NCBI RefSeq assembly: GCF_900106795.1
Contig: NZ_FNNS01000020.1
Location: 1-39,016, forward strand
Direction: 5' to 3'
Source: Aequorivita viscosa
Lineage (GTDB): Bacteria; Bacteroidota; Bacteroidia; Flavobacteriales; Flavobacteriaceae
Length of the DNA stretch: 39,016 nucleotides
Made by a program: the position numbers and the translations under genes. Below are positions 1 through 39,016 of this stretch, piece by piece (within the stretch, counting starts at the first letter, position 1; each line of letters opens with the position of its first letter). The notes beneath the pieces were generated by a model. The model ran no database searches. It was not told the DNA's origin and worked only from the letters and a program-made list of their open reading frames with translations.

Positions 1-320
1 GCTATCCAGATATTGAAAAGGCTTACAAATTATGCCAGAACCTATCTTGGATATTTAATAACACAAAAGATAAGACATCCGCACTCATACGCTTGGCAAA
101 ATGGTATGAAAAAGTAAGACAGGCGACCTTTAAAAGCTTCAATACTATCGCCAGAACAATGTCAATACATTATATGAACATATTAAACTACTTTGATAAT
201 CGAAGTACTAATGCTTCAGCAGAATCATTCAACGCTAAAATAAAAGCATTCAGAGCACAATTTAGAGGGGTAAGGAACGTAGATTTTTTCCTATTTAGAC
301 TAACAACAATTTTTGCATAA
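1..320 (+). CDS. ISAon1/ISL3-type transposase, C-terminal part (5' end outside window)
   Basis: The reading frame is open from base 3 to the TAA at 318-320 and continues off the left edge, so only the last 105 or so residues are visible. The end of the protein, with the block NRSTNASAESFNAKIKAFR followed by QFRGVRN and FFLFRLT, is the typical C-terminus of the DDE transposases annotated as ISAon1 family (ISL3-related) in Bacteroidota; the Glu in ASAESFN would be the third acidic catalytic residue. It lies just outside the integrated element that starts near 437. I could not define the terminal inverted repeat of the IS. Whether the full gene is intact cannot be judged from this window. Confidence 0.82.
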   Translation, partial: YPDIEKAYKLCQNLSWIFNNTKDKTSALIRLAKWYEKVRQATFKSFNTIARTMSIHYMNILNYFDNRSTNASAESFNAKIKAFRAQFRGVRNVDFFLFRLTTIFA

Positions 321-395
321 TCCTGAAATCCCACAACTTTTGGACTTGATCCCTTGATCCCTTACAAATGTGAAATACATTTGACAGTTTTGGGA
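321..395. other. Non-coding tail between IS transposase and old tRNA terminator
   Basis: Short AT-rich gap. It holds a direct repeat of GATCCCTT near 348-363 and a 6-bp hairpin AAATGT/ACATTT at 366-382. This probably contains the end of the IS, but no matching end is in the window. Confidence 0.4.
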
Positions 396-428
396 ATAAA
401 AAAAGTCCGCACTATCGTGCAGACTTTT
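396..428 (-). terminator. Orphaned intrinsic terminator of tRNA-Arg
   Basis: On the minus strand the sequence forms a stem AAAAGTCTGCAC / GTGCGGACTTTT (one G-U pair) with loop GATA, followed by seven Ts (bases 398-404 on the plus strand). It sits 8 bases beyond the 15-bp copy of the tRNA-Arg 3' end at 437-451. Before the integrated element arrived, this would have directly followed the tRNA-Arg gene now at 7896-7969. It now has no gene to terminate. Confidence 0.75.
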
Positions 429-436
429 CGCTCTAA

Positions 437-451
437 GTGACCTTGCCAGGA
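437..451. repeat. attL: 15-bp copy of the tRNA-Arg 3' end
   Basis: The sequence GTGACCTTGCCAGGA is identical to 7895-7909, the 3' end of the tRNA-Arg gene (minus strand). It covers the acceptor 3' strand and part of the T stem. After base 451 the match to the tRNA stops, as expected for the far attachment site of a tRNA-targeting element. Confidence 0.8.
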
Positions 452-574
452 ATAAAATTAAGAAAGCCAAAGAAAACCTTTGTAACTCAATTTACTTTAT
501 TACCCACTAATTATAAAGATGTTATAAAGATTTTGTTGACAACTTCATTAAAACAAATTACATTCTATTTCCTA

Positions 575-596
575 ATTACGGACAAATTACGGACAT
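575..596. repeat. Tandem CGGACA motifs, left end (putative integrase arm sites)
   Basis: Two head-to-tail 11-mers, ATTACGGACAA (575-585) and ATTACGGACAT (586-596), lie between attL and the integrase start. A similar pair in the same direction lies just inside attR (7815-7834). Directly repeated motifs near both ends suit recombinase arm sites or excisionase sites. This is inference from position only. Confidence 0.5.
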
Positions 597-624
597 TTAC
601 AAGAGCATTTAAAACACTTGTATT

Positions 625-1911
625 ATGGCCAGCGTATTTTTTAGGTATCGTTCAACAAAGAATGAGGGATTTTTAACCGCCTGTTTGCTTACAGGACTAC
701 ACGGCAAAAAAGATTTTCAAGCCAGAAGTAAAATAAAAGTTGAAAAAAAGTTTTGGGATGAGTACCGTAAAAACACAAAATTCCAAGATGACTACAAAAA
801 GGATTTAAAAAAGGTTATTGACGAAAAAACCGAAAGCCTACAAAATTTTATTATTGCAAAGTTTGATGAGGTTACACAACCCGAAACAGTCAATAATGAA
901 TGGTTAAAAAACACCGTTTCTCTTTATAGCAATCCACGCAAAGCCGAAACGATCCCCAGCGATTTAATTTCTTATATTGATTTTTATGTTTCATCCCGAG
1001 AAGCAGAAGGCGAAGTAATTTCCGAAACCACGAAAACCCGCTATAAAGTTGTTCAAAATAAAATTACAGCATTTCAAGAGTACAGAGGGCAATCCATTTT
1101 AATAAAGGACATTAACAATGCCTTAAAAGTTGAATTTATTTCATTTGTTAAAATGAAGGAATACAACTTTGCCACATACCAACGTGACATGGTACATATT
1201 TTATCCTTTGCCAAACACGCCCGAACAAAAAATGTAGAAACACACCCAGAGCTGGATAACTTCAAAATAAAGATTGATTCCAAACAAAAAAAGAAAACGC
1301 AGAAGCTAAAAGCAACCCTTTCTTTTAGCGAGCTGGACGAAATAGCAAAAATTAAAGACCTCAAACCGCCCTTAGAGGATGCAAGGGATTGGCTATTAAT
1401 TTCGTGTTATTGTGGGCAAAGAATTGGGGATTTTATGCGATTTAATAAAACAATGCTTTATAAGGATAAAGACATTAACGGACAGGAACAAACCTTTATA
1501 AAATTTAAACAAGAGAAAACAGGCGTTTTAATGGATTTTCCTTTGCATCCAAAAATTGTTGAGATTTTAGACCAACGAAACGGAGAATTTCCAAAAAGGA
1601 TAACAGACCAGAAATATAATAAATTCATAAAACGAATATGCAGAATGGCCAAGATTAAAGAGCGTGTTAAAGGCGGAAAAATCGCAAAAACTGAAAGCGG
1701 AAACTATCGAAAACAAACAGGAAAGTTTGAGAAATGGCAATTAATTCAAAGCCATACTGGACGAAGGTCTTTTGCAACTAATTTTTTTAGAATTATGCCA
1801 ATTGATGAGTTAATGTACATCACAGGCCACACCTCATCAAAATCCTTTTTAATTTATGTTAATGAGAAGGACAACCAAAAAGGAAAACGAATTAGTTACG
1901 GTAATGTTTAA
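625..1911 (+). CDS. Tyrosine recombinase / integrase
   Basis: Site-specific recombinase of the phage integrase family, 428 aa, normal for Bacteroidota mobile elements. The N-terminal ~100 residues resemble an arm-binding domain, residues ~110-210 a SAM-like core-binding domain, and ~230-428 the catalytic domain. The catalytic set is complete: R266 (GQRIGD), K298 (EKTG), H377 and R380 (SHTGRRSF), H402 (TGH) and the nucleophile Y411 (FLIYVN). The gene lies beside attL and reads into the element. It should catalyse integration into and excision from the tRNA-Arg 3' end, probably aided by the HTH_17 protein at 2913. The ATG at 625 gives a natural N-terminus (MASVFFRYRS); there is no clear Shine-Dalgarno sequence, which is usual in this phylum. 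Confidence 0.93.
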   Translation: MASVFFRYRSTKNEGFLTACLLTGLHGKKDFQARSKIKVEKKFWDEYRKNTKFQDDYKKDLKKVIDEKTESLQNFIIAKFDEVTQPETVNNEWLKNTVSLYSNPRKAETIPSDLISYIDFYVSSREAEGEVISETTKTRYKVVQNKITAFQEYRGQSILIKDINNALKVEFISFVKMKEYNFATYQRDMVHILSFAKHARTKNVETHPELDNFKIKIDSKQKKKTQKLKATLSFSELDEIAKIKDLKPPLEDARDWLLISCYCGQRIGDFMRFNKTMLYKDKDINGQEQTFIKFKQEKTGVLMDFPLHPKIVEILDQRNGEFPKRITDQKYNKFIKRICRMAKIKERVKGGKIAKTESGNYRKQTGKFEKWQLIQSHTGRRSFATNFFRIMPIDELMYITGHTSSKSFLIYVNEKDNQKGKRISYGNV

Positions 1912-1923
1912 ATAATTGATACA

Positions 1924-2805
1924 ATGAGCAACAAAAGCAATATAACACCAGTAGATTTAAAATCCTTTTATCGGAATAGTTACAATGGAAGCGATTTGCA
2001 GAAAATAAACAGGAACAACCCTTTACCGCATAAATGCACAATTAAAGGACAAATGTTTTACTATTACAATGCCGATTTGAGCGGGTTAATGTGGTTGAAT
2101 GACAAGGAAAACAAATTAAAGTATTATGAGTTTGTAGAAGTGTACCGCAAAGGATTTGCGGAGGGTTTAAACCACTTAGAAACAAAGGAAGGTGTTAAAA
2201 GAAGGGATTATAATAAACCCGAAAAAAGAGAGCTAATAAAACAGGATTTAACGCATTTTTTTTACCAAAGGGATTTTTTACCAAATCATAAAGGCTTACA
2301 GGATTTAATGAATAAAACCATTTTAAGATGGACAGAAGAAAATATTTATAAGCAGGGTTATTATAACGGTTTACTTCATTCCATAGTAACTTTAAATAAG
2401 GAGCTAAATTTAAAAATAGGATTTCCCGAAACCTCGAATGAGGAAAATAAAACACCCGCCAAAGTTGGAAGACCAAAAGTCGAAATAAAACCCGCTCACA
2501 GTTATTTAAAATTTGAAAAGAAATCGAGTGAATTATTTTTAGAAAAATTTAAAGAAAAATTTCCAATTTCTGAACCTAAACAACTTGCATATTTAATAAT
2601 TACTTTATCAGATTTTGATTATTTAGAAGTTAGACATCAAAAAGCAGTTTTTCATTCCTTTGCAGAATTTTTTAAAGGAAATTGCGGAACCTATTCAGGA
2701 TTTAATGCCCATTGGAAAAACAGACATAACAAAAAGGACACGCAATTACATTATGATACAAAAGAGAAAATCAGACTTATAAAACATCAAAATACAATAA
2801 TATAG
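1924..2805 (+). CDS. Unknown element-encoded protein with central GRPK linker
   Basis: 293 aa, starting 12 bases after the integrase stop and so probably co-transcribed with it. I do not recognise the family. The N-terminal half (to ~175) is rich in Tyr, Lys and Asn. A basic linker with KVGRPKVEIKPAHS (about residues 180-193), resembling an AT-hook core, leads to a C-terminal ~90-residue region rich in Phe, Leu and Lys that ends HWKNRHNKKD. No signal peptide or membrane segment is seen. The GRPK motif recurs at the start of the proteins at 6254 (as GRTKG) and 7214. A DNA-binding or regulatory role is possible but is inference. Confidence 0.75.
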   Translation: MSNKSNITPVDLKSFYRNSYNGSDLQKINRNNPLPHKCTIKGQMFYYYNADLSGLMWLNDKENKLKYYEFVEVYRKGFAEGLNHLETKEGVKRRDYNKPEKRELIKQDLTHFFYQRDFLPNHKGLQDLMNKTILRWTEENIYKQGYYNGLLHSIVTLNKELNLKIGFPETSNEENKTPAKVGRPKVEIKPAHSYLKFEKKSSELFLEKFKEKFPISEPKQLAYLIITLSDFDYLEVRHQKAVFHSFAEFFKGNCGTYSGFNAHWKNRHNKKDTQLHYDTKEKIRLIKHQNTII

Positions 2806-2821
2806 CTTGATTTTATTATTT

Positions 2822-2857
2822 AATCAATTCAGTCAATTTTAATCAACTGCAAATCAA
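2822..2857. promoter_or_regulatory. Helically phased TCAA repeats upstream of the HTH gene
   Basis: TCAA occurs at 2824, 2833, 2843 and 2854, spaced 9, 10 and 11 bases, three times as AATCAA. They lie 24 bases upstream of a TACATTTG box and 56 bases upstream of the HTH_17 gene. Regular spacing on one DNA face suggests an operator or iteron-like site, but the motif is short and the region AT-rich. Confidence 0.35.
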
Positions 2858-2880
2858 TGAATTAGACTTAAAAGTGACAT

Positions 2881-2888
2881 TACATTTG
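2881..2888 (+). promoter_or_regulatory. Candidate Bacteroidota -7 box (TACATTTG)
   Basis: TACATTTG matches the TAnnTTTG consensus exactly and lies 24 bases before the ATG at 2913. No clear TTTG -33 element is found 19-22 bases upstream, so the promoter may need an activator. It would drive the HTH_17-wHTH-polymerase genes. Confidence 0.4.
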
Positions 2889-2912
2889 TTATAACATTAA
2901 AAAAACACAGTT

Positions 2913-3182
2913 ATGACAAATGTATTATTAAGTCCAATTGAAATTGGCAACCTTATCGACAGGATAGCGACCAGAACAGCCGAACTCATCCAAACAAGAC
3001 AAACCACCGTTCCCAATCCAGCGGACGACCTCATCACACCGAAAGAAGCGTGTGAGCTTTTACAATGTACCCCAGTTACTTTATGGAGGTGGGAAAAGAA
3101 AGGGCGTGTTACCCCTTATGGCATTGGAGGTAAAAAATTCTTTAAGCGTTCGGAGCTTTTAAATTCAATTGTAAAAAAATAA
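2913..3182 (+). CDS. HTH_17 / excisionase-like DNA-binding protein
   Basis: 89 aa. Residues ~38-85 form a MerR-like winged helix-turn-helix of the HTH_17/excisionase family: DLITPKEACELLQCTPVTLWRW, then a basic wing GRVTPYGIGGKKFFKRSEL. The first ~35 residues (LLSPIEIGNLIDRIATRTAEL) look helical and could dimerise; this architecture is common in Bacteroidota mobile elements. It sits 4 bases before the next gene, in the same transcription unit as the polymerase. Likely roles are directionality factor for the integrase and/or regulator of the replication genes; the sequence alone does not separate them. Confidence 0.85.
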   Translation: MTNVLLSPIEIGNLIDRIATRTAELIQTRQTTVPNPADDLITPKEACELLQCTPVTLWRWEKKGRVTPYGIGGKKFFKRSELLNSIVKK

Positions 3183-3186
3183 GGCT

Positions 3187-3558
3187 ATGAGAAAGAGTAT
3201 TTCCCACAGCCTTAAAAGTCTTTTGAGCAACATTAGACAGCGTAAAGATAAGCAACTTTTGAAGGATTACATAATCCGAACAATTGAAGATAAGACAGGC
3301 AAACCGATCCAATTACTTAGGAAAAACCACACCCAAAGAGAACTTTACAAAATTGGTTTATATTACGTTACCACGACAAACAAGGCAATTTGCGAAGCGT
3401 TAAAAATTCCCGTTGAAGCTGGAACACGTAGGAAACGAGAATTAGAGAAAGAAGGACGTTTGATAGCGTCCGCAAAGAAAAGGATTTGCCCATTTACAAA
3501 GCATCCAGCAAGGTTTTTAACGACCAATCCAGACCAATATAGAGAACTATTGAAATGA
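3187..3558 (+). CDS. Small basic protein, winged-helix-like, coupled to the polymerase gene
   Basis: 123 aa, strongly basic. I do not recognise a named family. The middle (TNKAICEALKIPVEAGTRRKRELEKEGRL) reads like the recognition part of a winged helix, and the end has FTKHPARFLTTNPDQY. Its stop TGA overlaps the start of the polymerase gene (ATGA at 3555-3558), an arrangement that favours translational coupling and suggests both act in one process. A role in origin recognition or loading of the polymerase would fit but is not shown by the sequence. Confidence 0.75.
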   Translation: MRKSISHSLKSLLSNIRQRKDKQLLKDYIIRTIEDKTGKPIQLLRKNHTQRELYKIGLYYVTTTNKAICEALKIPVEAGTRRKRELEKEGRLIASAKKRICPFTKHPARFLTTNPDQYRELLK

Positions 3559-5981
3559 GTGTAAAGGCTTCACAAAAAGCCTTTATTTCTCATTACATCA
3601 AACTGGATTTTTTCAATAATAGCAATTTGAAAACGGACATTCAAAACCGTATTTCAAATGAAAGTGAAATTAACTTTCAAAAAGCATTGGAGAACATTCA
3701 GGGCGACAATAAAGAAACCAAAGGCGTACCGTTTTCGGAATTGGCTTTATTAGCAATGGCCTATTTCTTTGAGCGTATATTTCCCGAAAATGTACCGCTC
3801 AAGGATTCGGACTACTGTATCAATTCCGTTAAAGGTTACTTTGACGCCTGTAATAACACCCCCTACACCCCTATTTATGAAATTGATACAACCTATCACA
3901 AGTTAAGAGATACGGCCTTATTTCGTGCCTGTTACCTTATAATTCAATCCGCTTGGTTTTTTAATTCAGAGCATTTCGGACGACATCAATATTTGGAATA
4001 TGCGAGCCACTACATAAGGACAGGCGAACAATTACCAGTTAATAAATATCAATATGACAAAGGTGACCTATTTCGGAAATATGCCCGAATTGATGAAAAG
4101 CGAAATACAAAACACCACCCCAAAGGCGAACCCGCTTTTAAATTTGTTGAACAATGGTATTATTATATTCTGTACTTGGTATGTAAAGAGTTAGAAATTC
4201 CTACAAACCATTTTAAAACTACTTTAAAGGACTTTAGAGAATACAACCCACTAACTAAATGCCCAAAAATATTAAGAGCGGAAACCCCCTTTAAAGTGAT
4301 TGAGTGCGACATTAAAAGTGCCTTTCCTTCATTCCTTGACCTTCAAACTGGATCACGTATAAAAGATGAGGTTTATACTAATTTAATGGAGCGGAAAAAT
4401 ATAAACAGATCCGATGCAAAAGTATTATTCAATTCTCATTTGAATAGTGGAAAGTATAAGACCAAAGAGCAAATAAAAAACTTTTTAATTGAATGTGGTT
4501 ATACAGCTACACCAGCAAATGAGATAACGAAATACACAAATGGCAAAATAAAATTTATAGTCCACATGTCCGAATTGGAGCAATGCGCAATACAAGATTT
4601 TATAGAAACTAATACTTTAAAAAATGCCGTGCGCCTTCACGATTCTGTTTTGTTTATTGATAGTGGAATGAAGGATTTAAACCTAAAGGCCGAAAACGGT
4701 TTAATCGAATTTGGAATGAGTGTTTTAAAGAAACCCGTATTTTCAAATAGTTTTGGTTATTCAAACAAAAGTTTACGATTTGCCTACATTTCGAGCGTAC
4801 CACCAGCAACAAACGAAGATTTTAAAAATTTAATCCGTAAACAAGTATTGACAAGGCCAAAAGTAAAAGGAGAAGCAAACGGCTTTAAATTCTACACCGA
4901 GAAATACGAATATATTTCAGCATCCTTTGACCTCAACCAAAAATACAGTTTTGAGGAATTTATTTTCAATTGTAGGGAAATGGTTTCTACTCTTAACTAT
5001 TTAAACGGCAAACCAATTTCAAAAACATTACTGTATTTAATCCTTTCCCACATACGGCAAAACAGCAACGTAATTTTTAATCTTAGATTTCTTTATAGGG
5101 AACTTTTAAAGCAAAGAACCCGAATTGACGATGTTATCACAAGGCAAAGAGATTTTGAGTTAACAGAAAGCCTAACATTCAAAAGGAAAATTGATTTTCT
5201 AAATGCGTTAAATAAAGCAAGAGGAGAAGTAAACAAAAAAGTAAGATTGAAACACCTATTCCGAACGCTGGAAAAGAGAGTTTCAAAACAAGATTTCTCT
5301 TTTATCGACTACAAAATGAAGGGAAAGGCAAAAACAAACGAACTTGCAAAGACTATTATGTTGAGAATTAATGTTTTAATCACTGGAAAAATAAGAAACA
5401 CCTATGCTCAAAACGCTAATACGAACCCTCTTTATAGTATTATTTATAAAGAGGGTACAAATTACAGGTTTGAGCATCATAAAAAGGCAAACAAACACCG
5501 ATTAATACAACGAAAAATACAAGCCTATGAAAAGGAATTATTAAGAGTAAACCGATTAATAAACAACAGGGAAACGGTTATTCAATACTTATTTATATTG
5601 GCCGAGCTTACAGGATTGGAGATAGACCAAAGCATCAAAGCCAATCCCGAAACGATCCAAAAGGAAAAGGCGTTTCTAATTCAGCAAATAACAGGAGCGG
5701 AATACAAAAGCACCCAGCAAGCGGAAAAGGCTTTTAATAGTTTATTTGTGCCAAAACCACCAAAGGAGATTGAAAGCCACATCCCCACACTAAAAGACTT
5801 TTGTACATCATTAAAACATTCAGCATTCAATATTGAAATAGAGCAAGCATACAGCAGAGGAAGCCAATTTTTTGATGAATATTTGAGATTTCACAAATTA
5901 AACGAAACCCCTAAAACAGTAAAAGCATTAAAACCAAAAACAATTGATTTCCCCCAGCTGGATTTTGATGACTGGAAATAG
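3555..5981 (+). CDS. Family A / T7-like nucleic acid polymerase, TV-Pol-like
   Basis: 808 aa. Three motifs occur in the order and form of superfamily A DNA polymerases and T7-type RNA polymerases. Motif A is VIECDIKSAFPS (D252), motif B is RSDAKVLFNSHLNSG (R285, K289, the RxxxK pair) and motif C is LHDSVLFID (H362, D363). The A-to-C distance (~110 residues) is far shorter than in Pol I, and no 3'-5' exonuclease is visible. This compact form is what is described for TV-Pol, a group found in bacterial mobile elements and virophages. The C-terminal half (~420-808) is a large basic, helical region with no domain I recognise. The probable role is copying the excised element or priming its replication. 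The family is inferred from motifs; whether it makes DNA or RNA is open. Confidence 0.7.
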   Translation: MSVKASQKAFISHYIKLDFFNNSNLKTDIQNRISNESEINFQKALENIQGDNKETKGVPFSELALLAMAYFFERIFPENVPLKDSDYCINSVKGYFDACNNTPYTPIYEIDTTYHKLRDTALFRACYLIIQSAWFFNSEHFGRHQYLEYASHYIRTGEQLPVNKYQYDKGDLFRKYARIDEKRNTKHHPKGEPAFKFVEQWYYYILYLVCKELEIPTNHFKTTLKDFREYNPLTKCPKILRAETPFKVIECDIKSAFPSFLDLQTGSRIKDEVYTNLMERKNINRSDAKVLFNSHLNSGKYKTKEQIKNFLIECGYTATPANEITKYTNGKIKFIVHMSELEQCAIQDFIETNTLKNAVRLHDSVLFIDSGMKDLNLKAENGLIEFGMSVLKKPVFSNSFGYSNKSLRFAYISSVPPATNEDFKNLIRKQVLTRPKVKGEANGFKFYTEKYEYISASFDLNQKYSFEEFIFNCREMVSTLNYLNGKPISKTLLYLILSHIRQNSNVIFNLRFLYRELLKQRTRIDDVITRQRDFELTESLTFKRKIDFLNALNKARGEVNKKVRLKHLFRTLEKRVSKQDFSFIDYKMKGKAKTNELAKTIMLRINVLITGKIRNTYAQNANTNPLYSIIYKEGTNYRFEHHKKANKHRLIQRKIQAYEKELLRVNRLINNRETVIQYLFILAELTGLEIDQSIKANPETIQKEKAFLIQQITGAEYKSTQQAEKAFNSLFVPKPPKEIESHIPTLKDFCTSLKHSAFNIEIEQAYSRGSQFFDEYLRFHKLNETPKTVKALKPKTIDFPQLDFDDWK

Positions 5982-6060
5982 TGTTAAAATGTGAATAACA
6001 ATTGGATAAAACACTGACAAACAGCGAAAAACAAGCCTTTTTAATGCTTATTTTTATATT

Positions 6061-6231
6061 ATGGAGTATGAAATATCAAAACGGTTAAGAGCTTCAATAC
6101 AAAAGGAAATTGAAGGCAAAGGACATCATAACAGAAAAGTAATTTTCGGAGCTATGGCAAAGGAAGTATTTAAGGACATTAGAAGCACCGCAATACTAAC
6201 AGGCGATAAAGTGGAAATGTTCAGTTTCTAA
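6061..6231 (+). CDS. Small element-encoded protein (56 aa)
   Basis: ATG at 6061, TAA at 6229-6231. The product begins MEYEISKRLRASIQKEIEGK and is Lys/Ile rich with mixed charge, typical of a folded small protein. It fills the gap between the polymerase and the GRTKG protein, in the same direction. No family recognised. Supported only by codon-like composition and position. Confidence 0.5.
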   Translation: MEYEISKRLRASIQKEIEGKGHHNRKVIFGAMAKEVFKDIRSTAILTGDKVEMFSF

Positions 6232-6253
6232 TCTAAAGTAGTTTAAAGTAGTT

Positions 6254-6574
6254 ATGGCAAATACAACAGGTAAAAAGTTTGGAGGGCGTACAAAAGGCAC
6301 ACCCAATAAAACGACACAGGAAATGCGGGATTTTATGCGGGATTTTTTGAGCCGAAAATTTGAGAAATTAGATGAGGTTTTCGACCAATTAGAGCCAAAA
6401 GAAAAGATTAACGCCCTTTTAAAGATGTTACCATACTTAGTGCCTAAACAGATGCAAATGGACTTAACAGCAACCCAGAAGCAAGAGCAAAAACAGGATT
6501 TAAGCAAGTTAACAGATGCTGAACTTCATACATTAATAGAGTTAACCGATAAGGTACAAACAAGTAAAAATTAA
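6254..6574 (+). CDS. GRTKGTPNK-type small protein, copy 1
   Basis: 106 aa. It begins with a basic AT-hook-like stretch (KKFGGRTKGTPNKTTQE), followed by helices and the block LEPKEKINALLKMLPYLVPK, then a Gln/Lys-rich linker and a short acidic helix. The protein at 7214 has the same layout (GRPKGSKNKSTAE, then LEPLERLNILLKLSKFVLP), so the two are paralogues inside one element. Proteins with this start are common in Bacteroidota phages and islands, usually without assigned function. DNA binding through the basic N-terminus is likely. A small-terminase-like role is a speculation I would not defend from sequence. Confidence 0.75.
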   Translation: MANTTGKKFGGRTKGTPNKTTQEMRDFMRDFLSRKFEKLDEVFDQLEPKEKINALLKMLPYLVPKQMQMDLTATQKQEQKQDLSKLTDAELHTLIELTDKVQTSKN

Positions 6575-6595
6575 TATCTTAAAAAAAGCGAACAA

Positions 6596-7168
6596 ATGAA
6601 AAGGATACTATTAAAAACAGACAATAAAAAAATTGAGTTAATAAAAAATGAAGCCACCAATTCGGCAAAAACCTTGAACAACTTAATAAAAGAAAGTGAA
6701 AAGGTTTGTAAAACCACATTTTCAAAAGACGAGCGGAACGGCATACGTGACGAAGGTATGGAGTACATTAAAAAGTATTTAAAACCTCAATTTCCATTCC
6801 CAGAGGGTGACGAAAACGTAAATTTAAAAATCTTAGGTATTGACCTTGAACCATTGGAAAAATTCATAAAAGGGAATTATCCAATATGGCGGAATTATCC
6901 AATAGAACAAAATGAAAACGGAGTTTTTGAATTGGTAGCAGAACCCAAACAAATTGAGGGCTGTTATACCTTCACCGAAAACGACAAGCAAGTAAGAGGG
7001 TACGAATTGGCCGTTCAAATCAGCGACCTAATAAATACAGCAATAGAGGAAAAATACATTCCAGAAAGCAACGCCCATAAGTTGTTTTTATTTGGTAATA
7101 TCATAACATCAAACCCACACCAAACGAGGGCAATACCAAACCCCGACCGAATAAGTCGAATAAAGTAG
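6596..7168 (+). CDS. Unknown element-encoded protein (190 aa)
   Basis: The ATG lies 22 bases after the previous gene. The first ~50 residues are a Lys/Asn-rich helix. No family recognised; no signal peptide or membrane segment. The coding sequence has an internal direct repeat GGAATTATCCAATA at 6873-6886 and 6891-6904 (period 18), giving NYPIWRNYPI around residue 95. The reading frame ends in RISRIK, where the DNA has near-repeats of CGAATAA running into the gap, so the C-terminus may have been shortened by slippage. Confidence 0.65.
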   Translation: MKRILLKTDNKKIELIKNEATNSAKTLNNLIKESEKVCKTTFSKDERNGIRDEGMEYIKKYLKPQFPFPEGDENVNLKILGIDLEPLEKFIKGNYPIWRNYPIEQNENGVFELVAEPKQIEGCYTFTENDKQVRGYELAVQISDLINTAIEEKYIPESNAHKLFLFGNIITSNPHQTRAIPNPDRISRIK

Positions 7169-7213
7169 AACAGGCGACCAAACCAATAAAATCGAATAAA
7201 CAAATAGTAAAAA

Positions 7214-7537
7214 ATGAAAGTAGGACGACCAAAGGGAAGCAAAAATAAAAGCACCGCAGAAGTACGGGCAAAGTTTCAGGAGCTAATAGAAAACAATCTT
7301 TCCCAGTTTCAGGACGACTTGAATAGCTTAGAACCACTTGAAAGGCTTAATATACTTTTAAAGTTATCAAAGTTTGTACTACCAACATTAAAAGCAACCG
7401 ATATTGTAGAGGACACAAAAAACGTTTTAGAAATTAGTTTTTATGATCCCGAAAAAAAGGAATATGAAACAATCAGTACAGATACGGACAAATTTAGAAT
7501 TACTGACATTTATAACCCAGACAGGGTTAAACAATAG
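7214..7537 (+). CDS. GRPKGSKNK-type small protein, copy 2
   Basis: 107 aa, paralogue of the protein at 6254: basic start VGRPKGSKNKSTAEVRAKFQ, a helical middle with SLEPLERLNILLKLSKFVLP, then an acidic tail (EDTKNVLEISFYDPEKKEYETISTD and so on). The N-terminus is predicted to bind DNA; the tail differs from copy 1 and may mediate a different contact. A second frame overlaps its last ~95 bases (see 7443). Confidence 0.75.
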   Translation: MKVGRPKGSKNKSTAEVRAKFQELIENNLSQFQDDLNSLEPLERLNILLKLSKFVLPTLKATDIVEDTKNVLEISFYDPEKKEYETISTDTDKFRITDIYNPDRVKQ

Positions 7538-7673
7538 GCAAATAAAAACCTTGCTATCAAAAGCCTATGGAATATTTATTTCAGGTGACGAAACAAAAGC
7601 GGAAATTATTGATTCCCTTAGTGCCTATTTTGAGAAGTACGACCACAAAGGCGAAAAGCCGTTATTTTTATAA
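7443..7673 (+). CDS. Possible overlapping small protein (C-terminal HeH/SAP-like helices)
   Basis: The frame is open from ATG 7443 (or ATG 7464) to TAA 7671-7673. The first ~30 residues overlap the end of the GRPKG gene in another frame; the last ~45 (RQIKTLLSKAYGIFISGDE, then an Ile/Leu helix) look like a real helix-extension-helix fold. Either it is a separate overlapping gene or the two frames were once one gene split by a frameshift. A strong terminator follows 30 bases later, so coding content here is plausible. Confidence 0.4.
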   Translation: MIPKKRNMKQSVQIRTNLELLTFITQTGLNNRQIKTLLSKAYGIFISGDETKAEIIDSLSAYFEKYDHKGEKPLFL

Positions 7674-7703
7674 TATAAACAAAACCGCTTTTTAGGTTTG
7701 TTC

Positions 7704-7739
7704 CCCGTTCGGTTGCTCATCATCCGAGCGGGTTTTTTT
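7704..7739 (+). terminator. Intrinsic terminator of the element's gene cluster
   Basis: Stem CCCGTTCGG (7704-7712) / CCGAGCGGG (7724-7732) with one G-T pair, 11-base loop, then seven Ts. It closes the rightward cluster before the right attachment site. Confidence 0.85.
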
Positions 7740-7814
7740 GTATCTTATAAAATAATTTAATTACCTTAGAAAAAATATCCCGTTTTTAACTCAAAATAAG
7801 AGCCTAAAAAATGT

Positions 7815-7834
7815 TTTCGGACAATTCACGGACA
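7815..7834. repeat. CGGACA motifs, right end (putative integrase arm sites)
   Basis: TTTCGGACA (7815-7823) and ATTCACGGACA (7824-7834) repeat the motif seen at 575-596, same direction and near-same spacing, about 60 bases inside attR. Arm or excisionase sites are a reasonable reading. Confidence 0.45.
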
Positions 7835-7866
7835 AAAAAAGGGTGCTAAAATTAATTAACACCCTG
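7835..7866 (-). terminator. Element-supplied terminator for tRNA-Arg
   Basis: On the minus strand a 9-bp stem GGGTGTTAA / TTAGCACCC (one T-G pair) with loop TTAATT is followed by seven Ts (plus-strand 7834-7840). It lies about 30 bases downstream of the tRNA-Arg 3' end, inside the element, and replaces the original terminator now stranded at 396-428. Confidence 0.75.
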
Positions 7867-7894
7867 TTTATTAGCCTGTTAAGCTGTAATACTT

Positions 7895-7909
7895 GTGACC
7901 TTGCCAGGA
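7895..7909. repeat. attR: 15-bp attachment repeat within tRNA-Arg 3' end
   Basis: GTGACCTTGCCAGGA, identical to 437-451. Here the match continues into the complete tRNA, so this is the side on which the element restored the gene. Confidence 0.8.
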
Positions 7910-7969
7910 TTCAAACCTGGAACCTCCTGAGCCGTAATCAGGTGCGCTATTCAGTTGCGCCACAAGGCC
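7896..7969 (-). tRNA. tRNA-Arg (anticodon ACG)
   Basis: 74 nt without encoded CCA. Acceptor GGCCTTG / CAAGGTC, D stem GCGC / GCGC, anticodon stem CCTGA / TCAGG with loop TTACGGC (anticodon ACG at 7933-7935 on the complementary strand), T stem CCAGG / CCTGG with loop TTTGAAT, discriminator A. It reads CGU/CGC/CGA arginine codons once A34 is deaminated to inosine. Its 3' end is the integration site of the neighbouring element and remains intact. Upstream on the minus strand a TTG-N18-TATTTATA arrangement with the palindrome AGACTGATAAGTCT (7990-8003) in its spacer may be the promoter. Confidence 0.95.
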
Positions 7970-8108
7970 GTGATTTTTATAATATAAATAGACTTATCAG
8001 TCTAAAAACAAGCTTTTGAACGTTGGTTTGGCTTGCTATATTGTTCTAATGGGGTGCAAATATAAAAAATACTAACACTTACCACAAGTAAAATCGTAAA
8101 ATTGATGA

Positions 8109-8384
8109 TTAAATTATTTCGGCACTTAATCCGGCGTCTAAAAGGATTGTACAACGTGGCTTTAACTCATTGAAATCGCCTGTTTTAACGGTACACTTCC
8201 CTTTATAGTGAACAAGTATGGTACATTGCTCTGCCTGTTCGGGAGTATGATCACATGCATAAATAAGTGTATTTATTACGTGATCAAAGGTGTTTACTTC
8301 GTCATTATATAGCACAATTTCGTTCTGATTGCTTTCCTGTTCAGCAACCGATATATCTTCTTGTATTTTTTCTTTGGTACTCAT
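8109..8384 (-). CDS. clpS: ATP-dependent Clp protease adaptor ClpS
   Basis: 91 aa. ClpS binds the ClpA/ClpC N-domain and delivers N-degron substrates to the ClpP protease. The conserved core is clear: VLYNDEVNTFDHVINTL (the ligand-pocket Asn-Asp pair and the helix after it), then the block YACDHTPEQAEQCTILVHYKG with the HxxG-type contact region, and a C-terminal strand ending AGLSAEII. Short acidic N-terminal tail, as in the family. It is the last gene of the minus-strand run with prmA and tpiA; prmA lies 63 bases upstream. Confidence 0.95.
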   Translation of the reverse strand: MSTKEKIQEDISVAEQESNQNEIVLYNDEVNTFDHVINTLIYACDHTPEQAEQCTILVHYKGKCTVKTGDFNELKPRCTILLDAGLSAEII

Positions 8385-8447
8385 AACTTCTATAAAATTC
8401 TAAAAATAAATTTGAAAAGACAAATCAATCAATACTCTTTAAACGTA

Positions 8448-9281
8448 TTAATTTACAAATTTAGCAGCTACCCATCTATTTTTCTCTTTATTCTCAACGA
8501 ACTCCATTCCTAAATTATTGCAACAATCAGTTATAATAGGTAAATCTTCGTTGTAAAAACCACTTAGATAAAGCGTTCCACCTTTGTTCAAACTCTTTTG
8601 ATAGGTTTCCATATCGTTTAAAAGAATATTACGGTTAATATTGGCGATAATTGAATCGTATTTCCTTCCAGGAAGCAATGAAGCGTCGCCAAGCTCTACG
8701 GTAATTGTTTTACAATTATTACGCTGCGTATTTTCTACTGAATTTTCATAACACCATTCATCAATATCTATGGCCTCAATTTTTGACGCACCACGCATTT
8801 CGGCTAGAATGGCGAGTACGGCAGTACCACACCCCATATCGAGAACGGTTTTACCTGTAAAGTCATTTTCAAGTATAAATTGCAACATCATAAAAGTTGT
8901 TTCGTGATGTCCTGTACCAAATGACATTTTTGGTTCTATTACAATCTCGTATTCAAAACTTTTCTTGGGATGAAACGGAGCTCTAACGGTACATTTTCCA
9001 TCCACTTCAATAGGATCAAAGTTTTTTTCCCATTCCGAATTCCAATTTACCTGTGCTATTTCTAAATGACTATAATCTATCTGGAATTCTTCAGAATTTA
9101 ATATATCAATCGTTTCCAAGATAGCTTCGTTCCATTCGTCTTTTTGGATATATGCTGTTACTCCTTCCTCGGTTTCCACAAAACTTTCGAATCCGGCGTA
9201 TCCCAATTCAGCAATCAATATTTCAGTACCGGGTTGAAGCGGCGCCACTTTAAAAATGTATTCTATATAAATTTGCGACAT
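8448..9281 (-). CDS. prmA: Ribosomal protein L11 methyltransferase
   Basis: 277 aa, usual length for the Bacteroidota form. PrmA trimethylates lysines and the N-terminus of ribosomal protein uL11 using S-adenosylmethionine. The N-terminal substrate-recognition domain spans ~1-90; then comes the class I Rossmann methyltransferase domain: KMSFGTGHHETT (PrmA signature), motif I VLDMGCGTAVLAILA, motif II acidic end EAIDID, and SIIANINRNILL (motif IV, where Asn contacts the substrate). The gene follows tpiA at 186 bases and precedes clpS. Confidence 0.95.
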   Translation of the reverse strand: MSQIYIEYIFKVAPLQPGTEILIAELGYAGFESFVETEEGVTAYIQKDEWNEAILETIDILNSEEFQIDYSHLEIAQVNWNSEWEKNFDPIEVDGKCTVRAPFHPKKSFEYEIVIEPKMSFGTGHHETTFMMLQFILENDFTGKTVLDMGCGTAVLAILAEMRGASKIEAIDIDEWCYENSVENTQRNNCKTITVELGDASLLPGRKYDSIIANINRNILLNDMETYQKSLNKGGTLYLSGFYNEDLPIITDCCNNLGMEFVENKEKNRWVAAKFVN

Positions 9282-9310
9282 ATTTTTTGGTTTAAAAGCG
9301 TAAATAAAAG

Positions 9311-9331
9311 AGTCTAGATTCTAGAGACTAG
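9311..9331. repeat. Three degenerate heptamers (NNNCTAG)
   Basis: AGTCTAG, ATTCTAG, AGACTAG in tandem, between tpiA and prmA. The last unit is identical to one in the longer heptamer array at 28233-28295, so the two arrays share a unit. No known function. Confidence 0.5.
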
Positions 9332-9467
9332 ACAAAATAATAAAGCAGAAAAAATTAAGGGCGAGAAGATTATACTTTTCAAAACTTCGGTTTCTAATAA
9401 CCTTGTTTTAGTCCAAAATTATTCAATCAATCTATAAATTCTTAGCACCGCACCCCACTCCCTTTTC

Positions 9468-10220
9468 TTATGAAAATGAATTAATGATTTTCATAAAACT
9501 ATCAACTTTCATGGAAGCGCCACCAACAAGCCCGCCATCTACATCTTTCTGTCCAAATATTTCTTTGGCGTTTTCTGGCTTAACACTTCCGCCGTATAGG
9601 ATTGAAACGCCATCGGCCACTTCTTTTGTGTAAGCATCTGCAATCGTATTTCGAATAAACTCGTGCATTTCCTGCGCTTGTTGTGGGCTCGCAGTTTCAC
9701 CAGTGCCTATCGCCCAAACTGGCTCGTAAGCTATAACAACCTGCTTCCAAGCTTCATTTGAAATATGAAATAAACCTTCCGTTATTTGGGTTTCAATTAA
9801 CTCAAAATGAGATTCGTTTTTACGATCTTCTAATTCTTCTCCGATACAAAAAATCACCTTCATATTGTTTTCCAAGGCAGTATTTACTTTCTCGGCAAGA
9901 ACTGCATTATCTTCATTAAAGTATGCACGTCGCTCGCTATGACCAATAATAACGGTGTTAACACCAACACTAGCTAGCATTTTAGCCGAAACTTCACCTG
10001 TAAAAGCGCCCGATTCATTTTGATTCATATTTTGAGCAATAACTGTTACTGGATGATCACGTAGCGACGTAAAAGCGTGGTGCAAGTTGGTGTGCGCAGG
10101 AGCTATCATAACTTCCACATTCTCTGGAATTACTTGCTTTTTTAAGTCGACTAAAAACATTTCTGTTTCAGCCAAGTCATAATTCATTTTCCAGTTTCCT
10201 GCTGCTATTTTCTTTCTCAT
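9468..10220 (-). CDS. tpiA: Triosephosphate isomerase
   Basis: 250 aa TIM barrel that interconverts dihydroxyacetone phosphate and glyceraldehyde 3-phosphate in glycolysis. All catalytic elements are present: K11 in GNWKMN, H94 in IIGHSERR, E166 in AYEPVWAIGTG (the flexible loop 6 follows), and phosphate-binding glycines near GGLVGGASM at the end. Length and start (MRKKIAAGNWKMN) are typical. It lies in a run with BT_3928/DUF1599 genes upstream and prmA/clpS downstream, a neighbourhood I recall from other Bacteroidota. Confidence 0.97.
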   Translation of the reverse strand: MRKKIAAGNWKMNYDLAETEMFLVDLKKQVIPENVEVMIAPAHTNLHHAFTSLRDHPVTVIAQNMNQNESGAFTGEVSAKMLASVGVNTVIIGHSERRAYFNEDNAVLAEKVNTALENNMKVIFCIGEELEDRKNESHFELIETQITEGLFHISNEAWKQVVIAYEPVWAIGTGETASPQQAQEMHEFIRNTIADAYTKEVADGVSILYGGSVKPENAKEIFGQKDVDGGLVGGASMKVDSFMKIINSFS

Positions 10221-10235
10221 AATTGGAGTTGTTAA

Positions 10236-10290
10236 GTTATTAGGTTATTGGGGTTATTGAGTTATTGGGTTATTAAGTTATTGAGTTATT
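10236..10290. repeat. Tandem octamer repeat GTTATTRR
   Basis: About seven units: GTTATTAG, GTTATTGGG (one base longer), GTTATTGA, GTTATTGG, GTTATTAA, GTTATTGA, GTTATT. It lies 16 bases upstream of tpiA, where it occupies the likely promoter/leader region. Only the two purines at the end of each unit vary, which suggests slippage plus mutation. Confidence 0.85.
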
Positions 10291-10398
10291 ATTGTACTAA
10301 ATAGATTTTTAATCGATTTTAGAAATTTTAAAAGGACATAAAACATCCTTTCTTAAAAATTAATATCATTACTGAATACTGATTACTGATTTACTGAA

Positions 10399-11475
10399 TC
10401 ACTGCCTACTAATCTTCGGGTCCAACCATCCATATACAATATCGACAAAAATATTGATTAAAATGAACAATGAAGCGATAACCAGTACCGCGCCCATTAT
10501 AACTGGCAAATCTAAAGTGTTTAGAGCGTTAACTATTTCTTTTCCCAGACCGTTCCAGCCAAAAATATATTCAACGAAAACAGCACCAGCCAGCATTGAA
10601 GCAAACCACCCTGAAATAGCAGTAACTACTGGGTTTAATGAATTTTTTAAGGCGTGCCTCGTAATTATTTTATAATATGACAAGCCTTTTGCTTTGGCTG
10701 TTCTAATGTAATCTTGATCTAAAACTTCTAATAGTGAATTTCGCATCAATTGGCTCACAACTGCAAGTGGTCGAATTCCTAGAACAACCGCTGGAAGAAT
10801 CAGGTTTTTCCATTGTATATACTTCCCGTTTCCGAAATCGTCAACTTCATACAGACTACCGGTCATGTTTAAATTAGTGTATTCGTGCAACAGAAACCCA
10901 AAAATCCAAGCAAAGATAATTGCGCTAAAAAACGACGGAATACTCATTCCTAAGGTGCTTAGTAATTGAATCATTTTATCTATAATTCCGTCTTTAAACA
11001 GCACGGATAGAATCCCCAAAATAACGCCAATTACCATGGCTATAATAATAGCGGATACAGCCAACACAAAAGTATTTGGAAGGGTTTCGACAATAACCTC
11101 GCTTACTTCTTTTCCGTTTTTTTGAAATGATTCCCGCAAATAAGGAAACTTTAAAACTGTGGTTGTATTTCCAATCGAAAATAATTTTGTAGCCGTATAT
11201 TTCCCTTCTTTAAGAAAAGTATAGTCTTCTGGGTTTTCACTGTGAAATGAAATGGGAGACAAGTCATTCAGGTATCGGATATATTGAACAGAAACGGGTT
11301 GATCAAAGCCGTACTTCTTCTTTACAACAGCCAGTTGTTCAGCGGTTTCATTTTGACCGAGCATCATACGAGCCGGGTCACCTGGAAGAATGGTAAACAA
11401 GATAAAAATAATAGTTACCACTCCGAAAAGGGTTAACAAAGCATATCCAAGTTTTTGAAGTACGTAAATTGTCAA
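10399..11475 (-). CDS. ABC transporter permease, DppB/OppB type
   Basis: 358 aa inner-membrane protein of the dipeptide/oligopeptide/nickel permease family. N-terminal TM1 (ALLTLFGVVTIIFILFTILPGDPARMMLG) with the family's PGDPA signature, a ~100-residue periplasmic insertion longer than in enteric DppB, then five more TM segments from ~130. The EAA loop reads DYIRTAKAKGLSYYKIITRHALKNSL near residues 245-270. It starts one base after the stop of the DoxX-DUF6624 gene, so the two are coupled. No partner permease, ATPase or binding protein is adjacent; the other subunits must be elsewhere. Substrate unknown. Confidence 0.88.
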   Translation of the reverse strand: MTIYVLQKLGYALLTLFGVVTIIFILFTILPGDPARMMLGQNETAEQLAVVKKKYGFDQPVSVQYIRYLNDLSPISFHSENPEDYTFLKEGKYTATKLFSIGNTTTVLKFPYLRESFQKNGKEVSEVIVETLPNTFVLAVSAIIIAMVIGVILGILSVLFKDGIIDKMIQLLSTLGMSIPSFFSAIIFAWIFGFLLHEYTNLNMTGSLYEVDDFGNGKYIQWKNLILPAVVLGIRPLAVVSQLMRNSLLEVLDQDYIRTAKAKGLSYYKIITRHALKNSLNPVVTAISGWFASMLAGAVFVEYIFGWNGLGKEIVNALNTLDLPVIMGAVLVIASLFILINIFVDIVYGWLDPKISRQ

Positions 11476-11476
11476 T

Positions 11477-13183
11477 TTATCCTGCGTTTATATCATTCAT
11501 TGTTAATGATTTGTACTCAAAATCGTCTCCAAAAAGCTGTTTGGCATATTCTTCAATCGTTGTATTAAAACCTGCTTTCTTTCTGCGCTCATTAACGGTT
11601 TCAGGATTCTCTATAGGCCAGATAAAATTTACGTCGTCTTCCATTCTACCCTGTGTACCATAAACTTGTGGTCTATTTTCATTCATTAAATATCTGTCTT
11701 CCATCATGGCTACTAAATTCATCGGAATTTCGCCCTTTGCTCCTGCTTCTTTAATAATAGGAAGGTATTGCGCAATTTTATTTGAATGTTGTAACACATA
11801 CCATGCAACGGTATTGGTTGGTTCGCCTACCATCGACTTCCCTGGATAACCTTTAGTATTGAATATTTTTTCAATATAATTCATATTTGAACTATCGATA
11901 ACAACTTGCATTTTCCACAAATCGCCGCTGTATTCAGCTTCAGTAAGCCCCATCTTCTCCCCTAATGCCGCCCTTTCTTCTGGAGATTTTGCCTGCATCA
12001 ATTTTCGATACTTTTGATCGAGTGCTCCAATGCTATCCAAGTGCCGTTTCATATTTAAATCGAGACTCGGTTTCGCATTTTGAAGAACGGGAAGTTCCAA
12101 TTTATGTGCATCATTCCAATGTAATTTTTGCTTGATGGTTCCCTTATCCAACTCCAGAATTCCAGGATTACTCCTAACAATAGTTTTCAGCGTAGTTTCA
12201 TCACAGAAATAAAACTTAAAATTTAGTTTGTAATCCTCTGCCAAAGCTTCAGTTGATTCCTGCGAAGAGGCAGAAAGTCCAATAACATTGTAACCATTTT
12301 TCAAGGCTTCATCGGTGACTTTTTTAACGGCAGGATATCCGTCTTTTTCAGTATTTCCGAGGCTATATGCTATAACAACTATTAAATTTTCTTCTTCTAA
12401 ATAATGTGAAGTATAGTCTTCGCCATCACGTTCTATCATAAAATCGTGGATTGGAGGCACATAACCCTCTTGAACCATTTTTGTTTCAACATCAATAAAT
12501 TCACCATGTACTTGTGGGTAGTCGCCTTGCGTTGTAATAATTTGTTCCTTTCCGTCTACCACAAATCGCCAGTGGTAATCAAAAATAGGCTGAGGGGCAT
12601 CATCAGGTGTACTCATTCCTTCTTGGATATTAGCTCCAATTTTATAAGGGCGGAAGTCTATTATAGGCAGGTGCATTAACACATAATATGCTATTCCTAA
12701 ACACGCAATAAATGAAGTAAGAATAAGTAAACCGCGACCTTTACTTGTGAAAATAGGGTGAATATATTTTTGTCCAAAGAATAGCACCAAAATCAACACT
12801 AGCAAGATAATATCTTTTGTGAAGGATTCCCAAGGTGTAAGTGGCATGGCGTCGCCAAAGCAGCCACAATCGGTTACTTTGTTGAAATAAGCGGAATAAA
12901 ATGTCAAGAATGTAAAAAATACGATCATTAATAAAAGCGACCAGATAGTTAGTTTTTTAAAATGGCCTAAAAGCAAGGCAATTCCGAGTAAAACTTCGAC
13001 GATAACCAAAACGATCGCTATTAAAAGCGCGAAAGGAACCAAAAATTCGAGCCCAAGCACTTCTGGAGCGAAATAATCCTTTAGTTTAAAAGAAAAACCT
13101 ACTGGATCATTTAATTTTATTAATCCGCTAATTATAAAAAGCGCTCCAACAATAAATCTAGATATTGCTACTAATATTTTCAT
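11477..13183 (-). CDS. BT_3928-type DoxX/MauE membrane protein fused to a DUF6624 domain
   Basis: 568 aa. Residues ~1-135 form a four-helix MauE/DoxX unit with the CGCFGDAMPLTPWESF motif (Cys pair after TM3), followed by a further TM segment at ~150-170. Residues ~185-360 are an extracytoplasmic region with a thioredoxin-like segment (ENLIVVIAYSLG). The last ~190 residues carry features of DUF6624: VAWYVLQHSNKIAQYLPI, an AGAKGEI turn, MMEDRYLM and QVYGTQG. BT_3928-type proteins are usually ~360-380 aa and end before this domain, so this is a fusion. A disulfide or redox role is likely for the N-part. It is five bases from the DUF1599 gene and one base from the permease. Confidence 0.85.
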   Translation of the reverse strand: MKILVAISRFIVGALFIISGLIKLNDPVGFSFKLKDYFAPEVLGLEFLVPFALLIAIVLVIVEVLLGIALLLGHFKKLTIWSLLLMIVFFTFLTFYSAYFNKVTDCGCFGDAMPLTPWESFTKDIILLVLILVLFFGQKYIHPIFTSKGRGLLILTSFIACLGIAYYVLMHLPIIDFRPYKIGANIQEGMSTPDDAPQPIFDYHWRFVVDGKEQIITTQGDYPQVHGEFIDVETKMVQEGYVPPIHDFMIERDGEDYTSHYLEEENLIVVIAYSLGNTEKDGYPAVKKVTDEALKNGYNVIGLSASSQESTEALAEDYKLNFKFYFCDETTLKTIVRSNPGILELDKGTIKQKLHWNDAHKLELPVLQNAKPSLDLNMKRHLDSIGALDQKYRKLMQAKSPEERAALGEKMGLTEAEYSGDLWKMQVVIDSSNMNYIEKIFNTKGYPGKSMVGEPTNTVAWYVLQHSNKIAQYLPIIKEAGAKGEIPMNLVAMMEDRYLMNENRPQVYGTQGRMEDDVNFIWPIENPETVNERRKKAGFNTTIEEYAKQLFGDDFEYKSLTMNDINAG

Positions 13184-13187
13184 TCGT

Positions 13188-13772
13188 CTATTTTCTTAAT
13201 TCTTTATTCTCTTCTCTTTGCTCTTTATTCTCTCTTCTATTATCCAAATGTATCAACGCAAACACTGCATAATTAATCATATCTTGATAATTTGCTTCAA
13301 TTCCTTCAGAAACCCTTGTTTTACCTTGATTGTTTTCAATTTGCTTTACCCGCAATAACTTTTGAAGAATCAGATCTGTTAATGAGCTCACGCGCATATC
13401 CCGCCAAGCCTCACCATAATCGTGATTTTTATCCATCATTAGCTGCTTTGTTTCGGCAACGTGCTCGTCATAAAGTTGGGTTGCTTCTTCTAGATTGAGG
13501 TCAGGTTGCTCAACAACGCCTTTCTCAATTTGAATTAAGGCCATAACAGCATAATTTACGATTCCTATAAACTCACTGGCTTCGTCCTCCTGAATTTTTT
13601 GAACTTGGTTTTGTTGCAAACCTCGTATGCGTTGTGCTTTGATAAAAATTTGATCGGTCAACGATGGGAGTCGCAGAATTCGCCACGCACTTCCATAGTC
13701 GTGCATTTTATTGATAAACAGCGCTCTGCATTTTTCAATTTGTTCATTGTATTGATTTGAGGTGTCTTCCAT
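13188..13772 (-). CDS. DUF1599 protein with two tandem repeats
   Basis: 194 aa. The DUF1599 (nucleotide-modification-associated) unit occurs twice: ALFINKMHDYGSAWRILRLPSLTDQI (about residues 15-40) and QLMMDKNHDYGEAWRDMRVSSLTDLI (about 110-135), each followed by a helix ending in NYAVMALI / NYAVFALI. The HDYG..WR motif suggests a conserved active or binding site in both halves. The biological substrate is unknown. It heads a tight minus-strand cluster with the DoxX-DUF6624 gene (4-base gap) and the permease. The C-terminal tail is a short charged repeat (REENKEQREENKELRK), outside the domain. Confidence 0.88.
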   Translation of the reverse strand: MEDTSNQYNEQIEKCRALFINKMHDYGSAWRILRLPSLTDQIFIKAQRIRGLQQNQVQKIQEDEASEFIGIVNYAVMALIQIEKGVVEQPDLNLEEATQLYDEHVAETKQLMMDKNHDYGEAWRDMRVSSLTDLILQKLLRVKQIENNQGKTRVSEGIEANYQDMINYAVFALIHLDNRRENKEQREENKELRK

Positions 13773-13826
13773 TTTCTAGGTGTAAGATTTTGTGTAAATT
13801 TCGCTTAAATAAATCAATCTAAAAAA

Positions 13827-14654
13827 TTGCAAACCCTCAATTGCCACGGCAACCTTATAGAACTTGATTCGCCCAAAGTTATGGGTATTATCAATATTAC
13901 GCCCGATTCATTTTATGACGGAGGTAAAAGTTTTTCTGAAAAGAACATTTTAAATCAAGCCGAAAAAATGCTTTCTGACGGCGCTACATTTCTAGATATT
14001 GGAGGTTATAGCACGCGCCCTAATGCCGAAGAAATTTCTGAAAGTGAAGAAACTAAAAGAGTCGTAAACGCTATTGAACTAGTTTTAAAAAAATTCCCGC
14101 AAACCTTAATTTCTATAGACACTTTCCGAAGTGATGTCGCAAAAAAATCTATTGAAACGGGTGCTGTACTGGTAAATGACGTTTCTGGCGGAACGCTGGA
14201 TAGCCATATGTTTAGTACTGTAGCCGAGTTGAAGGTTCCTTACGTTTTGATGCACATGCGGGGCACACCTAAAACAATGTCTAAGCTTACAGACTATAAC
14301 AATGTTACAGTTGATGTACTGAAAGATTTATCGGGGAAAATTGCAAATGCCCATGCGGCAGGAATCAATGACATCATTGTTGATCCAGGATTTGGTTTTG
14401 CTAAAACCCGTGAACAAAATTTCGAATTAATGGGTAATCTTGAATTATTTGAGAATTTGGATGTACCTGTCTTGGTTGGAATATCGCGTAAATCGTTCAT
14501 TCAAAAAACGCTAGGAATCGATGCCGCAAGTGCACTTAATGGTACATCTTCACTAAACACGGTTGCCCTTGTGAAGGGAGCAAAAATACTTCGTGTTCAT
14601 GACGTTAAAGAAGCTGTTGAGTGTGTGAAATTGATTGAAAACCTAAATCCGTGA
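13827..14654 (+). CDS. folP: Dihydropteroate synthase
   Basis: 275 aa. Condenses 6-hydroxymethyl-7,8-dihydropterin diphosphate with p-aminobenzoate in folate synthesis; target of sulfonamides. Motifs: VMGIINITPDSFYDGG (Asn and the first signature), FLDIGGYSTRP (pterin/pABA loop), LISIDTFRS, LVNDVSGG, LMHMRG, DIIVDPGFGFAKT, and VLVGISRKSFI near the end. The start is TTG at 13827, giving MQTLNCHGNL; this is the only start that gives the normal N-terminus. The cdaA gene follows 10 bases after the stop, and this pairing is seen in other Bacteroidota. It diverges from the DUF1599 gene with a 54-base gap. Confidence 0.96.
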   Translation: MQTLNCHGNLIELDSPKVMGIINITPDSFYDGGKSFSEKNILNQAEKMLSDGATFLDIGGYSTRPNAEEISESEETKRVVNAIELVLKKFPQTLISIDTFRSDVAKKSIETGAVLVNDVSGGTLDSHMFSTVAELKVPYVLMHMRGTPKTMSKLTDYNNVTVDVLKDLSGKIANAHAAGINDIIVDPGFGFAKTREQNFELMGNLELFENLDVPVLVGISRKSFIQKTLGIDAASALNGTSSLNTVALVKGAKILRVHDVKEAVECVKLIENLNP

Positions 14655-14664
14655 CCGCAAATCA

Positions 14665-15477
14665 TTGATTTTTTTAAACTACTTTTACAAAAAACAATCG
14701 CCTTTGGATTTTCTAGACATTAGGATTTTAGACATTCTAGACATTGTATTGGTAGCCTCGCTGTTGTATTACCTTTATAATTTGGTAAAAGGAACTGTGG
14801 CCATCAATATTTTGGTGGGTATTATTATTGTTTACACGATTTACGTGGTTACTCAGCTACTCGAAATGGAATTGCTAAGCAAAATTCTCGGAGGGTTTTT
14901 AGGTGTTGGTATGTTTGCTTTAGTAGTAGTTTTCCAACCCGAAATTCGAAAGTTCCTGCTAATGTTGGGGTCGACAAATTTTAATGCAAGACGACGGATT
15001 CTTAAACAATTTCGGTTTTTTGGAACTGATAGTGGACCAAAAATGAATTTAGAAGGCATTATGGCAGCTTGTAAAAAGATGGCGAAATCTAATACGGGGG
15101 CTTTAATTGTTATTCAACGAAATAATAGCCTCGATTTTGTAAAAAACACTGGAGATCAAATGAACCTTGAGGTTAATCAACCCATTATAGAAAGCATATT
15201 TTTTAAAAATAGTCCGCTGCACGATGGGGCTATAATCATTGAAGAAAATAGAATTACTGCAACCCGAGTCATTCTTCCTGTTACCAATGACCGAAATATT
15301 CCGCTTCGATTTGGCTTACGCCATCGCGCTGCAGTTGGAATTACCGAAAAAACTGATGCTGTTTCGTTAGTGGTTTCTGAAGAAAACGGACAAATTTCGT
15401 ATGTAAGGGATGGTGACTTTGTACTTTTTGAAGATACGGAGGAGTTGCTCAAAATTTTAAAGAAAGATTTGAGTTAA
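14665..15477 (+). CDS. cdaA: Diadenylate cyclase CdaA (c-di-AMP synthase)
   Basis: 270 aa membrane-bound DAC enzyme, forming cyclic di-AMP from two ATP. Three N-terminal TM segments (~22-40, 44-62, 78-92) are followed by the DAC domain from ~105, with both catalytic motifs: D187-G188-A189 (SPLHDGAIIIE) and R219-H220-R221 (LRHRAAVG). c-di-AMP typically controls potassium and turgor. The start is taken as TTG at 14665; a second TTG at the LDFLDIR position (14704) would give a form closer to the usual length, so the first 13 residues are uncertain. It probably shares a transcript with folP. Confidence 0.95.
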   Translation: MIFLNYFYKKQSPLDFLDIRILDILDIVLVASLLYYLYNLVKGTVAINILVGIIIVYTIYVVTQLLEMELLSKILGGFLGVGMFALVVVFQPEIRKFLLMLGSTNFNARRRILKQFRFFGTDSGPKMNLEGIMAACKKMAKSNTGALIVIQRNNSLDFVKNTGDQMNLEVNQPIIESIFFKNSPLHDGAIIIEENRITATRVILPVTNDRNIPLRFGLRHRAAVGITEKTDAVSLVVSEENGQISYVRDGDFVLFEDTEELLKILKKDLS

Positions 15478-15518
15478 GGAGCCGCTCAACTAATCCAACT
15501 TAGGTTTCAATTATAAAT

Positions 15519-17285
15519 CTAAACGACCTCTTCCTTCATAAATTGGACTTCGTACAGGTTTCTGTAAAAACCATTTTCAATTTTCAGTAATTCATTATGG
15601 TTTCCTACTTCTACAATTTTCCCAGCATCCATTACTATAATTTTATCAGCTGTTTTAATAGTTGCCAAACGGTGAGCAATAACAATAGAAGTCCGATCCT
15701 TGGTTATTTTTAAAGTCGCAGTTTGAATCATTTCTTCTGAATATGTATCTACAGAAGAAGTAGCCTCATCTAAAATTAAAATACTCGGTTTACTAACATA
15801 AGCTCTTAAAAACGAAATTAGTTGTCGTTGCCCGGACGATAGCATGCTACCACGTTCCTTTACGTTGTAATCATAACCTTCGGGAAGAGATTCAATGAAC
15901 TTATGAACACCAATTTCTTTGGCTGCCGCAATTACATCTTCTTTAGAAATATCAGGGTTATTAAGGGTAATATTGTTTAAAATTGAATCGGCAAAAAGAA
16001 AAACATCTTGCAACACTACAGCAATTTGATTTCGAAGTGAAGCCAATTTGTAATCTTTTACCGAGATATCATCAATCAATATTTCGCCGCTGTCTATTTC
16101 ATAAAAACGATTCAAAAGATTGATAATAGTTGTTTTTCCAGCTCCTGTAGAACCCACAATAGCTACGGTTTCACCAGGGTTTGCGATAAACGAAATTCCC
16201 TTTATTACTTCTTCATCTGGGTTATATCCAAAATGAACATTTTTAAACTCAATTTTACCGTTAGTATTGGTATAATCTATCGTACCCGTATCGGCAATAT
16301 GCGATTTGGTATCTAAGATTCCAAAAACCCTATTGGCAGCAACCATACCCATTTGTAGGGTATTGAACTTATCGGCAATTTGTCGCAACGGTCTAAAAAG
16401 CATTTCTGCATATTGAATGAACGCTGTAATAATACCTAAGGTTACAAAACCGCCCCCAATAACATTTAGACCTCCGTACCAAACAACCAAACCTGTTGCT
16501 ATAGCCCCGGCCATTTCTGCAATTGGAAAGAAAATCGAGTTATACCACACGGTTTTAATCCAGGCTTTTCTGTGGCTTTTATTTATTTCGGTAAAACGAT
16601 CATATTCTGTTTTTTCACGAGTAAAAATCTGAACTATTTTCATACCCGTTAAACGTTCCTGCACGAAAGAATTTAAGTTAGCAACTTGGTTCCTCACATC
16701 TTCAAAAGCAACCTTCATCGCTTTTTGAAAAACCCGTGTTGCATAAAGAATAAACGGTAAAACGATAAAAACAATCAATGATAATCGCCAACTTTGTGTA
16801 AGCATAAACCCAGCTATTACTATCATTTTCAACAAATCGCTTATTATCATAAACAAGCCTTCACTAAAAATACTGGATATTGTTTCCACATCATTAACCG
16901 CTCGCGTAGTTAATCGCCCTACAGCACTTTTATCAAAATACTTCATTCTGAAGCTCATCATAAGTCGGAATAACTTCTGACGTAGATCACGAATTACACT
17001 TTGACCGAGCCAGTTGGCATAGAAAATAAAGGCAAATTGAAAAATGACCTCTAGCATTAAGACCACTAGCATCAAAATGACGTATTTCATAAAGCCTTCC
17101 CCATCTTGTGGAACAATGGAGTCGTCAATCGCCAATTTTAATAGGAATGGCCGCAATACAGCTAGCCCAGACATTATAATTGCTGCTAAGGCTACAAAAT
17201 AAAATGCCAAACGGTACGGCTTTGTAAATGCCAACAACCGTCTAAACAGTTTAAAATCGAATGCGTTACCTGTGTTTTTTGACAC
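15519..17285 (-). CDS. ABC exporter, fused permease-ATPase (MsbA/MDR type)
   Basis: 588 aa half-transporter working as a dimer in the inner membrane. TM domain ~20-310 with six helices and the cytoplasmic coupling region SFVQERLTGMKIVQIFTREK. The nucleotide-binding domain from ~340 has Walker A GSTGAGKTT, Q-loop VLQDVFLFADS, signature LSSGQRQL (S in place of the more usual G at the third position), Walker B ILILDEAT and switch His IAHRLAT. The substrate could be lipid or drug; the sequence does not decide. It stands alone, with truA 110 bases upstream on the same strand. Confidence 0.92.
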   Translation of the reverse strand: MSKNTGNAFDFKLFRRLLAFTKPYRLAFYFVALAAIIMSGLAVLRPFLLKLAIDDSIVPQDGEGFMKYVILMLVVLMLEVIFQFAFIFYANWLGQSVIRDLRQKLFRLMMSFRMKYFDKSAVGRLTTRAVNDVETISSIFSEGLFMIISDLLKMIVIAGFMLTQSWRLSLIVFIVLPFILYATRVFQKAMKVAFEDVRNQVANLNSFVQERLTGMKIVQIFTREKTEYDRFTEINKSHRKAWIKTVWYNSIFFPIAEMAGAIATGLVVWYGGLNVIGGGFVTLGIITAFIQYAEMLFRPLRQIADKFNTLQMGMVAANRVFGILDTKSHIADTGTIDYTNTNGKIEFKNVHFGYNPDEEVIKGISFIANPGETVAIVGSTGAGKTTIINLLNRFYEIDSGEILIDDISVKDYKLASLRNQIAVVLQDVFLFADSILNNITLNNPDISKEDVIAAAKEIGVHKFIESLPEGYDYNVKERGSMLSSGQRQLISFLRAYVSKPSILILDEATSSVDTYSEEMIQTATLKITKDRTSIVIAHRLATIKTADKIIVMDAGKIVEVGNHNELLKIENGFYRNLYEVQFMKEEVV

Positions 17286-17314
17286 TTTTATTTTTAATTA
17301 TTTAATTTGAAAAC

Positions 17315-17334
17315 GGTCTGTTTTAATTCAGACC
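17315..17334 (-). terminator. Weak hairpin between truA and the ABC exporter
   Basis: Six-bp stem GGTCTG / CAGACC with an 8-base AT loop; on the minus strand it is followed by GTTTTC. It could attenuate or end transcription from truA, but the T tract is poor. Confidence 0.35.
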
Positions 17335-17395
17335 TAAGAATCAGTTTCAAAGCTATGCTGCTATTTAATCTTAAAAAAAATGGCCTCATTGCTAT

Positions 17396-18145
17396 TTATT
17401 TATTCAGAAATATATTTTCGGGATAAATTACTTTTTTTAAATATAATCCGTGGGCTGGTGCTGAGGCACCCGCTTCTCCCCTATTTTTACTTTTTAATAT
17501 TTTCTGAAACGCCTCTAAGGTGGTTTTTCCAAAGCCTACGTCCAATAACGTTCCAACTATCGCACGGACCATATTTCGCAAAAAACGATCTGCCGCAATT
17601 GTGAATAGTAATGAATTCCCGTTAGATTCCCAATAAGCTTTTTCGATTTTACAATTGTACGTTTTTACATCGGATTTTGACCGCGAAAAGCATTGAAAAT
17701 CGTTATGGTACAATAACGATTGTGCAGCTTCATTCATTAAATGTACATTCGGTCTGTTGTAAAGTTGATAGGCAAAATCCTGTGAAAACGGATCTTTCCC
17801 GAGTGCTATTCGATATTCATATGCTCTTTGAATTGCATCAAATCGCGCATGGGCATCAGATTTAACGTGTACGATACGTTTAACTGAAATATCATTGGGG
17901 AGAAAAGAATTAATCTTAAATACAAATTGCTCATTATTTTTGAGGTCTTCAAAATCAAAATGCGCAAATAGTTGTTTTGCGTGTACGCCAGTATCTGTTC
18001 TTCCCGCTCCCATTATTTTAATTTCTTTCCGAAGTAAAGTTGATAGCGTTTCTTCCAAAACTTGTTGTACGCTAATCTGTTTGGGTTGGCGTTGCCATCC
18101 ATAATACCCTTTCCCGTTATATGCTATTTCAATAAAATACCGCAA
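17396..18145 (-). CDS. truA: tRNA pseudouridine(38-40) synthase TruA
   Basis: 249 aa. Isomerises uridines 38-40 in the anticodon arm of many tRNAs. N-terminal YNGKGYYGWQRQ, the catalytic block MGAGRTDTGVHAK with D51 as nucleophile, then the family motifs HARFDAIQRAYEYRI and FLRNMVRAIVGTLLDVG. Length is standard. The last gene in its unit before the ABC exporter. A TAATTTTG box (18168-18175, minus) lies 22 bases upstream. Confidence 0.95.
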   Translation of the reverse strand: MRYFIEIAYNGKGYYGWQRQPKQISVQQVLEETLSTLLRKEIKIMGAGRTDTGVHAKQLFAHFDFEDLKNNEQFVFKINSFLPNDISVKRIVHVKSDAHARFDAIQRAYEYRIALGKDPFSQDFAYQLYNRPNVHLMNEAAQSLLYHNDFQCFSRSKSDVKTYNCKIEKAYWESNGNSLLFTIAADRFLRNMVRAIVGTLLDVGFGKTTLEAFQKILKSKNRGEAGASAPAHGLYLKKVIYPENIFLNK

Positions 18146-18167
18146 TTTATTGTTATTTCAGAATTTG

Positions 18168-18175
18168 CAAAATTA
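18168..18175 (-). promoter_or_regulatory. Candidate -7 box for truA (TAATTTTG)
   Basis: Exact TAnnTTTG match on the minus strand, 22 bases before the truA start. No clear -33 TTTG at the usual distance, so only moderately supported. Confidence 0.4.
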
Positions 18176-18306
18176 CGATTTTAGTTTAGGAGTTTCAGGC
18201 ATTAGAAGTTTAAAAGTTTTCCCAATTATAGCAGAGTCTGCTTTATTAACGGGATGAAACCAAAATAATAAATATCTTCGCAATTCTGTAATTTCAATAT
18301 TCTATT

Positions 18307-18801
18307 TTGAAGAAAATTCTGCTACTTAGCGACACCCATAGTTATATAGACGATAAAATTTTAAAGCACGTTAAACAAGCCGATGAAGTTTGGCATGCTG
18401 GTGATATTGGTGATCTTTCGGTTACCTATGCCATAAAAGAACTTAAACCTCTACGTGCTGTGTATGGTAATATAGATAGTAAAGAGGCGCGGATGGAATT
18501 TCCACTTCACAATCGTTTTATGTGTGAAGGTGTTGATGTATGGATTACCCATATTGGTGGTTATCCAGGGCGGTACAACCCTTCTATTAGACAAGAAATT
18601 TATACCAATCCTCCAAAGATTTTTATTTGTGGGCATTCCCATATTCTGAAAGTTATGCACGACAAAACAACTGGGTTACTGCATATGAATCCAGGTGCCG
18701 TAGGAAAACACGGGTTTCACAAGGTGCGAACGATGCTACGATTTGAAATTGATGGAGAAGTAATTCAGAATTTAGAAGTTATTGAGTTCGAACTTCGGTA
18801 A
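18307..18801 (+). CDS. Metallophosphoesterase, YfcE/MJ0936 type
   Basis: 164 aa, compact calcineurin-like phosphoesterase. The metal-binding set is complete: D8 and H10 (LLSDTHS), D33 (HAGDIGD), N55 (YGNIDS), H82 (WITHIGG), and the pair in CGHSH near 111-113. Such enzymes are phosphodiesterases with broad activity in vitro; the natural substrate is unknown. The start is TTG at 18307 (MKKILLLSDTHS), the only start that fits the family N-terminus. A TATCTTCG sequence at 18273-18280 might be its -7 box. Confidence 0.92.
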   Translation: MKKILLLSDTHSYIDDKILKHVKQADEVWHAGDIGDLSVTYAIKELKPLRAVYGNIDSKEARMEFPLHNRFMCEGVDVWITHIGGYPGRYNPSIRQEIYTNPPKIFICGHSHILKVMHDKTTGLLHMNPGAVGKHGFHKVRTMLRFEIDGEVIQNLEVIEFELR

Positions 18802-18970
18802 GAATTTACATTTGCTGGGCAAAGAAGAATTCACTCAGCTACCTTGGCCTAAACAAGTAATTGAAATTCTTATTAAGAAACTAAGCTTCCCTTGATCTAA
18901 AACGGGATTTACTATTTTCTTGATAATTAGCTTAATTAGAGGTGGACATCTTTTCAAAACTAAAAACAAA

Positions 18971-19003
18971 AAACCCTCAAAGATGGCGTTCTCTGAGGGT
19001 TTT
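18971..19003. terminator. Bidirectional terminator between phosphoesterase and DUF4293 genes
   Basis: Stem AAACCCTCA / TGAGGGTTT with a 14-base loop. On the minus strand a T-rich tail follows, strong for the DUF4293 gene whose stop is at 19026. On the plus strand the T run is only four bases and would act more weakly for the phosphoesterase gene. Confidence 0.75.
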
Positions 19004-19025
19004 GCACTAATATACCAAGATTGGT

Positions 19026-19436
19026 TTACCGTAAACGATCAACAGATTTTACGAGGTCCTCATCCCTTTTAATGGCCTTATTGGCCAGCACTAAAAACAC
19101 GATAGAAATGATGGGAATAAAAACCCCAATACCCTTCTCTGAAACCAAAGTCTCTCCGGATAAAGTGAGCGATCTGTAAACGAAAACTCCTAGTAATACA
19201 AAATTTAATAATATGTTTAAACGGTTGATCACAAATTGTGATTGTCGTTTTTTAAAGCTAAAAATTGAAACAATTGCAAAAATAATAGAAAGAAAAATCA
19301 ATCCAAAAATTAATGGTTCACTGCGTTCTATTAGTACAGAACCATCTTCTCCTAAAATTGTAGGAAACCATATAAACAGTGCTGCCATTACCAAGGCAGA
19401 AACAATTAAATATAGGGTTTGTATGCGCTGAATCAT
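19026..19436 (-). CDS. DUF4293 membrane protein
   Basis: 136 aa, a Bacteroidota-specific family of unknown function. It starts MIQRIQTLYLIVSALVMAALF and has four TM helices: ~8-26, ~42-60, ~70-88 and ~102-120, with a basic cytosolic tail (RDEDLVKSVDRLR). Gene position next to rho, divergent from it, is a recurring arrangement in flavobacteria as I recall. A TATTTTTG promoter box lies 23 bases upstream and a strong terminator just after it, so it is its own transcription unit. Confidence 0.9.
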   Translation of the reverse strand: MIQRIQTLYLIVSALVMAALFIWFPTILGEDGSVLIERSEPLIFGLIFLSIIFAIVSIFSFKKRQSQFVINRLNILLNFVLLGVFVYRSLTLSGETLVSEKGIGVFIPIISIVFLVLANKAIKRDEDLVKSVDRLR

Positions 19437-19459
19437 CTTTTAAAAAATCAATTGTGTGG

Positions 19460-19497
19460 CAAAAATACTGTTTCTTTTTAGAAAAAATACCCACAAA
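19460..19497 (-). promoter_or_regulatory. Promoter of the DUF4293 gene
   Basis: Minus-strand TATTTTTG (19460-19467) matches the TAnnTTTG -7 box exactly. TTTG at 19494-19497 could be the -33 element, although its 26-base spacing is longer than the usual ~19-22. The leader would be about 20 bases. Confidence 0.5.
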
Positions 19498-19637
19498 ATT
19501 TAATTTATTATCGTATCATTGCAGTATCTATGTGTAACCAATTCAATCAAGGTTACTTAGTCTTCAAAAAAACTTTCAACGTACTTGCCTTCTCAAAGGA
19601 AATTTATAGTATAAACTTAAACTACACGATTTTTTAG

Positions 19638-21329
19638 ATGTTTGAAATATCAGAATTAAAGAGTAAAAAGCTACCTGAGCTTCAGGAGATAGCAAAAGAA
19701 CTTAATGTGCCTAAATATCGCACTCAAAAAAAACTTGACTTGGTGTATCAAATTCTTGATTACCAAGCTGCCAATCCCAAGGCAGTTGAAGCTGTAATAA
19801 AGACAGAAGACCCTAAGCCTGAGACTAAAAAACCAGAGCAAAAGGCTACCCCTCCTGCAAAAAGTAATCCTAAGAAAGATTCTAAACCGCGTACCCAAGC
19901 GACTGATAGTAGGAACAAAAAATCACAGCCTCACAAACAGCATCAATCTAAAAAGAGTGATGATTCCGATAAAAAAACATCGGATGACAAACGCGGATCT
20001 CAAGATAAATCATCAAGCGACAAGAAATCGCATCATCATCAAAAATCAAGCTCTAGCGACCAGGACAACAGACAAAAGCACCAGCGCTCAGACAATAACA
20101 ATAATGACAACCGTCACAAACACCAATCCAATAAACATAAGGATGGGAATGTGCACGATAACAAAAACGGGAATAAAGACTCTCGAAATCGTTACCGCGA
20201 ACCGGATTATGAATTCGACGGTATAATAGAAAGTGAAGGTGTTTTAGACATTATGCAAGATGGTTACGGCTTTTTGCGTTCTAGCGACTACAATTATCTA
20301 TCTTCCCCTGATGATATTTATGTATCCCAATCTCAAATTCGTTTATTCGGGTTAAAAACAGGAGATACCGTTCTAGGCGAAGTACGCCCTCCAAAAGAAG
20401 GTGAAAAATACTTTCCATTAATTAAAGTGAATAAAATAAACGGTTTAAGTCCTAACGTGGTTCGAGATCGCGTTTCATTTGAACACTTAACACCGCTTTT
20501 CCCACAGGAAAAATTTAATATTGCCGATAAACGAAGTACAATATCTACAAGAATTATCGACCTGTTTGCCCCTATTGGCAAAGGGCAACGTGGAATGATT
20601 GTTTCGCAACCTAAGACAGGGAAAACAATGTTGCTTAAAGATATTGCAAATGCAATTGCGGCAAATCATCCTGAAGTTTATCAAATTATTCTGCTTATCG
20701 ATGAACGCCCTGAAGAGGTTACCGATATGCAACGTAATGTAAGCGGCGAAGTAGTTGCCTCAACCTTTGATAAAGAAGCTACTGAACACGTTCGTGTGGC
20801 AAACCTTGTTATCGATAAAGCTAAAAGATTGGTAGAATGTGGTCACGATGTTGTAATTCTTCTTGACTCTATTACACGTTTGGCGAGAGCATACAACACA
20901 GTGCAACCTGCTAGTGGTAAAATATTGAGTGGTGGTGTTGATGCAAACGCACTTCACAAACCAAAAAGATTTTTTGGTGCTGCAAGAAACATCGAAAACG
21001 GTGGTTCGTTAAGTATAATCGCCACAGCATTGACCGATACTGGCTCTAAAATGGACGAGGTTATCTTTGAAGAGTTTAAAGGAACTGGAAACATGGAGCT
21101 TCAATTAGATAGAAAAATATCGAACCGAAGAATTTTTCCAGCTATTGACCTAACGTCTTCAAGTACCAGGCGTGATGACTTGTTGCTAGACGATAACACA
21201 ATTCAACGTATGTGGGTTTTACGCAAGTATTTAGCAGATATGAACCCTGTGGAAGCAATGGAATTCATAAATGACAGAATCAAGCAAACCAAAAACAACG
21301 AAGAATTCCTTATTTCGATGAACGGATAA
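19638..21329 (+). CDS. rho: Transcription termination factor Rho with long disordered insertion
   Basis: 563 aa, against about 420 in E. coli. Residues 1-45 are the Rho N-terminal helical domain ([18 protein letters not shown]). Residues ~55-190 are a low-complexity, polar insert rich in Lys, Ser, Asp, His, Asn and Gln. The RNA-binding cold-shock-like domain follows at ~195-270 ([16 protein letters not shown]), then the RecA-type ATPase with P-loop QPKTGKTM (~324-331), Walker [17 protein letters not shown], the Q-loop [20 protein letters not shown], and the R-loop. It is an RNA-dependent hexameric helicase that ends transcription. Such inserts are usual in Bacteroidota; in Bacteroides one has been reported to drive condensate formation. 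Confidence 0.97.
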
Positions 21330-21358
21330 CGAAGAAAACATTTCTTTATAAATTTAAA

Positions 21359-21396
21359 AACTCCTTCGGATACGCTAATCTTGAAGGGGTTTTTTG
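21359..21396 (+). terminator. Intrinsic terminator after rho
   Basis: Stem CTCCTTC (21361-21367) / GAAGGGG (21383-21389) with one G-T pair, a 15-base loop, then six Ts. It lies 30 bases after the rho stop. Confidence 0.75.
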
Positions 21397-21504
21397 ATTT
21401 GTAAAACATTGAAAATTTGAAAATTTACACTTTCTGAAATTATATTCCCACAAACTTTTTAAACTCATATACGCAATTTCCAAAACGCTTTATATCTTTA
21501 CCCT

Positions 21505-23022
21505 ATGAATAAAAAAGTACTTTTAATGATTCTCGATGGATGGGGAATCACGCAAGATCCAGCTGTTTCTGCAATTGCACAGGCAGACACACCATTTATA
21601 GATTCACTTTATAAAAAATATCCACACGCGCAGTTGCTAACCGATGGATTAAACGTGGGTCTGCCGAAAGGTCAGATGGGTAATAGTGAAGTCGGACATA
21701 TGAATTTGGGCGCTGGTAGAATTGTTTATCAAGACCTGGCAAAAATAAATTTAGCTGTAGCAAATGCAACGCTACAAAATGAACCAGAACTTCAAAAAGC
21801 GTTTCAATATGCTAAGACAAATAATAAAAAAATTCACTTTTTAGGACTTGTTTCTAACGGGGGTGTTCACTCACATATCGATCATTTAAAAGGATTGTTA
21901 ACGGCGGCACAAGAAGAAGGTGTTACAAATATGTATGTTCACGCCTTTACCGATGGCCGCGATGTAGACCCGCATTCTGGGAAAGGATTTATCGCCGATT
22001 TACAAAGTCACTTAGAAAAAACAGGCGGAAAACTTGCATCTATCATAGGTCGTTATTACGGGATGGATCGTGACAGGCGTTGGGAACGTGTAAAAAAAGC
22101 GTATGATTTACTGCGCTTTGGAAAAGGCAGTCCGTCTACCAATGCAATTCAAAGCATTACGGACAGTTATGCTGAAGGAATTACAGATGAATTTATTGAG
22201 CCAATTTCAATAGTGAATTCGGAAGGACAGCCAACCGCAACTATTAATGATGATGACGTAGTTATTTTTTTCAATTTTAGAACAGATCGCGGCAGACAAC
22301 TTACGGAGGTCTTAACCCAGAAAAACTATGAAGATTATGGGATGAATACCCTCCCGCTCTATTTTGTAACACTTACTAATTATGATGATTCTTTTGAGAA
22401 TATTCACGTGGTATACAAGAAAGACAACTTAAATAACACGTTGGGAGAAGTTCTGGAAAGAAATGGGAAGAAGCAAATTCGTATTGCTGAAACTGAAAAA
22501 TATCCACACGTTACTTTTTTCTTTTCAGGCGGTAGGGAAATTCCTTTTGAAGGTGAAAAACGTATTTTATGCCCCTCACCTGCTGTTGCAACCTACGATT
22601 TAAAACCTGAAATGAGCGCGTACGATCTTCGGGATATGATTTTGCCAGAGATAGATAATAAAACTTCGGATTTTATCTGTTTAAACTTTGCAAATCCAGA
22701 TATGGTTGGGCATACAGGAGTTTTTGAAGCGGCAGTAAAAGCTTGCGAAACGGTAGACAGCTGCACCAAAAGTGTGGTAGAAAAAGCGCTGGAAAACGGA
22801 TATACAACTATAATAATTGCAGATCACGGAAATAGCGAGTCTATGATAAACCCAGATGGCTCACCTAATACCGCTCATACCACCAATCCAGTCCCTATTA
22901 TTATAGTGGACGATGAAATTGAATATGTGCAAAATGGAATTTTAGGAGATATTGCGCCAACAATCCTTCATATAATGGGCATTGAAAAACCAGAAATAAT
23001 GGATCGTAATTCGTTGGTTTAA
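21505..23022 (+). CDS. gpmI: 2,3-bisphosphoglycerate-independent phosphoglycerate mutase
   Basis: 505 aa, alkaline phosphatase superfamily. Converts 3- to 2-phosphoglycerate through a phosphoserine intermediate, using two Mn2+. D11 (LMILDGWG) and S61 (QMGNSEVGHMNLGAGR) are the first metal ligand and the catalytic serine. HAFTDGRDVDPHSG, YGMDRDRRWERVKKAY and IADHGNSE follow in the proper order; the last provides metal ligands. The start ATG at 21505 is right for the family. The sequence TATCTTTA at 21493-21500 just upstream resembles a -7 box, which would make the mRNA leaderless. Confidence 0.97.
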   Translation: MNKKVLLMILDGWGITQDPAVSAIAQADTPFIDSLYKKYPHAQLLTDGLNVGLPKGQMGNSEVGHMNLGAGRIVYQDLAKINLAVANATLQNEPELQKAFQYAKTNNKKIHFLGLVSNGGVHSHIDHLKGLLTAAQEEGVTNMYVHAFTDGRDVDPHSGKGFIADLQSHLEKTGGKLASIIGRYYGMDRDRRWERVKKAYDLLRFGKGSPSTNAIQSITDSYAEGITDEFIEPISIVNSEGQPTATINDDDVVIFFNFRTDRGRQLTEVLTQKNYEDYGMNTLPLYFVTLTNYDDSFENIHVVYKKDNLNNTLGEVLERNGKKQIRIAETEKYPHVTFFFSGGREIPFEGEKRILCPSPAVATYDLKPEMSAYDLRDMILPEIDNKTSDFICLNFANPDMVGHTGVFEAAVKACETVDSCTKSVVEKALENGYTTIIIADHGNSESMINPDGSPNTAHTTNPVPIIIVDDEIEYVQNGILGDIAPTILHIMGIEKPEIMDRNSLV

Positions 23023-23053
23023 ATTTATGTTTCGTCGTATATGACTATACTTA

Positions 23054-24007
23054 TTATTTAAAGAATGAATCTACGAATTCAAATTTATTGAATACCTGAA
23101 GATCCTCGATTCCTTCACCTACTCCAATATATTTTACAGGAATTTGAAATTGGTCGCTGATACCTATCACCACACCACCTTTTGCAGTGCCATCTAGTTT
23201 TGTAACCGCTAAAGAAGTAACTTCTGTTGCCGCAGTAAAATGTTTGGCTTGTTCAAATGCGTTTTGGCCTGTAGAACCATCAAGTACTAAAAGCACTTCA
23301 TGTGGGGCGTCAGGAACAACTTTTTGCATTACTTTTTTAATCTTGGTCAGCTCGTTCATCAGGTTTATTTTGTTGTGAAGACGACCTGCGGTATCAATAA
23401 TAATTACATCGGCGTTGTTGGAAACACCACTTTTTAAAGTATCAAAAGCAACACTAGCAGGATCACTACCCATGCTTTGCTTCACTATGGGCACATTAGT
23501 TCTATCTGCCCAAATTTGTAATTGATCTATTGCAGCTGCACGAAAAGTATCTGCAGCACCTAGCACTACATTTTTTCCAGCTTTTTTAAATTGATAGGCT
23601 AACTTTCCTATTGTAGTTGTTTTTCCAACGCCATTAACGCCTACGACCATTATAACATAGGGTTTCTTATTCGCGGGAATTTCAAATTCGGTTGCATTTC
23701 CAGCATCTATTTCGCTTAAGAGCCCTGCAATTTCTTCACGAAGAATTCTATTAAGCTCGTCTGTACCAAGATATTTATCCCTGGCAACTCGCTCTTCAAT
23801 TCTATCAATTATTTTAAGCGTAGTATTTACACCCACATCACTTGAAACAAGAACTTCCTCAAGGTTGTCTAACACATCGTCATCAACCTTGTTTTTTCCA
23901 GCAACAGCTTTGCTCAACTTATCAAAAAAGGAAGTTTTTGATTTTTCCAGACCCTTATCTAGGGTTTCTTTTTTCTCCTTCGAAAATATTTTTTTAAAAA
24001 AGCTCAT
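23054..24007 (-). CDS. ftsY: Signal recognition particle receptor FtsY
   Basis: 317 aa, short FtsY without the long acidic A domain of enterobacteria. The N-terminal basic stretch (MSFFKKIFSKEKKE) is likely the membrane-targeting helix. N domain to ~110; G domain from ~115 with G1 GVNGVGKTTTIGKLA, G2 DTFRAAAIDQL, G3 DTAGRLHNK, G4 TKLDGTAKGG and the closing GVGEGIEDL. It docks SRP-bound ribosomes at the membrane. The gene follows rpmB, rpmG and DUF4295 on the same strand; a weak hairpin at 24144-24173 separates it from them. Confidence 0.96.
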   Translation of the reverse strand: MSFFKKIFSKEKKETLDKGLEKSKTSFFDKLSKAVAGKNKVDDDVLDNLEEVLVSSDVGVNTTLKIIDRIEERVARDKYLGTDELNRILREEIAGLLSEIDAGNATEFEIPANKKPYVIMVVGVNGVGKTTTIGKLAYQFKKAGKNVVLGAADTFRAAAIDQLQIWADRTNVPIVKQSMGSDPASVAFDTLKSGVSNNADVIIIDTAGRLHNKINLMNELTKIKKVMQKVVPDAPHEVLLVLDGSTGQNAFEQAKHFTAATEVTSLAVTKLDGTAKGGVVIGISDQFQIPVKYIGVGEGIEDLQVFNKFEFVDSFFK

Positions 24008-24143
24008 CTTTTAGTCGTGGGTTCTAAGATTGGGAGTGTTAAACATTTATACTAAATTTTATCACTACTAATTAATTTCCAATAGGAAACAACATTCAAA
24101 CAGCATTAAATGACTTAATAACGATAATAAAGTACGAAAATAC

Positions 24144-24173
24144 GAAAAGCCACCTTCGTAAAAAAGTGGCTTC
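24144..24173 (-). terminator. Hairpin between DUF4295 and ftsY
   Basis: Stem AAGCCAC / GTGGCTT with a 12-base loop; on the minus strand it is followed by TTCGTATTTTC, a poor T tract. It may partly terminate the ribosomal gene unit and lower ftsY expression relative to it. Confidence 0.45.
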
Positions 24174-24194
24174 CTCCAAAAAGTTTTTGGCAGG

Positions 24195-24347
24195 TTATTT
24201 TTTGTTCAACCAGTCGTTTACTAATTCAGGTGCCATTACAGCTTCTGTAAAAGTATATGCACCAGATTTTTCTGACTTTACCATTTTAATAGCTTTAGTC
24301 AAACGCTTTGAACCTGTTTGTAACGATGCTACGGATTTCTTTGCCAT
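24195..24347 (-). CDS. DUF4295 small protein
   Basis: 50 aa, beginning MAKKSVASLQTGSKRLTKA and ending in VNDWLNKK. This basic micro-protein is conserved across Bacteroidota immediately after the L28/L33 genes. Function is not known; the location and charge suggest a ribosome-associated role. It begins 47 bases after rpmG. Confidence 0.93.
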   Translation of the reverse strand: MAKKSVASLQTGSKRLTKAIKMVKSEKSGAYTFTEAVMAPELVNDWLNKK

Positions 24348-24393
24348 GTCTATATTTTTTATTTGATACGTTCACGAAAGTGAAAATATCCAA

Positions 24394-24576
24394 TTATTTA
24401 ATCTCCTTATGGACAGTCATTTTTTTAAGAATTGGATTAAATTTCTTTAACTCCATTCTGTCCGGGGTGTTTTTTTTATTTTTTGTTGTAATGTAACGAG
24501 AAGTTCCTGGTTTTCCAGTTTCCTTATGCTCTGTGCACTCAAGAATTACTTGAACTCTATTTCCTTTTTTGGCCAT
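24394..24576 (-). CDS. rpmG: 50S ribosomal protein bL33
   Basis: 60 aa with the family pattern [40 protein letters not shown] in brief: start [15 protein letters not shown], middle [13 protein letters not shown], end HKEIK. Only one Cys, so a non-zinc C- form. It is 27 bases from rpmB and co-transcribed with it. Confidence 0.97.
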
Positions 24577-24603
24577 TGTAAGGGACTTTATTGGTTATAG
24601 CAA

Positions 24604-24843
24604 TTATTTGGTCAAAAAGCCTTTTACGCGGGCTTCTTTGATGACCGCGGAAATACCTTTTTTATTGATATTTTTAATAGCTGAAGCAGATACCCTCAAG
24701 GTAATCCATTTATCTTCTTCTGGGATGTAAAAGCGTTTTTTCAACAAGTTTACATCAAACTTACGTTTACTTTTGTTCATTGCGTGCGACACGTTGTTCC
24801 CAACCATCGCCTTCTTTCCGGTAAGCTCACAAACTCTAGACAT
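24604..24843 (-). CDS. rpmB: 50S ribosomal protein bL28
   Basis: 79 aa. Starts MSRVCELTGKKAMVGNNVSH, with RRF-like basic middle (NKSKRKFDVNLLKKRFY), and the VSASAIKNINKKGIS loop. Typical length. First gene of the rpmB-rpmG-DUF4295(-ftsY) unit, driven by the good promoter at 24882-24912. Confidence 0.97.
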   Translation of the reverse strand: MSRVCELTGKKAMVGNNVSHAMNKSKRKFDVNLLKKRFYIPEEDKWITLRVSASAIKNINKKGISAVIKEARVKGFLTK

Positions 24844-24881
24844 TTCCTTAACTTAATTTTGAGTTATTTTTAAACAAGGTG

Positions 24882-24912
24882 CAAATTTAAACATTTTTAT
24901 CGTGTTGTACAA
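24882..24912 (-). promoter_or_regulatory. Promoter of the rpmB-rpmG-DUF4295 unit
   Basis: Minus strand TTG (24910-24912), 20-base spacer, TAAATTTG (24882-24889): a full match to the Bacteroidota housekeeping promoter. The start of transcription would lie near 24876, 33 bases ahead of rpmB. Confidence 0.72.
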
Positions 24913-24922
24913 GAAAAGGAAA

Positions 24923-26170
24923 TTAGTTTTTTAATATTTCTTTTCGCAACATTTCGAACGCCTTATTTGTTGCCTTTTCAACAACCCTAAAACGATCGTT
25001 GCCAAACTGATATTTTTCTGAAATAACTCCTAAAGGTGAGGCAATTGCAATACAAACCGTTCCTATTTCGTCATCCCCATCGCCTTTGGTTGGACCCGCT
25101 ATGCCTGTTGTAGATATTGCATAATCTGATTCAAAAAGTAGACGACATCTAGCCGCCATAGCCTCTGCAACGGGTAAACTTACCACATTATGTTTCTCAA
25201 TCAATTCACTTGGAACACCTAATATTTTTGTTTTATAACTGGTTTGATAAGGCAGTACTCCACCTTTAAAAAAGGAAGAAATTCCTGCATATTGGGTAAT
25301 TTCTGAAGTAATTCTTCCGCCCGTACAGCTTTCAGCCACACTTAAACTTCTATTTTGCGCCACTAGCAACTTCATAATCTGTTCTACCATGGAGGCTTCC
25401 TCTTCATAACCAATTGCAATGTCTGAAAGCAAGTTGTGGAGCAAATCCATCTGATCGTCGACAGCTTTTGTAATTGCCTGCTTATCGGTTCCTGTAGACG
25501 AAAGCCTAAGTCGTACCTTTCCTAATGATGGCAGATATGCCAAGCTTATGTTTTCAGGAAGGGCATCTTCCCAATCTTCTATTCTTTCAACGATCCCTGT
25601 TTCGCCAAGACCATAGGTCAATAATGTTTTATGATATATATGAGGGCGATTGAATTTTTTCACAACTCGAGGGAGTACTTCTTCCATCAATAGGTGCTTC
25701 ATTTCAAAAGGCACGCCTGGAAGTGATACAAAAACGGTTTCATCCTTTTCAATCCACATGCCGGGAGCCGTTCCGTGATAATTCATCAAGGCTGTAGCTT
25801 TTGATGGTATCTGAGCTTGAAGAAGATTCGCTGACAACGGCAGTTTTAATTGATATTTTCGAAAAAGCTCTTTAATGTTTTCAACTACATCCGGGTTTTC
25901 AACGAGTTTATCTTCAAAGAAATCGCAGAAAGTTTGTTTGGTAATATCGTCTTTTGTAGGGCCAAGTCCACCAGTTACGATTACCAAATTGGCGTGCTGC
26001 TTAGCATCTTTAAAAGCATTTAAAATATGTTCACGATTGTCTTGAACGGAGGTTATTTGATAGACCTTCACTCCTACTCTGTCCAACTCTTTGGAAATAT
26101 ATGCCGAATTGGTATCGACAATTTGCCCGATAAGAATCTCATCGCCTATGGTAATAATCTCTGCTAGCAT
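24923..26170 (-). CDS. cinA: CinA family protein (competence/damage-inducible; NMN amidase domain)
   Basis: 415 aa, full-length CinA. Residues ~1-170 form the MoCF/COG1058 domain (IITIGDEILIGQIVDTNSAYIS, VTGGLGPTKDDITK), linked to a ferredoxin-like middle, and ~260-415 make the CinA C-terminal (PncC-like) domain with the catalytic Ser/Lys region SLSVAESCTGGRI and TTGIAGPTKGDGDDEIGT. Such proteins deamidate NMN and/or hydrolyse ADP-ribose. It lies just upstream of rpmB with 79 bases between, a conserved position in flavobacteria as far as I recall. Confidence 0.94.
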   Translation of the reverse strand: MLAEIITIGDEILIGQIVDTNSAYISKELDRVGVKVYQITSVQDNREHILNAFKDAKQHANLVIVTGGLGPTKDDITKQTFCDFFEDKLVENPDVVENIKELFRKYQLKLPLSANLLQAQIPSKATALMNYHGTAPGMWIEKDETVFVSLPGVPFEMKHLLMEEVLPRVVKKFNRPHIYHKTLLTYGLGETGIVERIEDWEDALPENISLAYLPSLGKVRLRLSSTGTDKQAITKAVDDQMDLLHNLLSDIAIGYEEEASMVEQIMKLLVAQNRSLSVAESCTGGRITSEITQYAGISSFFKGGVLPYQTSYKTKILGVPSELIEKHNVVSLPVAEAMAARCRLLFESDYAISTTGIAGPTKGDGDDEIGTVCIAIASPLGVISEKYQFGNDRFRVVEKATNKAFEMLRKEILKN

Positions 26171-26195
26171 TGCAAATTATGGTTTTGTACTCGTT

Positions 26196-26807
26196 TTATT
26201 TTACTTTTATTGAAAACATTTCTTGATCTTCAATATAGCCCGTAAGTTTATCTTCAGCAACCACTTTTCCTACGCCCGAAGGAGTTCCGGTGAAGATAAT
26301 ATCGCCAATTTTTAAGGTGAAATACTTAGAAATGTATTCAATTAACGCATCAATTTTCCAGAGCATCAAGTTGGTGTTTCCTTTTTGAACGACATTGCCA
26401 TTAACTTCCAATTGAAAGCCTAGATTGTCGAGATCTTCAATTTCTTCTTTATTGATAAACTTTCCAATAACAGCAGCGCCATCAAAGGCTTTTGCTTTTT
26501 CCCACGGCAGACCATTTTTCTTTAATTCGGCTTGTAAGTCCCTTGCTGTAAAATCAATACCAAGTCCTATTTCATCATAATATTTATGAGCAAACTTTCT
26601 ATCAATGTGCTTTCCTATCTTGTTGATACGAACCAACAATTCAACTTCATGATGCACATCATTCGAGAATTCAGGAATGAAAAACGGTTGTTTTTTTAAA
26701 AGAATTGAAGTGTCTGGTTTAAGAAATAAAACGGGATCGGTGGGCGTAGCACTATTTAATTCTTGAATATGGTCTGTATAATTTCTACCTACGCAGATTA
26801 TTTTCAT
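26196..26807 (-). CDS. Fumarylacetoacetate hydrolase family protein
   Basis: 203 aa, compact FAH fold (acylpyruvase / oxaloacetate-type group). Visible motifs are ICVGRNYTDHIQEL, the metal site VHHEVELLVRI (two Glu ligands), the second ligand region GLGIDFTARDLQAELKKNG, the lysine-containing PWEKAKAFD, and IIFTGTPSGVGKV. Related small members act on fumarylpyruvate, acylpyruvate or as oxaloacetate tautomerase or decarboxylase; which one is not decided here. It is 25 bases from cinA and probably in the same transcript. Confidence 0.92.
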   Translation of the reverse strand: MKIICVGRNYTDHIQELNSATPTDPVLFLKPDTSILLKKQPFFIPEFSNDVHHEVELLVRINKIGKHIDRKFAHKYYDEIGLGIDFTARDLQAELKKNGLPWEKAKAFDGAAVIGKFINKEEIEDLDNLGFQLEVNGNVVQKGNTNLMLWKIDALIEYISKYFTLKIGDIIFTGTPSGVGKVVAEDKLTGYIEDQEMFSIKVK

Positions 26808-26879
26808 CTGTATTTAAATTTATTTGTTTTAAAATTGTGGCAAAAGAGTTTATATAATTAGACTAAAATTAAACGAAAT

Positions 26880-27323
26880 TTAGTTACTATTATTAAGTGT
26901 CATCTGATAAAGATCAAAGTTTTTTGCCCAAAAACCCTTTTCAGTGTTTTCCAGTTCGAACCCCATTTTCTCATAAAACTTATAAACGCGCTGTGATGTT
27001 CTAACTTGAATTATTTCAATTTCAGGATGGCTTTTTAGTTGATTAATTCTGAATTCAGTTAATCTTTTTCCAATTCCCTTTCCTTGTGATTTTGGGTGGA
27101 TTATATCCCAAGAAATACGGGCAAGTTTTTCGGTTAAAAAGTAATTAATTCCCCCTGCTCCAATGATTTCAGAATTCTCTAAAAATACGAAGTAGTCTTC
27201 AACTTCCGTGTTTAGGTAACTTTCAAACTCCTTTTCTTCAGAAGCATCAAAATATTCAGGCGTGTTTAATCGCAATAATTCGATTAATCGTGGCTTGTCT
27301 TTATGTGAATATTTTCGAATCAT
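26880..27323 (-). CDS. GNAT family N-acetyltransferase
   Basis: 147 aa. The acetyl-CoA-binding motif A is clear: WDIIHPKSQGKGIGKRLTEFRINQL (Q/RxxGxG/A pattern), with motif B around YKFYEKMGFELENTEKGFWAKN. Single-domain acetyltransferase transferring from acetyl-CoA to an unidentified amine. It lies between an FAH family gene and a DnaQ-like exonuclease on the same strand, with no evident metabolic link. Confidence 0.9.
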   Translation of the reverse strand: MIRKYSHKDKPRLIELLRLNTPEYFDASEEKEFESYLNTEVEDYFVFLENSEIIGAGGINYFLTEKLARISWDIIHPKSQGKGIGKRLTEFRINQLKSHPEIEIIQVRTSQRVYKFYEKMGFELENTEKGFWAKNFDLYQMTLNNSN

Positions 27324-27367
27324 TGTTTTGCACTTCAGTTATACTATTGAAATGAACGATTGAATGC

Positions 27368-28144
27368 TTACGATAGTTTTGTATTCAACTTTTCAAGTCT
27401 GATGCGTGTTAAAACCTTTTTGGTATAAAGCGGAAAATCGGCATTTAGTACCCAACCGAAGTAACCAGGATCATTTTCTAAGATTTCGTCAACCAATTTT
27501 CCTTTATATTTTCCGAAAGAAAAAATTTCACGGCCGTCTTCGTTATAACTTATAAAACCTGCAAAATCGACGTGATCTATGTGCGAACTAAAGTCTGCTA
27601 ACGCAGCCATGTCATTCTCCAATTCAGGATATCTGTCTAATTGTGCTTTTAAAACTTCGTAAGTTGCATTTGTATCGGCCTCGGCACTGTGGGCATCCAC
27701 TAGATCTTTATCGCAATAGAATTTATAGGCAGCCTCCAAGGTTCGTTTCTCCATTTTGTGAAAAATTGTCTGAACATCTATTGAAAGTGCTTTTTTCATG
27801 TCAAAATCTACCTCTGCACGTAAAAGCTCTTCTGCAAGTAAAGGGATATCAAATCTATTGGAGTTAAATCCGCCAAGATCACTGTCTTTAATTAAGGCAT
27901 AAACCTTTGGTGCTAATTCTTTAAAAGTAGGTTCATTGGCAACCATTTCGTCTGTAATACCGTGAATAGCCGATGACTCCAACGGAATTGGCCTTTCGGG
28001 ATTTACTCGCCACGTATGACTTTCTTTATTTCCGTTTGGGTAAACTTTTAAAATTGCGATTTCCACAATTCGGTCTTTCGCAACATTAATTCCTGTTGTT
28101 TCAAGATCGAAAAAGCAAATCGGTTTTTTTAGATTGAGTTCCAT
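27368..28144 (-). CDS. DnaQ-like 3'-5' exonuclease (DEDDh) with C-terminal extra domain
   Basis: 258 aa. Residues ~8-170 are the exonuclease domain: ExoI FFDLETTGI (Asp and Glu), the IHGITDEM turn, ExoII GGFNSNRFDIPLLAEEL (Asp), and ExoIII DAHSAEADTNATYEVL (His then Asp), which is the DEDDh set. The C-terminal ~60 residues (IFSFGKYKGKLVDEILENDPGYFGWVL) are of the kind found in ExoX-like proteins that bind DNA ends. Flavobacterial orthologues are annotated as 3'-5' exonuclease. A repair or processing role is likely. A good promoter is at 28162-28195. Confidence 0.92.
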   Translation of the reverse strand: MELNLKKPICFFDLETTGINVAKDRIVEIAILKVYPNGNKESHTWRVNPERPIPLESSAIHGITDEMVANEPTFKELAPKVYALIKDSDLGGFNSNRFDIPLLAEELLRAEVDFDMKKALSIDVQTIFHKMEKRTLEAAYKFYCDKDLVDAHSAEADTNATYEVLKAQLDRYPELENDMAALADFSSHIDHVDFAGFISYNEDGREIFSFGKYKGKLVDEILENDPGYFGWVLNADFPLYTKKVLTRIRLEKLNTKLS

Positions 28145-28161
28145 AGATTTATTTTGATGAA

Positions 28162-28195
28162 CAAAGGTAACAAAGAAGGGAGAATAGATGGCAAA
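28162..28195 (-). promoter_or_regulatory. Promoter of the exonuclease gene
   Basis: Minus strand TTTG (28192-28195), 22-base spacer, TACCTTTG (28162-28169). Both elements match the phylum's consensus. The leader to the ATG at 28144 is about 12 bases. Confidence 0.6.
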
Positions 28196-28232
28196 GAATG
28201 AAGAAAAGAGCGTGGATTGATGGAGAAATTAG

Positions 28233-28295
28233 AGACTAGATGCTAGAGGCTAGAAGTTAGAGGTTAGAGGTTAGAGGTTAGAGGTTAGAGGTTAG
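28233..28295. repeat. Tandem heptamer array, consensus AGGTTAG (9 units)
   Basis: Units: AGACTAG, ATGCTAG, AGGCTAG, AAGTTAG, then five identical AGGTTAG. The right half is perfect and the left half drifts, as in slippage at one end. It lies 38 bases upstream of the exonuclease promoter. The unit AGACTAG also occurs at 9325-9331. Confidence 0.9.
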
Positions 28296-28570
28296 AAAGA
28301 TTAATGATTGGAAATATATTAGAAATACCATTTCTTCCATTTTAACCAAATATTAAAAAACACCTATAGCAACTTTTAATTGCAGGTGCAGCTAGAAATA
28401 AATGGCATTATAGGCTATAATTATTAATCTCGCTAAAGGAAAGGGTGGTTTTAATTAGAATTAGCAATTATCAACATTGAAAACTAACTAAAACGGTCAA
28501 CTAAATTCAAGGACGTTCTGAGTAAAATAGCTAGATACTGATGTTATTAAGTTCACCAATATCCATTATA
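28296..28570. other. Gene-free stretch between heptamer array and E2 terminator
   Basis: AT-rich, with no open frame, tRNA or strong hairpin that I can support on either strand. Confidence 0.5.
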
Positions 28571-28603
28571 AAGAAAAAGGGGATTTGCGATACAAATCCC
28601 CTT
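28571..28603 (-). terminator. Strong intrinsic terminator after the E2 gene
   Basis: Perfect 11-bp stem AAGGGGATTTG / CAAATCCCCTT with a 5-base loop; on the minus strand a T-rich tail (TTTTTTCTTT) follows. It is 25 bases after the E2 stop. Confidence 0.9.
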
Positions 28604-28628
28604 AATGGGTAAATATTAAATCTCTAGA

Positions 28629-29942
28629 TTAAATTTCTGTATTCACATCCCACGCTTCTAGGTAATCGGCAACTTTCTTAACAAATTGCCCTCCTAAAGC
28701 ACCGTTTACAACTCTGTGGTCGTAACTGTGAGATAGGAACATCTTGTAACGGATACCGATGAAGTCACCATCTGGGGTTTCAATAACTGCTGGCACTTTT
28801 CTGATAGCACCCAAAGCTAAAATTCCAACTTGTGGCTGATTAATAATAGGCGTTCCCATTATACTTCCAAAAGTTCCCACATTAGTTACCGTGTAAGTTC
28901 CTCCTTGAATATCGTCTGGTTTCAATTTATTTTCGCGCGCTCGGTTAGCAAGGTCGTTTACCGCCTTACTCATTCCCAGTAGGTTTAATTGATCGGCATT
29001 TTTAATTACCGGAACAATCAAGTTACCATCTGGTAAAGCTGCAGCCATACCTAGGTTTATGTTTTTTCTCTTAATGATTTTATCGCCGTCTACAGCAATA
29101 TTCATCATTGGGAAATCTTTCAACGCTTTGGCTACTGCTTGCATAAATATTGGGGTGAACGTAAGGTTCTCTCCTTCTCTTTTTGCAAAAGCACCTTTCA
29201 CTTTATTTCTCCAGTTCCAAACGTTGGTAACATCACATTCTACAAACGATTGTACGTGGGCAGAAGTTTGAACGCTATCCACCATGTGAGTGGCGATTAG
29301 TTTGCCCATACGGGTCATTTCAATAATTTCGTCGCCACCGCTAACAGCAACTGGAGCTTTTGGTTTTGCTGGTGCTGCAGTTTGTGTGCTCTTTGGAGCA
29401 GCCGCTTGAGGTTGTTTTTCAGCGGTTTTGGTAGACGAACGATTTTCTACATAAGCCAAGATATCATTTTTGGTAACCCGACCATCTTTACCAGTACCTG
29501 AAATTCCATCGAGTTCAGATTGTGAAATACCCTCGGTAGCAGCAATATTTTTTACTAATGGAGAATAAAATCTATCTCCTGTATTTTCAATTGGTGACTG
29601 CACAGTTTCTTTGGCAGCGTCCATTTGTTTTTCAACTTCTTTTACTGTTTCTTGAGAAGGAGCGCTTTGTGATTCACTTGAAGAATTATCGTCCGAACCG
29701 CCTTCTGTCTCAATTATGGCAATGGTTTGCCCCACTTGAACCACGTCGTCTACTTCAAAAAGTTTTTCGACTAAAACACCGTTCACTTCGCTCGGAACCT
29801 CACTATCCACTTTATCGGTAGCTATTTCGAGCACTGCTTCGTCTGCTTCAATAGTGTCTCCTACTTCTTTTAGCCAATTAGTCAACGTTGCCTCTGCAAC
29901 ACTTTCGCCCATTTTGGGCAGTTTCAATTCAAATTTTGCCAT
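28629..29942 (-). CDS. 2-oxo acid dehydrogenase E2 (dihydrolipoamide acyltransferase)
   Basis: 437 aa. One lipoyl domain (~1-78, lipoylated K44 in EIATDKVDSEVPS), an acidic linker, a peripheral subunit-binding domain (~125-165, FYSPLVKNIAATEGIS, GKDGRVTKNDILAYV), an Ala/Pro/Lys linker, and the acyltransferase core (~205-437). The catalytic motif is SYDHRVVNGALGG, with His409; the residue usually Asp in HxxxDG is Asn413, which I believe occurs in other Bacteroidota E2 proteins. The lack of E1/E3 genes nearby leaves the substrate open; branched-chain or general 2-oxo acid dehydrogenase is likely. A terminator follows and no gene is fused to it. Confidence 0.94.
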   Translation of the reverse strand: MAKFELKLPKMGESVAEATLTNWLKEVGDTIEADEAVLEIATDKVDSEVPSEVNGVLVEKLFEVDDVVQVGQTIAIIETEGGSDDNSSSESQSAPSQETVKEVEKQMDAAKETVQSPIENTGDRFYSPLVKNIAATEGISQSELDGISGTGKDGRVTKNDILAYVENRSSTKTAEKQPQAAAPKSTQTAAPAKPKAPVAVSGGDEIIEMTRMGKLIATHMVDSVQTSAHVQSFVECDVTNVWNWRNKVKGAFAKREGENLTFTPIFMQAVAKALKDFPMMNIAVDGDKIIKRKNINLGMAAALPDGNLIVPVIKNADQLNLLGMSKAVNDLANRARENKLKPDDIQGGTYTVTNVGTFGSIMGTPIINQPQVGILALGAIRKVPAVIETPDGDFIGIRYKMFLSHSYDHRVVNGALGGQFVKKVADYLEAWDVNTEI

Positions 29943-30089
29943 AACTTTTTATGTACGATTTTTTGATTTCCGATATACAATTTTAGATTTTAGATTCTCG
30001 GCTCTACTCCCAAACTCATATCTAAAAGCAGAGATATCAAAATCGCTGCAAAATTAGTTAAAATTTGTTCGTTCGAGCTTTCAAATTTC

Positions 30090-31208
30090 CTAAAAAACAA
30101 CTACGCCCCCTTTTTCGTCACTTTGATCGCTACCAATTATGAATTCGCAACCCGGAGGTCTGATACGAAAACGATTGTTTTTTCCCTTCAGTTGCTTCAT
30201 TAAACTGAATATTTCACCATAAGAAAGATATTCAGCATCAATAACAACTAAACTATCTTTTATGTTTAACTCTTGAACAAGTTTTCTTGAAACCTTCTGA
30301 CTTTCAACACCTGACACTTTGTTGAACTTACTAACGAGCCCACTATTTTCAGTTAAAAAATAATTGTTATTTGGCTCGACTGCTGCTTTAGGTTTCTTAC
30401 TAGATGAAAAAGTACTTGCTTTTTTTGCAACTGCCACTCCTACAGAAACAGCACTTTCCAACACGAAGTTTTTATTAAAATGTTTTCGATAGAAAATGTG
30501 CATTGCCCCATAAAATCTATCGAAATAAACTTCATCCTTCTGCGTGCTTTCCCCTTTATAATGCAGTATAGTCGTACTTCCAAGATAATGATTTTTATAT
30601 CCGGCTTGAGTTATTTTGTATGAGAGGTCGATATCTTCTCCATACATAAAATAGTCTTCATCAAAACCGCCAACTTCGTTGTAGACAGCTCGTTTTATAA
30701 GCATAAAAGCTCCAACCAATACCTCGACTTCACCTTGGGAAGTTTCTGTTAATTCCGAGTAATACTGCTGAGAAAACCCAGCTAATTTCATAAGTGAAAC
30801 CTTTGGAGTGGGAAGATTTCGTTTGCTTTCTGGGAGGAAGTTTCCTGTGCCATCCATTAAATAAACTCCTAGAGCACCAATATTCTCAATACCTTCAGAA
30901 TATTGAATAGCGAGGTGAAAAGTATCTTCAGCGACGGCAGTGTCAGGGTTTAGAATACAAACATATTCACCTTTAGCAACAGCAACTGCTTGATTATTAG
31001 CTTTACTAAAACCAACATTTTCTTTGTTTTCAATTAGAATAACATTGGGGAAAATAGTTTTTACCATCTCGCAGCTATCGTCTTTAGAGTCATTGTCTAT
31101 AACGATAATTTCAGCGTCCAATGATTCAATCGCTATTTGAACAGAGCGTAAACACTGCTCTAAAAAATAGCGCACATTATAATTGAGAATAACGACAGAA
31201 AGTTTCAA
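30090..31208 (-). CDS. GT2 family glycosyltransferase
   Basis: 372 aa. GT-A fold at ~1-235: LSVVILNYNVRYFLEQCLRSV, the UDP-sugar-binding IVIDNDSKD, YVCILNPDTAV (DxD-like N-P-D), and the acceptor-side motif DEDYFMYGEDIDLSYKI. The C-terminal ~135 residues are a flavobacterial extension without membrane helices (Lys/Ser rich, ends in SDEKGGVVVF). A cytosolic transferase, probably for cell-surface glycans such as rhamnosyl or similar residues; donor and acceptor unknown. It is 3 bases after recR and probably co-transcribed with it. Confidence 0.9.
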   Translation of the reverse strand: MKLSVVILNYNVRYFLEQCLRSVQIAIESLDAEIIVIDNDSKDDSCEMVKTIFPNVILIENKENVGFSKANNQAVAVAKGEYVCILNPDTAVAEDTFHLAIQYSEGIENIGALGVYLMDGTGNFLPESKRNLPTPKVSLMKLAGFSQQYYSELTETSQGEVEVLVGAFMLIKRAVYNEVGGFDEDYFMYGEDIDLSYKITQAGYKNHYLGSTTILHYKGESTQKDEVYFDRFYGAMHIFYRKHFNKNFVLESAVSVGVAVAKKASTFSSSKKPKAAVEPNNNYFLTENSGLVSKFNKVSGVESQKVSRKLVQELNIKDSLVVIDAEYLSYGEIFSLMKQLKGKNNRFRIRPPGCEFIIGSDQSDEKGGVVVF

Positions 31209-31211
31209 AAG

Positions 31212-31832
31212 CTATAGACTTTTTAAAGAAGATTCAAATGGAATTCGGTGTAATATACTACGTCCCAAAGTAACCTCGTCGGCATATTCTAATTCGTCGC
31301 CTACCGAGATTCCTCGCGCAATTGTAGTTGTGGTTATTTTGTATGGCTCAATTTGCTTAAAAATATAGAAGTTTGTGGTATCGCCTTCCATAGTTGAGCT
31401 AAGTGCAAAAATAAGTTCGCGTATTTTTCCTTGCTTCACTTTTTCTACCAACGAAGTAATAGACAAATCGCCGGGGCCAATGCCGTCCATAGGTGATATT
31501 TTTCCTCCTAAAACGTGATAATGCCCTCTGTACTGACTGGTATTTTCAATTGCCATTACATCGCGGATATCCTCGACCACACAAACTATTTGCTCATCGC
31601 GTTTAGGATTAGCACAAATTTCGCAAAGCTTAGTATCGCTGATATTGTGACAATTGGCGCAGAAGTTTATATTCTCGCGCATTTTCACTAATGCCCCAGC
31701 TAGTTTCTTAGTTTGATCCTCTGGCTGTTTCAACAAATGAAGCACCAAACGCAAAGCAGTCCGCTTCCCTATTCCAGGAAGTTGAGACATTTCATCAACT
31801 GCATTTTCAAGAAGTTTTGAAGAAAATTCCAT
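31212..31832 (-). CDS. recR: Recombination mediator RecR
   Basis: 206 aa. N-terminal helix-hairpin-helix ([17 protein letters not shown]), a four-Cys zinc finger [19 protein letters not shown], the Toprim domain with [14 protein letters not shown] and [16 protein letters not shown], and a C-terminal Walker-like end [20 protein letters not shown]. Acts with RecO/RecF to load RecA at gaps. Start and length are standard. It forms a pair with the GT2 gene downstream. Confidence 0.97.
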
Positions 31833-31852
31833 AATATTATTACTGTCGGCAA

Positions 31853-31897
31853 GTTAAAAAAAATGCTTCAGAAAAGGTTAATTTTCCGAAGCATTCA
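31853..31897 (-). terminator. Strong terminator ending the candidate small RNA
   Basis: On the minus strand a 14-bp stem, AATGCTTC-G-GAAAA paired with TTTTC-T-GAAGCATT (one G-U pair) around loop TTAACC, then eight Ts (plus-strand 31856-31863). It lies upstream of recR and is reached before recR by transcripts from the right. Confidence 0.88.
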
Positions 31898-32078
31898 TTG
31901 CCGTTCTTTATGAGATAAACTATTTTTTGTAGTTGTTACCGACTAAGATGTTAGACCGCTTTGGCTGAAAGACGTGAGGCCTACCTGCTGTGTCTTGGCT
32001 GGCGGATGTACGACTTGCTTCTTAATTGGCTGACAATTAGTTTATATACAGTAAGCATCTTTCTTAGTTGTTACATTT
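31898..32078 (-). ncRNA. Candidate 6S-like small RNA (6S-Flavo type)
   Basis: The interval lies between a promoter (32085-32115) and a strong terminator (31853-31897), both on the minus strand, and has no credible reading frame (the longest is about 25 codons). It folds back as one long irregular rod. Helices: ATAAACTA (32038-32045) with TAGTTTAT (31915-31922); 32018-32029 with 31939-31950 (10 of 12 paired, one a G-U); CCGC (32002-32005) with GCGG (31956-31959); AAGAC/GTCTT (31969-31973 with 31992-31996); and an 18-base apical loop. A single rod of about 180 nt with internal bulges is what 6S RNA looks like, and flavobacteria have a recognised 6S-Flavo family. The family call is inference; the unit itself is well supported. 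Confidence 0.5.
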
Positions 32079-32084
32079 CAGTGG

Positions 32085-32115
32085 TAAACGTACTTGTAAA
32101 TTATCACTTAACAAA
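32085..32115 (-). promoter_or_regulatory. Promoter of the candidate small RNA
   Basis: Minus strand TTTG (32112-32115), 19-base spacer, TACGTTTA (32085-32092), one base off TAnnTTTG. Predicted start near 32078. It lies 70 bases downstream of the BNR-protein stop, so it is independent of that gene. Confidence 0.6.
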
Positions 32116-32178
32116 AATGTTTTAAGCGCCTATGAGCTTTAGCTAATTTGATTTTCAATTATTTTAAATAGACACAAA

Positions 32179-34677
32179 TTAATTTTTTATAAGCTTTTTA
32201 GTTGCCATGCCTTCAGGAGTATTTAAACGGATAAAATAAACTCCATTTGGTAATGAAGAAATATTGATTGTGTATGAATTCTCCAAGACAGCATTTTTCT
32301 CGTAAATCAAGAGTTTTCCTGTAATATCAAAAACTTTGATTGTTCCCTCAATATTTTTAGGTGAACTAATAATTACTTCAGAAGAAGCTGGATTTGGATA
32401 AATTTCAACCTTGTCATTAAAGGTTACCTCATTTACTCCAACTGTTCTTTCAACTAATGGTGAAGCCCATAAACCACGGCCGTAAGTTCCTGCATACAGT
32501 GTACGCGTAACGTCATTAATTTCCAATTCATTAATAATAACGTTTGGAAGCATGTTGTTGTATGGTTGCCATTCTGAAAAAGTATTGTCTATATAGTAAA
32601 CGCCATAATCCATACCTAAATAGAGTCCGTCCTTGCCGTTGTTGTCCCATACTAAGCATAAGGCGCTAAAGTTAGGAAGATTTTTTCTATAGCTTATCCA
32701 AGTTTCGCCACCATCATTAGACACTTTTACGCGGTTACTTGATGTTAATGCAACGGCTATTTTATTTGGGTTTGTAGGGTGAATTGCAATATAGTTGATT
32801 GTTCCTCCTGGATTAGAAATTTGCTCCCAATTGGTGTCTCCACCATCCTCTGTTTTGTATAAACGATATGAAATGGACGCATACATTATCTGGTTATTGG
32901 AAGGTGCAATTTTTAAATTATCTAGATTATAGCCGAAATTTTGAGAGACGGGTGTCCAACTTGAACCATTATTGGTTGATTTATAAACTCTTTTATACCC
33001 CACATATAAAGTGCTAGCTTGTGAAGGGTCTTCCTCTAATGGCGTTACCCAATTCCCTGTACCGTTTCCAGGGGGATTTAGTCCAGATACAGAGTTTCCA
33101 CCGTTGACTGAGCGATATAGCCCACCAAACTGAGTGGTTCCATAAAAGAAATTGTTGTTAAACTTACTGACAAAAGTTTCCATTCCATCAGCACCTAGCC
33201 AATCTCTCCACCCAGTAGATTCTTTGAAAAACGAAGTTCCATTATCTTGTGAGCCTCCTGTTACAATGAGGTTTTCACTTTGTGCCACACCAATTTTATA
33301 AAATTGACGGATACTTAATCCTGTTGTTAAGTCTTCAAAATAATCTGCGCTTATGGTTTCGGTATTTTCAGCTTTAAAAATTCCGCCATCGGTTACAGCA
33401 TAAAGCGTGGTTCCATTAAACATAAGGTCGTCTGTATCGGCGTGACAGTAGCCGATATTTGCACTTGCAGCATTTGCCGGAATCCAATCGGAAGTTATAG
33501 TAAAGTTTACGCCTCTATTCATTGATCGCCAAGTAAGAATTCCTGCTATATGCACTTCGTTTGCATTTGTCGGGTTGACTGCAATTGCCATATCTCGTGG
33601 CGCTTGACCATTATTGTCTAGTCCTACTGTACTATATCCAAAGAAATTAAGATTTCCATGATTAAGTTTCATAAAGTTATCGCCAGCATTTTCAGAAGTA
33701 TAAAGAGCGCCAAATTTGCTGTTTTCTGCTTCCAAAACATATACAAGGTTGTTATCTGCTGGTGTAACACCAATCATCTTCGGACCATTTGAAAACCCGC
33801 CTATTGTAGTAAATGTTGCGCCTCCATCTGTAGATTTATGAAATCCAGAACCTGATGCATATACTACAGAAAGATTATCGGGTTTAAATTCAACATCATA
33901 GCCTCTATCATCTGACACTGGTTTTGTCCAAGTAGCTCCTCCATCAACAGATCTGTAAATTCCTGAAAATTCTGAAGTAGCAAAAATGATATCAGAATTT
34001 GTTGGGTGGATTAAAATTTTATTTACGGTACTATTTCCAGCTCTTCCTAACAAACTCCAAGTGGCGCCAGAATCTGTAGATTTAAAAATGTTTCCGCCAT
34101 AAGAACCAAAGAAATAGATGCTTGGGTTGTTAGGATCTATAGCAACTGAATATACGGAAAGGTGTGAAAAGTAGTCGGTTAAATGTGCCCAAGTTTGTGC
34201 GCCATCCGTTGTTCTCCAAACGCCGCCAGTATTTGCACCGATAATAAAGTGGTCGCTATTTCCTTCTTCAAAAGCAAGTCCGGTGATTCTTCCTACACCT
34301 GGGCTCCAGCTTGAAGTAGCGTTCCACGAAGTTGGTCCAAGGTCTTCCCAGCTATCTGGCAGGACTGTTCTGTTTTGGGCAGTTTCATTCAAATTGGCAT
34401 TCCAACGTTCTAATTCGCCTAGTCGCTCTTCTATATTTGGCAGATATCCGTCTTCATTTATCAACCGCTGTGCATTGTACTCCCAACGCTTATAAGGTTT
34501 ATAACCTGTTCCGCGCCCTTTATCCCGATTCTCGAAATAGGCATCTGCACTCGCTTTAATTTCCTCAACAGTAAATGTCTTGGCATCAATCATTTTTAGG
34601 TATTCTTGCGCTTGCCCATTATAAGAAGCTATCCAAAACCCTAAAATAAATAGTAATTTTACCTGTATTTTGTTCAT
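32179..34677 (-). CDS. Secreted BNR/sortilin-like repeat protein with type IX sorting domain
   Basis: 832 aa from the ATG at 34677, which gives a signal peptide (MNKIQVKLLFILGFWIASYN, then GQAQ) directly after the start. Using the upstream ATG at 34815 would put 46 residues ahead of it and overlap the divergent symporter. Residues ~130-730 hold about nine Asp-box (BNR) repeats of the SxDGGxTW kind (for example KSTDSGATW, RSVDGGATW, KSTNNGSSW, VSNDGGETW), making a beta-propeller as in sortilin/VPS10 and exo-glycanase-like proteins; no catalytic residues are evident. The last ~75 residues (VEIYPNPASSEVIISSP, ending NGVYFIRLNTPEGMATKKLIKN) are a type A T9SS C-terminal signal. It is therefore exported by the type IX system to the surface. 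Confidence 0.92.
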   Translation of the reverse strand: MNKIQVKLLFILGFWIASYNGQAQEYLKMIDAKTFTVEEIKASADAYFENRDKGRGTGYKPYKRWEYNAQRLINEDGYLPNIEERLGELERWNANLNETAQNRTVLPDSWEDLGPTSWNATSSWSPGVGRITGLAFEEGNSDHFIIGANTGGVWRTTDGAQTWAHLTDYFSHLSVYSVAIDPNNPSIYFFGSYGGNIFKSTDSGATWSLLGRAGNSTVNKILIHPTNSDIIFATSEFSGIYRSVDGGATWTKPVSDDRGYDVEFKPDNLSVVYASGSGFHKSTDGGATFTTIGGFSNGPKMIGVTPADNNLVYVLEAENSKFGALYTSENAGDNFMKLNHGNLNFFGYSTVGLDNNGQAPRDMAIAVNPTNANEVHIAGILTWRSMNRGVNFTITSDWIPANAASANIGYCHADTDDLMFNGTTLYAVTDGGIFKAENTETISADYFEDLTTGLSIRQFYKIGVAQSENLIVTGGSQDNGTSFFKESTGWRDWLGADGMETFVSKFNNNFFYGTTQFGGLYRSVNGGNSVSGLNPPGNGTGNWVTPLEEDPSQASTLYVGYKRVYKSTNNGSSWTPVSQNFGYNLDNLKIAPSNNQIMYASISYRLYKTEDGGDTNWEQISNPGGTINYIAIHPTNPNKIAVALTSSNRVKVSNDGGETWISYRKNLPNFSALCLVWDNNGKDGLYLGMDYGVYYIDNTFSEWQPYNNMLPNVIINELEINDVTRTLYAGTYGRGLWASPLVERTVGVNEVTFNDKVEIYPNPASSEVIISSPKNIEGTIKVFDITGKLLIYEKNAVLENSYTINISSLPNGVYFIRLNTPEGMATKKLIKN

Positions 34678-34750
34678 TTTTAAATAATTAAAAAGTATGT
34701 ATCTCAACATTTCAAAAGTATCGAAAATTCTAACGGTGGCGCAATCAATC

Positions 34751-34784
34751 TTTGTATTTTTACTCCCAAATTTAGGTATCTTCC
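34751..34784 (+). promoter_or_regulatory. Candidate promoter of the symporter gene
   Basis: TTTG (34751-34754), 22-base spacer, TATCTTCC (34777-34784), two mismatches from TAnnTTTG. It would start transcription near 34790, just ahead of the ATG at 34801. Confidence 0.4.
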
Positions 34785-34800
34785 TTTTTCGTAAACAACT

Positions 34801-36249
34801 ATGCAACCAATCCACATCTTATTTTTAATTGTTGGTTATTTTCTGGTTTTAATTCTCATCTCCTTTTTAACCAATCGAGGTGGAAGTAATTCAGATTTTT
34901 TTAAGGCAGGGAAGCAATCTCCTTGGTACTTGGTGGCTTTTGGAATGATTGGAGCCTCACTGAGTGGGGTAACATTTATATCGGTGCCTGGATGGGTAGA
35001 AGCTTCTAAATTCAGTTATTTTCAGGTAGTTCTTGGCTATGTTGTTGGATATGCCGTGATTGGAACCGTTCTTCTTCCACTCTACTATAGATTGAATTTA
35101 ACTTCAATATACACCTATTTAGAAGGCAGGTTTGGAAATGCTTCCTATAAAACAGGCGCTTCGTTCTTCTTATTATCACGAGTTGTAGGTGCAAGCTTTC
35201 GACTTTATTTGGTTGCTGTAGTGTTGCAAAGTCTGATTTTTGATGCTATGAATATCCCTTTTTGGGTTACGGTAACCATTACTATTTTATTGATATGGTT
35301 ATACACGTTTAAAAGCGGTATTAAAACAATAGTTTGGACAGATACGCTACAAACACTGTTTATGCTTATTGCGGTTGGTGTTGCTGTGTATTATGTAGCG
35401 ACAGATTTAGGACTGTCTGGCGGTAATCTTTTTCGTTTTGTTGCCGATAGCGATATGAGTCAGATTTTCTTTTTTGACGATTGGAGGTCTGGCGATCATT
35501 TTGTGAAACAGTTTATAAGTGGTGCATTTATAGCTATTGTAATGACTGGTTTAGACCAAGATATGATGCAAAAAAACTTGACTTGTCGCAATCTAGAAGA
35601 TGCCCAGAAGAATATGTTTTGGTTTACAATAGTGCTTACAATTGTAAATTTTGTCTTTTTAACTTTAGGGTTACTGCTTACCGTGTATGCTGAACAAAAT
35701 GGAATAGATGCTCATAGAGATCAGCTGTTTTCAACACTTGCTGCTCAGGAAAGTGTGTTTGGGATTGGAGTTGCAATTTTATTCATCTTAGGGTTAATTG
35801 CGGCAGCGTATAGCAGTGCGGATAGTGCCTTGACAGCACTAACTACTTCTTTTAGTATCGACATTTTAGATATTGAAAAGAAATATGATGAAAAAAGGCA
35901 AGTACGCATTCGAAAACAAATTCACATTTTATTTTCGCTACTGTTAATTTTAGTAATTATCATTTTCAAATACGTAATTGCCGATGAATCTGTTATAGCC
36001 AAGCTGTTTGTATTTGCTGGCTATACTTATGGCCCACTTTTAGGGTTATATGCTTATGGGTTGTTTACAAATTGGAATGTAAAAGATAAACTTGTTCCTC
36101 TTGTAGCTATATCAACTCCTTTTATAGGCTACGGAATAAGTTATTTGAGCTCGCTATATCTCAACTTCGAATTCGGGTTTTTCATTTTAATACTGAATGG
36201 AACACTAACCTTCTTCGGTTTAATATTGATTCGTACCCAAAAGAACTAA
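34801..36249 (+). CDS. Sodium:solute symporter (SSS family)
   Basis: 482 aa with about 13 TM helices. The family features are the early DFFKAGKQSPWYLVAFGMIGASLSGVTFISVPGW (TM2 with the sodium-site Ser/Ala), the TM4-5 block VVGASFRLYLVAVVLQS, and the signature region AAAYSSADSALTALTTSFSIDI. Substrate is not inferable (sugar, proline, vitamin or similar). It is divergent from the T9SS-exported protein and converges with the CoA-binding protein gene, whose coding region it overlaps by 30 bases. Confidence 0.93.
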   Translation: MQPIHILFLIVGYFLVLILISFLTNRGGSNSDFFKAGKQSPWYLVAFGMIGASLSGVTFISVPGWVEASKFSYFQVVLGYVVGYAVIGTVLLPLYYRLNLTSIYTYLEGRFGNASYKTGASFFLLSRVVGASFRLYLVAVVLQSLIFDAMNIPFWVTVTITILLIWLYTFKSGIKTIVWTDTLQTLFMLIAVGVAVYYVATDLGLSGGNLFRFVADSDMSQIFFFDDWRSGDHFVKQFISGAFIAIVMTGLDQDMMQKNLTCRNLEDAQKNMFWFTIVLTIVNFVFLTLGLLLTVYAEQNGIDAHRDQLFSTLAAQESVFGIGVAILFILGLIAAAYSSADSALTALTTSFSIDILDIEKKYDEKRQVRIRKQIHILFSLLLILVIIIFKYVIADESVIAKLFVFAGYTYGPLLGLYAYGLFTNWNVKDKLVPLVAISTPFIGYGISYLSSLYLNFEFGFFILILNGTLTFFGLILIRTQKN

Positions 36250-36582
36250 CGTACAAGCAACTTCACTTTCTATATTGTTTTCTTTCAAAATTTTATAAAA
36301 CTCAGGGTTTTCAGTGCCAGGGTTAAAAACAACACGTTCCGGTTGTAACGAGACAATATAATCGTAGTATTCCTCTTGTCTTTTAGGATTTAGGTAAAGT
36401 GTTACGGTATTCACATTTTTGAACGATTCCTTTTCTGGAGTTATTTCTATTCCGGCTACAACGCCTTTTTTAAGTCCAACGGCAACGACTGTATGTCCGT
36501 GTTCTACCAAACGATTAATTGCCATATTTGAATATCGGGCTGGATTGGTACTTGCTCCTACTACTAATGTTTTCTTATTCAT
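36220..36582 (-). CDS. CoA-binding domain protein (YccU-like)
   Basis: 120 aa single-domain Rossmann protein: KTLVVGASTNPARYSNMAINRLVEHGHTVVAVG at the start (GAS-x-N nucleotide loop), GLKKGVVAGIE, and the end VACTLVLLGT. These proteins bind CoA or a related nucleotide; role is unknown. Its last 30 bases overlap the end of the symporter gene in opposite orientation, so each 3' end encodes part of both proteins. Confidence 0.92.
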   Translation of the reverse strand: MNKKTLVVGASTNPARYSNMAINRLVEHGHTVVAVGLKKGVVAGIEITPEKESFKNVNTVTLYLNPKRQEEYYDYIVSLQPERVVFNPGTENPEFYKILKENNIESEVACTLVLLGTNQY

Positions 36583-36756
36583 ATTTTCTTTTGTCCTAAA
36601 ATTACAATTCTTAATTCTAACTGTTATTAAAAGTTAGTTAAATCATAATCAGCAGCACAATAATTCCTAATGTTTCACGTCTATACAGAAACAATTTCTT
36701 TGTCACGTTGTTTAAATTTTACTGGTTAGTGTTCATTATCGCGACAAAGATTCGAA
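36583..36756. other. Gene-free region up to the decayed IS
   Basis: AT-rich with no support for a gene or clear promoter beyond the CoA-binding gene's likely upstream region. Confidence 0.5.
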
Positions 36757-36792
36757 GCCGTCTCAATAACCAAGTTGGGACGTTTTTTTTTT
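36757..36792 (+). terminator. Intrinsic terminator at the left of the IS1182 remnant
   Basis: Stem CGTCTCA (36759-36765) / TGGGACG (36776-36782) with two G-T pairs, loop of 10, then ten Ts. The leading GAAGCCGTCTCA is shared with the terminator at 38134-38169, so the two copies may come from the same mobile source. Confidence 0.7.
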
Positions 36793-36817
36793 AGTTTTCA
36801 TTTTTCGCGATATCTTT

Positions 36818-37671
36818 TTAGGAATTTATGGTTTTGGTAAAAAGCGCCCTTTCTTTGGCGCTTTTCTTCCTTAGATTGTGCGCTAATGCGTGCAATCGTA
36901 ACTCCAGTTCTGCTTTTTCTATTCCTTTATTTGTAAATCGATTGAAGTTACGATTTGATTTTATATGTGCAAAGACAGATTCTACATCAGCTGTACGCTG
37001 TCTTCGCTTTTGTTCACCAATCTCGCCAAGCAGGTTCCTTCTAGCCCTTTCCTTGTATCTTTCCAGAACATTGTTTCTTTCTACGAGTCTATTGCTCTTT
37101 GCTTTAAAACAGGCTCCGCGCAGCGGGCAACCTTGGTATTTTTACGTCCTGTAGAGACCACTTGTATGTAGATGGCCGGATTTGGTCTTCTTTTTTCGTT
37201 CGTCTATTTTATGTATAGATTATCCCATTGGACAGATATATCGATCCTGCTCCTGATCGTAATATATTTATCCTTGCGGAAGTCCTCATTCTTCTTTTTT
37301 CGTTTTAACTTCAAAATCCCCTGCTCCTTGTCCAAGGTGTTGTACTTCACATAAGTGTCTATTTCTTTGCGCTCTTAAAATTCATATAGGCACTCATAGG
37401 AGCGCAAGTATGGCATAAGGGTATGGAGATCATTGGTGGTTTGTTGCAGGGCATAATGGATAACAAATTGAGATTCCGAACTCACCTGTACGTTATAACC
37501 TGGCTTGAGCTGGCCGTTCTGCATTTGGTCATCTTTCATCCGCATAAAAGTAACATCGGGATCTGTTTTGCTATAACTGCTTCGTCCCGCTAAGATTTCT
37601 TCATGTTTTTCATATTTGTCCAAGTTCTGTGGAAAGTTTTTTTGGATATAGCGCAGTTTGGCCTTTGCCAT
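36818..37671 (-). pseudogene. Degraded IS1182-type transposase
   Basis: Read on the minus strand, it begins mid-protein at 37671 (MAKAKLRYIQKNFPQNLDKY) and has GRSSYSKTDPDVTFMRMKDD and GQLKPGYNVQVS, hallmarks of IS1182-type DDE transposases. After about 37375 the frame breaks several times (fragments DRYICPMGQS and ECLYEF in different frames), and the C-terminus returns with LERYKERARRNLL and VESVFAHIKSNRNFNRF to a TAA at 36818-36820. The true N-terminus (some 200 residues) is missing and the sequence abuts a RAYT gene remnant at 37672. Confidence 0.88.
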
Positions 37672-37814
37672 AGAAGTATTTCGCGGTTTCCGTTTCGGAG
37701 TCGGTGGTAGAGAAGGTTCGAAAGTATATTGAAAATCAAGAAGCTCATCATCAAATGAAGACATATCAGCAGGAATATAATGAGTTTATTAAGAAGTTTG
37801 GGTTGAAAGGTTAG
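37672..37814 (+). pseudogene. 3' remnant of a RAYT gene
   Basis: The frame YFAVSVSESVVEKVRKYIEN is nearly identical to residues ~101-148 of the intact RAYT at 38540-38986, keeping the catalytic Tyr and Gln but lacking the HUH half. One base is missing near the end (GGGTTGAAA versus GGGTTTGAAA), so it ends FGLKG and stops at 37812-37814. The left edge is fused directly to the IS1182 remnant. Confidence 0.9.
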
Positions 37815-37852
37815 AAGGGTGAAGGTTGGGCTAAAGCCCATTCCACTCTACT
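37672..37852. repeat. Direct repeat, copy 1 of ~181 bp (copy 2 at 38835-39016)
   Basis: Covers the RAYT 3' end, the inter-gene tail and the GGGCTAAAGCCC palindrome. Copy 2 ends at the edge of the window and matches with only a few substitutions and one indel, so the true repeat may be longer. Confidence 0.85.
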
Positions 37853-38448
37853 GCATTCTACCCCCCCCAGCTGAAGCTAGGGGTTATTCAGACCAAACTG
37901 GTGTAGATTACTTTCACTTTATGAATAACCCCGTGGTCTAGCCCGGGGTTGAATATGGCACTGATTTAGTAGGCTTTAGCTCAACTCTCGAGTATACTAT
38001 CTTAATCTAGGGATAATTCAGACCATAAAAGGCAGCACTACTTCAACTTATTAAAAACTCCACGTTCCCGCCAGTGGTATGGGCAAATTCAGAAGTTTAG
38101 GCTAACGCCCAATCAGTTTACAGGTTCTTTTAGGAAGCCGTCTCAGGTTTCGAGACGGCTTCTTATTTTTAAAGGTCATCGATGAATCAAAATGCAACTA
38201 TCTAATAACCCCGTGGCTTTAGCCCGGGGATTGAGACGGGTCTGAGGGAATGGGCTTTAGCCCAAATCATTAGTTTCTCCTACATCTAATTCATAATTGC
38301 TTCCAAGTCACTTTGTAGACCATCTATGACCCAAGTTAATGCGGGGTTATTCTCTGACAGAAGTAATCAATCACCTTTAGTTCCACGAATAACCCCGTGG
38401 CTTTAGCCCGGGGTGACCAAAGTACAACGCTTCAATAGGGCTTTAGCC
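37828..38448. repeat. REP-like palindrome array between the two RAYT copies
   Basis: Two motif types. The long one, AATAACCCCGTGG followed by CTTTAGCCCGGGG, has good copies at 37924-37948, 38204-38229 and 38388-38413 and a degenerate inverted copy at about 37861-37889. The short palindrome GGGCTWWAGCCC is at 37828-37839 and 38252-38263, with weaker copies at 37972-37982, 38100-38110 and 38438-38448, and one after the intact RAYT gene at 38992-39003. Pairs of a long and a short palindrome a few dozen bases apart (38204/38252 and 38388/38438) are the layout expected of REP units recognised by RAYT. Confidence 0.85.
38134..38170. terminator. Terminator-like hairpin within the REP array
   Basis: Perfect 11-bp stem GAAGCCGTCTC / GAGACGGCTTC with loop AGGTTTC, followed by TTATTTTT. 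Suited to ending plus-strand transcription ahead of the RAYT gene. Its arm is shared with the hairpin at 36757. Confidence 0.75.
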
Positions 38449-38539
38449 TAAATCACCCATCGCGTATAACCTTATAAAGAGCAATTGGTTAAAAATTGAA
38501 TTTCACTTATATTTATTGGGAAACTAATCTCAGGGTATT

Positions 38540-38986
38540 ATGTCATACGTCAAACTCTATGTCCATCTAGTTTGGAATACAAAAAACCGACATCCATATT
38601 TTTCCACCTTGGAGGTTCGGCAAAAAGTATGGCAACATATCCGTCAAAATGCAAAGGAAAAAGAAATCTTCATCGATAGGATAAATGGACATAAAGAACA
38701 TTGTCATTGCCTTATCTCTCTTGGAAAGAATCAAACAATCCAACAAATTGCACAATTGCTCAAAGGCGAATCCTCCCATTGGATTAACAAAGAAAATATT
38801 CTAGGTAATGAAAGATTAAAATTCAAATGGCAAGAGGAGTATTTCGCGGTTTCCGTTTCGGAGTCGGTGGTGGAGAAAGTTCGAAAGTATATTGAAAATC
38901 AAGAAGCTCATCATCAAAAGAAGACATATCAGCAGGAATATAATGAGTTTATTAAGAAGTTTGGGTTTGAAAGGTTAGAAGGGTGA
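38540..38986 (+). CDS. REP-associated tyrosine transposase (RAYT, TnpA-REP)
   Basis: 148 aa, of the single-domain Y1 (HUH) IS200/IS605 type. The HUH motif is H54-C55-H56 in GHKEHCHCLISL; the catalytic tyrosine is Y117 in VRKYIENQ, with Q121 four residues on as in this family. The N-terminus MSYVKLYVHLVWNTKNRHPY is typical. RAYTs are domesticated relatives of IS200 transposases that recognise and cleave REP hairpins. REP-like palindromes lie both before the gene (37828-38448) and after it (38992-39003), supporting a functional association. Complete in the window; a truncated relative lies at 37672. Confidence 0.94.
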   Translation: MSYVKLYVHLVWNTKNRHPYFSTLEVRQKVWQHIRQNAKEKEIFIDRINGHKEHCHCLISLGKNQTIQQIAQLLKGESSHWINKENILGNERLKFKWQEEYFAVSVSESVVEKVRKYIENQEAHHQKKTYQQEYNEFIKKFGFERLEG

Positions 38987-39016
38987 AGGTTGGGCTAAAG
39001 CCCATTCCACTCTACT

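Follow-up and report, generated by a model that had tools for sequence, protein, structure and literature searches.

The analysed window, a stretch of 39,016 nucleotides from Aequorivita viscosa (contig NZ_FNNS01000020.1), holds an integrated element of 7.46 kb at positions 437-7909, measuring 7,458 bp from att copy to att copy. An exact 15-bp repeat borders it on both sides: the left copy lies at 437-451 and is backed by the empty site of a congener, the right copy (7895-7909) is the 3'-terminal part of the target, a tRNA-Arg(acg) gene that is intact and lies on the minus strand (7895-7969; Rfam tRNA, 58.5 bits). The original prediction had described these repeats with an intact tRNA at one end and an integrase at the other (625-1911), and all of this was recovered. 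The longest match to the tRNA reached 15 at least once in a set of 300 first-order Markov simulations; none of 3,000 separate simulations held any 15-mer of the tRNA. An empty site in close relatives, suggested as a check, was sought with a query joining window positions 251-451 to 7910-8700. In the congener G400 the joined flanks aligned from window base 359 onwards, with 641 of 840 columns identical (76 %) and 23 gap columns, none close to the junction. Since the flanks align free of gaps around the junction, we read this locus as an empty, uninterrupted tRNA-Arg site. The left flank likewise continues directly into an intact tRNA in a second congener, G399. Both flanks are native, thus the element does not belong to a larger ordinary prophage. 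The host genome contains one copy of the element. An 11-mer stands twice in exact tandem at 574-595, the sole exact tandem 11-mer within the element; its two copies are probable integrase arm sites, and a diverged pair at 7813-7834 (three and two mismatches, same 11-bp spacing) probably represents the right arm sites. Among the nine elements compared, the shuffled control for arm repeats covered that of the window.

Ten co-directional ORFs on the plus strand were considered. The integrase, P0002 (625-1911, 428 aa), is of the tyrosine type (PHROG 216 integrase, 1.5e-12; Phage_integrase, 2.3e-5, narrowly missing the Pfam cut-off). P0003 (1924-2805, 293 aa) had no family match; a relative in L135 shares 31 % over 161 aa. 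An HTH_17 protein, excisionase/AlpA-like, is encoded by P0004 at 2913-3182 (HTH_17, 4.7e-9; PHROG 66 excisionase and regulator, 4.8e-8). P0005 (3187-3558, 123 aa) overlaps the start of the polymerase gene and has relatives at the same position in L009, L058, L069, L078 and L134. Downstream of the polymerase P0001 (3555-5981, 808 aa) follow a 56-aa ORF without match and of uncertain status as a gene (P0009, 6061-6231), and a cassette: P0006 (6254-6574, 106 aa) and P0008 (7214-7537, 107 aa), both possibly small-terminase-like, enclose P0007 (6596-7168, 190 aa). Including their own genome, P0007 has relatives in 5 and P0008 in 9 of 199 family genomes. P0010 (7443-7673) encodes up to 76 aa, its real start lying probably later (~7464), and its relatives in L136 (33 %) and L144 (40 %) follow P0008-like genes. 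Relaxase, transfer genes and capsid had been declared absent, which was borne out for the ten ORF products in Pfam, PHROGs and NCBIfam. PHROG matches bearing phage-structural or packaging names stayed at chance level (P0001, E 0.025; P0004 to a terminase small subunit, E 0.09).

P0001 combines a TV-Pol-like polymerase core (approximately residues 129-398) with an unrelated C-terminal half. Hallmarks of TV-Pol listed in Iyer et al. (2008, PMC2579912) are a hairpin arginine, two catalytic aspartates and an RxxxK motif in the fingers. R241, D252, R285-K289 and H362-D363 were invariant in 11 of 11 and 12 of 12 sequences; by these residues P0001 would belong to TV-Pol, the role of each residue being our own assignment. 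Neither Pfam nor NCBIfam yielded a match to the protein, and the term family A-like is therefore based on the motifs and a profile comparison. Against 30 PolA sequences the core reached an hhalign score of 39.0 (E 1.4e-4, probability 53 %) in an alignment that spans 75 columns and covers neither aspartate; 60 column shuffles gave at most 22.5 and the reversed profile 17.1. Scores were 29.3 for all 20 cores together, 22.3 for the L012/L013 cores and 12.4 for the helicase-type cores. Of the protein that the original prediction called a family A-like polymerase, the first half alone is polymerase-like. Searching the PDB with the profiles A1, A2, A4 and A5 brought no convincing hit (an AT-hook peptide matched A5 at E 0.77), and a poor structural model from 12 sequences (mean pLDDT 55.3) retrieved nothing from the PDB by Foldseek at E ≤0.001. 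As a reference we tried gp030 of Ma-LMM01, which we guessed to be the TV-Pol of Ma-LMM01; no match to the core was detected, and this comparison did not tie the core directly by sequence to any published TV-Pol. In related elements the same core is fused to a helicase-like half, with RGK[ST] in 6 of 6 helicase-type relatives; here an unrelated half without a P-loop takes its place. No recognisable P-loop occurs in P0001 or in element ORFs of at least 40 aa, hence the linkage to a D5-like helicase, frequent and not obligatory in the TV-Pol family, is absent. The full-length 808-aa protein is common to eleven named Flavobacterium/Flavobacteriaceae loci; phage and plasmid records and viral-contig scans contained no relatives of the polymerase.

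The suggested search for the same gene order next to tRNA genes was successful. Among 19 loci examined for att repeats, eight had a tRNA-anchored repeat (in L064 and L009 just 13 bp, the lower limit) and showed the recurring order integrase, variable gene, HTH gene, polymerase. With L078, whose 14-bp repeat resembles that of L058 and in whose locus no tRNA was called, nine elements were compared; L034, L035, L036, L076, L061, L062, L081, L010, L011 and L070 were left out for want of a trusted repeat, L034 and L076 lying at contig ends. Arm-like repeats stand close to both ends of the window's element and were seen in the compared elements too. In its 5.8 kb, L009 encodes little beyond an integrase, HTH proteins, a 107-aa product and a polymerase-helicase protein. 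Gene sets recur beside other replication genes: L134 carries P0006, P0007 and P0008 in the same order beside a different replication gene, L136 and L144 keep the order P0008-P0010 beside different replication genes, and in similar islands D5 or AAA-type replication genes occupy the position of the polymerase. Defence-like genes, such as those for HD-CE/HATPase and Fic proteins, are part of the cargo of some relatives. A P0007 relative (28 %) was present in L008; a 125-aa DUF5681-like protein of the same locus (Pfam E 0.014) did not match the P0006/P0008 profile and was rejected as a relative. MT836782, recorded as a faecal 'phage' and encoding a similar integrase, was set aside since its remaining ORFs resemble, by eye, ordinary bacterial genes.

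P0006 and P0008 form one family. In L139, a tRNA-flanked island of which four proteins were scanned, and in phage MW202710 family members lie directly upstream of a large-terminase gene and overlap it. These are two of the four relatives matched among 687 ORFs. In Bacteroides phages, the P0008-type protein gp71 of BF1-TP2 is not beside a terminase, nor is gp58 of BKO1-TP3 within the 13 kb looked at. Of the nine genomes with P0008 relatives, all but G136 and G137 were inspected. The window has no large terminase beside P0006/P0008, and the host genome holds no Terminase_6N gene. Ten loci with the same polymerase showed no P0006/P0008 relative, nor did L009. Pfam, PHROGs and PDB offered no curated small-terminase model or structure matching P0006 or P0008; DUF5681 matched 2 of 10 family members, P0008 not among them. 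A weak model of P0008 (two sequences, 61.9) found nothing in a PDB structure search; its helical hairpin is reminiscent of small-terminase cores, which we did not count as evidence. The gene neighbourhood of the family makes a small-terminase-like function of P0006 and P0008 possible.

We hold, with somewhat better than even confidence, that the element is an integrative island dependent on a helper, and most probably a phage satellite. The integrase would recombine the two att copies, guided by the arm sites and the HTH_17 protein, and the element would leave the chromosome as a circle. Its own TV-Pol-like polymerase, perhaps acting as primase too, may then copy the circle with a helicase borrowed from host or phage, which is proposed because none of the element's ORFs shows a recognisable P-loop. 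A helper phage would package the DNA, with P0006 and/or P0008 as putative small-terminase subunits marking it for the large terminase of the helper. In the next cell the element would integrate into tRNA-Arg, and the recipient would keep a whole tRNA as the element end restores it. The original prediction had named a conjugative element or a phage as vehicle. The small-terminase position of the P0006/P0008 family in two other contexts favours the phage, and no sign of conjugation appeared among the families searched.

Integrative mobilizable elements that carry an oriT alone and obtain relaxase and mating apparatus in trans would likewise be integrated, with an integrase and a replication gene of their own and no capsid, and such elements are known in Bacteroidota. 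We regard this origin as quite unlikely: the ten ORFs gave no relaxase or transfer match in Pfam, PHROGs or NCBIfam, and in both informative contexts the neighbour of the P0008 family is a large terminase rather than transfer genes. A passive island, spread by generalized transduction, vesicles or DNA uptake, would need no dedicated packaging or mobilization, and its polymerase would just raise the copy number. The sparse content of L009 agrees with this, but the conserved gene orders of the cassette in L134 and of P0008-P0010 in L136 and L144 look as if these genes had a job of their own, and we consider the explanation unlikely.

Less probable still is an island devoted mainly to cargo or defence, with the polymerase in an anti-phage or other host function instead of island replication. 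The defence-like genes of some relatives fit this view, and a defence role has been raised for polymerase-SSB primases (PMC10061031). PADLOC, however, matched none of the ten proteins, P0003, P0006, P0007 and P0008 included, and in other islands D5 or AAA-type replication genes stand at the polymerase position, so that such a role is very improbable. To a defective remnant that is no longer mobile, as the diverged right arm repeats and the single genome copy might suggest, we give hardly any credence: the main reading frames are uninterrupted, the att copies exact and six family-invariant residues kept.

Beyond the phage-satellite reading, we propose tentatively, and with clearly less than even confidence, that Bacteroidota harbour a so far undescribed lineage of phage satellites, some of the smallest known. 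These would combine a helicase-less family-A-type polymerase bearing a new C-terminal domain with DUF5681-type proteins that serve as small terminases and redirect helper packaging. No description of a Bacteroidota island of this kind was seen in the open-licence literature searched. If the reading is right, culturable Flavobacterium species would provide Bacteroidota with a phage-satellite system open to testing, in which the replication module is exchanged whole while the parts for integration and, putatively, packaging are retained. It would also suggest what the DUF5681 family does, and raise the question how a polymerase that has lost its helicase half can initiate and maintain replication.

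Among known systems, the phage-inducible chromosomal minimalist islands (PICMI) of Vibrionaceae, as portrayed in PMC10803314, are similar in their very small size, a core of integrase, HTH_17/AlpA-like protein and own replication protein, and the lack of capsid-remodelling genes. They differ in using a fis site instead of tRNA-Arg and a DUF3987/DUF5906 primase instead of a TV-Pol-like polymerase; neither domain had a Pfam match among the ten proteins. The present element in turn carries P0006/P0008-type genes, and its helper and particles are hypothetical. Phage-inducible chromosomal islands (PICI), some of which carry terS, share the integrase, the AlpA/excisionase-like regulator, the replication module and the lack of structural or lytic genes, and their attachment sites are, according to PMC6092414, never used by prophages. 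They measure 12-15 kb there, whereas this element has 7.5 kb, comes from another phylum and has a hypothetical helper and putative small-terminase proteins. The SCC elements with PolA-SSB primases described in PMC10061031 have in common a family-A-type polymerase as putative replication protein in an integrated element without known transfer genes; they employ a serine recombinase, in contrast to the tyrosine recombinase here, where neither a helicase gene nor an SSB-like partner was found by sequence. The mobile elements with TV-Pol in PMC2579912 resemble ours in that the polymerase has the catalytic residues described there and is encoded next to a lambda-type integrase. The relatives of our element also share the helicase-like half fused behind the polymerase, which in the element itself is replaced by an unrelated one.

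The element spans positions 437-7909 of the window, and each of its ends is a 15-bp stretch identical to the tRNA-Arg(acg) 3' end. A tRNA match of 15 bp arose by chance in none of 3,000 random-model runs, while in a separate set of 300 runs at least one reached 15. The original prediction had asked for the empty tRNA-Arg site to be mapped in close relatives, and such a site was found: the flanks with a single copy of the end repeat align unbroken to the tRNA-Arg region of the congener G400. Left-flank matches were listed for two of 27 congeners, G400 and G399, and in G399 the left flank directly abuts the tRNA too. The window begins at base 1 of a 75-kb contig (G000:C40) with an insertion-sequence piece (1-360). 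Copies of this piece, 100 % identical over ~330 bp, open three other contigs of the genome (C13, C42 and C55), thus the repeat probably broke the assembly.

The gene order is integrase, a 293-aa protein, an HTH_17 protein, a 123-aa protein (P0005), the 808-aa polymerase, a 56-aa ORF that is doubtful as a real gene, P0006, P0007, P0008 and P0010. Relaxase, mating and capsid proteins had no match among the ten element proteins in Pfam, PHROGs and NCBIfam, and matches to phage-named PHROGs were at chance level, e.g., the HTH_17 protein P0004 to a small terminase (E 0.09) or the polymerase P0001 to a virion protein (E 0.025). Near the left end, at 574-595, an 11-mer is repeated exactly in tandem, the sole exact tandem 11-mer in the element; near the right end its counterpart is a diverged pair, equally spaced. 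In nine elements with ends set, eight from a tRNA-anchored repeat and L078 from its likeness to L058, each had a repeat common to its two ends, mostly with 11-bp spacing; these repeats are putative integrase arm sites. In another locus (L008, reverse complement), the tRNA-Arg end occurs twice at the left end, at 4083 (15 bp) and 4257 (48 bp), 174 bp apart, perhaps because a second integration once took place at this tRNA.

The element is probably a helper-dependent island, most likely a phage satellite. The integrase and the AlpA/excisionase-like protein would serve integration and excision, the element's own replication protein would copy it, and the particles of a helper phage would be borrowed for packaging. 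In this it would resemble a PICMI (PMC10803314) or a PICI (PMC6092414), which likewise combine an integrase, an AlpA/excisionase-like protein and a replication protein of their own with borrowed particles. The sequences show the anatomy, the empty site, the polymerase family, the recurrent backbone and the terminase neighbourhood of P0008 relatives; excision, replication, packaging and a helper are inferred from them. It is neither a PICMI, since both the PICMI primase and the fis site are lacking, nor a typical PICI, since the size differs. In Pseudomonas, islands of this general kind are reported to be moved by a phage (PMC12595487).

The clue to packaging came from P0008, which forms one family with P0006. 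In L139, the gene of a P0008 relative (40 % identity across 65 aa) shares 13 bp with that of a 426-aa large terminase (PHROG 2, 4.5e-30; Terminase_6N, 3.7e-7). Both lie at ~3044-15408, in an interval of 12.3 kb delimited by 17-bp repeats at tRNA-Leu(caa). This interval also encodes an integrase and an AAA_25 protein and is possibly a satellite with its own terminase pair. A family profile of eight island-borne members, with L139 and L140 left out, matched four of 687 ORFs in a survey that is biased, because the stretches were partly picked for weaker earlier matches: BF1-TP2 gp71 (2e-19), L139 (1.1e-18), BKO1-TP3 gp58 (8.5e-14) and, in phage MW202710, the first gene (1e-10); the best remaining ORF reached 0.057. 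Two of the four, L139 and MW202710, hold the position of a small terminase, the MW202710 gene overlapping an annotated large terminase. The BF1-TP2 gene is near an integrase and ~19 kb from a gene with a terminase note; a terminase annotation was absent from the 13 kb of BKO1-TP3 that the analysis covered. Among curated models, DUF5681 was found in two of ten family members, P0008 not among them, along with PHROGs of unknown function. A viral-contig scan with few peptide patterns was negative for P0008 relatives. The host genome has no Terminase_6N gene, the one terminase family searched; the helper would therefore be an incoming phage, or a phage with another terminase type.

The integrase and HTH genes, at times with a P0005 relative, recur beside other replication genes. 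At the polymerase position L134 encodes a 1018-aa DEAD/ResIII protein (5023-8079), between a P0005 relative and P0006-P0007-P0008 in window order (63 %, 28 % and 57 % identity). L135 carries AAA_25 and DUF6371 proteins with P0008- and P0007-type genes, L136 D5/DUF5906 and DUF6371 proteins, and the congener island L144 a 388-aa protein along with one related to the DUF6371 protein of L136. The P0008-P0010 pair recurs in L136 (58 % and 33 % identity) and L144 (71 % and 40 %). No P0006/P0008 relative was seen in ten loci with a full-length polymerase, thus the cassette is, by these sequences, not general among elements with this polymerase; L066 has only a C-terminal polymerase piece, yet one P0006/P0008 relative. 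Since most elements with this polymerase lack the cassette, the satellite reading is rated slightly lower. Accessory genes of related elements encode an HD-CE and HATPase protein (L064, 3597-6275) and a Fic protein (L063, 3942-5036), and a ~190-aa accessory protein family is common to L058, L064, L069 and L078.

The polymerase had no match in Pfam or NCBIfam. Relatives occur in seven of 397 genomes of the host's family (probably Flavobacteriaceae), its own counted, the other six matching the core only, and in 18 of 299 Flavobacterium-group genomes, eight of them near full length. The C-terminal half alone found six of 395 genomes of the order (own counted; three strong, two marginal), a core profile three of 395 genomes of the phylum (own counted). 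A pattern scan of named species genomes gave at least 11 loci, their labels reading Flavobacterium or Flavobacteriaceae bacterium; these 11 share 41-44 % identity with the window polymerase over ~800 aligned residues. Arg241, Asp252, Arg285, Lys289, His362 and Asp363 are invariant in the alignments. Against 30 PolA proteins the 12-sequence core scored 39.0, 60 column shuffles at most 22.5 and the reversed core 17.1; the stated probability is, however, 53 %, the alignment spans 75 columns, and the cores of related groups score 12.4 and 22.3. With moderate confidence the polymerase is family-A-like. No relatives were present among 50,697 phage or 72,556 plasmid records, and viral-contig scans with few peptide patterns each were negative; both results count against the satellite reading, and structure comparisons gave no information either way.

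A homologous core (hhalign probability 99.8 %) is found in L008-L011, L069 and L070, in all six followed by a half with the motif RGK[ST] that is similar to proteins carrying VirE-type, primase-helicase or primase annotations. This arrangement fits the TV-Pol-D5 fusions described by Iyer et al. 2008 (PMC2579912). The window polymerase and its 11 named relatives lack a P-loop (12 of 12), and their C-terminal half has no profile similarity to the RGK[ST] half; on these comparisons, the helicase-like half is swapped for another. In L012 (8084-10717) and L013 (8415-11129) the core forms the C-terminus of ~880-900-aa proteins, in L012 behind a ResIII/DEAD-like N-terminal part; by eye, L013 resembles this architecture and an odd P-loop is visible (L012/L013). 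Hosts of the helicase-less polymerase (L074-L084) include frigoris, gillisiae, xueshanense, omnivorum and urumqiense, Flavobacterium species of cold environments.
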